From Allobosea sp. (GTDB lineage Bacteria; Pseudomonadota; Alphaproteobacteria; Rhizobiales; Beijerinckiaceae): DNA of 64,000 nt. The notes under the pieces are model-generated. The model had not been told where the DNA came from. It saw nothing but the letters and a program-made list of their open reading frames with translations, and ran no database searches. The number at the start of each line of letters is the position of its first letter. The first letter of the stretch is position 1. Where the stretch lies: NCBI RefSeq assembly GCF_030695125.1, contig NZ_JAUYTP010000036.1:62001-126000 (forward strand), given 5' to 3'. Below, piece after piece: positions 1 through 64,000 of this stretch. The translations under genes were made by a program, and so were the position numbers.

Positions 1-261
1 GGCGGCGAGCACGACCTCGATCAGCGTCTCGGGCCCGCCCGGCGCCTCCTGCGCGACGCCGCCGATACGGCGACCCTTCGGCAGGCTGATGTTGCCGCCC
101 TCGGGCGAGAGATCGCCGGTGATCATCCGGAACAGGGTGGTCTTGCCGGTGCCGTTGCGCCCGACGAGCCCGACGCGCGAGCCGTCCGGCAGCGAGGCGC
201 TGGCATGGTCGAGCAGCAATCTCTCGCCGAGACGGTAGGTAATGTCGTTGATGGTCAGCAT
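1..261 (-). CDS. ABC-F family ATPase, N-terminal fragment (runs off left edge)
   Basis: First 87 codons of a minus-strand gene; the rest lies outside the window. The ATG is at 261. The peptide begins MLTINDITYRLGERLLLDHA and carries a full Walker A (GRNGTGKT, residues 34-41) and a Q-loop glutamine near residue 71 (RIGGVAQEAP). A nucleotide-binding domain starting directly at the N-terminus, with no membrane segment and a 'LTINDITYRLGERLLLD' opening, is typical of soluble duplicated ABC-F proteins (Uup/EttA type), which act on ribosomes rather than in transport. The subfamily cannot be fixed from this fragment. The gene is divergent from the small ORF and chemoreceptor to its right. Confidence 0.8.
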   Translation of the reverse strand, partial: MLTINDITYRLGERLLLDHASASLPDGSRVGLVGRNGTGKTTLFRMITGDLSPEGGNISLPKGRRIGGVAQEAPGGPETLIEVVLAA

Positions 262-383
262 GGCCGGGGTTTTGGCGTGAAGCCCACGCGAAGGCAATCA
301 TAAACCGCAGATTTGGCGGGCCATGCTTCCGCCATGATCTCGCCCTGCGACCGCCTGCTCGGCGCGGCACGCAAGAAGGTGAG

Positions 384-533
384 ATGTTTCTCGATTCGCG
401 CGAGGTTTCCATGCGGTTCGATCTGAAGGACTCAAGCCGGCGGCGCAGTTCGGCGGCTGCTTCGATGCTGGTTCTGCTGTCGGCCTTCGCTGGCAGCGTC
501 GCAGCGCTTCTGGTGATCGTTCCGGCTTCCTGA
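384..533 (+). CDS. Small single-pass membrane peptide, hypothetical (49 aa)
   Basis: A complete short reading frame in the 354-bp gap between the ABC-F gene and the chemoreceptor. It opens with a charged stretch (LKDSSRRRSS) and ends in a hydrophobic segment (MLVLLSAFAGSVAALLVIVP), which would give an N-in single-span peptide. Two starts are possible: ATG 384, with an AAGGTGAG tract directly against it, or ATG 411, with GAGG five bases upstream (40 aa). No family is recognised. The rest of the gap holds no other obvious signal. It may be a chance ORF, but the polar-then-hydrophobic layout and the ribosome-binding tract favour a real gene. Confidence 0.4.
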   Translation: MFLDSREVSMRFDLKDSSRRRSSAAASMLVLLSAFAGSVAALLVIVPAS

Positions 534-615
534 TCTGATCGCTTCAACCGACGTTAACCTCGATCGTTTCTAATCCCGCGGCGACGCTCCTTTACGGAAG
601 CCAGGGATTGGAACT

Positions 616-2739
616 GTGTCGAGCCTGAGAGTCAGACTTCCCGCCGCCATGCTCCTGCTGGTGTGTCTTGCGGTGATCGCGATTGGCCTGTCGGGCTATC
701 GGGCGGTGGCTATCTGGGCGGAAGAGGCGGTCCATGAGCGCCTGAATGTCCTCGCGGAAGGGCGCGCCCGCGCGCTGGAGCGCCGTTGGCAGAGGCTGGC
801 GGCCGAGCTCGCCGTGCAGGCCCGCAGTGCCGACCGGGTGGCCTCGCTCGACGAAATTCGCGGCTGGATGGAAATTCCGTCCTCGCGAGCCACCATCATC
901 GACTATTTTCAGGGCGGTGACATGCCGGATGCGGCGCAGCGCGTGCAACGCACCGGGGCAGGGCAGGATCAAGGCTATCTGCGGCGCCACGTCGATATCC
1001 ACCGCGCCTTTCGTGATGCTCTGACGCGGTTGGAATATGCCGATATCTATCTCGTCGCGCCCAACGGACGGGTGGTTTACACCGTCACCAAGGGCGGCGA
1101 GTTCGGGCGGCTGTTGAGCGAGCCTCAGCTGGCCGGGACCGGCCTGGCCAAAGCGGTCGCGGCGGCTGAGGCCACCTCCGACGGTGACGATCCGGTATCG
1201 CTCGATTTTGCGCCCTACGATCCGGCTGGCGGCGAACCCCGTGCGTTTGTGGCGCAACGCTTCTTCAATCCCATCTCGAGACAGGCCGTCGGGACGATCG
1301 TGGTCTCCGTCGGCTCGACCTTCGTGGACGCCGCCCTGACATCGATCGCCGCGACCTCGAAGGAAGTCGCGACCTATGTCGTCGGCGCGGATGGCTTCAT
1401 GCGTTCGGATCCGGCCGCCCGCCTGTCCCCGCAGAGCCCGCGCGAAACGCTAGACCGCAGCCATCTCGGCGGCTCGTCCCTGCTGCGGATGACCAGCCGG
1501 GACGGTGAGGCTCTGGTGGTCGTCGGCCGTGAGGTCAAGATCGGCAACAGCGCGTGGCTGCTCTGGTTGACCAAGCCGGAAAGCCGGGCGCTGGCCGTGA
1601 TCGACAAGCTCGACAATGCTCTGGTGACAGGCAGCCTGCTTGTGCTCGGCCCGATCCTGGTCATCGCGCTGCTGCTGGGTTTGTCGGTGTCGCGCCCGAT
1701 CGCCGGCCTGGCCGAAGCGCTGGCCGGCATCGCGGCGGGACGAACCGACCAGCGCATCCCGGGCGAGAACCGGCGCGACGAGATCGGCGCGATCGCTGCC
1801 GCCGTCGGCCGGATTCGTCAGAACATGCTGCGCGACGAGGCGGCGCGCCTGCACGAGCGCGAGGAGCGCGAACGGGAGGCCGCGACGCAACGCTCGACCC
1901 TGCTGGCCGATCTGGCGAGCGATCTCGAGCGATCGGTCCTGAGCGTCACGGCGTCCGTTTCGGCAGCGGCCGAGCAGCTCAGCGTCACGGCGCGCGAACT
2001 GTCCGGCGGCGCCCGCGAAACCCAGGCCAATGCCGACACGGTTCATGGCTCGACATGCCGGGCCGTCACCAGCATCCGCTCGATCGAGAGCGCAGCGCAG
2101 GAACTGCGCCTTGCGATCGACCTGCTCGATGCCGACGTGCAGTCCTCGGACCGCTCGGCCAGGTCGGCCAAGGACCAGGCCGACGAGATGGGCAGCGTCG
2201 TCGAGCAGCTCGCCGCGGGCGCGGCCCGCGTCTCCGACGTCATCGGGCTGATCTCGGACATCGCGGCCCAGACCAATCTGCTGGCGCTGAACGCGACCAT
2301 CGAAGCCGCCCGCGCCGGTGAGGCCGGGCGCGGCTTCGCCGTCGTCGCCTCCGAGGTGAAAGGCCTGTCGGGCCAGACGGCGCGCGCCATCGACGACATT
2401 TCGCGCCAGATCGCGTCGATGAACCAGGCCACCAGCGCGACAGTCGAGGCGATCGTCGGCATTCGCGCCATGATCGGAGGCCTCAGCGAGGCGGTCCGGC
2501 GCTCGGCCGAGACGATGCGCCACCAGCATGGCGTGACGCATGCCATCGTCGCGGATGTCGGCCTGGCGACGGGCGAGTTCAGCCGGATCGGCGAGGCGAC
2601 GAGCCTGGTCTCGGCAGCCTCGCAGCAGACGTCGGACGCCGCAGCCGCGGTCTCTCGCGCCTCGACGGAGCTCACCGAGCTCGCGCAGTCGCTGAAGTCG
2701 CGCCTGGCGGGCTTCATCGTCCAGGTCAGGGCCGCCTGA
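616..2739 (+). CDS. Methyl-accepting chemotaxis protein
   Basis: A 707-aa transmembrane chemoreceptor starting at GTG 616 behind an AGGGA tract. Layout: transmembrane helix 1 at about residues 9-31; a periplasmic sensor region to about 333 whose ligand is unknown; transmembrane helix 2 at about 335-358; a HAMP linker to about 410; and a cytoplasmic methyl-accepting coiled coil. The conserved hairpin tip lies at about residues 545-590 ([20 protein letters not shown], then [15 protein letters not shown]), which is the CheA/CheW contact. There is no C-terminal CheR-tethering pentapeptide; the protein ends VQVRAA. No other chemotaxis genes are adjacent, so this is an orphan receptor signalling to an array encoded elsewhere. 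It lies 45 bp upstream of coaD. Confidence 0.95.
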
Positions 2740-2784
2740 GCTGACGGCTTGTCGCGCTTGGCGCCAGCCGATAACGCTGGAGCC

Positions 2785-3297
2785 ATGACAACATCCAGGA
2801 CACGCATCGCCTTCTACACCGGCTCCTTCGATCCGGTGACGAACGGGCATGCCGATATCATCGCCGGTGCTGCGCGGCTCTGCGACCGGCTCGTGCTGGC
2901 GATCGGCGTTCATCCCGGCAAGACGCCGCTCTTGAGCGCCGAGCGCCGCGCCGCCCTCCTGCGCGAGGTCGCAACGCCCTTGCTCGCTGCGACGGGCACG
3001 ACGCTCGATGTCGTGACCTTCGACGATCTCGCGGTCGATGCGGCGCGCCGCGCCGGCGCCGGCCTCATCGTGCGGGGGCTGCGCGACGGCACGGACCTGG
3101 ATTACGAGATGCAGATGGCGGGCATGAACGCCGTGATGGCGCCCGATATCCAGACCGTTTTCCTGCCTGCGTCCGGATCCGTGCGCCATATCACCGCCAC
3201 GCTGGTGCGGCAGATCGCGGCGATGGGCGGGGATGTGGCGCCCTTCGTCCCGGCCGCGGTGCTCACCGCCTTGCAGGAGCGTTTCGCGCGCCGCTGA
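2785..3297 (+). CDS. coaD: Phosphopantetheine adenylyltransferase
   Basis: A 170-aa enzyme of coenzyme A synthesis that transfers AMP from ATP to 4'-phosphopantetheine, giving dephospho-CoA. The nucleotidyltransferase signature is at the N-terminus: [12 protein letters not shown], containing the TxGH ATP-binding motif. [19 protein letters not shown] is the usual substrate region, and [11 protein letters not shown] matches the C-terminal ISSTLVRE-type motif. ATG 2785 is preferred to a TTG at 2749 because it gives the normal family length and starts just before the first beta strand. It stands between the chemoreceptor and proS, with 145 bp before proS. Confidence 0.95.
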
Positions 3298-3442
3298 GCC
3301 GGGCCGGCCCATCCGCCTGCGCTTGCGCGAGCGGGCGGCGGATTATGGTTTGCATTTTGTGTAGAGCGATGGTGTCTCTGGGCACTGTGAATCGTTGCGC
3401 GGCTCCCGGCCCGCATCGCCCCCCCCCGATCGAGTGTCTCTG

Positions 3443-4774
3443 ATGCGTCTCTCCCGCTATTTCCTGCCGATCCTGCGCGACACGCCCAAGGAGGCCGAGA
3501 TCGTCTCGCACCGGCTGATGCTGCGCGCCGGCATGATCCGCCAGCAATCGGCCGGCATCTACTCCTGGCTGCCGCTGGGCTTGCGCGTGCTGAACAAGAT
3601 CTGCGCCGTGATCCGGGAGGAGCAGGACCGCTCGGGCGCCGTCGAGATCCTGATGCCGACGATCCAGTCCGCGGACCTCTGGCGCGAGAGCGGACGCTAT
3701 GAGGCTTATGGCAAGGAGATGCTGCGCATCAAGGACCGGCATGAGCGGGACATGCTCTACGGCCCGACCAACGAGGAGGTCGTCACCGACATCCTGCGGT
3801 CCTATGTCAAGTCCTACAAGGACTTGCCGCTGAACCTCTATCATATCCAGTGGAAGTTCCGCGACGAGGTCCGGCCGCGCTTCGGCGTGATGCGCGGCCG
3901 CGAGTTCCTGATGAAGGATGCCTATTCCTTCGACGTCGACCAGGACGCCGCGCGCCACGCCTACAACCGCATGTTCACGGCCTACCTGCGCACCTTCGCG
4001 CGGCTCGGGCTGAAGGCGATCCCGATGCGCGCCGACACCGGCCCGATCGGCGGCGATCTCAGCCATGAATTCATCGTGCTGGCCGCCACCGGCGAGAGCG
4101 AGGTCTTCTGCCACAAGGACTATCTCGACTACGAGACGCCGGCCGTCGACACCGATTTCGACAGCGTCGAGGGGCTGCAGGATATCTTCGCCAAATGGAC
4201 GAGCCTCTATGCCGCGACCGAGGAGATGCACGACAAGGCGGCCTATGACGCGATCCCCGCCGACAAGCAGCTCTCGGCGCGCGGCATCGAGGTCGGTCAT
4301 ATCTTCTATTTCGGCACGAAATACTCCGAGCCGATGGGCGCGACGGTTCAGGGCCCCGACGGCCAGAACCTGCTTGTCCATGGCGGCTCCTACGGCATCG
4401 GGCCGAGCCGCCTCGTCGCAGCGCTGATCGAGGCCGGCCATGACGAGGCCGGCATCGTCTGGCCCGACGAGATCGCCCCCTTCGATGTCGCGGTGCTCAA
4501 CCTCAAGGCCGGCGACGCTGCAACCGACGCGGCCTGCGAGCAGCTCTACGCCTCGCTTCTGGCCAAGGGCTATGATGCGCTCTACGACGACACCGATGCG
4601 CGCCCGGGCGGCAAGTTCGCCACCGCCGACCTGATCGGCGTGCCCTGGCAGATCATCGTCGGCCCGAAGGGACTGGCCGAGGGCAAGGTCGAGATCAAGC
4701 GGCGCGCCGGTGGCGATCGTGAAACGGTTTCGCTCGAGGAGGCGCTCGCCCGCTTCAAGGGCAAGGCGGCGTGA
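3443..4774 (+). CDS. proS: Prolyl-tRNA synthetase, short alphaproteobacterial form
   Basis: A 443-aa class II aminoacyl-tRNA synthetase that charges tRNA-Pro. Class II motifs are visible: the early region [14 protein letters not shown], motif 2 ([19 protein letters not shown]) and motif 3 ([16 protein letters not shown]). The protein goes from motif 2 to motif 3 without the roughly 180-residue INS editing domain of the E. coli enzyme (about 570 aa). This is normal for alphaproteobacteria, where a free-standing YbaK/ProX-type protein clears mischarged tRNA. ATG 3443 is chosen because upstream in-frame codons read through a C9 run (3419-3427) with no family resemblance. The stop overlaps the next start by 4 bp (GTGA), so it is translationally coupled to the lol genes. 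Confidence 0.96.
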
Positions 4775-6069
4775 GCGTCGCAAGCGACCAGGATCGCCAA
4801 AGCGAAACCCCGACCGGCACGAGGCCCTTCGCCGGCTTCGAGTGGCTGCTGGCCGGGCGCTATCTGCGCACGCGTCGGCGCGAAGGCTTCGTTTCCGTCA
4901 TCGCAGGCTTCTCGTTTCTGGGCATCCTGCTCGGGGTCGCGACGCTGATCATCGTGATGTCGGTGATGAACGGCTTCCGCAAGGAACTGCTGGAGAAAAT
5001 CGTCGGCGTGAACGGCCACATCTTCGCGACGCCGATCGACCGTCCGCTCGACGATTACGACATCGTCTCGATGCGGCTGCGGGCCATTCCCGGCGTCAAG
5101 TTCGCCATCCCGCTGGTCGAGGGCCAGGCGCTCGCCTCGTCGCAGACCGGCAATGGCGGCGTGCTCGTGCGCGGCATCCGCGAGGCCGACATCAAGGCGA
5201 TCCCCTTCGTCGGCGGCAATGTCAGGCGCGGCACGCTCGACGGCTTCGACACCGCCGGGGGGGTGGCCGTCGGCAAGCGGCTGGCGGATTCCCTGGGCCT
5301 GCAGGTCGGCGATTCGATCAACATCATCTCGCCCAAGGGCGCCTCGACGCCGTTTGGCACCGCGCCGCGGATCAAGGCCTATCCGATCCAGGCGATCTTC
5401 GAGATCGGCATGACCGAGTTCGACGCCTCCTTCGTCTTCATGCCGCTGAACGAGGCGCAGGCCTATTTCAACCGCGAAAGCGACGTGAACGTCATCGAGA
5501 TCTTCGTCGACAATCCCGACAAGACGCAGGCCGTGCGCGACGCCATTGAGGCCGACGCGCCGCGGCCGCTCGTTTTGTCCGACTGGCGCCAGCGCAACCG
5601 CAGCTTCTTCAATGCGCTGGAGGTCGAGCGCAACGTCATGTTCATCATCCTGACCCTGATCGTGCTGGTCGCGGCGCTCAACATCGTCTCGGGCCTGATC
5701 ATGCTGGTGAAGGACAAGACCGCCGACATCGCGATCATGCGGACCATGGGCGCGACGCGCGGCACCGTGCTGCGCGTCTTCCTGATCACGGGCGCGGCGA
5801 TCGGCGTCTTCGGCACGCTGGCGGGGCTCGCGCTCGGCATCGTCTTCGCCAAGAACATCAAGGCGATCATGGCCGCACTGAACTGGATCACCGGCGCCAA
5901 TCTCTGGGACCCGACGGTGCGCTTCCTCAGCGACATCCCCTCCGTGATCGACTGGGGCGAGGTCACGAGCGTGGTCGTGATGGCGCTGGTCCTGTCGCTC
6001 CTGGCGACCCTCTATCCGGCGTGGAAGGCGGCGCGGCTCGACCCCGTCCAGGCCTTGAGGATGGGCTGA
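4771..6069 (+). CDS. lolE: Lipoprotein-releasing ABC transporter permease (LolC/LolE family)
   Basis: A 432-aa inner-membrane subunit of the LolCDE machine, which extracts mature lipoproteins for transfer to LolA and the outer membrane. It has four membrane helices in the usual arrangement: one at about residues 40-62 ([20 protein letters not shown]), a large periplasmic domain, then three helices at about 288-312, 335-360 and 390-418 in the FtsX-like C-terminal domain. It starts at GTG 4771 within the proS stop (4-bp overlap), and the ATPase gene follows 5 bp later. One permease gene with one lolD is usual in alphaproteobacteria, where a LolF-like homodimer probably replaces LolC plus LolE. 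The symbol lolE is therefore a convention only. Confidence 0.92.
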
Positions 6070-6074
6070 GGCGC

Positions 6075-6773
6075 ATGTCCGACACCACGCCCCGCGAGAC
6101 ACCGGCGCTCTTCCTGTCCCAGGTCGAGCGCTACTATCCCCAGTCCGATGCGCCGCTCGAGATCCTCCGCAAGGCGGATTTCGCGCTCTGGCCCGGCGAA
6201 CTCGTCGCGCTGGTTGCCCCCAGCGGCACCGGCAAGTCGACCCTGTTGCATGTCGCCGGCCTGCTCGAGCGGCCCGATGGCGGCGAGGTTTTTGTCGGCG
6301 GTCTGCCGACGACGAAGCTCGACGACAAGGGGCGCACCCGCCTGCGCCGGACCGAGATCGGCTTCGTCTACCAGGCGCATCACCTGCTGCCGGAGTTCAC
6401 GGCGTTGGAAAACGTCGTCCTGCCGCAGCGCATCCGCGGGCTCGCCAAGGGGCTGGCCGAGGCGCGGGCGGCCGAGCTTCTGACCTTCCTGGGGCTGGGC
6501 GAGCGGCTCGACCATCTGCCGGGGGAGCTTTCCGGCGGCGAGCAGCAGCGGGTCGCCATCGGCCGCGCGGTCGCCAACACCCCGCGGCTGCTGCTGGCCG
6601 ACGAGCCGACCGGCAATCTCGATCCGCACACCTCGCTCCACGTCTTCCAGACGCTGGTGGCGCTCGCGCGGGCCTCGGGCCTGGCGGCGCTGATCGCGAC
6701 CCACAATCTCGATCTCGCCCGCCGGATGGACCGCCAGGTCACGATCCGAGACGGACATGTCGTCCCGCTCTGA
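6075..6773 (+). CDS. lolD: Lipoprotein-releasing system ATP-binding protein
   Basis: A 232-aa ABC ATPase that powers the adjacent Lol permease. Walker A is APSGTGKST at about residues 47-55 (Ala replaces the first Gly), followed by the signature LSGGEQQR near 152-159 and Walker [13 protein letters not shown] just after. ATG 6075 lies 5 bp after the permease stop. An in-frame upstream extension would run back into the permease gene and is not needed. Gene order, spacing and length agree with LolD; MacB-type ATPases are similar, but the paired permease settles the assignment. Confidence 0.94.
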
Positions 6774-6918
6774 AGACGGGCGGCCCAGCAGGTCCCCGTC
6801 GCGCCGTTAAGCTGCGGTTAACCGCCTCCGGCATGCGCACACGGCAACTGCCGCTGCGAGATTGACGAGAACAAAACATGAATTAAATTGAACATATCGG
6901 AAACACGGAAACGACGCC

Positions 6919-7029
6919 ATGATCCTCGCGCGCAAACTGGCTGCCGGAATTGCGGAAATCGCATCGCTCGGACTCTTCCTTGGAATGGTCTGGGTCTGGG
7001 CCGCACTCCTCTCGGGCCCGAATATCTGA
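6919..7029 (+). CDS. Small hydrophobic peptide upstream of dnaE1, hypothetical (36 aa)
   Basis: A short complete frame inside the 360-bp gap between lolD and dnaE1. It encodes MILARKLAAGIAEIASLGLF followed by LGMVWVWAALLSGPNI: a short basic start and then one long hydrophobic span. The region just upstream (about 6850-6915) is clearly more AT-rich than the genome around it and could hold a promoter. A CGGAAAC tract lies a few bases before the ATG. Positive residues followed by a span with Trp at its far end are what a real single-pass membrane peptide looks like. No named family is recognised. The rest of the gap shows no clear gene. Confidence 0.5.
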   Translation: MILARKLAAGIAEIASLGLFLGMVWVWAALLSGPNI

Positions 7030-7133
7030 CCATCCACAAAGGCGACGATCGGCGGCATGGACGCACGCGACCGAGCGGCTGCATAATCGGGGGACGGGGC
7101 GGCATCCGAGTCGCCGAGGGCAGCGCAGGACGG

Positions 7134-10100
7134 ATGATGGCACGCGAACCGGGCGATACGCGCGTTCTCTCCGAGGTCGGCTTCGTCCATCTCCATGTCC
7201 ATTCGAGCTATTCGCTGCTCGAAGGCGCCCTGATGGTCGGCACTCTCGCCAAGATGGCGGCGGCCGACGGCCAGCCCGCGCTGGCGCTGACCGACACCAA
7301 CAATCTGTTCGGCGCGCTGGAGTTCTCCGAAAAGCTGGTCGGCGTCGGGGTGCAGCCGATCGTCGGTGTCCAGCTCTCGGTCGATTTCGCCGACGAGGCC
7401 GAGGGCAGCCGCAAAAACATCCAGCAGGTGCCGCCGCATCTGGTCCTGCTCGCGATGAACGAGACCGGCTACGGCAATCTGATGAAGCTCGTCACCGAGG
7501 CTGCGCTGGCGAGCGGCGGCTCGGGCCAGCCGCTGTCGAACCTCGATCGCCTCGCCGCGCATCACGAAGGGCTGATCGTGCTGACCGGCGGCCATGGCGG
7601 CCCGGTCGATATCGCCCTGCGCAACGGCCAGCTCCCGCAGGCGGGTGCCCGTCTGGCGGCGTTGTCGCGGATCTTCGGCGACCGGCTCTATGTCGAGATC
7701 CAGCGCCATGGCGGCGAGGGCGACGACGCCGTCGAAGCCCATCTCTTGCGCCTGGCCTATGACGCCGATCTGCCGATCGTCGCCACCAACGAACCCTTCT
7801 TCGCCAAGCCCGCCGATTACGACGCCCATGACGCGCTGCTGGCGGTCGCGGCGGGTCGTCTGGTCTCGGACGGCGAGCGCCGCCGGGTGACCCCGGAGCA
7901 TTACTTCACCAGCCGCGCCGAGATGAAGCGCCGTTTCGCCGATCTGCCCGAGGCGCTCTCGGCCACCGTCGAGATCGCGATGCGCTGCACCTGGCGCGTG
8001 GGACTGCGCAAGCCGATCCTGCCGCGCTTCGGCGCGGAGGGCCGCGACGAGGCGGAAGAGCTCGAGACCCAGGCCAAGACCGGTCTGGCGGCGCGGCTGG
8101 CCAAGCACGGCCCGGCCGAGGGCTACACCGTCGAGACTTACGAGAAGCGGCTCGAATTCGAGCTCTCGATCATCACCCGGATGAAATTCCCCGGCTACTT
8201 CCTGATCGTCGCCGACTTCATCAAATGGGCCAAGGACCATGACATTCCCGTTGGGCCGGGCCGCGGCTCGGGCGCTGGCTCGCTGGTCGCCTATGCGCTG
8301 ACGATCACCGACGTCGATCCGCTGCGCTTCGGGCTGCTGTTCGAGCGCTTCCTCAACCCCGACCGCGTCTCGATGCCCGACTTCGACATCGACTTCTGCC
8401 AGAACCGGCGCGAAGAGGTGATCGACTACGTCAAGCATCGCTATGGCGAGGAGCGGGTCGCGCAGATCATCACCTTCGGCACGCTGCTGGCGCGCGGCGT
8501 CCTGCGTGACGTCGGCCGGGTGCTGGAAATGCCCTACGGCCAGGTCGACCGTCTCACCAAGCTCGTCCCGCAGAACCCGGCCAAGCCGATCTCGCTGAAG
8601 GACGCCATCGAGGGTGAGCCCAAGCTGCAGCAGGCCTCGCAGGAGGAGCCGATCGTCGCGCGACTGCTCGAGATCGGGCAGAAGCTCGAGGGCCTGCATC
8701 GCCACGCCTCGACCCACGCGGCCGGCGTCGTCATCGGTGACCGCCCGCTCGAACAGCTCGTGGCGCTCTCGGTCGATCCGCGCACGGGCATGCGGGTGAC
8801 CCAGTTCAACATGAAATGGGTCGAGCAGGCCGGGCTGGTGAAGTTCGACTTCCTCGGCCTCAAGACCCTGACGACGCTGTCGACCGCCGTGAAGCTGATC
8901 GCCCAGCGCGGCATCGCCGTCGATCTGGCGAGCCTGCCCTTCGACGACCCCAAGAGCTACGCCATGCTGGCGCGTGGCGAGGTCGTCGGCGTGTTCCAGG
9001 TGGAAAGCGCCGGCATGCGCAAGGCTCTGGTCGAGATGAAGGCCGACCGGATCGAGGACCTGATCGCGCTCGTCGCGCTCTACCGGCCGGGCCCGATGGA
9101 CAACATCCCCAGCTATTGCCGCCGCAAGCTCGGCCAGGAGGCGCCGACCTATCTGCATCCGAAGATGGAGCCGATCCTGGCCGAGACGCATGGCATCATC
9201 GTCTACCAGGAGCAGGTGATGCAGGTGGCCCAGGCGCTCTCGGGCTATTCGCTCGGCGAGGCGGACCTGCTGCGCCGCGCGATGGGCAAGAAGATCAAGG
9301 CCGAGATGGACGCGCAGCGCGACCGCTTCGTCAAGGGCGCGGTCGAAGGCGGCATGACCAAGGACATCGCCTCGGAGATCTTCGATCTGCTGGCGAAATT
9401 CGCCGATTACGGCTTCAACAAGAGCCATGCGGCGGCTTATGCCGTGGTCGCGTTCCAGACCGCCTTCCTGAAGGCGAATTATCCGGTCGAGTTCCTGGCG
9501 GCGTCGATGACGCTCGACATGGGCAACACCGACAAGCTCTCGGAATTCCGGCGCGATGCCGAGCGGCTGGGCATCAAGGTGCTGCCGCCGGCGATCAACC
9601 GCTCGGGCGTCGAGTTCGACGTGCATGAGGGGGCAATCCATTATGCGCTGGGCGCGATCAAGGGCGTCGGCACCGCCGCCGTGGAATCGATCGTGGCCGC
9701 GCGGCGCGCCGGCGGCGATTTCAGGGATCTCGCCGATTTCGCCCGCCGGATCGACACCAAGCTGGTCAACCGCCGCACCATCGAAGCGCTGATCGCGGCC
9801 GGCGCGATGGATGCGCTGGAGCCCGAGCGCGCCCGCGCCATGGCGGCGATCGACGGCATGCTGGCGCTGTCGAACAGAACCCGCGACGCCGCGCTCGGCG
9901 GCCAATCCGAGCTCTTTGGTGGCGGCGGCGTGCAGGAGGCCTTCCGCATTCCGCCGGTGGAGCCCTGGGCGCCGGCCGAGCGGTTGCGGCGCGAACATGA
10001 CGCCGTCGGCTTCTTCCTCTCGGGCCACCCGCTCGACGATTACGAGCATGTGCTGAAGCGGCTGCGGGTGCAGCGTTTCGCCGATTTCGCGCAGATGGTC

Positions 10101-10610
10101 CGCGCCAACGGCACCGGCGTCGCCAAGGTCGCGGTCTCCGTCATCGACAAGTCGGAGCGGCGGACCAAGTCGGGCTCCAAGATGGGCATCGTCAACCTGT
10201 CCGATCCAAGCGGGCAGTTCGAGGCGATCCTGTTTTCCGAAGCCCTGCAGCGCTATCGCGATCTGCTGGAGCCGGGCAGGGCGCTGGTCCTGCGGCTCTC
10301 GGCCGTGCTCGACGGCGAGGATGTTCGCCCGCGAATCGAGGATGTCGAGGTGCTCGACGATCTCGCCGCGCGCCAGAAGCAGGACCTGCTGGTCTATCTG
10401 CGCGACGACAAGGCGCTGGCCTCGATCGCCGAGCGCGTCCGCCCCCGCGGCGACGGCCTCAAGGCCGACGGCAAGATCGCGCTGGTGATGATCCTCAACG
10501 ACGGCGCCCAGGAGGTCGAGATCGAGCTGCCCGGCCGCTATCCGGTCAACCAGCAGATCGCCAACGCCGTCCGTGCGGCGCCGGGCGTGGTCAGCGTCGA
10601 ACTGCGCTGA
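7134..10610 (+). CDS. dnaE1: DNA polymerase III alpha subunit (replicative)
   Basis: A 1158-aa catalytic subunit of the replicative polymerase. It opens with the PHP domain (FVHLHVHSSYSLLEGA). The C-family catalytic motif PDFDIDF places aspartates at residues 416, 418 and 420. A tandem helix-hairpin-helix region (YALGAIKGVGTAAVESI) and an OB-fold near the C-terminus (KMGIVNLSDPSGQFEAILFS) follow. Start: ATG 7134 or 7137, behind an AGGAC tract. The frame is open further upstream to 6888, but that part overlaps the 36-aa peptide frame and looks non-coding. This is the high-fidelity copy; the error-prone paralogue imuC lies 42 kb further on. The C-terminus contains the usual clamp and tau-binding region but was not resolved by eye. 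Confidence 0.96.
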   Translation: MMAREPGDTRVLSEVGFVHLHVHSSYSLLEGALMVGTLAKMAAADGQPALALTDTNNLFGALEFSEKLVGVGVQPIVGVQLSVDFADEAEGSRKNIQQVPPHLVLLAMNETGYGNLMKLVTEAALASGGSGQPLSNLDRLAAHHEGLIVLTGGHGGPVDIALRNGQLPQAGARLAALSRIFGDRLYVEIQRHGGEGDDAVEAHLLRLAYDADLPIVATNEPFFAKPADYDAHDALLAVAAGRLVSDGERRRVTPEHYFTSRAEMKRRFADLPEALSATVEIAMRCTWRVGLRKPILPRFGAEGRDEAEELETQAKTGLAARLAKHGPAEGYTVETYEKRLEFELSIITRMKFPGYFLIVADFIKWAKDHDIPVGPGRGSGAGSLVAYALTITDVDPLRFGLLFERFLNPDRVSMPDFDIDFCQNRREEVIDYVKHRYGEERVAQIITFGTLLARGVLRDVGRVLEMPYGQVDRLTKLVPQNPAKPISLKDAIEGEPKLQQASQEEPIVARLLEIGQKLEGLHRHASTHAAGVVIGDRPLEQLVALSVDPRTGMRVTQFNMKWVEQAGLVKFDFLGLKTLTTLSTAVKLIAQRGIAVDLASLPFDDPKSYAMLARGEVVGVFQVESAGMRKALVEMKADRIEDLIALVALYRPGPMDNIPSYCRRKLGQEAPTYLHPKMEPILAETHGIIVYQEQVMQVAQALSGYSLGEADLLRRAMGKKIKAEMDAQRDRFVKGAVEGGMTKDIASEIFDLLAKFADYGFNKSHAAAYAVVAFQTAFLKANYPVEFLAASMTLDMGNTDKLSEFRRDAERLGIKVLPPAINRSGVEFDVHEGAIHYALGAIKGVGTAAVESIVAARRAGGDFRDLADFARRIDTKLVNRRTIEALIAAGAMDALEPERARAMAAIDGMLALSNRTRDAALGGQSELFGGGGVQEAFRIPPVEPWAPAERLRREHDAVGFFLSGHPLDDYEHVLKRLRVQRFADFAQMVRANGTGVAKVAVSVIDKSERRTKSGSKMGIVNLSDPSGQFEAILFSEALQRYRDLLEPGRALVLRLSAVLDGEDVRPRIEDVEVLDDLAARQKQDLLVYLRDDKALASIAERVRPRGDGLKADGKIALVMILNDGAQEVEIELPGRYPVNQQIANAVRAAPGVVSVELR

Positions 10611-10716
10611 ATCGCATCGGCTGGTCTTGTGCGAGGCAGCCGGCAATGCATTCTGGCGATCAGACGTCAAAGCCTGCCAGAACGGTGGCGCGTGGCGTCG
10701 ATGCCGGGGGGCAGCC

Positions 10717-11439
10717 GTGAAGCACTACGTTGCGCAGATTCCGATGAGCCTCTTCGTGCCCGAGGCGATGCACTGGGCCATCAAGGACGTTCTCGAGGGC
10801 GAATACGAGACCGGCTATGACGGCGTCGGGCTCGACATTCTCGACATCGGCGCCAATGTCGGGTCCTTCGCCTTATGGGCGACGGCACGCTGGCCGGGCA
10901 GCCTGGTGACCTCCTACGAGCCGCATCCGGGCACGTTCGAACTGCTCCAGCGCAACACGCAGTTGCGTCGCGACATCGTCGCGGTCAACGCCGCCCTGTT
11001 TCCCGGAGGCGCCCGGACGGCGAGCTTCGTCAGCCGTTTTGCCGGTGACGGGGAATCGGGGCTGGCCTCCTATGCCGGCGATACCTTTGTCGATGGCGCC
11101 ATGGTCGAGCGCTACGAGGTTGCGGTGGTCGATCCCGCCAGCCTGCCCTCCGCGGATATCGTGAAGATCGACATCGAAGGCGGGGAGGGCGACGTGCTCG
11201 ACAGCATCGACCTGTCCAGGACCTCGCTGGTCCTGCTGGAATATCAGAACCGCAAGAACCGCGATCAGCTCGCGGCGCGGCTGAGCCCCGATTTCGACCT
11301 GATCGATACGGTCGAGCACATCTGGGACCCGCTGCTGGAGCAGCGTTGCTACCGGCAGGATCTGGCCGGTGATGTCTATGGCCGGATGTTCGCCGCCCGC
11401 AAAGGCATCACGCGGCTGACGCGCGCCGCCGGGCGGTAA
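10717..11439 (+). CDS. FkbM family SAM-dependent methyltransferase
   Basis: A 240-aa protein with the FkbM fold. The SAM-binding motif I is LDILDIGANVGSFALWA (about residues 39-55), followed by an acidic loop after YEPHPGTFELLQRN, and the family hallmark VKIDIEGGEGDVLDS at about 149-163. FkbM-type enzymes O-methylate sugars or small molecules; the substrate cannot be inferred here. GTG 10717 sits behind a run of G; ATG 10744 is an alternative. It stands alone between dnaE1 and a convergent GGDEF gene and has no glycosyltransferase neighbours, so it does not obviously belong to a polysaccharide cluster. Confidence 0.85.
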   Translation: MKHYVAQIPMSLFVPEAMHWAIKDVLEGEYETGYDGVGLDILDIGANVGSFALWATARWPGSLVTSYEPHPGTFELLQRNTQLRRDIVAVNAALFPGGARTASFVSRFAGDGESGLASYAGDTFVDGAMVERYEVAVVDPASLPSADIVKIDIEGGEGDVLDSIDLSRTSLVLLEYQNRKNRDQLAARLSPDFDLIDTVEHIWDPLLEQRCYRQDLAGDVYGRMFAARKGITRLTRAAGR

Positions 11440-11458
11440 ACGGCGCGGACGAGGCAGC

Positions 11459-12655
11459 TCAGACCGCCACCATGTCCAGGCGCGGCAGAACCTTGTCGCG
11501 TCCCGACCGCTTGGAGCGATAGAGGGCCTCGTCAGCCTCCTTCACGAGCATGTCGAGCGTCTGGGAGGCGGCGTCTCCTTCCGTGACGCCGATGCTCAGC
11601 GTCGGCAGCCGCTCCAGACCCGGGCGCTCCGCAACCGCGGTCACGAAAGCCTGCCGCAGGCGCTCGGCGACCCTGAGCGCCTCGGACAGGCCGACGCCCG
11701 GCAGCACGATGGCGAATTCGTCGCCGCCCTGTCGCGCCACGATGTCGTCGCCGCGCAGCTGGGCGCGGGCGACGTTGGCGAAGACCCGAAGGATTTCATC
11801 GCCGACCGCGTGGCCATGGGTGTCGTTCAGCGCCTTGAAGTGGTCGATGTCGACCAGCAGAACCGCCACGGGGCGGGGCTTTCGCTGCCGTCCGAGCAGT
11901 CCGGCGACGGCCTGCTCCAGCCCGCTGCGGTTCATCGCGCCCGTCAGGGCATCGTGCCGGGCCAGGGCGACGAGCTGGTTGTGGCTGCGCTCGGTCGCCA
12001 GCAGCATCAGGGCGTTGCCGCGGATGATGATCATGGCCGCCCCGAAGACGGACGCCCATTGCAGCGGAATGGTTTGGGGCGGGAAGAATTCCTTTCCGAT
12101 CTGATCGGCCCAGCCGAGATAGGCTCTTGCGAGAAACAGCACGGATGAGGGCAGGAAAAGGCCGACGAGGATCCAGGCCGAACGCAACCCGTCCCGGCGG
12201 GCCAGCCCCACGCCCTCGCGCACCACGGCGACGTCGCAGCAGGCCAGCAGAAACGAGACGAGCACGACCCGCTTGGTGAAATCCGCCGGGTCGATCCAGG
12301 TGATCAGCATGACGGCCGTGGCCGTGACCGAGATCACGAACAGGGCGGGCGGGGTGCGCAGGCCGGCGAAGCTGCGCACGCTGACCAGGACCAGAAGGTA
12401 TCCGGCCCATGTCAGCGTGTTGGCCAGGGCCACCGAGGCGGCGTCGGGGATCATGCCGCGGAAAGCGATGAGCAGCATGCCCGTTCCGATCAGCATGCTG
12501 CTGAGACCCCACCAGAGCGGCCACAGGCCGAACCGGCGCGTCGCAAAGGCGCCGATCTGCATGAATCCGAGAATGAGCGCAGTGGTGGCCGCCACCGCGT
12601 AGATCGTGCGCAGATCGAGAAGCAAGGCCGCTATGTCCGGTTGTGATTGGTTCAA
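11459..12655 (-). CDS. Membrane-bound diguanylate cyclase (GGDEF)
   Basis: A 398-aa protein with about six hydrophobic helices in the first 220 residues, followed by a GGDEF domain. The active-site motif is intact (GGDEF, about residues 310-314), so synthesis of cyclic-di-GMP from two GTP is expected. An RGDD sequence five residues before it matches the RxxD inhibitory I-site, which implies product feedback. There is no EAL domain. The best start is a TTG at 12655, because the nearest in-frame ATG (residue 27) would cut into the first helix; no strong ribosome-binding site supports it. It is convergent with the FkbM gene and divergent from rpsB. Confidence 0.9.
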   Translation of the reverse strand: MNQSQPDIAALLLDLRTIYAVAATTALILGFMQIGAFATRRFGLWPLWWGLSSMLIGTGMLLIAFRGMIPDAASVALANTLTWAGYLLVLVSVRSFAGLRTPPALFVISVTATAVMLITWIDPADFTKRVVLVSFLLACCDVAVVREGVGLARRDGLRSAWILVGLFLPSSVLFLARAYLGWADQIGKEFFPPQTIPLQWASVFGAAMIIIRGNALMLLATERSHNQLVALARHDALTGAMNRSGLEQAVAGLLGRQRKPRPVAVLLVDIDHFKALNDTHGHAVGDEILRVFANVARAQLRGDDIVARQGGDEFAIVLPGVGLSEALRVAERLRQAFVTAVAERPGLERLPTLSIGVTEGDAASQTLDMLVKEADEALYRSKRSGRDKVLPRLDMVAV

Positions 12656-12717
12656 TGTTAGCGGTTTAGTGGTAAACGGCGTGGAAACGCCGACCGCGGA
12701 TAGCTGCTTTTAAGCCG

Positions 12718-12734
12718 GCAGGACACTGTCCTGC
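12718..12734. promoter_or_regulatory. Perfect 17-bp palindrome upstream of rpsB
   Basis: GCAGGACA-C-TGTCCTGC is a perfect inverted repeat with 8-bp arms. It lies 12 bp upstream of the predicted rpsB -35 box and about 60 bp upstream of the GGDEF gene on the other strand. Either a dimeric regulator site or a small hairpin would fit. No known regulator is recognised. Confidence 0.35.
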
Positions 12735-12746
12735 GTGAGCATCGCC

Positions 12747-12775
12747 TTGCATTCCCGCCGCTTCCCCTGTATGGC
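12747..12775 (+). promoter_or_regulatory. Predicted sigma-70 promoter of rpsB
   Basis: A -35 box TTGCAT (12747-12752) and a -10 box TATGGC (12770-12775) are separated by exactly 17 bp. The predicted leader before the rpsB ATG is about 110 nt and contains a hairpin with CGCTTC/GAAGCG arms, which might take part in S2 autoregulation. Boxes were assigned by eye. Confidence 0.45.
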
Positions 12776-12890
12776 GCAGCCCATCCCACATGGGGAGCAC
12801 CGCTTCACTCGCGAAGCGTTCCGGTGACCTTGCAGCTCATGCTCGGTTCATTCGCTCCCCAGAGGCTCAACCGGTAAGGACTGAAAAACG

Positions 12891-13901
<1,011 letters not shown>

Positions 13902-13981
13902 AGGCCGAACTAACGGTTGCGGCGCGTCATCGGCGCGTCGCAATCCGCTTGCTGCATTGAACTGCGACTGACGCCGACCAG

Positions 13982-14010
13982 CGCCGACGACCGGAAACGG
14001 AGCGTCGGCG
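13982..14010 (+). other. Stem-loop with GAAA loop between rpsB and tsf
   Basis: CGCCGACG pairs with CGTCGGCG, and an inner CCG-GAAA-CGG forms the apical tetraloop. Only a short T/C tract follows (TTTCCCC), so this is a weak terminator at best. It is more likely an mRNA stability or attenuation element that sets the rpsB to tsf ratio. Confidence 0.4.
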
Positions 14011-14087
14011 TTTCCCCATCGGGGCTGGCGGCCTGATTCCGCGGCCGGCCGTGACCCGGCGCCGCACGACAGACAAGGACGATAAAG

Positions 14088-15011
14088 ATGGCTGCGATCA
14101 CCGCCGGCATGGTGAAGGAACTCCGCGACAAGACGGGCGCGGGCATGATGGACTGCAAGACCGCGCTCTCGGCCGTCGATGGCGACATCGAGGCCGCGAT
14201 CGACTGGCTGCGCACCAAGGGCCTCGCCAAGGCTGCCAAGAAGGCCGGCCGCGTCGCTGCCGAGGGCCTGGTCGCCGTGGCGATCTCCGGCCACAGCGGT
14301 GTCGTCGTCGAGCTCAACTCCGAGACGGACTTCGTCGCCCGCAACCTCGAATTCCAGGCGCTCGCCCATGGCATCGCCAATGTCGCGCTGGAGCGCGGCG
14401 GCGATGCGGAAGCCGTGCTCGCCCATCACTACCCGGGCGGCGGCACCGTGCAGGAGGCGATCGCCAACGCCATCGCCACGATCGGCGAGAACATGACCCT
14501 GCGCCGCGTCGCGCAGCTCAAGGTCACCGCCGGCGTGATCGGCTCCTACGTCCATGGCTCGGTTGCCGACGGCCTCGGCAAGATCGGCGTCATCGTCGCG
14601 CTCGAATCGACCGGCAAGGCCGACGAGCTGGCCGTGCTCGGCCGCCAGCTCGCCATGCATGTCGCTGCGACCAACCCGATCGCGCTCGACCTCGCTTCGG
14701 TGGACCCCGAGGTGCTGGCCCGCGAGAAGGCGATCCTGGCCGAGAAGAACGCCGGCAAGCCCGCCAACGTGCTCGAGAAGATCACCGAGAGCGGCCTGAA
14801 GAGCTACGCCAAGGAATACTGCCTGCTCGAGCAGGCCTATATCCATGACGGCTCGAAGTCGGTCGGCCAGATCCTCAAGGAGATCGAAGGCAAGGTCGGC
14901 GCTCCCGTGGCGCTCACCGGCTTCGCTCGCTATGCGCTCGGCGAGGGCATCGAGAAGGAAGAGACCGACTTCGCCGCCGAGGTTGCGGCCGCGGGCGGCA
15001 CGACCGGTTGA
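14088..15011 (+). CDS. tsf: Elongation factor Ts
   Basis: A 307-aa guanine nucleotide exchange factor for EF-Tu. The N-terminal UBA-like module ([19 protein letters not shown]) and the EF-Tu contact motif [10 protein letters not shown] are clear. Length is normal. ATG 14088 is preceded by an AAGGAC-GATAAAG tract. It follows rpsB as in nearly all bacteria and ends at a strong intrinsic terminator, so rpsB-tsf is probably its own transcription unit within the larger run. Confidence 0.97.
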
Positions 15012-15033
15012 ATTGCCGGTTGATAGGGTGACG

Positions 15034-15062
15034 AAAAGGCCGCGCTCCGCGCGGCCTTTTTT
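15034..15062 (+). terminator. Rho-independent terminator after tsf
   Basis: An 11-bp perfect stem (AAAAGGCCGCG / CGCGGCCTTTT) around a 5-nt CTCCG loop, with the T run reading on to 15062. It lies 22 bp after the tsf stop and is the clearest intrinsic terminator in the window. Confidence 0.9.
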
Positions 15063-15130
15063 GTAAGAAGACGTGCATCAGGCGCCGAATCGGCGCCGCA
15101 CGAACCGGCGTCGAGAGCAGGAGACAAGCG

Positions 15131-15838
15131 ATGAGACCCAGTCGCGTTCTGGTGAAGCTCTCCGGCGAAGCCCTTGCCGGACAAGCCGGTTCTGGCCTTG
15201 ACGGCGCCACCCTGACGGCGCTTGCCGCCGATATCGCCCATGCCTCGCGCGAGGGCGTCGAGATCGCCATCGTCGTTGGCGGCGGCAATTTCTTCCGGGG
15301 CGTCCAGGGGCTGACCAAGGGCCTCGACCGGACCAGCGCGGATTCGATCGGCATGCTCGGCACGGTGATGAACGCGCTCGCGCTCGAGCACGCGATCGAG
15401 AGCGCAGGCGCCCCCGCACGCGCCATGTCGGCGGTGCCGATGCCTTCGCTCTGCGAGAGCTATGCCCGCAAGCGCGCCCTCGACCATCTCACCAATGGCA
15501 AGGTCGTCGTGCTCGGCGGCGGCACCGGCAACCCGTATTTCACCACCGATACGGGGGCGGCGCTGCGCGCCGCCGAACTCGGTTGCAGCCATCTGCTCAA
15601 GGCGACGCAGGTCGACGGCGTCTATTCCGCCGACCCCAAGACCGATGCCAGCGCCACGCGCTACGACACGCTGACCCATGCCGAGGCCATCACCCGTGAC
15701 CTGAAGGTGATGGATACCGCCGCCTTCGCCTTGGCGCGCGATGCTGGCCTGACGATCGTCGTGTTCTCGATCGCGGAGTCCGGCATGCTCGCCGCCGTCT
15801 TGCGCGGCGAGGGCAGGGCGACCTATGTGACGCCGTAA
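15131..15838 (+). CDS. pyrH: Uridylate kinase (UMP kinase)
   Basis: A 235-aa hexameric kinase of the amino-acid kinase family that converts UMP to UDP with ATP. Visible motifs are VLVKLSGEALAG near the N-terminus, the phosphate-binding VVGGGNFFRG, and the distal VMDTAAFALARD. The start ATG 15131 lies 69 bp beyond the tsf terminator. Synteny with tsf upstream and frr downstream is the standard bacterial arrangement. Confidence 0.97.
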   Translation: MRPSRVLVKLSGEALAGQAGSGLDGATLTALAADIAHASREGVEIAIVVGGGNFFRGVQGLTKGLDRTSADSIGMLGTVMNALALEHAIESAGAPARAMSAVPMPSLCESYARKRALDHLTNGKVVVLGGGTGNPYFTTDTGAALRAAELGCSHLLKATQVDGVYSADPKTDASATRYDTLTHAEAITRDLKVMDTAAFALARDAGLTIVVFSIAESGMLAAVLRGEGRATYVTP

Positions 15839-15999
15839 CCACCGCGCGCCACGATGTTCTTGACCCTGGCCGGCCCCCCCGCCATGGTCGCGCGGAGTTT
15901 TCGAGAAACACTCGCTCACGCAATACGATCTCGCATCGCCCTGGCGGAAAGCCTGTCTTTCGTTTCGCGACGATGCATCAATTCAAGGTCTAGACGACG

Positions 16000-16563
16000 A
16001 TGGCTCAGACGACTTTCGATCTCGCCGACGTGAAGCGCCGCATGCAGGGCGCGCTGCAGTCCTTCAAGGGCGATCTGGCTTCGCTGCGCTCGGGCCGCGC
16101 CTCGGCCAACATGCTCGATCCGATCCAGGTCGAGGCTTATGGCGCGCGCCAGCCCCTGTCCCAGCTCGCGACGGTGAGCGTGCCCGAGGCCCGTCTGCTG
16201 AGCGTGCAGGTCTGGGACCGCAGCATGGTCGGCCCCGTCGAGAAGGCGATTCGCGAATCCGATCTCGGCCTGAACCCTCAGACGGAAGGCCAGGTCCTGC
16301 GCATCCGCATCCCCGAGCTGAACGAGCAGCGCCGCAAGGAGATGGTCAAGGTCGCGCATAAATATGCCGAGGAATCCAAGATCGCCGTGCGCCATGTCCG
16401 CCGCGACGCCATCGACATCATCAAGAAGGTCGAGAAGGAGGGCGCGTTCACCAAGGACGACGTGACGCGCCAGTCCGACCAGGTGCAGAAGGCGACTGAT
16501 CAGCACATCGCCGAGATCGACCAGGCGCTGGCCACCAAGGAGAAGGAAATCCTGAGCGTCTGA
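16000..16563 (+). CDS. frr: Ribosome recycling factor
   Basis: A 187-aa protein that, with EF-G, splits the post-termination ribosome. It has the typical three-helix bundle sequence, including [21 protein letters not shown] and the basic region [20 protein letters not shown]. Length matches the family (about 185 aa). It lies 161 bp after pyrH, and no clear promoter was assigned in that gap. It is followed by uppS after 76 bp. Confidence 0.97.
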
Positions 16564-16588
16564 GGCTGTCGGCGCGACACTGCGTCAG

Positions 16589-16615
16589 GTCACCCGGCGC
16601 CAAGTCACCCGGCGC
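16589..16615. repeat. Two near-tandem copies of a 12-bp motif
   Basis: GTCACCCGGCGC occurs at 16589-16600 and again at 16604-16615, separated by CAA, in the short gap between frr and uppS. A local duplication is the simplest reading; no function is apparent. Confidence 0.6.
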
Positions 16616-16639
16616 AAGGCCGAACGAGGCATATTGAGA

Positions 16640-17398
16640 ATGTCACAAGGCCAGCGCCCCGGACGATCCGCTCCGCCCGCCCATGTCGCGATCATCATGG
16701 ACGGCAACGGCCGCTGGGCGCAGATGCGCGGCCTGCCGCGTCAGGAGGGGCATCGGCGCGGGCTGGAGGCATTGCGCGGCGCCGTGCGCCATGCTGGCGA
16801 TCTCGGCATCAGAATTCTGACGCTCTACAGTTTCTCGACCGAGAACTGGCGCCGCCCTGCGGCCGAAGTATCCTTTTTGCTGAGCCTTCTCAGGCGTTTC
16901 GTCGAGAAGGATCTCAGCGAACTTCATGCGGCGGGCGTGCGCGTGCGGATCATCGGCAGTCGAGACGACCTCGCCGCCGATCTGCGTCGGCTGGTCGAAC
17001 ATGCCGAGACCGTGACGCGCGACAACACCAGGATGACCTTGGTCGTCGCTTTCAATTACGGCGCGCGCGACGAGATCGTGCGGGCGGCTCGCCGCATAGC
17101 CATGGACGTTGCCGCCGGCCTGATCGAGGCCGCCGCGGTCGACGAGGCGATGCTGGCCTCGCATCTCGACACGGCCGATCTGCCCGATCCCGAACTGGTG
17201 ATCCGGACCTCCGGCGAGACGCGCATTTCCAATTTCCTGCTCTGGCAGGCGGCTTATGCCGAATTCGTCTTCAGTCCTGTGCTCTGGCCGGATTTCGACC
17301 GGGCCGCGCTGGAAGACGCTATCGCTGAATATGGACGTCGGGAGCGCCGCTTCGGGGGGCTGTCCGAGACGGCTGATCGCTCAGTGGGCGCCGCGTGA
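16640..17398 (+). CDS. uppS: Undecaprenyl diphosphate synthase (cis-prenyltransferase)
   Basis: A 252-aa enzyme that makes the C55 lipid carrier for peptidoglycan from FPP and IPP. The signature [10 protein letters not shown] carries the catalytic Asp21. The downstream [12 protein letters not shown] and [18 protein letters not shown] are also diagnostic. ATG 16640 is chosen; a TTG six bases upstream is possible. The stop overlaps cdsA by 4 bp (GTGA). Confidence 0.96.
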
Positions 17399-18219
17399 CC
17401 GGGCCAGTCCCCGTTTTGCCCCGGCCCGGGCAGGGTGAGCTGCGGCTGCGGGTCGTGTCTGCGCTGGTCCTGGCGGCGACCGTTCTGCTCGCCACCGTCT
17501 GGGGCGGGTGGCCGTTTCGGGTCGTCTGGGTGCTGGTGGCCGGGCTGGTGGCTTATGAGTGGCTGTCGATGGCCAGCCGCGATCATGCCGTTGCCGCCGC
17601 GCTCGGCGTCGTCCTGACCGGCTTGCTGCTCGGGTTTTCGCCCGCGAGCCAGCCCGCGCTGGCGGGCGTCGCCGCGGTCGCGGCGCTGGTCGGCGCGGTG
17701 ATGACACCGCGCGTCCAGGGACGGCTTGCGCTCGAACTCTGCGGCATCGCCTATGCGCTGGCCTTTGCCGTCATTGCCCCGGCCCTGAGGTCCTTGCCCG
17801 ATATCGGGCTGGCCCTGGTGTTCTGGAGTTTTGCCGTCGTCTGGTTCACCGACATCGCGGCCTATTTTACCGGCCGCAGGCTCGGCGGTCCCAAGCTGAT
17901 GCCGAGCGTCAGCCCCGGCAAGACCTGGTCCGGCGCGCTGGGCGGGACGCTGGCCGGCACGCTGTGCGGTTACGCCGTCTGGGCGCTGACGCCGGCGGCC
18001 GAACAGATCGTCGCGCCGGCGATCGTCATTGCGGGCTCGCTGGCGGCCTCCGTCTTCAGCCAGATGGGCGATCTGTTCGAATCCGCCCTGAAGCGGCGCT
18101 TCGGAGCCAAGGATTCGAGCCGGCTGATCCCTGGCCATGGCGGCTTCCTCGATCGCCTCGACGGCTATTGGGCGGTGCTGGTCTTTGCCGGGCTGGCCCT
18201 GTTCGTCGCTCACCTCTAA
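17395..18219 (+). CDS. cdsA: Phosphatidate cytidylyltransferase
   Basis: A 274-aa polytopic membrane enzyme that makes CDP-diacylglycerol, the branch point to all phospholipids. It has about seven or eight hydrophobic spans. The C-terminal family signature is complete ([20 protein letters not shown], then GFLDRLD). It starts at GTG 17395 inside the uppS stop, and dxr follows 13 bp later, so uppS-cdsA-dxr is a tightly coupled set. Confidence 0.95.
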
Positions 18220-18232
18220 CGCGGGCCTGCGC

Positions 18233-19411
18233 ATGCTTCGGACCGTCACGCTGTTGGGAGCGACCGGCTCGATCGGCCGGTCGACCCGCGACGTCGTCGC
18301 CGAGAATCCGCAGCGTCTGCGCATCGGCGCCGTGGTCGCGGGGCGCGATGCCGAGGCTTTGGCGCGGATCGCCGTCGAAACCGGCGCGAGCTTCGCCGCA
18401 CTGGCCGATGCGCAGGCCGGGCCGGCGCTGGTGGAGGCTCTGGCGGGGTCGGGCATCGCCTGCGGGGCCGGGCGTTCGGCTGTGCTGGAGGCGGTCGCGC
18501 GGGAGGCCGACATCGTCGTCAGCGCGATCTCGGGGGCTGCCGGGCTGGAAGCGACCTTCGCCGCGCTCATGCCGGGACGGGTTATCGCGCTTGCCAACAA
18601 GGAAAGTCTCGTCTGCGCCGGCGCAGCCGTGATGGCGCGCGCGAAAGCCGTCGGCGCGCGCATCCTGCCGCTCGATTCCGAACACAACGCGCTGTTCCAG
18701 GTGCTGGGCGCCGAGCCGATCTCGGCCATCCGCAGCATGACGCTGACCGCATCGGGCGGCCCGTTCCGGACCTGGAGCGCCGCGCAGATCGGGGCCGCCC
18801 GCCCCGAGCAGGCGCTGAACCACCCCAATTACGCGATGGGCGCCAAGATCACGATCGACTCGGCCAGCATGATGAACAAGGGGCTGGAGCTCATCGAGGC
18901 CTGCTTCCTGTTCGATCTCCAGCCCGCGCAGCTCGAGGTGCTCGTGCATCCCCAGCAGCTCGTCCACGGCCTCGTGACCTTTCGCGACGGCTCGGTCAGC
19001 GCCGGCATGGCGCTGCCGGACATGCGCGTCGCGGCGGCCCATTGTCTGGGGATCGATGGCCGGCTCGATGCGCCCGCCGCGCGCTTTCTCGATCTGGCCA
19101 TGACCGCGCCATTGACGTTCGAGCGCCCCGATCTCGCCCGCTTCCCGGCGCTGGGGCTGGCCATCGCGGCGCTGGCCGCAGGCGGCGCGATGCCCGCCAT
19201 TCTCAATGCCGCCAACGAGATCGCCGTGGCGGCCTATCTCGAAGGCAGGATCGCCTTCCCCGGCATCGCGGCGCTGGTCGAGACCGTCTGCGCGGCGGCC
19301 GGTCCGGGCCAGGCCGCGCCTGCAGATGTCGCGGCTGCGCTCGCAATTGACGATGAGGCGAGAAACCGCGCCCGCGCGCTCTTGTCGAAGCCGCCCTTCG
19401 CTGTCACCTAA
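18233..19411 (+). CDS. dxr: 1-deoxy-D-xylulose 5-phosphate reductoisomerase
   Basis: A 392-aa NADPH enzyme that converts DXP to MEP in the non-mevalonate isoprenoid pathway. Seen: the nucleotide-binding LLGATGSIGRST at the N-terminus, IALANKESLV, the metal-site block LPLDSEHNALFQVL, TASGGPFR, and the HPNYAMGAKITIDSASMMNK catalytic region. ATG 18233 gives the normal length and position of the Rossmann motif; upstream in-frame codons overlap cdsA. It supplies precursor to the neighbouring uppS. Confidence 0.96.
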   Translation: MLRTVTLLGATGSIGRSTRDVVAENPQRLRIGAVVAGRDAEALARIAVETGASFAALADAQAGPALVEALAGSGIACGAGRSAVLEAVAREADIVVSAISGAAGLEATFAALMPGRVIALANKESLVCAGAAVMARAKAVGARILPLDSEHNALFQVLGAEPISAIRSMTLTASGGPFRTWSAAQIGAARPEQALNHPNYAMGAKITIDSASMMNKGLELIEACFLFDLQPAQLEVLVHPQQLVHGLVTFRDGSVSAGMALPDMRVAAAHCLGIDGRLDAPAARFLDLAMTAPLTFERPDLARFPALGLAIAALAAGGAMPAILNAANEIAVAAYLEGRIAFPGIAALVETVCAAAGPGQAAPADVAAALAIDDEARNRARALLSKPPFAVT

Positions 19412-19456
19412 GGGCGGCAATAGCGGGTCCGGTGCGGCACGCCGGCGGACCGGGAG

Positions 19457-20614
19457 ATGATGATGGATTTCGTGGCGACGCTCTGGAACTCGGGCTCGTT
19501 CCTGCTGGGGTATCTCGTCCCCTTCCTCTTCGTGCTGACGATCGTCGTGTTCGTCCATGAACTCGGGCATTTCCTGGTGGCGCGCTGGTGCGGCGTCGAT
19601 GTGAAGGTGTTTTCGATCGGCTTCGGCCGCGAGCTGTTCGGCTTCGACGACAAGCACGGCACGCGCTGGCGCTTCGCGCTGATTCCGCTCGGAGGCTATG
19701 TCAAGTTTTCGGGCGATACCGATGCGGCCTCGGCCGGTCCGGGTTCTCCCGAGATGGACTCGATGACGCCCCAGCAACGCGAGCGCACGTTCCCGGCGCA
19801 ATCGCTGGGCGAGCGCTCGGCCATCGTCGCCGCCGGCCCGATCGCGAATTTTCTCCTGGCCATCCTGATCTTCGGCGCGACGGCCTATGTCTTCGGCAAG
19901 CCCGTGCTGGCGCCGCGTGTCGATCAGGTCGTCGCCGGCAGTGCGGCCGAGCGTGGCGGCCTCAAGCCGGGCGACCTCGTGGTCTCGATCGACGGACGCC
20001 CGATCGGCAGCTTCGCCGACATGCAGCGCGTCATTTCGACCCGACCCAACGAGATCCTGTCGGTTGTCGTCGAGCGGGCGGGGGCTCTCGTGACGCTCCC
20101 GGTCACCCCGGCGCTCGTCGAACAGGCCTCGCCGGTGGGCAAGCAGCGGATCGGCGTTCTCGGCGTGCAGGCCTCGCGCCAGGCCAGCGATTGGACGACG
20201 CGCCAGTTCGGTCTGGCCGAATCGGCCAAGCTCGGCGTGACGGAGACGTGGTTCGTCGTCGAGCGGACCTATGACTATCTCGCCAAGCTGGTGACCGGCC
20301 GGGAATCGGTCGATCAGCTCTCCGGGCCGATTCGGATCGCGCAGGTCTCGGGCCTCGTCGCGCATAATTCGGGGCTGCTTGGCCTGATCAATCTAGCGGC
20401 GATCCTCTCGGTCTCGATCGGCTTGATGAATCTGTTCCCGGTGCCGATGCTGGATGGCGGCCATCTCATGTTCTACGCGATCGAGGCGCTGCGCGGCCGG
20501 CCGCTGAGCGACCGCGCGCAGGAAATCGGTTTTCGGCTCGGCCTGGGTCTCGTGCTGATGCTGATGCTCTTCGTCACCTTCAACGACGTGCTCCACGTCC
20601 GCTCGCTGCTGTAG
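19457..20614 (+). CDS. rseP: RIP family zinc metalloprotease (site-2 protease)
   Basis: A 385-aa intramembrane protease. The zinc motif HELGH is at residues 34-38 in the first membrane helix. One PDZ-like domain lies at about 150-235. The second catalytic motif LDG (PVPMLDGGHL) is near residue 331 in the C-terminal membrane part. E. coli RseP has two PDZ domains and releases sigma-E; alphaproteobacterial orthologues (MmpA in Caulobacter) cut other membrane proteins. Three in-frame ATGs occur at 19457, 19460 and 19463 behind GGGAG. It precedes bamA, which fits an envelope-stress link. Confidence 0.95.
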   Translation: MMMDFVATLWNSGSFLLGYLVPFLFVLTIVVFVHELGHFLVARWCGVDVKVFSIGFGRELFGFDDKHGTRWRFALIPLGGYVKFSGDTDAASAGPGSPEMDSMTPQQRERTFPAQSLGERSAIVAAGPIANFLLAILIFGATAYVFGKPVLAPRVDQVVAGSAAERGGLKPGDLVVSIDGRPIGSFADMQRVISTRPNEILSVVVERAGALVTLPVTPALVEQASPVGKQRIGVLGVQASRQASDWTTRQFGLAESAKLGVTETWFVVERTYDYLAKLVTGRESVDQLSGPIRIAQVSGLVAHNSGLLGLINLAAILSVSIGLMNLFPVPMLDGGHLMFYAIEALRGRPLSDRAQEIGFRLGLGLVLMLMLFVTFNDVLHVRSLL

Positions 20615-21024
20615 CGGCGGCGCCCCGGCCCGGGTCGGACCGGCGATCGCCGCATGGTCGTCGCGGTCGGATGTCGGGTGCCCTCGCCATGGGCAGGCTG
20701 CGGCCAGGGCCGGCTCGCTGCGTTAACGAATTACGGTGGTTTTGAGCGTTCGGTGCGGCACACCGGTGCCGGCGGTGGCGGGCCGGCCCGGAACGAGACG
20801 TCTGTTTCGACGCGTTTCGGCGCCGCTTTGCGGCAAAATCGCGGCGCGCGGCGTGGCCTCCCGGCCACGAGGGCTTTAAAAATATTTTGTTAACGACAAT
20901 GCCCGTTTGCACCCTGCGGGAAACTTTGTAGAAGCGATTGGACTGCAATGTCCCCCTGCGGCCTCCTCTCGGTGGCCGCCCCCATCTTTGGGGTGGTGAC
21001 CTGAGAAATGGAATAGGCGACCCG
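20615..21024. other. 410-bp gap before bamA: likely promoter and leader region
   Basis: No convincing gene. The first half is GC-rich. A clearly AT-rich patch (GGCTTTAAAAATATTTTGTT at about 20872-20891) is followed by CCCGTTTGCACCCTGCGGGA, and a small GGGG/CCCC hairpin lies near 20985. The patch is the best place for a bamA promoter, but no -35/-10 pair is good enough to call. A 79-codon frame at 20654-20893 has a composition unlike its neighbours and is not believed. Confidence 0.4.
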
Positions 21025-23532
21025 ATGACGTCGACCCAACAGAGCCGGTCCTTCAGAATGCGGCTCTCTCGATCAGTCGGACTTTCGGCCTTCATGCTCG
21101 CCGTCAGCGGCGGCGTGGTGTTTGCACAGGCCGTGATTGTCCAGGGCAACAGGCGTGTCGATGCGGAAACGATCCGCTCCTACGCCAGCGGGCAGGGTGG
21201 CCCGCAGGAGATTCGTCAGAGCCTCCTCGCCACCGGTCTGTTCACCAATGTCCAGGTCAGCCGTCGCGGCGCCCAGACGGTGATTTCCGTCCAGGAGAAC
21301 GACACGGTCAACCGCGTCGCTTTCGAGGGCAATCGCCGTCTGAAGAGCGAGGTTCTCGTTCAGCAGGTTCAGTCCAAGGCCGGCGGGCCGATGAGCCAGG
21401 CCCTGATCGACTCCGACGTGGCGCGCCTGAAGGAAGTCTATCGCCGCGCCGGCTACGGCCTGTCCTCGGTCAGCGGTCGCATCGCGCCTCTGCCGAACGG
21501 CCGCTCGGACGTCGTCTTCACGATCAACGAGAGCGGCAAGACCGGCATCAAGTCGATCAATTTCGAAGGCAATCAGGTCTATTCGGATGGCCGCCTGCGC
21601 GGCCTGATGAGTTCGACCGAGTCGAACTTCCTCAGCTGGATCAAGACCTCCGACGTTTATGATCCCGACCGGATCACGTCCGATCTCGAGCTGGTCCGCC
21701 GCTTCTACCTGAAGAACGGCTATGCCGACTTCCAGATCGTCAACAACACCGCCCGCTTCGATGACGCCGCCGGCGGCTGGGTCATCGATGTCTCCGTCGT
21801 CGAGGGGCCGCAATACAAGGTCGGCAATGTCGGCGTCGATTCGAGCCTGCGCGACCTCGATTCCGCTACGCTCCGGGGCTATGTCGTCACCTCCGCCGGC
21901 GACACCTACAACGCCGAAGCCGTCGAGAAATCGCTGGTCAACCTGACCACCGAGGTGTCTCGCCGTGGTCATCCCTTCGCTCAGGTTCGTCCCCGCGGCG
22001 ACCGCGATGCGAGCGGACAGCTGATCGGCATCACCTATGTCGTCGACGAGGGCCCGCGGGTCTATGTCGAGCGCATCAATGTGCGCGGCAACACCCGCAC
22101 CCGTGATTACGTCGTTCGCCGCGAACTCGATCTCGGCGAGGGCGACGCCTACAACAAGGTGATGGTCGATCGCGCCGAGCGCCGGTTGAACAATCTCGGC
22201 TTCTTCAACAAGATCCGCATCACCAACGAGCCGGGCTCCGCGCCCGATCGCGTCATCGTCAACATCGACGTCGAGGACAAGGCCACCGGTTCGTTCTCGA
22301 TCTCGGGCGGTTACTCGACCTCGGATGGCGTCATCGGCGAAGTCGCGCTGGCGGAGTCGAACTTCCTGGGCCGCGGCCAGTTCGTCCGCATCGCCGGCAC
22401 GCTCGGCCAGCGCACGCAGGGCGTCGACTTCTCCTTCACCGAGCCCTATTTCCTCGGCCGCCGCATCGCGGCCGGTTTCGACCTGTTCTCGAAGTTCAGC
22501 GACAACTACAACACCGGCCGCTTCGAGAGCCGCGTCACCGGCGGCACCGTGCGGATGACCTTCCCGATCACGGAAGAGTTCTCGATCACGCCGCGCTACT
22601 CGATCTACAGCACGGAAATCGAGATTCCGAACACCACCGATCGCCCGTACAACGATTGTACGTTTCCGCTGACCGGCGTGACGCCGGGCACCGTCGGTGC
22701 GCTGGGCGCGAGCTCGACCATCAACTGCCTGACCAACGGCGAGGCGACGATCGCGGTCAAGGAAGCGGCTGGAACGACGCTGACCTCGCTGGTCGGTCTC
22801 GGCTTCAACTACAACTCGCTCGACAGCAACCAGAACCCGCGTAACGGCTTCATCGGCGAGATCAAGCCGGAATTCGCCGGCGTCGGCGGCGACTCGAAGT
22901 TCCTGCGCGTGTCGGCGGATGCGCGCTACTACAAGGAAATCTTCGACGACGTCGTTGGCTTCGCGCGTGTTCAGGGTGGCCACGTCCAGGCCACCAGCGG
23001 CGATCTGCGCATGATCGATCACTATTTCCTCGGACCGACCCTGGTGCGCGGTTTTGCGCCCTCGGGTATCGGCCCGCGCGACGTGCTGAACGATCCGACC
23101 GCGAACGCGCTCGGCGGCACCACCTATTTTGGCGGTTCGCTCGAGGTGCAGTTCCCGATCTGGGGCCTGCCGCGCGATCTCGGCCTGCGCGGCGCGATCT
23201 TTGCCGACGCCGGCACGCTGTTCAACTACGACGGCGGCAAGGCTGTCGTCAGCGCGTGCCCGGCGGGCTCTTCGGGTCGCCAGTTCAACGTCGTCACCAC
23301 CTCGGCCTTCCAGAACAACGTGGCCTGCGTTCGCGACAAGAACGTGATCCGCTCCTCGGTCGGCGTCAGCCTGCTCTGGCAGTCGCCGCTCGGCCCGATC
23401 CGCTTCGACTATGCCTACGCCTTGTCCAAGGATGACGGGCAGTGGGGTACCAACGCGGCGACGGGCGTTTCCGGCAAGTACGGCGGCGATCGCCTGCAGG
23501 CCTTCCGCTTCTCCGGCGGCACGCGCTTCTGA
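21025..23532 (+). CDS. bamA: Outer membrane protein assembly factor BamA
   Basis: An 835-aa outer-membrane protein, the central subunit of the BAM complex that folds beta-barrels. It has a signal peptide ending [11 protein letters not shown], then five POTRA repeats to about residue 420 (for example [18 protein letters not shown] and [19 protein letters not shown]), and a 16-strand barrel. The barrel contains the family lid-loop motif [13 protein letters not shown] and ends in a terminal Phe (GGTRF), the usual barrel signal. ATG 21025 gives a proper signal peptide; the frame also opens upstream at 20938, where the sequence looks non-coding. Confidence 0.96.
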
Positions 23533-23536
23533 CGAG

Positions 23537-23559
23537 ACGGGGCGCTCATGGCGCCCCGT
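23537..23559 (+). other. Stem-loop between bamA and lpxD
   Basis: ACGGGGCGC pairs with GCGCCCCGT around a TCATG loop, 5 bp after the bamA stop and 15 bp before the lpxD ATG. There is no T tract, so it probably tunes read-through or protects the bamA 3' end rather than ending transcription. Confidence 0.5.
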
Positions 23560-23573
23560 TCCGGATCTCATCA

Positions 23574-24629
23574 ATGTCAGAACCTCAATTCTTTCCGGTC
23601 GCGACCTCGCTGGACTTCGGCGAGGTCGCTGTCATTTCGGGCGTAGCGTTGCCCGAAGGCGTCGATCCGGCGCGCCAGGTCACGGGCGCAGCCGCGCTCG
23701 AGCATGCCGGCCCCGCCGACATCGCCTATATGGACAACCCCAAATATACGGACGCGCTGGCTGCCACCGGTGCGGGCTTGTGCCTGGTTTCGCCGCGCTT
23801 CGCCGACCGCGTGCCCGCGGGCACGACGGCGCTGGTGTCGCCGGCCCCCTATCACGCCTTCGCCAGGGTGCTGGCGCGCTTCTTTCCCTCGGCGCTGAAA
23901 CCGGGCTCCGTCTTCGCCTCGCAGGGTGTTGCTCCCGGCGCCTTCGTCCACGCCACGGCGGTTCTTGAAGCCGGCGTCACGGTCGATCCGGGGGCGGTCG
24001 TCGGGCCGGGCGCCGAGATCGGCGCGGGGACCGTCATTGCATCCCACGCCGTGATCGGACCGCAGGTCCGCATCGGCCGGAACTGTTCGATCGGTGCCGG
24101 CTGCACCCTGCAGGCGGCCCTGATCGGCAACCGCGTCATCATTCATCCCGGGGTTCGCATCGGGCAGGACGGTTTCGGCTTCGCGATGAGCCCGCGCGGC
24201 CACATGAAGGTGCCGCAGATCGGCCGGGTCATCATCCAGGACGATGTCGAAATCGGCGCCAACACCTGCATCGACCGGGGCGCCAGCCGCGACACGGTGA
24301 TCGGCGAAGGCACCAAGATCGATAACCTCGTCCAGATCGGCCACAACGTCGTGGTCGGGCGCCATTGCGTCATCGTTTCGCAGGTCGGCATCGCCGGCTC
24401 GACGACGCTGGAGGATTTCGTCGTGCTGGGCGGACAGGTCGGCCTTGCCGGTCACCTGACCGTCGGCATGGGCGCGCAGGTGGCCGCGCAGAGCGGCGTC
24501 GCCGGCGATATCCCGCGCGGCGCGCGCTATGGCGGCTATCCGGCCCAGCCGGCCCTCAGCTGGGCGCGCGAGAGCGCGCTGCTGAAGTCCCTGGTCGCCA
24601 ACCGGGGCAAGACGCGGCCCCAGGGCTGA
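23574..24629 (+). CDS. lpxD: UDP-3-O-(3-hydroxyacyl)glucosamine N-acyltransferase
   Basis: A 351-aa acyltransferase that performs the third step of lipid A synthesis, adding the N-linked 3-hydroxyacyl chain from acyl-ACP. It has an N-terminal uridine-binding domain, then a left-handed beta helix of hexapeptide repeats (for example [20 protein letters not shown]). The catalytic His lies in [14 protein letters not shown] 23574 is chosen, since upstream in-frame codons overlap bamA. It is the first of the lipid A genes that continue to lpxB. Confidence 0.95.
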
Positions 24630-24769
24630 GAGATGGCGCCGCAATTGGGTTTCCGGCCAGCCGTGATGGGCTGCGGCGGGTAATGCGCCGGTTGGCCTGC
24701 CGGGATCGCGCAGGTAGAACGACTGAATCACGCGGACGCGAGGGCGGGCCGCCCGGGAGAGACGAAACG

Positions 24770-25228
24770 ATGACCGAGGCGACGAGGACGCTGGGTGTGG
24801 CCGACATCCAGAAGATCATGGCCTGCATTCCGCACCGCTATCCGTTCCTGCTCGTCGACCGCGTCGTCGAGATGAATGGGGACGAGTCGGGAATCGGCAT
24901 CAAGAACGTCACGATCAACGAGCCGCAGTTCACCGGGCACTTCCCCGACCGGCCGGTCTTCCCGGGTGTCCTGATGATCGAGGCCATGGCGCAGACGGCC
25001 GGGGTTCTCGTCGTCAGCTCGCGTGGCGAGGCCGATCCGGCCGTCAGCAGCGTGCTGTTCACGACCATCGACAAGGCCAAGTTCCGCAAGCCCGTCGGTC
25101 CTGGCGACACCTTGCGCTTCCACCTGACCAAGGTGGCCCGCAAGCGCAACATCTGGTTCTACCGGGGCGAGGCGCGCGTCGACGGCACGCTCGTCGCCGA
25201 GGCCGACCTTTCCGCCATGGTCATCTGA
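24770..25228 (+). CDS. fabZ: 3-hydroxyacyl-[ACP] dehydratase FabZ
   Basis: A 152-aa hot-dog-fold dehydratase of type II fatty acid synthesis. The active-site segment is [20 protein letters not shown] (catalytic His and Glu), preceded by [16 protein letters not shown] 24770 follows a GAGAGAC tract; a 140-bp gap separates it from lpxD. It competes with LpxA/LpxD for 3-hydroxyacyl-ACP, which explains its place inside the lipid A cluster. Confidence 0.96.
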
Positions 25229-25279
25229 CGCGATGACGTTTCGCCAGAGCAGGACGGCCTTCGCCGCGCGTGTCCGGTC

Positions 25280-26089
25280 ATGAGCCCCAGCATTCATCCG
25301 ATGTCGGTCGTCGATCCGGCCGCGCAGATCGGCGACAATGTCACGATCGGTCCGTTCTGCACGGTCGGGCCCGATGTGGTCTTGGCCGATGGCGTCGAGC
25401 TGATCAGCCATGTCGCGATCGCGGGCCGGACCACGGTGGGCGCGCGCACCAAGATCTACCCCTTCGCCTCGATCGGCCATCCGCCGCAGGATGTGAAGTA
25501 CCAGGGCGAGCCCTCGACCCTGACGATCGGCGTCGACTGCCTGATCCGCGAGGGCGTGACGATGAACCCCGGCACCGCGGGCGGCGGCATGAAGACCACG
25601 GTCGGTGACCGCTGCTTCTTCCTCGCCAACTCCCATGTCGCGCATGACACCTCGATCGGCGACAACGTCATCTTCTCCAACAACGTGATGTGCGCCGGTC
25701 ATGTGAAGGTCGGCAATTTCGTCATCGTTGGTGGCGGCACCGGGCTGCACCAGTTCATCCGCGTCGGCGACCACGCCTTCATCGGCGGCGGTGCCGGCGT
25801 GATGCACGACGTCATCCCCTTCGGCATGGTGCGCGACAATCCCGCCCATCTCGCCGGCCTCAATCTGGTGGGCTTGCGGCGGCGCGGCTTCACGCGCGAG
25901 CAGATTCACGAACTGCGCCGCGCCTACCGCCTGCTGTTTGCCGATGAGGGCACCTTGTCTGAGCGCGTCGAGGATGTTGCCAGCGAGTTCGCAGCCCATC
26001 CGCTGATCCACGAGATCCTGGACTTCATCCGGGTCGGCGGCGAGCGCGCGATCTGCGTGCCCCATGACGTCAACGCGCCTGATCGGTGA
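25280..26089 (+). CDS. lpxA: UDP-N-acetylglucosamine acyltransferase
   Basis: A 269-aa trimeric left-handed beta-helix enzyme that performs the first step of lipid A synthesis, O-acylation of UDP-GlcNAc. Hexapeptide repeats begin directly (HPMSVVDPAAQIGDNVTIGP). The catalytic His is in the NSHVAHDTSIGDN segment, and the C-terminal helical domain ends the protein. Its stop overlaps the next gene by 4 bp (GTGA). Confidence 0.96.
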   Translation: MSPSIHPMSVVDPAAQIGDNVTIGPFCTVGPDVVLADGVELISHVAIAGRTTVGARTKIYPFASIGHPPQDVKYQGEPSTLTIGVDCLIREGVTMNPGTAGGGMKTTVGDRCFFLANSHVAHDTSIGDNVIFSNNVMCAGHVKVGNFVIVGGGTGLHQFIRVGDHAFIGGGAGVMHDVIPFGMVRDNPAHLAGLNLVGLRRRGFTREQIHELRRAYRLLFADEGTLSERVEDVASEFAAHPLIHEILDFIRVGGERAICVPHDVNAPDR

Positions 26090-26949
26090 GCGCTGAACCG
26101 GCAGGAGCGCCACCGGCGCGCGGCCCCCTTGCGATCATCGCCGGCGCGGGGGAGTTTCCGCCCCGGCTGGCAGCTGTCGCGGCCCGGCGCGGCCGGTCGG
26201 TGTTCGTGGCCGCACTGGAAGGCGCCGCCGACCCGGCGGCTTTCGGCCCCGCTGATGTACAGAGCTACCGGTTGGGGCAGTTGGGCCGATTGCTGGCGGA
26301 GTTCAGGCGGCGGGAGGTGACCGAACTGGTCCTGATCGGCAGCTTGCCGCGGCCGAGCTTCTCCGCCTTGCGTCCCGAGGCCTCGACGCTGAAATACCTG
26401 CCGCACTTCGCCCGCGCCTTTCGCGGAGGCGACGACCATTTGCTGCGGGGCGTGGTCTCCTTCTTCGAGGGGCAGGGCTTCACGGTCCATGGCCCTGCCG
26501 AGATCGCCCCCGAAATGACCGCCCCGATCGGGCCGCTCGGCCGCAAGACCGCCTCGCCGGACCAGCAGGCGCTCATCGCACGGGGTTTCGAGCTGCTCGC
26601 CGCGCTGTCGCCCTTCGATGTCGGGCAGGCCGCGATCCTCGCCGACCACCGCATCATCGCGATCGAGGCGGCCGAGGGCACGGATGGCATGATCCGCCGC
26701 GTCGGAGAGATGATCGCCTCGGGCCGTCTGCGCATCGCCAAGGGTGACGGCCTGCTGGTCAAGGCGCCCAAGGACGGCCAGGATCTGCGGGTCGATATGC
26801 CGGCGATCGGGCCTGAAACCCTGCGCAACCTCGCCGCCGCGGGCCTGTCGGGGATCGCGCTCCGAGCGGGTCGGGTCCTTGTCGGCGACGCTGCGGCGCT
26901 GGGCCAACTCGCCGATCAGGCGGGTCTGTTCGTCGAAGGCGTCGCATGA
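26086..26949 (+). CDS. lpxI: UDP-2,3-diacylglucosamine pyrophosphatase LpxI
   Basis: A 287-aa protein of the DUF1009/LpxI family that hydrolyses UDP-2,3-diacylglucosamine to lipid X, in place of LpxH. Family features are LAIIAGAGEFPPRLAAVAARRG at the N-terminus and the C-terminal domain with AAEGTDGMIRR and VKAPKDGQDLRVDMPAIGP. GTG 26086 lies in the lpxA stop, and its own stop overlaps lpxB (ATGA), so lpxA-lpxI-lpxB are translationally coupled. The position between lpxA and lpxB strongly supports the role. Confidence 0.94.
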   Translation: MSAEPAGAPPARGPLAIIAGAGEFPPRLAAVAARRGRSVFVAALEGAADPAAFGPADVQSYRLGQLGRLLAEFRRREVTELVLIGSLPRPSFSALRPEASTLKYLPHFARAFRGGDDHLLRGVVSFFEGQGFTVHGPAEIAPEMTAPIGPLGRKTASPDQQALIARGFELLAALSPFDVGQAAILADHRIIAIEAAEGTDGMIRRVGEMIASGRLRIAKGDGLLVKAPKDGQDLRVDMPAIGPETLRNLAAAGLSGIALRAGRVLVGDAAALGQLADQAGLFVEGVA

Positions 26950-28118
26950 GCGCGCCGTTCCGCCTCGCGCTCATCACCGGCGAGGCCTCGGGCGATGCGC
27001 TGGCGCTGCGCTTCCTGGAGAGCCTGCGCAGCCGCCTGGGGGAGCGCGCCCTTGAGATCTCGGGCGTTGGCGGGCCGGATCTGGTGGTGGCGGGGCTGGC
27101 GCCCTTGTTTCCGCAGGCCGATATCGCCGTCATGGGCTTCGGCCCGGTGGTCGCGCGCTTGCCGCTGCTGCTGCGCCGCATGGAGGATGCGGCGCGCGGC
27201 GTCACGGCTTTCGAGCCCGATCTGCTGCTGACCATCGATGCGCCCGATTTCTGTCTGCGGGTGGCCCGGAAAGTCCGCGCCCGCAAGCCCGCGATTCCGA
27301 TCGTCCATTGGGTCTGCCCGAGCGTCTGGGCCTGGCGCTCCGGCCGCGCCCGCCGCATGGTGCCCCATATCGACCGTATCCTGGCCCTGCTGCCCTTCGA
27401 GCCTGCGGCGCTCGAACGGCTGAAGGGGCCGCAGACGATCTATGTCGGCCACCCGCTGATCGAGCGGCTGGCCGAACTCAGACCCGACACGGCCGAGGCG
27501 AAGGTCCGGGCGGACGAGGATGCGCCGCTGGTGCTGATCCTTCCCGGCAGCCGCCGCTCGGAGATCCGCCATCTGATGCCGGTCTTCGGCGAGGCCGTCG
27601 CACGGATCGCGGCGGCAAGGCCTAGCGCGCGCTTCGTGCTGCCAGCGGTCGCGCATCTGCGGGAGGAGATCGCGCAGGCCGTGTCCGTCTGGTCGATCCG
27701 GCCCGAGATCGTCGTCGGCGAAGAGGGAAAGCTCGCCGCGTTCCGCACCGCGCGGGCGGCGCTGGCGGCGTCCGGGACCGTCACGCTCGAACTCGCTTTG
27801 GCGCAGGTGCCGACGGTGGCGGCCTATCGCGGCGCCGGCTGGGAAGCCGCCCTGGCGCGACGGCTGATCAAGCTGCCGAGCGTCATCCTGCCCAATCTCA
27901 TCCTCGGGCGTAGCGTCGTGCCGGAGTTCCTCCAGGACGACGTGACGGCGCAGGCCCTCGGCAGCCAAGTTCTGGCGGTGCTGAGCGAGGGGGGCGACCG
28001 GGACGCACAGCTCGAAGGCTTCGCCGAGCTCGAGACGATCATGAAATCGGCCGGGGCGAGCCCGGCGGCCAACGCGGTCGAGGCCGCATTGGCCATGGTC
28101 GGGCGACGGCCGGCCTAG
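26946..28118 (+). CDS. lpxB: Lipid A disaccharide synthase
   Basis: A 390-aa GT19 glycosyltransferase that joins lipid X to UDP-2,3-diacylglucosamine. It starts with ITGEASGDALALRFLESL and contains the diagnostic CPSVWAWRSGRARRM and the sugar-nucleotide region LPGSRRSEIRHLMP. It is the last gene of the plus-strand lipid A run and ends convergent to the Bug-type protein gene. Confidence 0.96.
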   Translation: MSAPFRLALITGEASGDALALRFLESLRSRLGERALEISGVGGPDLVVAGLAPLFPQADIAVMGFGPVVARLPLLLRRMEDAARGVTAFEPDLLLTIDAPDFCLRVARKVRARKPAIPIVHWVCPSVWAWRSGRARRMVPHIDRILALLPFEPAALERLKGPQTIYVGHPLIERLAELRPDTAEAKVRADEDAPLVLILPGSRRSEIRHLMPVFGEAVARIAAARPSARFVLPAVAHLREEIAQAVSVWSIRPEIVVGEEGKLAAFRTARAALAASGTVTLELALAQVPTVAAYRGAGWEAALARRLIKLPSVILPNLILGRSVVPEFLQDDVTAQALGSQVLAVLSEGGDRDAQLEGFAELETIMKSAGASPAANAVEAALAMVGRRPA

Positions 28119-28125
28119 CCGGCCG
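28107..28125. terminator. Palindrome over the lpxB stop, possible convergent terminator
   Basis: CGGCCGGC-CTA-GCCGGCCG is a perfect 8-bp stem with a 3-nt loop that includes the lpxB TAG. It lies between convergent genes but has no T tract on either strand, so an intrinsic terminator role is uncertain. Confidence 0.3.
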
Positions 28126-28145
28126 CGTTGACCGGGATCACCGGC

Positions 28146-29135
28146 TCACTCCAGCGCGGCGCCGGAGGCTTTTGCAATCGGGAACCACTTCGCCACCTCG
28201 ACCTTGACGTGCTCGCCCAGCGCCTCCGGCGTCGACCCGACGATGACGGCGCTGACGTCTTCGAGGCGCTTCTTGACGTTGTCGTCCTTCAAGGCGTCGT
28301 TGGCGGCCTTGTTCAGCCTGGCGACGATCTCGGCGGGCATCTTGGCCGGGCCAAACAGCGCGTTCCAGGTGTAGGTCTCGTAGCCGGCGAGCCCGCCTTC
28401 CGCGATCGTCGGCAGGTCCGGGAAGGAGGATACCCGCTCCTTGGTGGTCACGCCGATCGCGCGCAGCTGGCCGCCGCGGATGAACTGCGCGGAGGAGGGC
28501 AGGTTGTCGAACATGATCGGTACGGCGCCGGAGACGACATCGTTGAGCGCCGGGCCCGCACCGCGATAGGGCACATGGTTCATCTCGACGCCGCCCAGTG
28601 ACTTGAACAGCTCGCCCGAGAGATGCAGCGGCGTGCCGACGCCCGACGAGGCGTAGGAGTACTTGCCCGGTGCCGCCTTCAGCACGGCGATGACCTCCTG
28701 CACCGTCTTGGCCGGGAAACTCGGATGCACGACCATGACATTGGGCACCACCGCCAGCAGCGAGATCGGCGTGAAATCCTTGATCGGGTCGAAGGTCACG
28801 GTCTTGAGGATCGCGGGGTTCAGCGCGTGGGTCGAGATCGTGCCCATCAGGATGGTGTAGCCATCGGGCGTCGCGCGGGCGACGGCCGTCGAGCCGACAT
28901 TGCCGCCGGCGCCGGCGCGGTTTTCGATCACGACCGACTGGCCGAGCAGCTCCGTCATCTTCTGGCCGACGAGGCGGGCGACGATGTCGGTCGAGCCACC
29001 GGCGGCAAAGGGCACGACCAGCGTGACCGGCCGGGCCGGGAAGGCCGCCTGGGCCAGGGCCTGGCCGCCCGTCAGGGTCAGCGCCGAAGCACCGACGAGG
29101 AAATGGCGGCGATTGAAATCATGGGTCTGCGACAA
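28146..29135 (-). CDS. Bug/TctC family tripartite tricarboxylate transporter binding protein
   Basis: A 329-aa periplasmic solute-binding protein. The start is taken as TTG 29135 because a perfect AGGAGG (29144-29149 on this strand) lies eight bases before it and the length is then normal. The frame stays open upstream to 29207 without such a site. The N-terminus is a twin-arginine-like signal (FNRRHFLVGASALTLTGGQA), followed by the family start FPARPVTLVVPFAAGGSTD and a mid-protein GTISTHALNPAI. Bug proteins bind carboxylates such as citrate or other organic acids. No TctA/TctB genes are near, so it is an orphan. It lies downstream of gltA, separated by a terminator. Confidence 0.93.
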   Translation of the reverse strand: MSQTHDFNRRHFLVGASALTLTGGQALAQAAFPARPVTLVVPFAAGGSTDIVARLVGQKMTELLGQSVVIENRAGAGGNVGSTAVARATPDGYTILMGTISTHALNPAILKTVTFDPIKDFTPISLLAVVPNVMVVHPSFPAKTVQEVIAVLKAAPGKYSYASSGVGTPLHLSGELFKSLGGVEMNHVPYRGAGPALNDVVSGAVPIMFDNLPSSAQFIRGGQLRAIGVTTKERVSSFPDLPTIAEGGLAGYETYTWNALFGPAKMPAEIVARLNKAANDALKDDNVKKRLEDVSAVIVGSTPEALGEHVKVEVAKWFPIAKASGAALE

Positions 29136-29219
29136 GCGTTGAGCCTCCTGGGGTTCGACAAAGTGTAGCGTCAACGGTCGCACCGTCATTGCGCTCGGGT
29201 GCATCAATCATCCGAAACA

Positions 29220-29253
29220 ACAAGGGCGCGACGGCAAGCCGTCGCGCCCTTGT
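29220..29253 (-). terminator. Terminator of gltA
   Basis: A 15-bp perfect stem (ACAAGGGCGCGACGG with its complement) around a 4-nt loop, 26 bp after the gltA stop. On the minus strand it is followed by TGTTTCGG, a short T-rich tail. It separates gltA from the Bug-type gene. Confidence 0.75.
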
Positions 29254-29278
29254 CGCAAGCGAGATCCGAAAAGCCGTA

Positions 29279-30568
<1,290 letters not shown>

Positions 30569-30843
30569 CGATACCGATCCTTTCAGGCTCGCTGCTGGTC
30601 AGTCGTCGTCACGCTCGGTCCGTCCACGGTTGTCCGTGAGGCTTACCCGTCGTCAGAGCGAACCCACATGACAAAGACGTGTCGGTTCCAGAGCGGCCAG
30701 GGTGGAAGAGCGGGTCATCCGACTGATTTTCAAGCAATATTCGTGCCCGACCCGGCAGACGCCGGGGTGGCACATGACGCGTCACTAGACCATTTGCACA
30801 GCCTGTTCAACCGAGCCAAAAGACGGTCGGTGCTGCGTTCTGT

Positions 30844-32262
30844 TCACCTCTGGTCGGAGAGCCGAGCAAGCGTCTCCTCGCGGCCGAGAACCGCCATCAC
30901 GTCGAACAACCCCGGCGACATGGCCCGCCCGGTCAGGGCGGCGCGCAGGGGCTGCGCCGCTTGCCCGAGCTTCAGACCGTTCTCTTCGGCAAAGGCCCGA
31001 ACCGCCGCCTCGAGAGCCTCGACGGACCAGTCGTTCACGGCCGAAAGCTTGTCCGCCAGACCCGGCAGGCGCTGCTTGCCGGCTTCGTCGAGCAGGGCAG
31101 CCGCCTTGGCGTCGAGCTGCAGCGGGCGCGCCGCGTAAAGGTAATAGGCGCTGTCGAGCAGCTCGACGAGCGTCTTGGCCCGCTCCTTCAGGCCGGGCAT
31201 CGCCGCCAGGAACCGCGCCTCGAGCTCGGGCGACAGCGTGGCCGGCACGCCTCGCGCGGGACCGATCTCGGGTAGGATCACCTTCAGCGCCGCGAGCAGG
31301 TCGGAATCATCAGACTGGCGCATATAGAGCCCGTTGAGGCTCTCGAGCTTGGCATAGTCGAAGCGCGAGGGCGAACGGCCGATCGAGGCGAGGTCGAACA
31401 GCGCGATCATCTCGTCGGTCGAGAAGATCTCTTGGTCGCCATGGCTCCAGCCGAGCCGCAGCAGATAATTGCGCAGCGCCACCGGCAGATAGCCCATGGC
31501 CCGGTAGGCCTCGACGCCGAGTGCGCCATGGCGCTTCGACAGCTTGGCCCCGTCGGGTCCATGGATCAGCGGAATGTGCGACATGCTCGGCACGGTCCAG
31601 CCCATCGCCTGGTAGATCTGGGTCTGGCGCGCGGCATTGGTCAGATGGTCGTCGCCGCGGATGACATGGGTGACGCCCATGTCGTGGTCGTCGACCACCA
31701 CGGCCAGCATATAGGTCGGGTTGCCGTCGGAGCGCAGCAGCACGAGATCGTCGAGATTCTCGTTTTGCCAGACGACGCGGCCCTGGACCTGGTCCTCGAC
31801 GACGGTCTCGCCGGTCTGCTGGGCGCGCAGGCGGATGACCGGCTTGACGCCCTCGGGAGCCGTCGCCGGGTCGCGATCGCGCCAGCGGCCGTCATACTTC
31901 ATCGGCTTGCCCGCGGCCTTGGCCTGCTCGCGCATCTCGTCGAGCTCGGCGGGCGTCGCATAGCAGCGATAGGCATGGCCGCTTTCGAGCATCTGATGGG
32001 CGACCTCGCGGTGCCGCTCGGCGCGGGCGAACTGGTAGACCGTCTCGCCGTCCCAATCGAGGCCGAGCCAGGCGAGCCCGTCCAGGATCGCGGCGATGGC
32101 GGGCTCGGTCGAGCGCTCGCGGTCGGTGTCTTCGATGCGCAGCAGCATCTTGCCACCGTGACGGCGGGCATAGAGCCAGTTGAACAGCGCCGTGCGGGCG
32201 CCGCCGATATGCAGGAAGCCGGTGGGCGAGGGCGCAAAGCGCGTGACGACGGCATCGCTCAT
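30844..32262 (-). CDS. gltX: Glutamyl-tRNA synthetase
   Basis: A 472-aa class I synthetase. The HIGH-type motif is in [20 protein letters not shown] at the N-terminus, and the KMSKS-type motif is KLSKR in [17 protein letters not shown] 32262 is chosen; the frame is open for a further 2 kb upstream on this strand, but that part is antisense to comEC and has no family resemblance. Alphaproteobacteria often carry a second GltX-like protein for tRNA-Gln; this one has the ordinary GluRS length. It is divergent from comEC. Confidence 0.96.
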
Positions 32263-32457
32263 GAAAGGCTGAGACTCCGGCTGGGCGATTGATGACGGCC
32301 CAGATTGAGGCGGGAAGGAAGGTGCTGCGTGCCCAGAATCCGGCTCGCACCGAAGCTGACATGACATCCGGCGCCGCCCCTGTAACATGGCCTTGCCGCC
32401 GGCGTTAAGCGCAAGATGCGCAGCGCAGGTCATGCCGACACGGGACGGGAGCGGCCG

Positions 32458-34725
32458 ATGCAGCCGGCGCCGCCAGGGCAGGGGAGGTCGCCGGAGCCGC
32501 GCGGCGCGCCGGCTGCCGCCCTGCCATGGCGGTGGCCGGCCCGGCTGGGGGGAACGGCGGGCATCGGCCTGACGCTGTCCACCGGGCGCGAGCGCCTTCT
32601 CCAGGCCCTGGCGCGCGAGGCCGAGCGCCGCCGGCTGTTCCTCTGGCTGCCGGTGCTGATGGGGGCCGGCATCCTTCTGTATTTCGCGGCCGACCATGAA
32701 CCCTCGCTCTGGGCGCCGGTGGCGGGGTTCGTGCTGGCGGTCGGGACTGCCTTCGCCCTGCGCCAGCGGCAGCGAGCGGCCCTGCTTGGCATCGGGCTCG
32801 CCGCGATCTTCGCCGGCTTCACGGCGGCTGCCTGGCGCACCGCCACGGTCGCAGCGCCGATGCTCGACCGCCCTCGCATCGGCCAGCTCACCGGCTTCGT
32901 CGAATCGGTCGAGGCGCGCGATGCCGGGGCGCGTCTCGTCATCCTGGTGACAGGCCTCGCCGGGCTGGAGCCCGAGCGCTGGCCGAAGCGCGTGCGCGTC
33001 AACATCCGCAGCGGCACCGTTTCGCCGGGCGATCACATCGCGGCGGTGGCGCGTCTGTTGCCGCCGCCGGGGCCGGCGCGGCCCGGCGGCTATGATTTCG
33101 GCCGCGACGCCTTCTTCCGCGGTCTCGGCGCGGTCGGCAGCATTCCCGGCAAGATCGCGCTGACGGCGCCGCCGCGGCCTGCGCCGGCGGAACTGGCGCT
33201 GGCGGCGACCATCGACAGCGCCCGCAACGCCCTGACCCGCCGGATCGCCGAGATCGGCGGCGGCCAGGCCGGCGCGATGGCGGCCGCGCTCGTCACCGGC
33301 AAGCGCGGCCTGATCACCGAGACGACCAATGCCGATCTGCGCGCCGCCGGCATCTACCACATCGTCTCGATCTCGGGTCTCCACATGGTGCTGGCGGCCG
33401 GCACGATCTTCTGGCTGGTGCGGGCGCTGCTGGCGCTGTCGCAGACGTTGGCCCTGCGTTTCCAGGTCAAGAAGATCGCCGCGCTCGCCGCCATGCTGGG
33501 AGCGATCGCCTATTGCGTCTTCTCGGGCGCCGAGGTCGCGACGGTCCGCTCCCTGATCATGACACTGGTCATGCTGGGCGCGATCCTGGTCGACCGTCCG
33601 GCGCTGAGCATGCGCAATCTCGCGCTCGCCGCGATCATCGTGCTCCTGCGCGAGCCTGAGGCGCTCCTCGGCCCGAGCTTCCAGATGTCCTTCGGCGCGG
33701 TGGCCGCGCTGATCGCCTTCGCCGAGCGCTGGGAGGAGCGCAGCCGGGCGAAGCCGCCCTCGGCGCTGCCCTGGCCGCTGCGCCCGCTCTGGATCGCGGC
33801 GAGCGGGATCATCGTCACCACGCTTCTCGCCACCGCCGCGACCGCGCCCTTCGGCGCCTATCATTTCCAGACCTTCAACCCCTTCGGCCTGCTCGGCAAC
33901 GCGCTGGCGCTGCCCTTCGTCTCGCTCTTCGTCATGCCGGCAGCGGTGTTCGGGGTTCTGGCCTATCCGTTCGGGCTCGATGCCCCGGCCTGGTGGCTGA
34001 TGGGGCTGGCCTCGGAGGTTGTGCTCAAACTCGCGCATTGGGTCGCAGGAATCGACCATTCGACGCTCGTCATCGCGGCCTTCGGATCCGCCGCGCTGGC
34101 CTGGTTTGCTGCCTGCCTGCTCTGGGCGACGCTGTGGACGACGCGGCTGCGCCTTCTCGCCGTCGTGCCGCTGGCGCTGGGCGTCGCGGTCGCGGCCAAG
34201 CCGGAACGTCCGGAGATCCTGATCGAGCGCGACGGCTCGGGCATCGCCGTGCGCGGCAAGGACGGGCTCCTGGTGGTGGCGGGCAAGCCGAGCCGCTTCG
34301 TCCTGCAGCAATGGCTGAACGCCGATGGCGACGCCCGAAAACCCGACGATGCCGCGCTGCGCCAGGGCGCGGCCTGCGATGCGCGTGGCTGCGTCCTCAG
34401 AACGACGGACGGCCGCAGCGTCTCCTATGCGCAGGACCGGCTCGCGATCATCGAGGATTGCCGGCGTGCCGATGTCGTCGTGACGCCGATCCCCTGGACC
34501 GCCGCCTGCCGGGCGACCCTGATCGACCGCACGGCGCTGGGGCGCGATGGCGCCACCGCGCTGGTGCGCAGGCTCGGGGGCTGGCGCAGCCTTGCCTCGG
34601 AGCAGGCCGGGAGCGACCGGCCCTGGACCCGCCGGAGCGAAGCGTTGTCAGCGGCCCCAACGCGGCCGGCGGCTGTCGCATCACCGCCGCCCGAGGATGG
34701 GACCGATCCCGAGCGGCTTCAGTAG
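32458..34725 (+). CDS. comEC: ComEC/Rec2 family competence-type membrane protein
   Basis: A protein of about 755 aa with roughly ten membrane spans. It has an N-terminal pair of helices, an OB-like periplasmic domain ([20 protein letters not shown]), and the Competence domain with the hallmark [17 protein letters not shown]. ComEC forms the inner-membrane DNA channel in transformable bacteria. The C-terminal part is short (about 130 residues after the last helix) and shows no HxHxDH metallo-beta-lactamase motif, which is common in alphaproteobacterial members. The start was set at ATG 32458 behind GGGACGGGAG; ATG 32416 is possible. Its 3' end overlaps the convergent lexA by 7 bp. Confidence 0.9.
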
Positions 34726-35441
34726 CGCCGCATCAGATTGACCAGGCGACCCTGGATCTTGACCCGGTCGGGGCCGAGCACGCGCGTCTCATAGGCGGGG
34801 TTGGCCGCCTCCAGTGCGATCGAGGAGCCGCGCTTGCGCAGGCGCTTCAGCGTCGCCTCCTCGTCGTCGATCAGGGCGACGATGATGTCGCCGGTGTTGG
34901 CGCTGTCCTGGCGCCGGATCACCACCGTATCGCCGTCGAGAATGCCGGCATCGACCATCGAATCGCCGCGCACTTCGAGCGCGAAATGCTCGCCAGCGCC
35001 CAGCATGTCGGCCGGCAGCGCGACGCTGTGGCTACGGCTCTGGATCGCCGAGATCGGCGTTCCCGCCGCAATGCGGCCCATCACCGGGATCGAAATGCTG
35101 CCACGCGTGTCGTCAGGCGCGCTTTCCACCGCTCTCGGCCTGGCCGCGGCTGCGTCCTTGCCAAGTCCGCCCTGAACGATCGACGGGTTGAAGCGGCGCG
35201 CCGCAGACTGCCCGCCCGCGCCGACGCCGTCAGGCAGCTTGATCACCTCCAGGGCACGGGCGCGGTTGGGCAGGCGGCGGATGAAGCCGCGCTCCTCCAG
35301 CGCCATGATCAGCCGGTGGATGCCCGATTTTGACTTCAGATCGAGCGCATCCTTCATCTCGTCGAAGGAAGGGGGGACGCCGCTTTCGCGCAGGCGCTCC
35401 TGGATGAAACGAAGCAGTTCGAACTGTTTGCGTGTCAGCAT
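34719..35441 (-). CDS. lexA: LexA repressor
   Basis: A 240-aa SOS repressor. The winged-helix DNA-binding domain is at the N-terminus ([20 protein letters not shown], then [20 protein letters not shown]). A long linker leads to the cleavage site Ala126-Gly127 (MGRIAAGTP). The self-cleaving dyad is Ser161 (GDSMVDAG) and Lys199 (EEATLKRL). RecA filaments trigger self-cleavage. Its own promoter carries a perfect alphaproteobacterial LexA box, so autoregulation is expected, and the imuABC operon 15 kb away carries another. The ATG is at 35441. Confidence 0.97.
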
Positions 35442-35500
35442 GGTCCCCGCCGGCGCTGTGGAATCTGCCGTAGCCAGCAGATTCGAAACAAATCACGAAC

Positions 35501-35529
35501 ACCATACCTGTTCGTGTTGTGTTCTGCAA
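35501..35529 (-). promoter_or_regulatory. lexA promoter with LexA box in the spacer
   Basis: Read on the minus strand: -35 TTGCAG (35529-35524), a 17-bp spacer, and -10 TATGGT (35506-35501). The spacer and the last -35 base contain a perfect GAAC-ACAACAC-GAAC (35524-35510), the alphaproteobacterial SOS operator. LexA bound here would block polymerase directly. The -10 lies about 60 bp upstream of the lexA ATG. Confidence 0.85.
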
Positions 35530-35568
35530 GCCGACGGCGATGTCGCCGCGGCCTGCATGCGGCGGATT

Positions 35569-36779
35569 CTAGCGCAACCTTATGAACCGGCACGGATCGC
35601 CCTTGCGGGCCGCGGGCGCGAAGACGGGGCGGATCGCGAGCGCCTGCGCGCGCGCCAGCAGGCCGAGCATCGAGGAATCCTGCCGCTCGAACGGCGTTGC
35701 CTGCCAGCCTTCTTCGGTCAGGACGAGGTCCGAGCGCAGATAGTCCTCGCGCTCGTCATTATCAGGCATGTCGCGCCCTAGAAATCCAGGTTCGCTGCGG
35801 TCGCGCTGCGGCGAGGGGATGCCGAGCAGGGCTTCGATCAGCGGCACGACGAAGAGATGGCCGCAGACGATCGAGGACACCGGGTTGCCCGGCAGCCCGA
35901 CGGCGACCATCGCGCCCAGCCGCCCCGTCATCATCGGCTTGCCCGGCCGCATCGCGATCTTCCAGAAGCCGAGCGCCATCCCGGCCCGTGTCAGCGCCTC
36001 CTGGACGAGGTCGTGCGCGCCGACAGACGCCCCTCCGAGCGTCACCAGCACATCGGCGCCTGCGGCCTGCGCCCGCGCGATCCGCGCGGCGAGATCGGGA
36101 TGGTTGTCGCGCGCGATGCCTAGATCGAGCGCGGTCGCGCCAGCCTGCTCCACGAGCGCCGCGAGCGAGAAGCTGTTGGAGGCGACGATCTGGTCGGGCC
36201 CGACAGTCTCGCCCGGCGAAACCAGTTCGTCGCCCGTGGCAAGGATCGCCACCAGCGGCTTGCGCCGCACCGGCAGCACCGGATGCCCCGCGGCCGCGGC
36301 AAGCCCGAGCGCGGCGCTGTCGAGCGTCCGCCCGGCGGGCAGCAGCACGTCGCCCATGCTGAAGTCGAGCCCGGCCTTGCGGATGAATTTGCCCTTCGCC
36401 ACGCCTTCGCGCACGCGGATTTCAGCCTGGCCGACGCCGTCGGCATTCTCCTGGATCAGGATCGTGTCGGCACCATCGGGGATCGGCGCGCCGGTGAAGA
36501 TCCGCACTGCCTCGCCGACAGACAGCGCGCCGCCGAAGGAACGCCCCGCCGCCGATTCGCCGATGACCCGCAGCGCCGTGCCGGGCGCCAGGTCGTCGGC
36601 CCGCACGGCGTAGCCGTCCATTGCCGAATTGGCGAAGGGCGGTTGCGTCCGCAGCGCCGCGACATCGCGAGCCAGCACGCGCCAGGCGCATTGCGCCAAT
36701 GGCAGCATCTCGATGGGGGTGGGACCCGGCACGCTGTCGAGCAGCGCCTCGAGCGCGACCGGAACCGGGGTGAGCGCCA

Positions 36780-36780
<1 letters not shown>
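35569..36780 (-). CDS. moeA: Molybdopterin molybdenumtransferase MoeA
   Basis: A 403-aa enzyme that inserts molybdate into adenylylated molybdopterin. Seen: the N-terminal PPFANSAMDGYAVRADDL, the RIFTGAPIPDGADTILIQEN region, the MoCF-binding block VLVTLGGASVGAHDLV, and RPGKPMMTGRLG followed by GLPGNPVSS. Its ATG overlaps the moaC stop by one base (TGATG), so the two are translationally coupled. Confidence 0.95.
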
Positions 36781-37273
<493 letters not shown>

Positions 37274-37277
<4 letters not shown>

Positions 37278-38086
37278 GCCGCGACGCCTTCGCCGGACCC
37301 GTCGAGCAGATCGCGCGTCGCCTGCGCCACATCGTCCTGGCGCATCAGGCTTTCCCCGACCAGGAAGGTCTCGACGCCGCAGCGCTTCAGCCGCAGCGTG
37401 TCGGCATGGCTGAAGATGCCGCTTTCGCCGACGATGATCCGGTCGGCGGGGATGCGCGGCGCCAGCCTCTCCGTCACGGCGAGATCGACATGAAAGCTGC
37501 GCAGGTCGCGGTTGTTGATGCCGAGCATCCGGCTCCCCAGCGCCAGCCCGCGCTCCAGTTCGGCCTCGTTGTGGACCTCGACCAGGACGTCCATGCCCAG
37601 CTCCTGCGCCGTGGCGTTCAGGCTCGCGGCCGTGGCGTCGTCGACGCCGGCCATGATGATCAGGATGCAGTCGGCGCCCCAGGCCCGGGCTTCGAAGACC
37701 TGATAGGGCTCGTAGAGGAAATCCTTGCGCAGCACGGGCAGGCCCGAGGCCTCGCGTGCCTGCATCAGATAGGCCGGCTCGCCCTGGAAGGAGGGGCCGT
37801 CGGTGAGGACCGAGAGGCAGGCGGCGCCGCCCTGCGCATAGGACCGGGCCAGGGCCGGCGGATCGAAATCGGCGCGGATCAACCCCTTGGAGGGACTGGC
37901 CTTCTTGATCTCCGCGATCAGCGCCGGCTGGCCCTGCGCATGCTTGGCCGCGAGCGCTGCCGCGAAGCCACGCACCGGAACGGCGGCGGCGGCGCGACGC
38001 TCGATCTCGGCTTGCGGAACGGCGGCCTTGGCGGCCGCGATCTCCTGGCGCTTATAGGCCTCGATCTTCGCGAGAATGTCGCTCAT
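37274..38086 (-). CDS. trpC: Indole-3-glycerol phosphate synthase
   Basis: A 270-aa TIM-barrel enzyme of tryptophan synthesis that closes the indole ring from CdRP. Seen: the active-site Lys segment [82 protein letters not shown] and the phosphate loop IVGESGIF. The ATG is at 38086; longer in-frame extensions run antisense-like into trpD. It is a stand-alone TrpC, not fused to TrpF. Confidence 0.96.
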
Positions 38087-38093
38087 GGACGCC

Positions 38094-39107
38094 TCACGCA
38101 TTCGAGCTGGCGACAAGGGCGGCCAGCGTCGCCCTGGCCTTGCCCGAATCGAGCGCGGCATTCGCTTGGGCGAAGCCATCGCGCAGATCGCCCGCGCGCC
38201 CGGCGACGACGAGGGCGGCGGCCGCGTTGAAGGCGGCGATGTCGCGGAAGGCGGTCTTCTCCCCGTCGAGCACCGCGCGCAGCGCCTCGGCATTCTGCGC
38301 CGGCTCGCCGCCGCGCAGATCCTCGGGCTTCGCCCGGGCAAGGCCGACATCCTCGGGCGAGATCGTGAAGCTCTCGATCGTGCCGTTGTCGAGCGAAACG
38401 ACGCGCGTCGGCCCGGTGGTGGTGATCTCGTCAAGCCCGTCGGAGCCATGCACGGCCCAGACGCGCGTCGAGCCGAGGCTCGCCAGCACCTTCACCATCG
38501 GCTCCAGCCAGGTCTCGGAGAAGGCGCCGATGAGCTGCTTCTTGACGCCGGCCGGGTTGGAGAGCGGGCCGAGGAGGTTGAAGATGGTGCGCGTGCCGAG
38601 TTCGACGCGCACCGGCGCGACATGGCGCATCGAGGCATGGTGCGTCGGCGCGAACATGAAGCCGACGCCGGCCTGCGCGATGCAGCGCTCGGTCGCGGCC
38701 GGGTCGAGGCCGACCTTGACGCCGAGCGCCATCAGCACGTCGGCCGTGCCGGTCTTGGAGGAGGCGGCGCGGTTGCCATGCTTGGCGACCGGCACGCCGC
38801 AGGCCGCCGTGATGATCGAGGCCAGCGTCGAGACATTGTAGGAGCCCGAGGAATCCCCGCCGGTGCCGACGATGTCGATGGCGTCGGCCGGCGCCTTCAC
38901 CGTCAGCATTTTGCCGCGCATCGCGCCGACCGCGCCGCTGATCTCCTCAGTGGTCTCGCCGCGCACGCGCAGCGCCATCAGGAAGGCGGCCGCCTGCGCA
39001 TTGGTGACGCCGCCGGACAGGATGGTGTCGAAGGCGTCGCGGGCTTCGTCGCGCGAGAGCGAGGCACCGGTCGCGACCTTGGCAATGAAGGGCTTGAAAT
39101 CGTCCAT
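38094..39107 (-). CDS. trpD: Anthranilate phosphoribosyltransferase
   Basis: A 337-aa enzyme that couples anthranilate to PRPP. The PRPP-binding loop is [14 protein letters not shown], and [20 protein letters not shown] is the usual second region. It ends 7 bp before trpC, so the two are cotranscribed; trpG lies 54 bp upstream. Confidence 0.96.
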
Positions 39108-39161
39108 GGGAACTCTGCGGAAAAACGGGCGATCGGGAAGGCGGCTCTGACAGGCCGGCGC

Positions 39162-39779
39162 TCAGTCGGCCTCGGCCAGGGCGGCGGTGGCGGGCTCGCG
39201 CTGCCATCGCTCCGCCAGGTCGAGGAAGTTCCGCAGGATCGTCGCGCCATGCTCCGACGCGATGCTCTCGGGATGAAACTGCACGCCATGGACCGGCAGG
39301 CTGCGATGCGACAGCGCCATGATCAGCCCGTCGGCTGTCTCCGCCTCGATCGTCAGCTCGGCCGGGCAGGTCTCGCGGGCGACGACCAGCGAGTGGTAGC
39401 GCGTCGCCTGCAGCGGCCCATTGATGCCGCGGAACAGGCCCCGCGCCTTGTGCTCGATCGGGGAAACCTTGCCGTGCATCGGCACGGGCGCCCGCACCAC
39501 ATCGCCGCCGAAGACCTGGCCGATCGTCTGCAGGCCAAGACAGACGCCGAAGATCGGCTTCCTGTCCGCGCCCTCGCGCACGAGATCGAGGCAGATGCCG
39601 GCCTCGTTGGGGGTGCAGGGGCCGGGCGAGAGCACGATCGCGTCATGGTCGCCGCCCAGCGCATCCTCGACGCTGAGCGCATCGTTGCGGCGGACATCGA
39701 CCTGCGCGCCCAGCCCGCCGATCAGATGGACCAGGTTCCAGGTGAAGCTGTCGTAATTGTCGATCAGCAGGATGCGCAT
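39162..39779 (-). CDS. trpG: Anthranilate synthase glutamine amidotransferase component
   Basis: A 205-aa class I amidotransferase. It starts ILLIDNYDSFTWNLVHLIGG. The nucleophile Cys is in FGVCLGLQTIGQVFGG, and the His/Glu pair is in GVQFHPESIASEHG. It supplies ammonia to TrpE, which is not in the window, and may also serve PabB. It heads the minus-strand trpG-trpD-trpC-moaC-moeA group. Confidence 0.95.
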   Translation of the reverse strand: MRILLIDNYDSFTWNLVHLIGGLGAQVDVRRNDALSVEDALGGDHDAIVLSPGPCTPNEAGICLDLVREGADRKPIFGVCLGLQTIGQVFGGDVVRAPVPMHGKVSPIEHKARGLFRGINGPLQATRYHSLVVARETCPAELTIEAETADGLIMALSHRSLPVHGVQFHPESIASEHGATILRNFLDLAERWQREPATAALAEAD

Positions 39780-39880
39780 CGGCGTGAGACCATGGATTTT
39801 GGGCCCCGGTCATGCACGGTCGAAGGCCGGGAGGTCAAGTTTGCGGGGCGCAGCGAATGCAGAACAGGTCTGCGGCATTC

Positions 39881-40017
39881 TTCTCCCTCCCCCCGCTTGC
39901 GGTGGGGAGGGCCGGGGTGGGGGGCAGTGCCGCTCGGCGAGGCGAGCAAGGACAGAGCTTTGGTTTTGCGGCCCCCCATCCCTAACCCTTCCCCACCGCA
40001 AGCGGGGGGAAGGGGAT
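39881..40017. repeat. Palindromic intergenic repeat, C/G-rich family
   Basis: The gap of about 245 bp between the HerA-like gene and trpG holds an inverted repeat. The left arm (CCCTCCCCCCGCTTGCGGTG and following) is matched by a near-perfect complement at 39987-40015 (ACCGCAAGCGGGGGGAAGGG). The arms are about 30 bp and can form a large cruciform or hairpin. The form resembles dispersed palindromic repeats seen in many Hyphomicrobiales genomes. There is no gene or transposase in it. Confidence 0.75.
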
Positions 40018-40024
40018 GAAGGCC

Positions 40025-41536
40025 TCAGCCTCTTGCGCCCCGCGGCACGCCAGCGGTGCGCACCGTGCCCTGGCCCGGCGCGGTCTCGATGCCCAGCGTC
40101 GGCAAAGCGAGCGTGCGCTGCCCGCGGAAGTCGACATGGCAGACGAGCAGCCCGCGCTCCTCGATATAGGCGATCAATCGTCGCGCCCGGCTCGGCGAAT
40201 GGCTGCCATAGACCCGCGCGAGTTCGGCGTCGCTGGGGCATGGCGCGCCTTCGAGCGCGGCGCGCGCGATGAACAGGAAGAGCCCGTGCAGATCGTCGGG
40301 CAAGGTCAGCGAGGCCTCGACCGCCGCCTGCCAGGCGTCCGAGCCGACGATCTCGTCGCTCGCGCCGGCCTTGGCCACGGCGAGCCGGCGGCGGAATTCG
40401 TCCAGGCTCAATTGGGTGCGGCCGAGCCGTCGCATCCGGCAGCGCACGGTGAAATCCTGGTAGAGCACGGCGACCTGGCGCGAGCGCGCCTCGGGGTCGG
40501 CCATCAGCTCGCGCAGGATCTCGGCCATGATCGCCTCGCGCTCAGCGGGCTCCATCGGGATTTCGGGCTCGGGCTCCGGGGCCGGAGTCGGGCGGTAGGC
40601 TTCGATCTGCCGCATCGTCTCATGCACCGCGGGGCGGGGGCGCGGCGCCGGGCGCGGGATCCGGGCGAGCGGGATCACCTCGTCGGCACCGGCGGTGAAG
40701 ATCAGCTTGCCGGCCTCCTCGGGCGCCTGCTCGGGCAGCGGCATCAGCCCCGGCGCGCCGCCGCGGTCGACCGAGGTGACGGAGCCGATCCGCAGCGGCA
40801 GCGGCCGCTTCGACAGGGCAGGGCCGAGCGCCACGAACTGCCCGCGTTCGAGATCGCGGAACATCTCGGCCTGCTTGCGGTCCATGCCGAGCAGATCGGC
40901 GGCGCGCGCCATGTCGATGTCGAGGAAGGTGCGCCCCATCAGGAAGTTGGAAGCCTCCGCCGCGACGTTCTTGGCGAGCTTGGCCAGGCGCTGCGTCGCG
41001 ATGACGCCGGCCAGCCCGCGCTTGCGGCCGCGGCACATCAGATTGGTCATCGCGCCGAGTGAAAGCCGGCGCGCCTCGTCGGAGGCTTCGCCCGCCATCA
41101 CCGGGGCGAAGAGCTGAGCCTCGTCGACGACGATCAGCATCGGGAACCAGAGCGAGCGGTCGACGTCGAACAGCCCGCCGAGGAAGGCTGCGACCGCGCG
41201 CAGCTGCTCGTCGGCTTCGAGATTTTCGAGATTGAGCACGACCGAGACGCGGTGCTGGCGCACCCGCAGCGCAACGCGCTGCAGCTCCGCCTCGCCGCAT
41301 TGCGCATCGACGACGACATGACCGAACTGGTCGGCCAGCGAGACGAAGTCGCCCTCCGGGTCGATCACCGCCTGCTGCACCAGCGGCGCGCTCTGTTCGA
41401 GCAGGCGGCGCAGCAGATGCGACTTGCCCGAGCCGGAATTGCCTTGGACCAGAAGCCGCGTCGCCAGCAATTCGGCGAGGTCGAGAAGGGCGGGTTGGCC
41501 GCCCTGTGCCAGCCCCATGTCGATAGCCGTGGTCAC
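40025..41536 (-). CDS. HerA-like P-loop ATPase, function unknown
   Basis: A protein of about 503 aa of the HerA/FtsK-like type. Walker A is GNSGSGKS (residues 32-39) and Walker B is MLIVVDEAQLF, followed by the conserved CRGRKRGLAGVIATQRLAKL region (sensor/arginine finger area) and a C-terminal domain rich in charged helices. GTG 41536 is preferred because AGG lies at a good distance; TTG 41545 and an ATG at 41518 are alternatives. HerA hexamers pump or resect DNA with NurA in archaea, but no NurA, and no anti-phage partner gene, is next to it. It is probably a chromosomal core gene of unknown role. Confidence 0.75.
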   Translation of the reverse strand: MTTAIDMGLAQGGQPALLDLAELLATRLLVQGNSGSGKSHLLRRLLEQSAPLVQQAVIDPEGDFVSLADQFGHVVVDAQCGEAELQRVALRVRQHRVSVVLNLENLEADEQLRAVAAFLGGLFDVDRSLWFPMLIVVDEAQLFAPVMAGEASDEARRLSLGAMTNLMCRGRKRGLAGVIATQRLAKLAKNVAAEASNFLMGRTFLDIDMARAADLLGMDRKQAEMFRDLERGQFVALGPALSKRPLPLRIGSVTSVDRGGAPGLMPLPEQAPEEAGKLIFTAGADEVIPLARIPRPAPRPRPAVHETMRQIEAYRPTPAPEPEPEIPMEPAEREAIMAEILRELMADPEARSRQVAVLYQDFTVRCRMRRLGRTQLSLDEFRRRLAVAKAGASDEIVGSDAWQAAVEASLTLPDDLHGLFLFIARAALEGAPCPSDAELARVYGSHSPSRARRLIAYIEERGLLVCHVDFRGQRTLALPTLGIETAPGQGTVRTAGVPRGARG

Positions 41537-41671
41537 GCGGTCCAACCTGCTCCATGCCTGAACGCTGCCGGCCCGAGACGGGCGCAGGGTTCGCAGCCGG
41601 CGCTTCTAGCACGCGTCGCGGCCGCCGCGCGCGCCGGCAGCCCGGCGTCCACAGCAAAGCAGGGCGGCGTT

Positions 41672-41956
41672 TCAGCGCGGGCAGCGCCGCGCCCGCTCCT
41701 CGCGCTGGATGTCGGCGATGGTGCGGCGCTGCGCGGCCGAGAGCGGCACCTCTTCGGCATTGTCATACTGGCAGCCGGCATTGCCGAAGGCGTCGATGCC
41801 CCGCCGCGTCCGGAAGCAGTACCCTTGAGCCTTGTAGATCTCGTTGCGCGCATACCAGAGATCGTCGCAGCTCTCGGCAAGGGCCGGGGCGGGTGTCGCG
41901 GCGATGCCGATGAACGTTCCCAGCGCCGCCAAGCCCCCCATCAGCGCGTACCGCAT
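41672..41956 (-). CDS. Small secreted YARHG-domain protein
   Basis: A 94-aa protein with a signal peptide (MRYALMGGLAALGTFIGIAA, cut after ALAE). A YARHG-type domain follows: LWYARNEIYKAQGYCFRTRR, with Cys residues at CDDLW, YCF and GCQYD. YARHG domains occur in periplasmic or secreted proteins; their role is not established. The ATG at 41956 is chosen because it gives the signal peptide. It is divergent from the ceramidase-like gene. Confidence 0.8.
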   Translation of the reverse strand: MRYALMGGLAALGTFIGIAATPAPALAESCDDLWYARNEIYKAQGYCFRTRRGIDAFGNAGCQYDNAEEVPLSAAQRRTIADIQREERARRCPR

Positions 41957-42108
41957 GATCCGTCCCTTGCCGTTTCCGATCCGATGCGGCGCAATCTGCG
42001 CGAGCCGGGGCTGCCCCGCAAGCCGCCGTCGCGCCGCCGCCGCGGGGCACACGGCGTCGCGCGACGGTCGTCGGGCGGCGATAGCGTCGCATGCGGGAGG
42101 ACGAGGCG

Positions 42109-42801
42109 ATGCGTGCCTATGGCTATTGCGAACGGATCGGCGACCATCTCTGGGACGAGCCCTGGAACGCCGTCACCAACGGGGCCTTCCTGCTCGCCGC
42201 CTTCGCTGCATACCGCCTCTGGCGGCGGGCCGGCGGACACGATCGTCCGGCGCTCATTCTGATCCTGCTCGTCGGCGCGATCGGGATCGGCTCCTTCCTG
42301 TTCCACACCAGGCCGCAGCCTTGGACGCTGGCCGCAGACGTGATCCCGATCCAGCTCTTCGCCTTCTCCTATTTCGCCCTGGCGCTGGTCCGCTTCGTCG
42401 GTCTCGGGCCGGCCGCGACCGCGCTCGGAACCGCGGCCTTCTTTGTTTTCGCCCTCTCCCTGGGCTGGGGCGCAGCCTCGTTCCTTCCGCCGGGGCTGCG
42501 CGGCTCCGCCGGCTATGCGGCCTTCCTGCTCGGGCTGTGGGGTATGGCCGGTGTGCTGTGGCGCCGCGAGGGCAGCCGGGAGACGGCCCGGATCGTCGCA
42601 CTGGCGGGTCTGGTCTTCGCCCTCTCCCTGACCTTCCGGACGCTCGACGGCCCGCTTTGCGAAAGCTTCCCGCTCGGAACGCACTGGCTCTGGCACCTCC
42701 TGAACGCGACCGTACTCCATCTTCTGCTCAGGGCCGCGATTTTGCAGGGGCCGGTCCAGCCTGACGCTGGTAGTCGGCGCGGATCGCCGACGATACGGTG
42801 A
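42109..42801 (+). CDS. Ceramidase-family seven-helix membrane hydrolase
   Basis: A 230-aa protein with about seven hydrophobic spans and the CREST/alkaline ceramidase pattern: EPWNAVTNG near the N-terminus, GSFLFHT after the second helix, an Asp in AADVIPIQLFAF, and GTHWLWHLLNA near the C-terminus, which supplies zinc-binding histidines. Members hydrolyse amide bonds in membrane lipids in eukaryotes; bacterial substrates are largely unknown. ATG 42109 is chosen because GGAGGA lies eight bases upstream; an ATG at 42091 lacks one. The racemase gene follows after 43 bp. Confidence 0.85.
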   Translation: MRAYGYCERIGDHLWDEPWNAVTNGAFLLAAFAAYRLWRRAGGHDRPALILILLVGAIGIGSFLFHTRPQPWTLAADVIPIQLFAFSYFALALVRFVGLGPAATALGTAAFFVFALSLGWGAASFLPPGLRGSAGYAAFLLGLWGMAGVLWRREGSRETARIVALAGLVFALSLTFRTLDGPLCESFPLGTHWLWHLLNATVLHLLLRAAILQGPVQPDAGSRRGSPTIR

Positions 42802-42844
42802 CGGACCCGCCAGCCGCCGCCCACCCCGAAACGGACCAGTCCCC

Positions 42845-43504
42845 ATGACCCGCCGCGCCCGCATCCTCGTGATCAACCCCAACTCGAACGAGGCCGTGAC
42901 GGAGGGGCTCCGCCAGGCGGTGCTGCCGCTCTCTTATGCCGAAGGGCCCGAGATCGTCTGCGAGACGCTGACCGAGGGGCCCTTCGGCGTCGAGACGCAG
43001 GAGCATGTCGATGGCGTCGCGATTCCCCTGCGCCGCAAGATCGAGGCGGCCAACGATGTCGATGCGTTCGTCATCGCCTGCTATTCCGATCCCGGCCTGC
43101 ATGTCGCCCGCGAGGGCACGACGAGCCCGGTCTTCGGCATCGCCGAGAGCGGCGTCCTGACCGCGCTCGCCCGGGCCGACCGCTTCGGCGTGATCGCGAT
43201 CAAGTCGCGCTCGATCCCGCGCCATATCCGCTATCTCCGCCAGATGGGGCTGATGGACCGCCTCGCCGGCGAGCGCCCGCTGGAGATGTCGGTCGCCGAG
43301 ACCGCCTCGGGCGACCGCACGCTGGAGCGCATGATCGCGATTGGTCGCGAATTGAAGGAGATCGACGGCGCCGGCGCCATCGTCATGGGCTGCGCCGGAA
43401 TGGCCCGCCACCGTCGCCCGCTGGAGCAGGAACTCGGCATCCCCGTCATCGACCCGACCCAGGCGGCGGTGACGATGGCGCTTGGGACGCTGGCGGTGCG
43501 GTAG
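42845..43504 (+). CDS. Aspartate/glutamate/hydantoin racemase family protein
   Basis: A 219-aa cofactor-independent racemase fold. It starts ARILVINPNSNEAVTEGLRQ, as hydantoin racemases do. The two catalytic cysteines are Cys79 (FVIACYSDPGL) and Cys183 (VMGCAGM). Substrate could be a 5-substituted hydantoin, allantoin or an acidic amino acid. It may be read with the ceramidase-like gene. Amidohydrolase and binding-protein genes 3-6 kb away would fit a nitrogen-heterocycle theme, but they are separate units. Confidence 0.85.
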   Translation: MTRRARILVINPNSNEAVTEGLRQAVLPLSYAEGPEIVCETLTEGPFGVETQEHVDGVAIPLRRKIEAANDVDAFVIACYSDPGLHVAREGTTSPVFGIAESGVLTALARADRFGVIAIKSRSIPRHIRYLRQMGLMDRLAGERPLEMSVAETASGDRTLERMIAIGRELKEIDGAGAIVMGCAGMARHRRPLEQELGIPVIDPTQAAVTMALGTLAVR

Positions 43505-43527
43505 AGCGCGCTCTGCCGCCCACCACC

Positions 43528-43617
43528 TCATCCCGGCTTGCCCCGGGATCCATCGTCAAGCTCCGGGGCCCTGCGAGATCCCGGGTCAGCGCCGCATGCT
43601 CGGATTGTCCGGGATGA
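43528..43617. repeat. Palindromic repeat, TCATCCCGG family (intergenic copy)
   Basis: A 90-bp element bounded by perfect 9-bp inverted ends, TCATCCCGG and CCGGGATGA, with an inner CCCCGGGATCCAT and a later GATCCCGGG. It fills the gap between the racemase and ABC exporter genes. The same ends and inner CGGGATCCAT recur in the repeat inside imuC (55048-55152), so they belong to one family. Confidence 0.8.
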
Positions 43618-43660
43618 CGCGGTGGTTCCGTGCCGTCCATGCCTGCTCTAGAAAGTCGCC

Positions 43661-45406
43661 ATGCTGAAGGAGTTCTTCGCCTATTACCGGCCGCACCGGG
43701 CGCTGTTCCTGGTCGATTTCGGCTGCGCGGTGCTGTCGGGACTGCTGGAACTCGGCTTCCCCATGGCGGTGAAGGCCTTCGTCGACCTGCTGCTGCCGCG
43801 CGGCGACTGGCCGCTGATCATGCTGGCGGGCTTAGCCCTGCTGGTCGTCTACGCCGTCAATTCCGGGCTGATGGCGATCGTCACCTATTGGGGCCACAAG
43901 CTCGGCATCAACATCGAGACGGAGATGCGCCGGCGCGCCTTCGACCATCTCCAGAAGCTCTCCTTCCGCTTCTATGACGAGCAGAAGACCGGCCATCTCG
44001 TCGCCCGCGTCACCAAGGATCTCGAGGAGATCGGCGAGGTCGCCCATCACGGGCCGGAAGACCTGTTCATCGCGATCATGACCTTCATCGGCGCCTTCCT
44101 GCTGATGCTCTATGTGCATCCGCAACTCGCCCTGATCACGGCCCTGATTGTCCCGCTCGCCGGCTTCATCGTGGCGCGCTACGGCGCGCTGATGGCCCAG
44201 AACTGGCGCATCCAGTTCGGCCGGGTCGGCGCCTTTAATGCGCGGCTGGAGGAGAACATTGGCGGCATGCGCGTCGTCCAGGCCTTCGCCAACGAGGCCC
44301 ATGAGCGCGCGCTCTTCGCCGGCGACAACCAGCGCTACCGCACCACCAAGCTCGAAGCCTACCGGATCATGGCCGCCAGCCAGGCCGTCAATTATCTGGG
44401 CATGCGCATGGTCCAGCTCGCGGTGATGCTGGCCGGGACCTATTACGTCGTGCAGGGCAGTCTCAGCGTAGGCGGCTTCGTCGGCTTCCTGCTGCTGGTC
44501 GGCGTGTTCTATCGCCCCCTCGACAAGATCGCGAGCGTGATTGAGACCTATCCGAAGGGCATCGCCGGCTTCCAGCGCTATCAGGAGCTGCTCGCGACCG
44601 AGCCCGACATCGCCGATGCGCCCGACGCGATCGAGGCGCCGTCGCTCAAGGGCGACATCCGCTTCGAGGACGTCGGCTTCGGCTATGCGAAGGAGCGGCC
44701 GGTTCTCTCGGGAATCGAACTCTTGGTCGCGGCCGGCGAGACGGTCGCCTTCGTCGGCCCCTCCGGCGCCGGCAAGACGACGCTGCTCTCGCTGCTGCCG
44801 CGCTTCTACGAGGTCGATTCCGGTCGCATCACCGTCGACGGCCACGACATCCGCAAGCTGACGCTCGCCTCGCTGCGCCGCCAGATCGGCATCGTCCAGC
44901 AGGACGTCTTCCTCTTCGCCGGCACCATCCGCGAGAACATCGCCTATGGCCGCCTCGATGCCAGTGAGGCGGAGATCACCGAGGCCGCCCGCCGCGCGCG
45001 GCTCGAGACGATGATCGCCGACCTGCCGGCGGGGCTCGATACGGTGATCGGCGAGCGCGGCGTCAAGCTCTCCGGTGGACAGAAGCAGCGCCTCGCCATC
45101 GCCCGCATCTTCCTGAAGAACCCGCCGATCCTGATCCTCGACGAGGCGACCTCGGCGCTCGACACCGAGACGGAAGCCGCGATCCAGCAGTCCCTGACCG
45201 AGCTCTCCGAGGGGCGCACCACGCTGGTCATCGCCCATCGCCTCGCCACCATCCGCCATGCCGACCGCATCGTCGTCGTGACGCAGGCTGGCATCGCCGA
45301 GCAGGGCCGCCATGACGAGCTGCTGCGGGCCAATGGGCCCTACCGGGCGCTGCACGAGGCGCAGGTCGCGCCGCTGCGGCAGGCGATGGGAACGGCGGCC
45401 GAGTGA
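43661..45406 (+). CDS. ABC exporter, fused permease and ATPase (MsbA-like)
   Basis: A 581-aa half-transporter. The six-helix membrane domain covers about the first 310 residues. The nucleotide-binding domain follows with Walker A GPSGAGKTT at about 365-373, the signature LSGGQKQR, Walker B ILILDEATSALD and the H-loop IAHRLATI. It will act as a homodimer that exports a lipid or drug; MsbA-type lipid flipping is possible, but the neighbourhood gives no substrate. The ATG is at 43661, and a hairpin follows the stop. Confidence 0.92.
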   Translation: MLKEFFAYYRPHRALFLVDFGCAVLSGLLELGFPMAVKAFVDLLLPRGDWPLIMLAGLALLVVYAVNSGLMAIVTYWGHKLGINIETEMRRRAFDHLQKLSFRFYDEQKTGHLVARVTKDLEEIGEVAHHGPEDLFIAIMTFIGAFLLMLYVHPQLALITALIVPLAGFIVARYGALMAQNWRIQFGRVGAFNARLEENIGGMRVVQAFANEAHERALFAGDNQRYRTTKLEAYRIMAASQAVNYLGMRMVQLAVMLAGTYYVVQGSLSVGGFVGFLLLVGVFYRPLDKIASVIETYPKGIAGFQRYQELLATEPDIADAPDAIEAPSLKGDIRFEDVGFGYAKERPVLSGIELLVAAGETVAFVGPSGAGKTTLLSLLPRFYEVDSGRITVDGHDIRKLTLASLRRQIGIVQQDVFLFAGTIRENIAYGRLDASEAEITEAARRARLETMIADLPAGLDTVIGERGVKLSGGQKQRLAIARIFLKNPPILILDEATSALDTETEAAIQQSLTELSEGRTTLVIAHRLATIRHADRIVVVTQAGIAEQGRHDELLRANGPYRALHEAQVAPLRQAMGTAAE

Positions 45407-45411
45407 GGCAG

Positions 45412-45432
45412 CGGCCATCGTCACGATGGCCG
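45412..45432 (+). terminator. Hairpin after the ABC exporter
   Basis: CGGCCATCG-TCA-CGATGGCCG, a perfect 9-bp stem five bases after the stop, with no T run. It covers an in-frame ATG (45426) of the next reading frame, which argues against translation starting there. Confidence 0.45.
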
Positions 45433-45527
45433 TCATCGAAGCTGACGCACGGAACCTGTCTGGCAAGGTGGGGTTGAGCCAGGACGGAGCGGCCGAGATG
45501 GCCAGCCAGGCTCGGGAGACCATCGAC

Positions 45528-45920
45528 ATGCTGCGTGCCGGAACTGCCGCCCTGGCGATGTTTGCCCTTCTGATCGGTCCGACCCTCGGTCTGGCGCAGG
45601 GCGTCGGAACGCCCGGCACCGGGCCGCTCGTGCCGGGCGGTCCGCGCCAGGGGCTGGGGCCACCCTCGCTCTCGGATTCGGTGCCGGATCTCCGCCTCCG
45701 GTCGAGTGGCGGCGGAATCCCGGGCGCCGGCCCGCCGATCGATTATGGAAGGCCTCCATCCTCAGGCGCGAGTGGCTATGGTCTTGAGAGCCGCCCGCGC
45801 GTTCAAGCCGTCGGGCGGTTCTGCGAAACCCCGCGCACCACCTGCCGGCTCGGTCGTACGGCCCTGCTCGGCCAGCCCTGCTCCTGCCGCGGCCGCGGAC
45901 GGGGCGTCGTCGTTCGCTAG
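45528..45920 (+). CDS. Small secreted Cys-containing protein, hypothetical
   Basis: A 130-aa protein. ATG 45528 is chosen because GGGAG lies nine bases upstream and it gives a clean signal peptide (MLRAGTAALAMFALLIGPTL, cleaved after GLAQ). The mature part is Gly/Pro-rich and disordered, then ends in a compact cysteine motif, FCETPRTTCRLGRTALLGQP followed by CSCRGRGRG (four Cys). Similar C-terminal motifs occur in small secreted proteins of Hyphomicrobiales, as far as I recall; no function is known. Longer starts at 45426 or 45498 are less likely. It converges on the amidohydrolase gene with a gap of 12 bp. Confidence 0.7.
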   Translation: MLRAGTAALAMFALLIGPTLGLAQGVGTPGTGPLVPGGPRQGLGPPSLSDSVPDLRLRSSGGGIPGAGPPIDYGRPPSSGASGYGLESRPRVQAVGRFCETPRTTCRLGRTALLGQPCSCRGRGRGVVVR

Positions 45921-45932
45921 CCGAGCGCCGCC

Positions 45933-47234
45933 TCAGCCTGCGACGGCTCGCAACGCGGCGCGCGGCTGGCTTGGGGCGTGCAGCTGCGCCGCCGGCCGCG
46001 AAAAGCTCTGCCGCCCGTTCTTGAAGCCCATGATCGGCTCGGCCAGGCCCGCCAGCGCCTCGGCCTGCGTCGGGGCGTCGAGCACGATCAGGTCGGCCGG
46101 GTTGCCGATGGCGATGCCGTAATCCCTGAGGTTCATCAACCGCGCCGGCAGCGCCGTCACGAGGTCGATGCAGGCATCGAAGCCCTCCGGGCCGACCTGC
46201 GCGACATTGGCGTAGAAATTCGCCATTCGCAGCAGCGAGGCATCGCCGAAGGGGGTGAACGGGTTGAGGACATTGTTGGTCGCCACCGAGCAGGTCACGC
46301 CTTGCGCCAACAGCCGGTGCGCCGGCGTCAGCCCGCGCGGCACGTCATGGGTCGCCTCCCGGCCGAGCAGATAGACGTCGGTCGCGGGCAGGACCGTCAC
46401 CGCGACGCCCGCTTTCGCCAGCCGCTCGGCGGCTCGCATAAAAGCTTCGGGCGGCAGCGAGGACAGCTTGGTGACATGCCCGATCGCGACGCGCCCGCCA
46501 TAGCCATGGACGGTCGTCTGGCGGCAGACCTCGTCGAGATGCATCCAGCTCGCATCGAGATCGAAATCCAAATGGAAGTCGAGATCGACATCGAAGCGCG
46601 TCGCCAGCGCAAACAGCCGGGCGATCTGCGCGTGCGGGTCGGTGTCGGTATAGGGGCAGCCGCCGAGCGCGTCCGCCCCGTCCTGCAGGGCCCGGACCAG
46701 CAGTTCCTCGGTGCCGGGGTCGTTGGTCAGCCCCTCCTGTGGAAAGACGCACAGCGACAGGTCGATCGCCCAGGCATAATCGCGCTTCAGCGCCTTCAGC
46801 GCCTCGAAGCTGCGCAGGCCCACGCGCGGATCGACCTCGACATGGCTGCGCATGCGTGTCGTGCCCTTGGCGATCGCCCGCTCCAGAACCTGCGCGCCGC
46901 GCTCATAGACATCAGCCGTCGTGAAATCGCGCTTCATCGCCGAGACGGCGGCGATTGCAGCCTTCAGCCCGCCCTGCAGATGCCCGCAGCGCCCGAGCAG
47001 GCAGGCCTTGTCGAGATGGACATGGCTGTCGACGAAGCCCGGCAGCACGGCGCGGCCGCCCACCACAACCTCGGGTGCATCCGCCGCGATGACCGGCGCG
47101 ATGGCGGCGAAGCGCCCCCGCCGGACGCCGATGTCGACGGGCCTCGTCCCGCCGGGAAGAGTCGCCTGCCGGAAGATGAGGTCGAAGGCGCTGTCGTCGG
47201 GCATCGGCACGGAGCTGTTGGGTCGGAGATTCAA
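45933..47234 (-). CDS. Amidohydrolase superfamily protein (cytosine deaminase-like, atypical active site)
   Basis: A 433-aa TIM-barrel protein of the cytosine-deaminase branch. Metal-binding HxH is at His71/His73 (DSHVHLDKACLLG), with further His at 221 (DFHLDFDLD) and 253 (IGHVTKLSSL). Compared with E. coli CodA by eye, the catalytic Glu after the third His is Phe224, and the metal Asp of GHDDV is replaced by Asn (TNNVLNPFTP, 320-321). It may therefore do a different reaction or none. The start is TTG 47234 or ATG 47204; neither has a good ribosome-binding site. The gntR gene ends 6 bp upstream, and a TGTATGCA site overlaps that end. Confidence 0.8.
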   Translation of the reverse strand: MNLRPNSSVPMPDDSAFDLIFRQATLPGGTRPVDIGVRRGRFAAIAPVIAADAPEVVVGGRAVLPGFVDSHVHLDKACLLGRCGHLQGGLKAAIAAVSAMKRDFTTADVYERGAQVLERAIAKGTTRMRSHVEVDPRVGLRSFEALKALKRDYAWAIDLSLCVFPQEGLTNDPGTEELLVRALQDGADALGGCPYTDTDPHAQIARLFALATRFDVDLDFHLDFDLDASWMHLDEVCRQTTVHGYGGRVAIGHVTKLSSLPPEAFMRAAERLAKAGVAVTVLPATDVYLLGREATHDVPRGLTPAHRLLAQGVTCSVATNNVLNPFTPFGDASLLRMANFYANVAQVGPEGFDACIDLVTALPARLMNLRDYGIAIGNPADLIVLDAPTQAEALAGLAEPIMGFKNGRQSFSRPAAQLHAPSQPRAALRAVAG

Positions 47235-47240
47235 CGGAGA

Positions 47241-48032
47241 CTAAACTGTATGCACTTTACATGCCGGTTGCCGCCTGTGAAGGCGGCGATCGCGCGCAGT
47301 AGCCCGGGCGGGGAGGCTGTCAGCCGGCGGCTCGGCATAGGGCGCCAGGATGTCCATGATGTCGCGCCCGCGCGGCCGTGTCTGGGCGACCAATGCGCGG
47401 CTCGCCACCGAATCGAGATGGTGGTGCATCAGCGACATCACGGCGTCGGCATCGCCCTTGGCGAGCGCGTCGATCAGCAGCCGGTGCTCGTTGATGGCGC
47501 ATTCGGAGGAATGCGGGCGGCTGAACAGCGACAGCGTCAGACAGCAGCGATAGGCGATCTCGCTGACATAGCGGATCAGGATCGGGCTCTCCGTCATGCT
47601 GGCGAGCAGGATGTGGAACTCGGTCGCGAGGCGGATCGAGATCGCGTCGGGGCCGTTGCGCGCCTCGTCCTCGGCATCGACATGGGCATGGAGCTCGGCG
47701 ATCTGCGTCTTGGTCAGTCGTCCCGCCAGTTGCCGCACGACCAGCCGCTCGAGCTCGATGCGGATGTCAAAGGCGTCCCGCGCCTCCTGCCAGCTCGGCG
47801 TTGCCACCACGGCGATGCGGTTGCGGCGCAGCTCGACCAGCCCCTCGGCGGCGAGCTGACCCAGCGCATGACGCGCGATCGTGCGGCTGACGCCGAAGCG
47901 CTCGCCGAGCGCGTCCTCCGGCAGCTTGGCCCCGGGCTCCAGCGCCTGCTCGATGATGGCGCGGCGCAATGCGCGGCAGATCGTCCCGACCCGGTCCGTC
48001 GCAGGGCGGCTGCGGTTGTCCTCGCGCGTCAT
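47241..48032 (-). CDS. GntR family regulator, FCD subfamily
   Basis: A 263-aa regulator. The winged helix is at the N-terminus (LPEDALGERFGVSRTIARHA, then LGQLAAEGLVELRR). The FCD effector domain has the expected metal residues: DIRIELE, EFHILLASM, NEHRLLIDAL and HHHLDSV. The last 30 residues are a basic tail unlike the family, and the final codons are themselves part of a likely operator. ATG 48032 is chosen; a GTG precedes it. It lies 6 bp before the amidohydrolase gene (probable operon) and is divergent from the NMT1-type binding protein. Shared TGYATGCA sites at both ends of the gene suggest autoregulation and control of both sides. Confidence 0.9.
   Translation of the reverse strand: MTREDNRSRPATDRVGTICRALRRAIIEQALEPGAKLPEDALGERFGVSRTIARHALGQLAAEGLVELRRNRIAVVATPSWQEARDAFDIRIELERLVVRQLAGRLTKTQIAELHAHVDAEDEARNGPDAISIRLATEFHILLASMTESPILIRYVSEIAYRCCLTLSLFSRPHSSECAINEHRLLIDALAKGDADAVMSLMHHHLDSVASRALVAQTRPRGRDIMDILAPYAEPPADSLPARATARDRRLHRRQPACKVHTV
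47247..47261. promoter_or_regulatory. Probable GntR operator before the amidohydrolase gene
   Basis: TGTATGCACTTTACA overlaps the last codons of gntR, 13 bp upstream of the amidohydrolase start. It has TGTA/TACA ends seven bases apart and shares the core TG[T/C]ATGCACTTT with a site in the gap upstream of the binding-protein gene. On the minus strand a weak -24/-12-like GGCAT-N5-GTGCA also overlaps it. Confidence 0.5.
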
Positions 48033-48145
48033 CACCGAAATCCGAATGCGTGAGACCCCGTCTTAGCCCCGAGGCCGGGGTGGCCGCAATCCGCGGCTGC
48101 AATCGCCGGGAGGCGAGGGAGGGGCCGTGCCGGGGCGAGGTGGTA

Positions 48146-48161
48146 TGGCATCACTATTGCA
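48146..48161 (+). promoter_or_regulatory. Candidate sigma-54 promoter upstream of the NMT1-type binding protein
   Basis: TGGCAT-CACTA-TTGCA matches the -24/-12 consensus TGGCAC-N5-TTGCW with one change, and GG and GC are exactly 10 bp apart. It lies 199 bp before the start codon at 48360, which is a long leader. The -12 element runs into the TGCATGCA site. Confidence 0.5.
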
Positions 48162-48186
48162 TGCACTTTGATGATGATGGGCATGC
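48158..48186. promoter_or_regulatory. Probable GntR operator sites in the divergent gap
   Basis: TGCATGCA (48158-48165, a perfect palindrome, followed by CTTT) and a second GCATGC (48181-48186) lie in the 327-bp region between gntR and the binding-protein gene. The first shares 11 of 12 bases with the site at the gntR 3' end. Confidence 0.5.
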
Positions 48187-48256
48187 AGTCGAAGGGCCGC
48201 TCCCTTGGTTGCGACGCTTATGGCCGCCCGGGCTCCGCCAGTGCCCGCGATCGAGC

Positions 48257-48283
48257 GGTCGCAGGTCGCAGGTCGCAGGTCGC
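48257..48283. repeat. Short tandem repeat of GGTCGCA
   Basis: Nearly four copies of the heptamer GGTCGCA (the last is GGTCGCC) lie in the leader upstream of the binding-protein gene. The array could vary in copy number by slippage. Confidence 0.7.
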
Positions 48284-48359
48284 CGCTATCGTCGGCGAGG
48301 GAGCCCATGCGAGACGGTGCCGGAATGCTTGAATCAACGTCTCAGAAAAGGGGAACAAG

Positions 48360-49400
48360 ATGCTGAAAAGACTCTGCCTCGGTGCCGCTGCCGGCCTCGC
48401 GTTGGCCGGGCTGGCCTTCACCGGCGCCGTCCAGGCGCAGGAGACCGCGATCCGCTTCACCCTCGGCTGGAAGACGCAAGGCTCGGACGCCGCCTTCTTC
48501 GTCGCCCGCGACAAGGGCTACTACAAGGCCGAGGGGCTGAACGTCATCATCGACCAGGGCGAGGGCTCGGGCGCGACCGTCACCCGCATCATGGGCGGCG
48601 CCTATGATGCCGGCTTCGGCGACGTCAATGCCATCATCCAGAACGCCGCGACCAAGCCGGGCGAGAACCCGGTCATGGTCTACATGATCTGGAACCGCCC
48701 GCCCTTCGCGATCTCCAGCAAGAAGGCGACCGGCATCACCAAACCGAAGGATCTCGAAGGCAGGACGCTGGGCGGCGCCCCCGGCACTCCGACGACCCGC
48801 CTGCTCGAGGTCTTCGCCCGCAAGAACGGGCTCGACATGGGCAAGATCAAGCTCACCAGCATGGCGCCCAACCTGCAGGAGCCGCTGCTGATCAAGGGCG
48901 ACATCGACGGCGCGCTGGTCTTCAACATCACCAGCTATTTCAACCTGCTGCTGAACCGCCAGGACCCGGAGAAGGACTTCAACTGGCTCACCTTCGGCGA
49001 TTTCGGGCTCGATCTCTATTCCAACGGGCTGATGGTCTCGCAGAAGCTGATCAAGGAGAACCCCAAGGCCGTCGCCGGCCTCGTGCGCGCCACCAACAAG
49101 GCGATGCTGGAGATCGCCAAGGACCAGGCCGTCGGCATGAAGGCGGTGATGGCCTATGACGCCCTCGTCAACGAGGCGATCGAGAAGAAGCGCCTGCAAT
49201 ACTCCTTCAGCGAGCTCATCGTCTCGCCGGAGATGAAGGAGATCGGCGTCGGCGACACCAAGGACGCCCGCATGGCCAGCGCCATCGGCATCATCGCCGA
49301 AGGCTACCAGCTCGCCCGCACGCCCAAGCCCGAGGAGATCTTCTCCCGCGCCTTCCTGCCGCCCAAGGCCGAGCGCGAGCTGGTCTATACGGCGAATTGA
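48360..49400 (+). CDS. NMT1/THI5-like ABC transporter substrate-binding protein
   Basis: A 346-aa periplasmic protein with a signal peptide (AAAGLALAGLAFTGAVQAQE). The fold signature is IRFTLGWKTQGSDAAFFVAR, then DKGYYKAEGLNVIIDQGEGS and GGAPGTPTTRLLEVF, which is the SsuA/THI5 class that binds pyrimidine precursors, sulfonates, nitrate-like or aromatic ligands. ATG 48360 lies behind AGGGGAAC. No permease or ATPase gene is adjacent, so it must share a transporter encoded elsewhere. Promoter elements suggest sigma-54 plus GntR control. A hairpin terminator follows. Confidence 0.92.
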   Translation: MLKRLCLGAAAGLALAGLAFTGAVQAQETAIRFTLGWKTQGSDAAFFVARDKGYYKAEGLNVIIDQGEGSGATVTRIMGGAYDAGFGDVNAIIQNAATKPGENPVMVYMIWNRPPFAISSKKATGITKPKDLEGRTLGGAPGTPTTRLLEVFARKNGLDMGKIKLTSMAPNLQEPLLIKGDIDGALVFNITSYFNLLLNRQDPEKDFNWLTFGDFGLDLYSNGLMVSQKLIKENPKAVAGLVRATNKAMLEIAKDQAVGMKAVMAYDALVNEAIEKKRLQYSFSELIVSPEMKEIGVGDTKDARMASAIGIIAEGYQLARTPKPEEIFSRAFLPPKAERELVYTAN

Positions 49401-49410
49401 TCGCACGGAC

Positions 49411-49449
49411 AGGACACCGGATGGCCCTGCCGATCCGGTGTCCTCTTTG
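49411..49449 (+). terminator. Terminator after the NMT1-type binding protein
   Basis: A 12-bp perfect stem (AGGACACCGGAT / ATCCGGTGTCCT) with a 10-nt loop, followed by CTTTG, 10 bp after the stop. It separates this gene from the toxin-antitoxin pair. Confidence 0.7.
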
Positions 49450-49452
49450 ATG

Positions 49453-49480
49453 ATGGCAGTTGATGCCATTTGATGCCATT
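49453..49480. promoter_or_regulatory. Likely ParD operator: inverted and direct repeats
   Basis: ATGGCA-GTTGA-TGCCAT (49453-49469) is an inverted repeat, and the decamer TGATGCCATT is repeated in tandem at 49461-49470 and 49471-49480. It lies 21 bp before the antitoxin start. Such arrays are typical operators for ribbon-helix-helix antitoxins, so the pair probably represses itself. Confidence 0.55.
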
Positions 49481-49501
49481 CTCTTCCGCGGAGGACAGAT
49501 G

Positions 49502-49753
49502 ATGGCATCGATGAATATCTCTCTGCCCGACCCGATGCGGGACTGGGTCCAGCGTCGCATCGACGACGGTCACTACGCCAGCGCGAGCGATTACGTGCGC
49601 GACCTCATCCGCCATGACCAGGAGCAGGCGCGCCAGCTTTCAGTCGAGGATATTCGTCGGTCCATTGCCGAAAGCCGGGAGAGCGCAGCGACCAGTTCCG
49701 CCGATGCGGTGTTCGACCGGCTCGAAGCCCGGCTGAAGGCGATGGTCGAGTAG
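49502..49753 (+). CDS. parD: ParD-like antitoxin (type II toxin-antitoxin)
   Basis: An 83-aa protein with an N-terminal ribbon-helix-helix DNA-binding segment (MNISLPDPMRDWVQRRIDDG, then HYASASDYVRDLIRHD), and a helical C-terminal toxin-binding tail. The start is placed at ATG 49502, with GGAGG seven bases before the preferred spacing; ATGs at 49499 and 49511 are near-equal choices. Its stop codon directly abuts the toxin start, a coupled arrangement. Confidence 0.9.
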   Translation: MASMNISLPDPMRDWVQRRIDDGHYASASDYVRDLIRHDQEQARQLSVEDIRRSIAESRESAATSSADAVFDRLEARLKAMVE

Positions 49754-50047
49754 GTGTCCCGGACCTGCCGCTTCGCGCTGTCCGCGGAGAAGGATCTCGA
49801 AGAGATCGCGCTGTTCATCGCCTCGGACAGCCCCCGGCGCGCCCTGTCCTTCGTCGCGGAACTGCGGGCCCATTGCACCAGGATCGCCGATCAGCCGGAA
49901 GCCTATCCGCTGCGCGAGGAGTACGGCGTGGGCGTCCGGATCACCGTCCATGGCCGCTATCTGATTTTCCATGCGATCCGTGACGACGCTCTCGTCATCG
50001 AGCGCATCCTGCATGGCGCACGACATCTGGACTGGGTGCGACTTTAG
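49754..50047 (+). CDS. parE: ParE/RelE-family toxin
   Basis: A 97-aa toxin starting at GTG 49754, immediately after the antitoxin TAG. ParE features are LSAEKDLEEIALFIASDSPR, FVAELRAHCTRIADQPEAYP and the C-terminal RYLIFHAIRDDALVIERILH followed by GARHLDW. ParE toxins poison DNA gyrase, RelE relatives cut mRNA; the GARHLDW ending fits ParE. It lies 104 bp upstream of the SOS-controlled imuA gene but is a separate unit. Confidence 0.9.
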   Translation: MSRTCRFALSAEKDLEEIALFIASDSPRRALSFVAELRAHCTRIADQPEAYPLREEYGVGVRITVHGRYLIFHAIRDDALVIERILHGARHLDWVRL

Positions 50048-50126
50048 GCACGGGGTACAGCCGGCTGCCTGGCTTCCCTTTGAGTCAACTCCGACTCGCC
50101 TTTCCGCCAGGGCTCGTTCTATAAAA

Positions 50127-50141
50127 GAACAAATATAGAAC
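50127..50141 (+). promoter_or_regulatory. LexA (SOS) box of the imuABC operon
   Basis: GAAC-AAATATA-GAAC, a perfect alphaproteobacterial LexA site, 10 bp before the imuA ATG. A TATAAA at 50120-50125 just before it could be the -10 box, so LexA would sit over the transcription start. No good -35 box is visible. Confidence 0.9.
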
Positions 50142-50151
50142 ATGAGCCCGC

Positions 50152-51039
50152 ATGCAGCCTCGCCCGGACCCCGCTTCCCTGACCGATCTGCGCCGCCATC
50201 TCGCCGAGATGGCGCTGCGCGGCGCGCCTGCGGCGGTGGGGCAGGTGAGTTTCGGCGCGCCCGCCCTCGATGCGGCGCTGGGCGGCGGCATCGCCCGCGC
50301 GGCCCTGCACGAGGTCTATGCGCCCGCCACGGCCGATCTCGCGGCGGCAACGGGATTCGCCGTCGGCCTCGCCATCCGGGCCGCGGCCGGGCGCCCGATC
50401 CTCTGGGTGCGGCAGGATGTCGTCGATGCCGAGACCGGCCGGCTGCATCCGCCGGGGCTGACCGAACTCGGGCTCGATCCCGCCCGCGTCCTGCTGGTGC
50501 GGGCGCGCGATGCCGAGGGCGTGCTCCGCGCCGGCGCCGAGGCCGCCCGCTGCCCGGCGCTGGGGGCGGTGCTGATCGAGCCCTGGGGCGCGCCGCGGCG
50601 CCTCGATCTGACCGCGAGCCGGCGCCTGGCCCTGGCGGCGGAAGGCTCGGGCGCGACCACGCTTTTGCTGCGCGCCGCCGTGGCGCCGCAGCCGAGCGCG
50701 GCCTCGACCCGCTGGCAGGTCGCGTCCCTGCCGTCGCGGGCGCTGGAGGCGAATGCACCGGGAGCGCCCGCCTTCAGCCTCAAATTGCTGCGGCATCGCG
50801 GGGGGCTGGGTGAGTCCGAGTGGCGTGTGGAGTGGAGCCGTGACCGACAATCTTTCCAGGAGAGCCCTGTCCAGAGCGACGTCCGAAACCGTCAGGCCGC
50901 TGCCGGCCGCGACGAGCCCCTCCGTTCCCCCAGAGCCAGCCCCGATGCCACGCCGCTATCTCGCCCTGTGGTTCCCTTTCCTGCCGACCGACCGGCTGCG
51001 GCGGGAGGGCCGGGTCCCGACATCCGGCGTACCGGCTGA
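50152..51039 (+). CDS. imuA: ImuA, RecA-like mutasome accessory protein
   Basis: A 295-aa RecA-fold protein that, with ImuB and ImuC, forms the DNA-damage-induced mutasome. It has the family pattern LRRHLAEMALRGAPAAVGQV, GAPALDAALGGGIARAALHE and PILWVRQDVVDAETGRLHPP. A true Walker A lysine is absent, as usual for ImuA. The C-terminal tail (PLSRPVVPFPADRPAA) is family-like. The gene overlaps imuB by 95 bp in another frame. It is controlled by the LexA box just upstream. Confidence 0.93.
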   Translation: MQPRPDPASLTDLRRHLAEMALRGAPAAVGQVSFGAPALDAALGGGIARAALHEVYAPATADLAAATGFAVGLAIRAAAGRPILWVRQDVVDAETGRLHPPGLTELGLDPARVLLVRARDAEGVLRAGAEAARCPALGAVLIEPWGAPRRLDLTASRRLALAAEGSGATTLLLRAAVAPQPSAASTRWQVASLPSRALEANAPGAPAFSLKLLRHRGGLGESEWRVEWSRDRQSFQESPVQSDVRNRQAAAGRDEPLRSPRASPDATPLSRPVVPFPADRPAAAGGPGPDIRRTG

Positions 51040-52489
51040 CGCCCCGCTGGTCGTCTATGCCCATCGCGGCAACGCGCTTCGCCTCGTCGCGGGGGACGAC
51101 CGGGCTCTGACGCTGGGGCTGGCGCGGGACCTGACCCTGGCCGATGCGCGCGCGCGCATTCCCGGGCTGATCGCGATCGAGGCCGAGCCCGAGGCCGACG
51201 AGGCCCTCTTGATGCGGCTCGCCGCCTTCTGCGATCGCTTCACCCCGCTGGTCGCGCTCGATCGCCCCCAGGGCCTGCTGCTCGACATCACCGGCTGCGC
51301 CCATCTCTTCGGCGGGGAGGGCGCGCTGCTGGCGACGCTCGGCCGCTGGATGCAGCGCGGCGGCCTCGCGCTCCGCTCGGCCGTCGCGGGCACGCCGGAA
51401 GCCGCCCATGCGCTGGCGCGCTTCGGCCGGGGCGCAATCGTGCCGCCCGGGCAGGACGAGGCCTGGCTGCGTCCGCTGCCGGTCGCGGCACTCGAGCTTC
51501 CTCCTGAGACCGCGCTCGCCTTGACCCGGGCGGGCCTGAGGACGCTGGCCGATCTCGCCGAGCGCCCCTCCAAGGGGCTGTCGGCCCGCTTCGGCGAGGA
51601 TCTGGTGACGCGGCTGCGGCGCACGCTCGGCCATGAGGATGCCCGCCTCACGCCGCTGCGCCCGCCGCCGGCCTGCCTGGTCGAGCGCCATTTCGCCGAG
51701 CCGATGCTCGATCTCGACGGGCTGCAGGAGGTCGTCGCCCGGCTGATCGCGGAGGCCGCGCGGGTGCTGGAACAGCGCGGCGAGGGCGGGCGCGTCTTCG
51801 AACTCGGCTTCCATCGCAGCGACGGGGCGGTGCGGCGGCTGGTGATCGAGACCGGGCGCCCGACGCGCGACGGCAAGGCCATCCTGCGGCTCTGGCGCGA
51901 GCGCGTCGAGAGCCTCTCCGACCCGCTCGATCCCGGTTTCGGTTTCGATGCGGTGCGCCTTGCCGTGCCGGTCTGCGAGCCGCTGAGCGAAACCCAGCCG
52001 AGCCTCGACCGCCGCGCCGTCGAGGACGAGGCCGTGGCCGATCTCGTCGACCGGCTGGTCGTGCGCTTCGGCCGCGACCGGGTGCTGCGCTTCGTGGCGC
52101 AGGACAGCCACCATCCCGTGCGCGCGGCGAAGGCCCGCTCGGCCGCGCTGCCGCCGGCCGGCATCGCCTGGCCGGCCCCCATTCCGCATGAACCGCCGAC
52201 ACGCCCGCTCCAGATCTTCGAGCCGCCCCAGCCGGTGGAGGCCATCGCCGAGGTGCCCGACGGCCCGCCGATCCGCTTCCGCTGGCGCCGGCTCATCCAT
52301 GATGTCGCCCGCGCCGAGGGCCCGGAGCGGATCGCGCCGGAATGGTGGCGCGACGGCTCCAGCGAGCCGATGCGCGACTATTACCGTGTCGAGGACTCGG
52401 CAGGCCGCCGCTTCTGGCTCTTCCGCATCGGCTTCCATGAGCCGGAGCAGGCGCCGCCGCGCTGGTTCCTGCATGGGCTGTTTGCATGA
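50945..52489 (+). CDS. imuB: ImuB, Y-family polymerase-like protein
   Basis: A 514-aa member of the Y-family polymerase fold that lacks the catalytic acidic residues; it opens RRYLALWFPFLPTDRL where an active enzyme has its DxD motif. ImuB links ImuC to the beta clamp and ImuA. Also seen are DITGCAHLFGGEGALLATL and the little-finger region FELGFHRSDGAVRRLVIETG. ATG 50945 gives the known start and overlaps imuA by 95 bp; upstream in-frame codons lie inside imuA. Its stop overlaps imuC by 4 bp (ATGA). Confidence 0.93.
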   Translation: MPRRYLALWFPFLPTDRLRREGRVPTSGVPADAPLVVYAHRGNALRLVAGDDRALTLGLARDLTLADARARIPGLIAIEAEPEADEALLMRLAAFCDRFTPLVALDRPQGLLLDITGCAHLFGGEGALLATLGRWMQRGGLALRSAVAGTPEAAHALARFGRGAIVPPGQDEAWLRPLPVAALELPPETALALTRAGLRTLADLAERPSKGLSARFGEDLVTRLRRTLGHEDARLTPLRPPPACLVERHFAEPMLDLDGLQEVVARLIAEAARVLEQRGEGGRVFELGFHRSDGAVRRLVIETGRPTRDGKAILRLWRERVESLSDPLDPGFGFDAVRLAVPVCEPLSETQPSLDRRAVEDEAVADLVDRLVVRFGRDRVLRFVAQDSHHPVRAAKARSAALPPAGIAWPAPIPHEPPTRPLQIFEPPQPVEAIAEVPDGPPIRFRWRRLIHDVARAEGPERIAPEWWRDGSSEPMRDYYRVEDSAGRRFWLFRIGFHEPEQAPPRWFLHGLFA

Positions 52490-55400
52490 ATCAGGTCCTC
52501 AGCCCCTTCGCCGAACTCGTTGCCGCGACGAATTTTTCCTTCCTGCGCGGCGCCTCGCCGGGGCCCAATCTGGTGCTCACCGCGCTGCTGCTCGGCCATG
52601 CGGGGCTCGGCCTCGCCGACCGCAACACGGTGGCGGGCGTGGTGCGGGCCTGGAGCGCGCTGCGGCAGCTGCGCGAGGACGGGCTGCCCCCGGCCGAGAA
52701 GCTGAAGGAGGGCGACAGCCCCGGCGAGCATGTCTGGATCGAAAACCCCGCCTTCGCCGATCTGCCCTTCACCGCGGATCAGTTACGTTCCATGGCAAAG
52801 GACTTTCGGCTTGTCCTCGGCAGCCGGCTCGTCTTTGCCGACGGCACGCCCGACATCGTCGTCTACCCCGCCAACCGCAGCGGCTGGGGCAGACTCTGCC
52901 GCCTGCTCAGCGAGGGCAACCGGCGCGCCGGCAAGGGCGAGTGCATCCTGAACCTCGACGACCTCCTCAGCGATACCCGCGATCTCCTGCTGATCCTGAT
53001 GCCGCCGCGCGATCTCGCCGGTCTGCCTGCGCTGCTCGCCCGGCTGGACGAGGCCGCGCCCGGCTCGCTCTGGCTCAGCGCCAGCATGCACCGGCGCGGC
53101 GACGACCGCCGCCGGCTGGCGCGGCTGAAGGCGATCGCCGCCGCGACCCGCACCCCGCTGCTGGCGACCAACGACGTGCTCTACGATGCCCCCGAGCAGC
53201 GCGACCTGCAGGACGTGCTGACCTGTATCCGCGAGGGCGTCTCGATCGAGCGGGCGGGGCGCCTGCTCGAGGCCAATGCCGAGCGCCATCTCAAGACGCC
53301 CCAGGAGATGATCCGGCTCTTCCGCGATGCCCCCGAGGCGATCGCCGAGACGCGCCATCTCCTCGCCCGCATCGACTTCGATCTCGGCCAGCTCGAATAC
53401 GAATATCCCGACGAGCCCGTCCCGCCCGGCTGGAGCGACCAGGCCTGGCTTGTGGAACTGGTGCGCCGCTGCTGCGTCATCCGCTATCCGAACGGGGTGC
53501 CGGAGAAGGTCGAGGCCTTGCTGCGCAAGGAGCTCGATTTGATCGCGGGGCTGAACTACGCCCGCTACTTCCTCACCATCCATCAGATCGTCGAATTCGC
53601 CGTCAGCCGCGGCATCCTCTGCCAGGGCCGGGGTTCGGCCGCCAATTCCGCCGTCTGCTATGTGCTCGGCATCACCGCGGTCGACCCCACCGAGAGCGAC
53701 GTGCTGTTCGAGCGCTTCATCTCGACGCAGCGCCGCGAGCCGCCCGATATCGATGTCGATTTCGAGCATGAGCGGCGCGAGGAGGTGATCCAGTGGATCT
53801 ATGAGCGCTATGGCCGCCACCGCGCCGGCATCGTCGCAACCGTCATCCGCTACCGCCCGCGCAGCGCCATCCGGGATGTCGGCAAGGCGCTGGGGCTGAC
53901 CGAGGACGTCACCGCCCGCATCGCCGGCACGCAATGGGGCAGCTGGGGCACGGAGATCGGCGACGACCGCGTCCGCCAGGCCGGGCTCGACCCCGCCAAC
54001 CCCACGATCCGCCGCGCGGTCGATTTCGCCATCCGCCTGCTCGGCTTCCCGCGCCATCTCTCGCAGCATGTCGGCGGCTTCGTGCTGGCGCGCGGGCGCC
54101 TCGACGAGATGGTGCCGGTCGGCAATGCCGCGATGGCGGACCGCACCTTCATCGAATGGGACAAGGACGACATCGACGAACTGCGCCTGATGAAGGTCGA
54201 TGTGCTCGCGCTGGGCATGCTGACCTGCATCCGCAAGGCCTTCGACCTGCTGCGGCAGCATGAGGGCCTCGAGATGGGGCTAGCCGACATCCCCAGGGAC
54301 GACGGGCCGACCTACGACATGCTCTGCCGGGGCCAGTCGCTCGGCGTCTTCCAGGTCGAGAGCCGGGCGCAGATGAACATGCTGCCGCGCCTGAAGCCGC
54401 GCATCCTCTACGACCTCGTCATCCAGGTCGCGATCGTCCGCCCCGGCCCGATCCAGGGCGACATGGTCCACCCCTATCTGCGGCGCCGCGCCGGGATCGA
54501 GCCGGTACATTATCCCGCGCCGGCCCCGGAGCACGGGCCCGCCGACGAGCTCTTCCAGGTGCTGAACAAGACCAAGGGCGTGCCGCTCTTCCAGGAGCAG
54601 GCGATGAAGCTCGCCATGGTCGCCGCGAAATTCACAGACAGCGAGGCGAATGGCCTGCGTAAGGCGATGGCGACCTTCCGCAGTGACGGCAGCATCGGCA
54701 ACTATCAGGACATGATGGTCGAGCGGATGGTGGCGCGCGGCTATGAGCGCGATTTCGCCCAGCGCTGCTTCGACCAGATCAAGGGCTTCGGCAGCTACGG
54801 CTTCCCCGAAAGCCACGCCGCCTCCTTCGCCAAGCTGGTCTACATCTCCTCCTGGCTGAAATGCCATCACCCGGCGGCCTTCGCCTGCGCGCTGTTGAAC
54901 GCGCAGCCCATGGGCTTCTATGCCCCCGCCCAGATCGTGCGCGAGGCGCAGGAGGTCGGCGGCGTCGAGCCACGCGCGATCGATGTGAATTTCAGTTTCT
55001 GGGACAATGGGTTGGAGCGTGTCGATCACGTTGAAAAGGGAAGCGCCGTCATCCCGGGCGACCGCAGGGAGACCCGGGATCCATTCCGGAACTTCTCCGA
55101 TAAAGGCTCCGGAATGGATCCCGGATCTCCGCTTCGCTCCGTCCGGGATGACCGGGGAGGGTCTTCGGAAACTCCCAGCCCTCATCCTGAGGAGCCGCGC
55201 AGCGGCGTCTCGAAGGATGGTCCAGATGCCTCGGGAGCCTCTCCGGCCATCCTTCGAGACGCGCCTGCGGCGCTCCTCAGGATGAGGGCTGAGGGGGGCG
55301 GGAAGCGACGGAGCCCCTTCGCCCTGCGCCTCGGCTTCCGCCAGATCGACGGATTCCGCGAGGAATGGGGCCTGCGCATCGCGGCGCGGCGGGGCGGGGG

Positions 55401-56133
55401 CTACGCCGATGTCGAGGAGTTGATGCGCCGGGCCGATCTGCCGGGCCGCGCCATGCGGCTGCTCGCCGATGCCGACGCCTTCCGCTCGCTCGGGCTCGAC
55501 CGCCGCGAGGCGCTCTGGGCCGTGCGCCGCCTGCCGGACGACGAGGCCCTGCCGCTCTTCGCCGCCGCCCAGGCCCGCGAACTGGGCGAGGAGCCGGCCG
55601 TCCCGCTGCCGATCATGCCGCTGCCGCAGCAGATCGTCGCCGACTACCAGACGGTCCGGCTCTCGCTGAAGGGCCACCCGATGGGAATGCTGCGGCCGCT
55701 CTTCCGGCGCGACCGCGTGCTGAGCTGCGCCGAGCTCGAAGGCCGCCCCGACGGCAGTTGGGCCGCGACCGCCGGCGTCGTGTTGGTCCGCCAGCGCCCC
55801 GGCAATGGCAAGGCGATCTTCATCACGCTGGAGGACGAGACCGGCATCGCCAACATCCTGCTCTGGGCGCGCCTGTTCGAGCGCTTCCGGCGCGAGGTGA
55901 TGAGCGGGCGCCTGCTGCAGATCGAGGGAAGGGTGCAGAAGAGCCCCGAAGGCGTGGTCCATCTGATGGCCCAGCGCGTCGTCGACCGCACGGCCGATCT
56001 CGCGAGCCTGTCCGAGAGCCACAGCGCCACGATCACCCTGACGCGGGCGGACGAGTTCAAGCATCCCCAGGCCCCGCGCGGCCGTCACCCCCGCGACGTT
56101 CGGATCCTGCCGAAATCCCGGGATTTCCATTGA
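52486..56133 (+). CDS. imuC: Error-prone DNA polymerase ImuC/DnaE2, with in-frame repeat insertion
   Basis: A 1215-aa C-family polymerase for damage-induced mutagenesis. It has the PHP domain (AELVAATNFSFLRGASPGPN), the catalytic motif PDIDVDF at residues 420-426 (Asp 421, 423, 425), SHAASFAKLVYISSWLKCHH, and the C-terminal OB-fold (ITLEDETGIANILLWARLFE). It is about 100 residues longer than usual DnaE2 (about 1080-1100). The extra part lies between FWDNGLE and LRLGFRQIDGF, just before the helix-hairpin-helix module, and is encoded by two palindromic repeats (55048-55290, residues about 855-935). The frame stays open through both. ATG 52486 overlaps the imuB stop. Confidence 0.94.
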   Translation: MNQVLSPFAELVAATNFSFLRGASPGPNLVLTALLLGHAGLGLADRNTVAGVVRAWSALRQLREDGLPPAEKLKEGDSPGEHVWIENPAFADLPFTADQLRSMAKDFRLVLGSRLVFADGTPDIVVYPANRSGWGRLCRLLSEGNRRAGKGECILNLDDLLSDTRDLLLILMPPRDLAGLPALLARLDEAAPGSLWLSASMHRRGDDRRRLARLKAIAAATRTPLLATNDVLYDAPEQRDLQDVLTCIREGVSIERAGRLLEANAERHLKTPQEMIRLFRDAPEAIAETRHLLARIDFDLGQLEYEYPDEPVPPGWSDQAWLVELVRRCCVIRYPNGVPEKVEALLRKELDLIAGLNYARYFLTIHQIVEFAVSRGILCQGRGSAANSAVCYVLGITAVDPTESDVLFERFISTQRREPPDIDVDFEHERREEVIQWIYERYGRHRAGIVATVIRYRPRSAIRDVGKALGLTEDVTARIAGTQWGSWGTEIGDDRVRQAGLDPANPTIRRAVDFAIRLLGFPRHLSQHVGGFVLARGRLDEMVPVGNAAMADRTFIEWDKDDIDELRLMKVDVLALGMLTCIRKAFDLLRQHEGLEMGLADIPRDDGPTYDMLCRGQSLGVFQVESRAQMNMLPRLKPRILYDLVIQVAIVRPGPIQGDMVHPYLRRRAGIEPVHYPAPAPEHGPADELFQVLNKTKGVPLFQEQAMKLAMVAAKFTDSEANGLRKAMATFRSDGSIGNYQDMMVERMVARGYERDFAQRCFDQIKGFGSYGFPESHAASFAKLVYISSWLKCHHPAAFACALLNAQPMGFYAPAQIVREAQEVGGVEPRAIDVNFSFWDNGLERVDHVEKGSAVIPGDRRETRDPFRNFSDKGSGMDPGSPLRSVRDDRGGSSETPSPHPEEPRSGVSKDGPDASGASPAILRDAPAALLRMRAEGGGKRRSPFALRLGFRQIDGFREEWGLRIAARRGGGYADVEELMRRADLPGRAMRLLADADAFRSLGLDRREALWAVRRLPDDEALPLFAAAQARELGEEPAVPLPIMPLPQQIVADYQTVRLSLKGHPMGMLRPLFRRDRVLSCAELEGRPDGSWAATAGVVLVRQRPGNGKAIFITLEDETGIANILLWARLFERFRREVMSGRLLQIEGRVQKSPEGVVHLMAQRVVDRTADLASLSESHSATITLTRADEFKHPQAPRGRHPRDVRILPKSRDFH
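55048..55152. repeat. Palindromic repeat, TCATCCCGG family, inside imuC
   Basis: A 105-bp element with perfect 10-bp inverted ends GTCATCCCGG / CCGGGATGAC and an inner perfect 16-bp arm pair, CGGGATCCATTCCGGA / TCCGGAATGGATCCCG. The ends and the inner CGGGATCCAT match the intergenic copy at 43528-43617. At 105 bp it keeps the imuC frame (35 codons). Confidence 0.88.
55177..55290. repeat. Second palindromic repeat inside imuC, CCTCATCCTGAGGAG family
   Basis: A 114-bp element whose ends AGCCCTCATCCTGAGGAGC and GCTCCTCAGGATGAGGGCT are perfect 19-bp inverted repeats. Inner arms CGTCTCGAAGGATGG / CCATCCTTCGAGACG are also perfect. It is unrelated to the first repeat and lies 24 bp after it. At 38 codons it keeps frame. 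Confidence 0.88.
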
Positions 56134-56265
56134 TTGCCGCAATGGTAGTCAATTCGCCTGTTTCATGAGCAAAATAGGGGCCGCGTATGCGGGCCGTCGC
56201 CTCCTGTTCAATCCGGATGCAGGCGCGAGGGGCGCGCTGCCGCCGGCCAAACCGGGGGCGGCCCT

Positions 56266-56282
56266 CTGGCATGCCCGTTGCT
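56266..56282 (+). promoter_or_regulatory. Sigma-54 promoter upstream of the first family-5 binding protein
   Basis: CTGGCATGCCCGTTGCT matches YTGGCACGRNNNTTGCW at nearly all positions, with GG and GC exactly 10 bp apart. The start codon is 54 bp downstream. It implies activation by an NtrC-type enhancer protein. Confidence 0.7.
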
Positions 56283-56335
56283 AACCTCGTGCCGCCGCTC
56301 GCAGGAGCGCGCGGCCAACCACAGGGGAGAAAAAC

Positions 56336-57988
56336 GTGTCCGTATCCAGCTTCACCCGCTCGGCCCTTCTCGGCCTCGGCCTTTCGACGGCGCTCGTCAC
56401 CGGCGCGCTCGCCCAGGAGAAGGTCCTGCGCATCGGCATGACGGCAGCGGACATTCCGCGGACCCACGGCCAGCCCGACCAGGGCTTCGAGGGCAACCGC
56501 TTCACCGGCATCCCGATGTATGACGCGCTGACCCATTGGGATCTCTCCTCCGCCGAGAAGGCGAGCGTCGTCATCCCCGGCCTGGCCACCGAATGGGCGG
56601 TCGACGCCACCGACAAGACGAAGTGGACCTTCAAGCTGCGTCCGGGCGTCAAGTTCCAGGACGGCTCCGATTTCACCGCCGCCGCCGTCGTCTGGAACGT
56701 CGACAAGGTCCTCAACAAGGAAGCCGCGCATTTCGCGCCGGACCAGATCGGCGTCACCGTCTCGCGCATGCCGACGCTGCGCAGCGCCCGCGCGATCGAC
56801 CCGCTCACCGTCGAGCTGACCACGAGCGAGCCCGACGCCTTCCTGCCGATCAACCTGACCAATCTGTTCATGGCGTCCCCGGCGCACTGGGCTGCCAAGC
56901 TCGCCGCCGTCCCGGCCTCGGTCACCGATCCGGCCGAGCGCGCCAAGCAGGCCTGGGCGGCCTTCTCGGCCGATCCGTCCGGCACAGGCCCGTTCAAGGG
57001 CGTCAGGCTGTCGCCGCGCGAGCGTTTCGAGATGGTCGCCAACAAGGCCTATTGGGACCCCAAGCGCGTGCCGAAGATCGACCGTGTCGTGCTGCTGCCG
57101 CTGCCGGAGGCCAATGCCCGCACCGCGGCCCTGCTCTCGGGCCAGGTGGACTGGATCGAGTCGCCTTCGCCGGACGCCGTGCCGCAGATCAAGCAGCGCG
57201 GTTTCACCGTCTACACCAACGCCCAGCCGCATGTCTGGCCCTGGCAGCTCTCCTTCGTCGAGGGCTCGCCCTGGGTCGACAAGCGCGTCCGCCACGCCGC
57301 CAATCTCTGCATCAACCGCGAGGAGCTGAAGACGCTGCTCGGCGGGCTGATGGAGATCCCGAAGGGCACCGTTCCCCCCGGCCATCCCTGGTGGGGCAAC
57401 CCCAGCTTCGACATCAAATACGATCTCGCGGCGGCCAAGAAGCTGATGACGGAAGCCGGCTATTCGACCGCCAAGCCGGCGAAGGTGAAGGTGCTGACCT
57501 CGGCCTCGGGTTCGGGCCAGATGCAGCCCCTGCCGATGAACGAGTTCATGCAGCAGGCGCTGAAGGAGTGCTTCTTCGACGTCGCGCTCGAGGTCGGCGA
57601 ATGGAACGCCGTCTTCACCAACTGGCGCGAGGGCGCCAAGCACGCCAACGCCCGCGGCGCCAACGCCACCAACGTCACCTTCGCGGCGATGGACCCGTTC
57701 TTCGCCATGGTGCGCTTCACCTCGACCAAGACCTTCCCGCCGGTCTCCAACAACTGGGGCTATTTCGGCAATGACGAGTTCGACAAGCTCATCGCCGACG
57801 CCCGCACCAGCTTCGACGGGACGGCGCGCGATGCGGCGCTCGCCAAGCTCCATGCCCGCATCGTCGAGGAAGCGCCCTTCGTCTGGGTGGCCCATGACGT
57901 CGGCCCGCGCGCGATGAGCGCCAAGGTCAAGGGCGTCGTCCAGCCGAAGAGCTGGTTCATCGACCTCGCTCCGATGTCGATGGACTGA
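56336..57988 (+). CDS. ABC transporter substrate-binding protein, family 5 (peptide/nickel type), copy 1
   Basis: A 550-aa periplasmic protein. It starts at GTG 56336 behind GGGGAG, with a signal peptide ending TGALAQE. The family pattern is LRIGMTAADIPRTHGQPDQG, then TKWTFKLRPGVKFQDGSDFT and the ligand-domain motif SGTGPFKGVRLSPRERFEMV. Ligand could be peptides, opines or other compounds; the family does not fix it. It is closely similar to the second copy at 58187. It is preceded by a sigma-54 promoter and followed by a palindromic repeat. Confidence 0.93.
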   Translation: MSVSSFTRSALLGLGLSTALVTGALAQEKVLRIGMTAADIPRTHGQPDQGFEGNRFTGIPMYDALTHWDLSSAEKASVVIPGLATEWAVDATDKTKWTFKLRPGVKFQDGSDFTAAAVVWNVDKVLNKEAAHFAPDQIGVTVSRMPTLRSARAIDPLTVELTTSEPDAFLPINLTNLFMASPAHWAAKLAAVPASVTDPAERAKQAWAAFSADPSGTGPFKGVRLSPRERFEMVANKAYWDPKRVPKIDRVVLLPLPEANARTAALLSGQVDWIESPSPDAVPQIKQRGFTVYTNAQPHVWPWQLSFVEGSPWVDKRVRHAANLCINREELKTLLGGLMEIPKGTVPPGHPWWGNPSFDIKYDLAAAKKLMTEAGYSTAKPAKVKVLTSASGSGQMQPLPMNEFMQQALKECFFDVALEVGEWNAVFTNWREGAKHANARGANATNVTFAAMDPFFAMVRFTSTKTFPPVSNNWGYFGNDEFDKLIADARTSFDGTARDAALAKLHARIVEEAPFVWVAHDVGPRAMSAKVKGVVQPKSWFIDLAPMSMD

Positions 57989-58019
57989 TCGCTTCCGCCC
58001 CGCGGCAGCCTGCCTCTGT

Positions 58020-58111
58020 CGTCATGGTCGGGCTCGTCCCGACCATCCACGGCTTCGTCGTCGGTGACGATGGGCGAGACGTGGAGGCTCGCTACCAGGG
58101 CGAGCATGACG
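58020..58111. repeat. Palindromic repeat, GTCATGGTCGGG family
   Basis: A 92-bp element with nearly perfect inverted ends (CGTCATGGTCG / CGAGCATGACG, 10 of 11). It lies in the gap between the two binding-protein genes, upstream of the second sigma-54 promoter. Its sequence differs from the other repeat families in the window. Confidence 0.7.
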
Positions 58112-58133
58112 TTGGGGAGGGTGCCGCGTGCGG

Positions 58134-58150
58134 CTGGCACAGCCCTTGCG
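58134..58150 (+). promoter_or_regulatory. Sigma-54 promoter of the second family-5 binding protein
   Basis: CTGGCACAGCCCTTGCG: a full TGGCAC -24 box and TTGC -12 box with the required 10 bp between GG and GC. The start codon at 58187 is 37 bp downstream. Confidence 0.75.
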
Positions 58151-58186
58151 AAGCCAGCCTGGAACCCATCCAAACCGGAGCCCCCC

Positions 58187-59785
58187 ATGATCCGCAGCGC
58201 CCTTGCCCTGACCCTCGCCGCCGGCGTCTCCCTCTTCGCCGCATCGGCGCAAGCCCAGGGCACGCTTCGGATCGGCATGACCGCCTCCGACATCCCGCTG
58301 ACCACCGGCCAGACCGACCAGGGCGGCGAGGGCATGCGCTTCATGGGCTACACGCTCTATGACGCGCTCATCAACTGGGACCTCAGCAAGGCCGACAAGG
58401 CCTCCGACCTGACGCCGGGACTGGCCTCGAGCTGGTCGGTCGATGCAACCGACAAGACCAAATGGACCTTCGTGCTGCGCGAAGGCGTCAAGTTCCATGA
58501 CGGCTCGGAGTTCACCGCCGATGCCGTGGTCTGGAACCTCGACAAGCTCCTGAAGAACGACTCGCCGCAGTTCGATCAGCGCCAGGCGGCGCAGGGCCGC
58601 TCGCGCATTCCCGCCGTCGCCTCCTACAAGGTGATCGACAAGTACAAGGTCGAGATCACCACCAAGGCGCCCGACGCCACGCTGCCCTACCAGATCGCCT
58701 GGGTGATGATGTCCTCGCCGGCGCAGTGGGAGAAGCTCGGCAAGAGCTGGGAGGCCTTCGCCAAGACCCCGTCCGGCACCGGCCCGTGGCAGCTCACCGC
58801 CTTCCAGCCGCGCGAGCGCGCCGAGCTCTCGCCCTTCCCGGGCTACTGGGACAAGGCCCGCGTGCCCAAGCTCGACAAGATGGTGCTGCTGCCGCTGCCG
58901 GAGGCCAATGCGCGCGCCGCGGCGCTGCGGGCCGGGCAGGTGGACTGGATCGAGGCGCCGTCGCCGGATCTGATCCCCTCGCTCAAGACGGCCGGCTTCC
59001 AGATCATCACCAACGCCTACCCGCACAACTGGACCTGGCATCTCTCGCGCGCCGAGGGCTCGCCCTGGAACGACATCCGCGTCCGCAAGGCCGCCAACCT
59101 CGCCGTCGACCGGCAGGGCCTGAAGGAGCTGCTCGGCGGCCTGATGATCCCGGCCGAGGGTTTCTACCCGCCCGGCCACCAGTGGTTCGGCAACCCGAAG
59201 TTCAAGCTCAAGCTCGACCAGGCCGAGGCCAAGAAGCTCCTCGCCGAGGCCGGTTTCTCGCCGGCCAAGCCGGTCCAGACCAAGATCCTGATCGCGCCCT
59301 CGGGTTCGGGCCAGATGCAGCCGCTGCCGATGAACGAGTTCGTCCAGCAGAACCTCGCCGAGGTCGGCATCAAGATCGACTTCGAGGTCGTCGAGTGGAA
59401 CACGCTGATCAACATCTGGCGCGCCGGCGCCAATCATGAATCCTCGCGCAAGGCGACGGGGATGAACTACACCTACTTCATCCAGGACCCCTTCACGGGC
59501 CTGGTCCGCCACCTGCAGTGCAATCTGCAGCCGCCGGCCGGCACGAACTGGGGCATGTATTGCGATCCGGAGATGGACAAGCTCTTCGACCAGGTCCGCA
59601 ACACCTTCGACGCGACGGCGCAGACCGCCGTCCTGCAGAAGATCCACGAGAAATACGTCGACGAGGCCCTGTTCCTGATGGTCACGCACGACGTCAACCC
59701 GCGCGCCATGAGCCCCAAGGTCAAGGGCTTCGTCCAGGCGCAGAACTGGTTCCAGGACTTCTCGCCGATCACCATGGCGAAGTGA
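58187..59785 (+). CDS. ABC transporter substrate-binding protein, family 5, copy 2
   Basis: A 532-aa paralogue of the preceding gene, with a signal peptide (LTLAAGVSLFAASAQAQ) and the same blocks: LRIGMTASDIPLTTGQTDQG, ATDKTKWTFVLREGVKFHDG and SGTGPWQLTAFQPRERAELS. Both copies share the rare GQxDQG segment near the N-terminus, so they are a local duplication and probably bind related ligands. ATG 58187 is chosen; the frame also opens at 58064 across the repeat. It is followed by another palindromic repeat, then the permease genes. Confidence 0.93.
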   Translation: MIRSALALTLAAGVSLFAASAQAQGTLRIGMTASDIPLTTGQTDQGGEGMRFMGYTLYDALINWDLSKADKASDLTPGLASSWSVDATDKTKWTFVLREGVKFHDGSEFTADAVVWNLDKLLKNDSPQFDQRQAAQGRSRIPAVASYKVIDKYKVEITTKAPDATLPYQIAWVMMSSPAQWEKLGKSWEAFAKTPSGTGPWQLTAFQPRERAELSPFPGYWDKARVPKLDKMVLLPLPEANARAAALRAGQVDWIEAPSPDLIPSLKTAGFQIITNAYPHNWTWHLSRAEGSPWNDIRVRKAANLAVDRQGLKELLGGLMIPAEGFYPPGHQWFGNPKFKLKLDQAEAKKLLAEAGFSPAKPVQTKILIAPSGSGQMQPLPMNEFVQQNLAEVGIKIDFEVVEWNTLINIWRAGANHESSRKATGMNYTYFIQDPFTGLVRHLQCNLQPPAGTNWGMYCDPEMDKLFDQVRNTFDATAQTAVLQKIHEKYVDEALFLMVTHDVNPRAMSPKVKGFVQAQNWFQDFSPITMAK

Positions 59786-59813
59786 GGAAAAGAGTGCGCA
59801 GGCAACCCGACGC

Positions 59814-59947
59814 TGTCATTCCGGGGCATCGCGCAGCGATGAACCCGGAACCCACGACCGGGCGAGCCCTGATGGGTTCGCTTGATTCAAACGGGGTGCC
59901 CCGCCGTGGATTCCGGGTTCGCGGCTTTGCCGCGCCCCGGAATGACA
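59814..59947. repeat. Palindromic repeat, TGTCATTCCGGGGC family
   Basis: A 134-bp element with perfect 14-bp inverted ends (TGTCATTCCGGGGC / GCCCCGGAATGACA). Inner arms GAACCCGGAA / TTCCGGGTTC also pair. It lies between the second binding-protein gene and the first permease gene, 12 bp before the permease start, and may affect expression of the downstream genes by processing or read-through control. Confidence 0.8.
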
Positions 59948-59959
59948 GGTGAGGATCGC

Positions 59960-60913
59960 ATGCTGAAATACCTCGCCAAGCGCATCCTCTACGTGCTGCC
60001 TGTCGCCTTCGGCGTCAGCCTGTTCTGTTTCCTGCTGGTGCATATCGCGCCGGGCGACCCGCTGACCTCGGTGCTGCCGCCCGACGCCTCCCAGGCGATG
60101 CAGGACGAGCTGCGCAAGATCTACGGCTTCGACCGGCCGCTGCCGGTGCAGTTCGGCCTCTGGCTGCTGAAGGCGCTGCAGGGCGATCTCGGCACCTCGA
60201 TCGCGACGGGCCGTCCCGTCGCGGCCGAGGTCTGGCGCGCGGTGGGCAACACGCTGTTGATCGCCGGTCTCGCGACCGTCATCGGTTTCGTCTTCGGCTG
60301 CTTCTTCGGTTTCGTCGCTGGCTATTTCCGCGGCTCCTTCCTCGACAAGTTCGCCTCCATGCTGGCGGTGCTCGGCGTCTCCGTGCCGCATTACTGGCTG
60401 GGCATGGTGATGGTCATCGTGTTCTCGGTGCAGCTCGGCTGGCTGCCGCCGGGCGGGGCGGGGCCCGGCGGCTCGGCGGCGTGGAAATGGGACTGGGAGC
60501 ATGTCAGCTACATGATCCTGCCCGCCATCACGATGTCGGTGATCCCGATGGGCATCATCGCGCGCACCGTGCGGGCGCTGGTCGCCGACATCCTCAACCA
60601 GGAATTCGTGCCGGCGCTGCGGGCCAAGGGGCTGATGGATTTCGGTGTCTTCCGCCATGTCGTGAAGAACGCGGCGCCGACCGCGCTGGCCGTGATGGGC
60701 CTGCAGCTCGGTTATCTGCTGGGGGGATCGATCCTGATCGAGACCGTCTTCTCCTGGCCCGGCACCGGCTTCCTGCTCGGCAACGCCATCTTCCAGCGCG
60801 ACCTGCCGTTGCTCCAGGGCACCATCCTCGTGCTCGCCATGTTCTTCGTCGGGCTGAACGTCCTCGTCGATATCCTGCAGGGTCTGCTCGACCCGCGCGT
60901 CCGGAGGCGCTGA
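59960..60913 (+). CDS. ABC transporter permease, DppB type
   Basis: A 317-aa inner-membrane permease of the binding-protein-dependent type. It starts with a helix (LYVLPVAFGVSLFCFLLVHI), then APGDPLTSVLPPDASQAMQD, and contains the EAA-like cytoplasmic loop VPALRAKGLMDFGVFRHVVK. About six spans. ATG 59960 lies behind GAGGATC, immediately after the repeat. The second permease starts 1 bp after its stop. Confidence 0.94.
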   Translation: MLKYLAKRILYVLPVAFGVSLFCFLLVHIAPGDPLTSVLPPDASQAMQDELRKIYGFDRPLPVQFGLWLLKALQGDLGTSIATGRPVAAEVWRAVGNTLLIAGLATVIGFVFGCFFGFVAGYFRGSFLDKFASMLAVLGVSVPHYWLGMVMVIVFSVQLGWLPPGGAGPGGSAAWKWDWEHVSYMILPAITMSVIPMGIIARTVRALVADILNQEFVPALRAKGLMDFGVFRHVVKNAAPTALAVMGLQLGYLLGGSILIETVFSWPGTGFLLGNAIFQRDLPLLQGTILVLAMFFVGLNVLVDILQGLLDPRVRRR

Positions 60914-60914
60914 G

Positions 60915-61808
60915 ATGTCCGCCATTGCGCAAGGCAAGGCCGCCGTCATCGTGCCGCCCCTGGCGAAGTCGCCCGGCTACTGGTCCGGCGTCTGGCGCCG
61001 CTTCAAGACCGACAAGGTCGCGGTCTGCGCCGGCCTCGTCGTGCTCGCGATCATCCTGATGGCGATTTTCGCCGATTACATCGCGCCGGCCGACCCGACC
61101 CGGTCCTCGATGCTGCGCCGCCTGCGGCCGATCGGGACGCCGGGCTATCCTCTCGGCGCCGACGAACTCGGCCGCGACATGCTCTCCCGCCTGATCCACG
61201 GCGCCAGGCTGTCGCTGTTCATGGGTGTGGTGCCGGTCTTCATCGCCTTCATCATCGGCTCGGTCATCGGGGTCGCCGCGGGCTTCTTCGGTGGGAAGTT
61301 CAACACCATCACCATGCGCACGGTCGATGTGTTCTACGCCTTCCCCTCCGTGCTGCTGGCGATCGCGCTCTCGGGTGCGCTGGGCGCCGGCATCACGAAT
61401 TCGCTGCTGTCACTGACCATCGTCTTCATCCCGCCGATCGCGCGCATCGCCGAGAGCGTCACCACGCAGGTTCGCTCGATGGACTATGTCGAGGCGGCGC
61501 GTGCCAGCGGCGCCAACGCGATCACGATCATCCGCGTCCATGTGCTCGGCAATGTGCTGGGCCCCATCTTCGTCTATGCGACGAGCCTGATCTCGGTCTC
61601 GATGATCCTGGCCTCGGGCCTGTCCTTCCTCGGTCTGGGCACCAAGCCACCGACGCCGGAATGGGGGCTGATGCTGAACACGCTGCGCACCGCGATCTAT
61701 GTGCAGCCCTGGGTGGCGGCGCTGCCCGGAGCGGCGATCTTCATCACCTCGATCTCGTTCAACCTGCTTTCCGACGGTCTGCGCTCGGCGATGGACGTGA
61801 AGGGCTGA
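60915..61808 (+). CDS. ABC transporter permease, DppC type
   Basis: A 297-aa permease, partner of the preceding subunit. It has the DppC-type N-terminal region (FADYIAPADPTRSSMLRRL), then LGADELGRDMLSRLIHGARL, and the coupling-helix EAA motif YVEAARASGANAITIIRVHV. Six spans. The ATPase gene follows 2 bp after the stop. Confidence 0.94.
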   Translation: MSAIAQGKAAVIVPPLAKSPGYWSGVWRRFKTDKVAVCAGLVVLAIILMAIFADYIAPADPTRSSMLRRLRPIGTPGYPLGADELGRDMLSRLIHGARLSLFMGVVPVFIAFIIGSVIGVAAGFFGGKFNTITMRTVDVFYAFPSVLLAIALSGALGAGITNSLLSLTIVFIPPIARIAESVTTQVRSMDYVEAARASGANAITIIRVHVLGNVLGPIFVYATSLISVSMILASGLSFLGLGTKPPTPEWGLMLNTLRTAIYVQPWVAALPGAAIFITSISFNLLSDGLRSAMDVKG

Positions 61809-61810
61809 CC

Positions 61811-62863
61811 ATGGCGCATGATAAGGTCGACGCGACCCATCACCAGACCCATCCCGACCGTGGCGGCGCGGGCACCCCGCTGCTGCAGGCGAAGACCCTG
61901 ACCAAGCATTTCCCGCTCGGTGGCGGCGCCGTTGTGCGCGCCGTCGACGGCGTCGACTTCGCCGTGATGAAGGGCGAGACGCTCGGCGTCGTCGGCGAAT
62001 CCGGCTGCGGCAAGTCGACCACGGCGCGCGTCGTCATGCAGCTCATCCCGCAGGACAAGGGCGAGATGCTGTTCGACGGCGAGATCGTCGGCGGCCAGGC
62101 CCTGACGCTCAAGGAATATCGTCGCCAGGCGCAGATGGTCTTCCAGGACTCTTACGCCTCGCTCAACCCCCGCCTGACCGTCGAGGACTCGATCGCCTTC
62201 GGGCCGACGGTCCACGGCGTCTCCAAGGCGAACGCCATCCTCAAGGCCCGCGACCTGCTGGAGCGTGTCGGGCTCGACCCCGCCCGCTTCGCCGCGCGCT
62301 ATCCGCACGAGCTCTCCGGCGGCCAGCGCCAGCGCGTCAACATCGCCCGCGCGCTCGCGCTCGGCCCGCGGCTGGTCATCCTCGACGAGGCGGTCTCCGC
62401 GCTCGACAAATCGGTCGAGGCGCAGGTGCTCAACCTGCTCGCCGATCTGCGCGAGGAATTCGGCCTGACCTATATCTTCATCAGCCATGACCTCAACGTC
62501 GTCCGCTTCATCAGCGACCGCGTCATGGTGATGTATCTCGGTGAGGTCGTGGAGATCGGCCCGGTCGAGGAGCTCTATGGCGATCCGCGCCACCCCTACA
62601 CGCGCGCGCTGCTCTCGGCGATGCCCTCGATGGATCCCGACAACCGGACCATGGAAGCCCCGCTCGCCGGCGATCCGCCCAACCCGATCAACCCGCCCGA
62701 AGGCTGCCGCTTCCATCCGCGCTGCCCCCAAGCCCAGACCGTCTGCGCCAAGGTGAAGCCGGTCCTGGCGACGGTCGGCGAGGGCGCCCGCCAGGTCGCC
62801 TGCCACATGCAGGTGCCCGGCTCCGGCCACAGCCACGCGCCAGCCCTGGAGGTCGCGGCATGA
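61811..62863 (+). CDS. ABC transporter ATPase, DppF/OppF type
   Basis: A 350-aa ATPase. Walker A is GESGCGKST, the signature LSGGQRQRVNIARAL, Walker B LVILDEAVSALDKS. The C-terminal oligopeptide-transporter extension has its cysteines (GCRFHPRCPQAQTVC). The start is ATG 61811; the frame opens further up but overlaps the permease. Its stop overlaps the next ATPase start by 4 bp (ATGA). Confidence 0.94.
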   Translation: MAHDKVDATHHQTHPDRGGAGTPLLQAKTLTKHFPLGGGAVVRAVDGVDFAVMKGETLGVVGESGCGKSTTARVVMQLIPQDKGEMLFDGEIVGGQALTLKEYRRQAQMVFQDSYASLNPRLTVEDSIAFGPTVHGVSKANAILKARDLLERVGLDPARFAARYPHELSGGQRQRVNIARALALGPRLVILDEAVSALDKSVEAQVLNLLADLREEFGLTYIFISHDLNVVRFISDRVMVMYLGEVVEIGPVEELYGDPRHPYTRALLSAMPSMDPDNRTMEAPLAGDPPNPINPPEGCRFHPRCPQAQTVCAKVKPVLATVGEGARQVACHMQVPGSGHSHAPALEVAA

Positions 62864-63867
62864 GTACGGGCAAGAACACGGGAACGAGCACGCCTCTCGT
62901 CGAGATCGAGAACCTGACGGTGCGCTTCCGCGGCGTCCAGACGGTCCACGCCGTCAACGGTGTCTCGCTGACCCTGGAGCCGGGCCAGGTGCTCGGCATC
63001 CTCGGCGAATCCGGCTCCGGCAAGAGCGTGACGCTGAAGACGCTGCTGCGCCTCCTGCCCGAAAGCCGCACCGACATCGGCGGCGGCGTCCGGGTCGACG
63101 GCCGCGACGTGCTCGCCCTGAACCCGCAGGATCTGGCGGATTACCGCGGTGCCGTCACCTCGATGATCTTCCAGGATCCCGCGCTCGCGCTCGATCCCGT
63201 CTACACCGTCGGCCAGCAGATCGCCGAGGCGATCATCCGGCACGAGAGCATCTCGGCGAAGGCGGCGATGGCGCGCGCGCTCGAACTGTTGGAGCTGGTG
63301 CGCATCCCGTCGCCGGAGCGCCGGCTAAAGGCCTATCCGCACGAGATGTCGGGCGGCATGCGCCAGCGCGCCATGATCGCGCTGGCGCTCGCGGCCCGTC
63401 CGAAACTCCTGCTCGCCGACGAGCCGACGACCGCGCTCGACGCCACCGTCCAGATCCAGATCCTGCTGCTGCTGCGCCAGCTCCAGCGCGACCTCGGCAT
63501 GGGCATGCTCTTCGTCACCCACGACATCGGCGTGGCGGTCGAAGTCTCGGACCGGCTGGCGGTGATGTATGCCGGCCAGATCGTCGAGACCGGAACGGTG
63601 CGCGAGCTCATCCGCGATCCCCAGCACCCCTATACGCGCGGTCTTCTTGCCGCGAACCTGCACGGCGCGAAGAAGGGCGAGCGGCTGGAGGCCATTCCCG
63701 GCGCGCCGCCGGCGCTGACCGAGCCGCCCTCGGCCTGCTCCTTCGCGCCCCGCTGCAAGCACGCGCAGGATCGCTGCCGAGCGGCGCTGCCGCCGGTCGT
63801 CCAGCTCGGCGAGGGCCGGGTGGTGCGCTGCATCCTGGCGGAACAGGCGCTGACCGCGGCGGCTTGA
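62860..63867 (+). CDS. ABC transporter ATPase, DppD/OppD type
   Basis: A 335-aa ATPase. Walker A is GESGSGKSV, the signature MSGGMRQRAMIALAL, Walker [15 protein letters not shown], and the C-terminal extension with cysteines (ACSFAPRCKHAQDRC). It forms a heterodimer with the preceding ATPase. The order here is F-type then D-type, the reverse of the E. coli dpp order. It is the last gene of the importer operon. Confidence 0.94.
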   Translation: MSTGKNTGTSTPLVEIENLTVRFRGVQTVHAVNGVSLTLEPGQVLGILGESGSGKSVTLKTLLRLLPESRTDIGGGVRVDGRDVLALNPQDLADYRGAVTSMIFQDPALALDPVYTVGQQIAEAIIRHESISAKAAMARALELLELVRIPSPERRLKAYPHEMSGGMRQRAMIALALAARPKLLLADEPTTALDATVQIQILLLLRQLQRDLGMGMLFVTHDIGVAVEVSDRLAVMYAGQIVETGTVRELIRDPQHPYTRGLLAANLHGAKKGERLEAIPGAPPALTEPPSACSFAPRCKHAQDRCRAALPPVVQLGEGRVVRCILAEQALTAAA

Positions 63868-63973
63868 GCACGCCGCCCATTCCGCGCCGGCCATTTCCTC
63901 ACAGGCCTCGACCCGCTATCAGCAGGGCCGCAACGCGCCGCGACCTGCCGCGCCAACACGACGGAGCTGACCC

Positions 63974-64000
63974 ATGGATCTCGGCCTTCACGACAAGCGC
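63974..64000 (+). CDS. Start of a probable short-chain dehydrogenase/reductase (runs off right edge)
   Basis: Only nine codons (MDLGLHDKR) are inside the window, behind a GGAG ribosome-binding tract at the end of the 106-bp gap. This opening is typical of SDR proteins that continue with a TGxxxGIG motif, but that motif is not visible. If correct, an oxidoreductase follows the importer. Confidence 0.4.

Follow-up and report, generated by a model that had tools for sequence, protein, structure and literature searches.

It is unsettled whether a palindromic repeat within a protein is harmless or alters the protein that carries it, and in 2013 a survey pointed, in its accessible text, to repair genes as suspicious targets (Di Nocera et al., 2013; PMC3733652). 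The window analyzed here, a stretch of 64,000 nucleotides, raises the question at imuC, an error-prone DNA polymerase gene that contains two such repeats. The genus Bosea offers natural replicates that make this question testable: near-identical relatives differ in whether the loop is filled or empty, the repeats belong to several families, and a metabolic gene can serve as a control.

The imuC Gene and Its Loop

The genome of the source strain (G000) is a draft of 5,129,228 bases in 87 contigs. Its imuC (dnaE2) gene was located at 52486–56133 on the plus strand and encoded an error-prone DNA polymerase of 1215 amino acids. The open reading frame contained no internal stop codon and remained open across both repeats, elements A and B, as the original prediction of an intact gene in frame through two palindromic repeats had stated. 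The protein matched NCBIfam PRK05672 over residues 5–1215 with 1368 bits, above the curated cut-off of 939 for ImuC/DnaE2 error-prone polymerases over the whole protein. Upstream on the same strand were an ImuA-like ORF at 50152–51039 (45.5 bits, under the 150-bit cut-off) and a Y-family polymerase-like ORF in the ImuB position at 50753–52489 (IMS_C, 24.1 bits, cut-off 20.7). A second, more divergent DnaE2-like gene (55–57% identity) was observed beside the main ImuC in several Bosea genomes (e.g., G015:C49, G025:C7, and G034:C55).

The expanded loop extends from FWDNGLE to FALRLGFRQ (55018–55317, plus strand); loop readings and BLASTN with a repeat library mark it as a probable recurrent docking site. 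The HHH_6 match began at residue 947, immediately C-terminal of the insert, and the insert thus lies just ahead of the helix-hairpin-helix module, where it had been placed. In the sequence profile, the site aligned with about residues 826–830 of E. coli PolIII-alpha (NDDGE; N826–E830), shortly N-terminal of the helix-hairpin-helix, and the loop may be a surface turn. The insert is in frame and presumably translated as a linker.

Elements A and B and Their Dispersed Relatives

Element A (55048–55152, plus strand, 105 bp) is an inverted pair of CGTC-tagged REP-like units, with the tag at 55047–55050, and element B (55176–55291, plus strand) is a palindromic repeat of the CCCTCATCCTGAGGAGC family with inverted-repeat arms. 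The outer arms of element A were 13 nt long and 92% complementary, and the inner arms were 23 nt long and 96% complementary; the arms of element B (55176–55220 and 55247–55291) were 45 nt long and 91% complementary. The inverted repeats had been described as perfect. Their palindromic nature was upheld, but the arms of element A are only nearly perfect. The DNA folding z-scores were −8.3 for element A and −10.5 for element B, with none of 200 shuffles as good, compared with +0.8 for a control stretch of imuC. Neither element is a chance palindrome.

Both elements were repeated in the source genome: BLASTN gave 81 matches when hits on either strand were counted and 40 of the 259 candidates had been scored. 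Translated searches gave 71 matches to an A peptide and 58 to a B peptide; because palindromes match both strands, the genomic places are fewer than these two counts. Two relatives of the loop repeats were found in the window itself. The copy at 43528–43617 (BLAST matches span 43528–43588), originally taken as intergenic kin of element A, is indeed a related CGTC-like repeat but represents a different subtype (E). The other, at 39870–40028, is a family F repeat with 42-nt arms that are 86% complementary. An inverted repeat with 66-nt arms, 73% complementary, was also noticed at 59798–59963. The Rfam scan of 43000–57000 returned only mir-3180 and sR-tMet matches, both of which were under their gathering scores and were taken as chance.

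The coding context was tested by codon usage for 57 repeat matches of all families, taken from the window and from 33 stretches round the A and B copies with the best scores. Only the A copy in imuC and one A copy in cobN were marked as open in frame. The right flank of the imuC A copy scored low because element B follows, and the imuC B copy was left unmarked because its left flank is element A. The sampled copies were mostly outside genes, in agreement with the dispersed repeats originally proposed, and this intergenic place is inferred from codon usage, not from annotation. Long open frames often arise by chance in DNA as GC-rich as this, and the open-frame lengths of the translated matches were therefore disregarded in counting other in-frame genes.

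Occupancy of the Loop across Bosea

Of the 67 genomes of the genus set, all but G073 gave a match in the search for imuC. The search served only to locate the gene, and the loop was then read in all 66 matching genomes. The tree and the repeat count leave out ten genomes of the genus (11 rows) whose DnaE2 is more divergent; their loops were read without a library scan. The tree comprised 57 rows and included the distant genus genomes G026, G030, and G033 and the other-family genome G046, none of which is among the 53 close-type loci.

Palindromic repeats were detected by BLASTN with the repeat library at the loop in 28 of these 53 loci, with 37 elements of seven families or subtypes; the other 25 loci had no library repeat there. 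The insert is thus not a feature of one strain, as had been supposed. Family C (AACCCTCTCCCGGAGGG type) was found in 11 loops, family B (CCCTCATCCTGAGGAGC type) in six, family D (GGCAATCGGCAGTCGG type) in four, and family F (CCCTCCCCCCGC type) in three (G077, G019, and G090). Family A, the CGTC-like inverted pair, occurred in 10 loops; three of them carried it reversed, and some held only a half or a fragment. Family E, a second CGTC-like type akin to A, was present in two loops (G006, and as a diverged unit in G083), and family G (TAGAGCAATTCCG type) in one, that of G002, which bore A, C, and G. One insert conserved across many genera had been named beforehand as the result that would speak against dispersed repeats; the loop peptides instead differed between the families, although family C was common to 11 of the 53 loci.

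No library repeat was found in the rest of imuC in the 53 loci; the sequence scanned began after codon 147 in G031 and stopped short of the 3′ end of the gene in G015 and in G019. Eleven library matches lay outside imuC: eight past the stop codon, two upstream, one of which ended right at the start of the open frame, and one in G015 beyond its break. Because the repeat library was derived from the loops themselves, a library-free control was run on 50 loci (G015, G019, and G090 excluded); it is less sensitive and mostly misses element C. Perfect inverted repeats of at least 13 nt were detected in 16 of 50 loops, in 3 of 50 downstream 250-nt spacers and in none of 599 coding windows of 250 nt. 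Repeats were thus commoner in the loop than in the neighboring intergenic spacer. Tolerance by itself would not lead one to expect this excess, except where free sites are scarce or an early insert makes further insertion easier.

Four close ImuCs displayed four states: G000 had a full-length element A on the plus strand, G084 a minus-strand half, G031 a 33-nt minus-strand fragment, and G009, a relative 98% identical, no insert. The flanks of the loop showed a four-fold divergence of 11.8% between G000 and G031 and 16.3% between G000 and G084, while the first and second codon positions differed by 0.8–1.1% among these three genomes (0.9% for G000–G031 and 1.1% for G000–G084). This pattern is that of flanks under purifying selection.

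Twenty-five of the 28 repeat-bearing loci were uninterrupted and in frame, one was out of frame and two were split at the repeat. In G090 (L097), the frame was lost within a repeat rich in single-base runs, which is either a real loss or a sequencing error. The contig end fell inside the repeat in G019 (L021, L107). In G015 (L019, L106), the frame passed through element C into other sequence and then met a stop, and the C-terminal part of ImuC opened another contig, which started inside a C copy. Repeats may break assemblies or genes in these three genomes, and the cases, together with the 87 contigs of the source draft, are what would be seen if the inserts were assembly artifacts or belonged to a pseudogene. 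However, in-frame inserts lay inside megabase contigs of G010 (5.47 Mb), G084 (5.01 Mb), and G078 (5.69 Mb), and the first and second codon positions were conserved, so an artifact or a pseudogene is hardly credible here.

Probable Exchange of the Loop and Evolution of Element C

The divergence between G000 and G083 was 0.09–0.27 in the upstream windows. At roughly 200 nt ahead of the loop it fell to 0.03–0.08 and stayed there over most of the 3′ part; in the last, short 3′ window it was 0.16. The B elements of the two genomes were 99.1% identical despite a four-fold divergence of 22% in the stretches compared. We read the low-divergence stretch as a putative recombination tract by which the loop passed from one lineage to another. 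The repeat types were scattered on the ImuC tree, with 24 changes over 57 rows compared with a shuffled mean of 26.7. Since recombination breaks the tree and inflates the count, these 24 changes were not used as a number of events.

The 11 copies of element C in ImuC shared one orientation and a length of 146 nt, and the best match of each was another ImuC copy. The mean identity was 0.836 among the ImuC copies and 0.772 and 0.804 to the dispersed copies of G010 and G024, respectively; the dispersed copies of G024 had an identity of 0.824 among themselves. The dispersed copies used were 28 of those found, from these two genomes only. In the orientation seen in ImuC, each frame was open in 4 of the 28, and in the other orientation two frames were open in 14 and 16 of them. 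The ImuC copies of element C appear to descend from a single insertion.

Here, the proposal that a single ancient insertion diversified by decay, with no recurrent docking, has to be weighed. The common orientation, length, and mutual best matches of element C resemble one lineage, and the left flanks of many A inserts were alike. Yet the loop held seven families or subtypes, of which only A and E are noted as related, and this number of unrelated families already contradicts one insertion; the repeat types were scattered on the tree, with the recombination-inflated count given above, and Sphingomonas has its own repeat at the loop. A single insertion is thus a very improbable source of the whole pattern.

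The arms and the interior of element C evolved differently. In the 10-row divergence comparisons, from which the G015 copy was excluded, the interior diverged by 0.36, 0.315, and 0.312 at the three codon positions (32.9% overall), and this nearly equal divergence gives no sign of protein selection on the interior. The arms in ImuC diverged by 1.4%, third positions included, compared with about 30% at four-fold sites. The dispersed copies of the two genomes displayed the same contrast (arms 4.0–8.8%, interior 27–38%). The deviations of the ImuC arms comprised eight cells at four sites, with a synonymous to nonsynonymous ratio of 8:0, compared with 28:51 in the 28 dispersed copies. The cells are not independent, and this bias gave a Fisher p of 0.0005 with all copies and a non-significant p of 0.08 when the comparison was limited to the matched subtype (11 copies, 4:4). 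The pattern hints at some constraint on the arms, and their stability may come from DNA or RNA constraint, gene conversion, or peptide constraint.

The arms could accordingly be imagined to be kept for a DNA or RNA role, such as protein binding, hairpin formation, or recombination, or to be homogenized by gene conversion with the dispersed copies. The low arm divergence in ImuC and its recurrence among the dispersed copies favor this. Nevertheless, many genomes had no repeat at the loop, and the ImuC arms deviated only synonymously, which a pure DNA-level force does not require, although this bias was not significant with the matched subtype. We regard such a role or conversion as unlikely to explain the inserts.

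A Second Gene, cobN, and Other Genera

The second gene with an element A copy open in frame, at L219:430–4005 on the minus strand of G000, is one that we take from its sequence to be cobN. All 60 cobN loop sequences, at two sites in 30 loci (L256–L285, the best 30 of 66 genomes with a match), were stop-free multiples of three. At site 2, all 30 loci carried a repeat, 22 recognized by the library and eight by eye through a further CGTC-like family (CGTCATTGCGAGC...); the families involved were A/E, B, F, or the CGTCATTGCGAG family. Perfect inverted repeats of at least 11 nt were detected at site 2 in 27 of 30 loci, at site 1 in 15 of 30, and in 2 of 330 downstream coding windows. The CobN loop thus behaves like the ImuC loop, and the pattern is not peculiar to a mutagenic protein. 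A bypass of the insert during translation, or its removal, was also considered and is disfavored: the frame was kept and stop-free in 25 of 25 intact ImuC loops and in all 60 CobN loops, and neither process would require the inserts to stay in frame and free of stops.

It has been speculated that such repeats tune mutators, and repair genes were prominent among REP-tagged genes (Di Nocera et al., 2013; PMC3733652, accessible text). In ImuC, the inserts might be adaptive by altering the activity of the polymerase or its contacts with partners or the clamp, and so tune induced mutagenesis. The loop was more occupied than the neighboring spacer, and the deviations of the C arms in ImuC were all synonymous, both of which point in this direction. 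On the other side, 25 of 53 close loci did without a library repeat, the near-identical G009 among them; unrelated families serve in the loop; the interior of element C showed no codon-position bias; and CobN, a metabolic enzyme, has the same pattern. As a control, CobN argues against a link to mutagenesis and, on the sequence comparison, weakens the tuned-mutator idea. An adaptive effect of this kind is improbable. The lack of codon-position bias and the likeness of the CobN loop favor the tolerated linker, the first of the two readings that the original prediction had offered; the second, an altered polymerase, gained no support.

Outside the genus, the length of the ImuC loop was nearly constant. 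Among the best 80 named ImuC loci (two Bosea, the rest Alphaproteobacteria by title), 66 had a loop of 42–51 residues; five others were missed by the pattern and proved short on reading, and nine were longer, the two Bosea included. Two Sphingomonas loci (L151 and L158) had a repeat of their own at the loop (about 3315–3500 in L151). Its ends recur in their genomes: with 40 candidates scored per genome and hits on either strand counted, 47 and 59 matches were obtained. The two inserts were 87% identical and may represent one event. The loop is thus used outside Bosea too. A hairpin-like expansion was also seen at the same loop (about 120–215) in a Sphingomonadales MAG (L188).

Taken together, these results lead us to conclude, with good but not full confidence, that two dispersed palindromes of the REP/RPE kind lie in frame in an extension-tolerant loop of ImuC, in which such repeats dock recurrently and act as a neutral linker. 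Repeats of which Bosea genomes hold tens to more than 100 matches per family would insert or be copied widely, and selection would purge nearly all of the intragenic insertions. The ImuC loop before the HhH domain could, in this mechanism, lengthen without functional loss, and a repeat would persist there if its length was a multiple of three and its frame was open. The persisting repeats would be translated as a linker and would drift, be trimmed, be lost, or be swapped by interspecies homologous recombination. The inserted peptide is most likely neutral. A bolder extension, which we consider doubtful, is that the ImuC loop and CobN site 2 are standing docking sites, where repeats are kept and swapped as interspecies cassettes and are partly exapted; the arm peptides would then be under protein-level selection, and the loop would be a variable module of the polymerase.

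Comparison with Known Repeat Systems

The REPs of the CGTC type are mainly alphaproteobacterial and have no associated transposase genes (Di Nocera et al., 2013; PMC3733652; here and below, in the accessible part of that paper). In element A, the CGTC tag was followed by an AT-starting stem (ATCCCGGG ... CCCGGGAT, by eye) within the 8–9 bp expected of CGTC REPs, the tail carried the CCA of these REPs (...CCCGGGATCCA), and the many dispersed copies were, by their inferred place, mostly intergenic. The loop between the stems was 14 nt in the window copy and 5 nt in the G085 copy (by eye); since the window copy is outside the usual 4–5 nt, element A is called CGTC-like and not a strict CGTC REP. 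Some CGTC REP families do have loops of other lengths (PMC3733652). Element A therefore shares with the published CGTC REPs the tag, the AT-starting 8-bp stem, the CCA tail, and the arrangement as an inverted pair, whereas families B, C, D, F, and G were not recognized as CGTC units by eye. No match to a Y1 transposase (Y1_Tnp; PF01797) was found in the G000 draft by a search that was positive in 5 of 14 control genomes, and no GTAG was seen by eye at the ends of elements A and B, so the two do not resemble the GTAG REPs mobilized by RAYT.

The Rickettsia palindromic elements, originally named as a parallel, are a fair one. As far as the accessible texts go, they are palindromes translated in frame in unrelated proteins (PMC10969869; PMC3733652); here, in-frame palindromes were found in ImuC and CobN. 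In addition, RPE-4 and RPE-6 are of the CGTC type (PMC3733652). Unlike Rickettsia, Bosea is not obligate intracellular, and several families occur at one site. The enterobacterial RU small mobile sequences (PMC2759123, accessible text) are likewise described as short intragenic repeats that hold ORFs; their families and hosts differ.

The closest precedent is again the survey of 2013, in which CGTC REPs are likewise mostly extragenic, some lie in frame in genes, and DnaE2 is among the tagged proteins, together with a REP in DnaE of R. conorii (PMC3733652). The survey also reported that two Xanthomonas species carry different REPs at nearly the same position in recB. Among the open-license papers listed for this topic, we found no account of the Bosea ImuC repeats, and the same ImuC loop may already be among the REP-tagged DnaE2 genes of that survey. 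The cases in its accessible text are scattered, whereas Bosea presents one loop with seven families or subtypes and a genus-wide record of presence, absence, exchange, and decay. REPs inside DnaE2 were thus known; what is new is the turnover of multiple families at one loop across a genus and a second gene that behaves alike.
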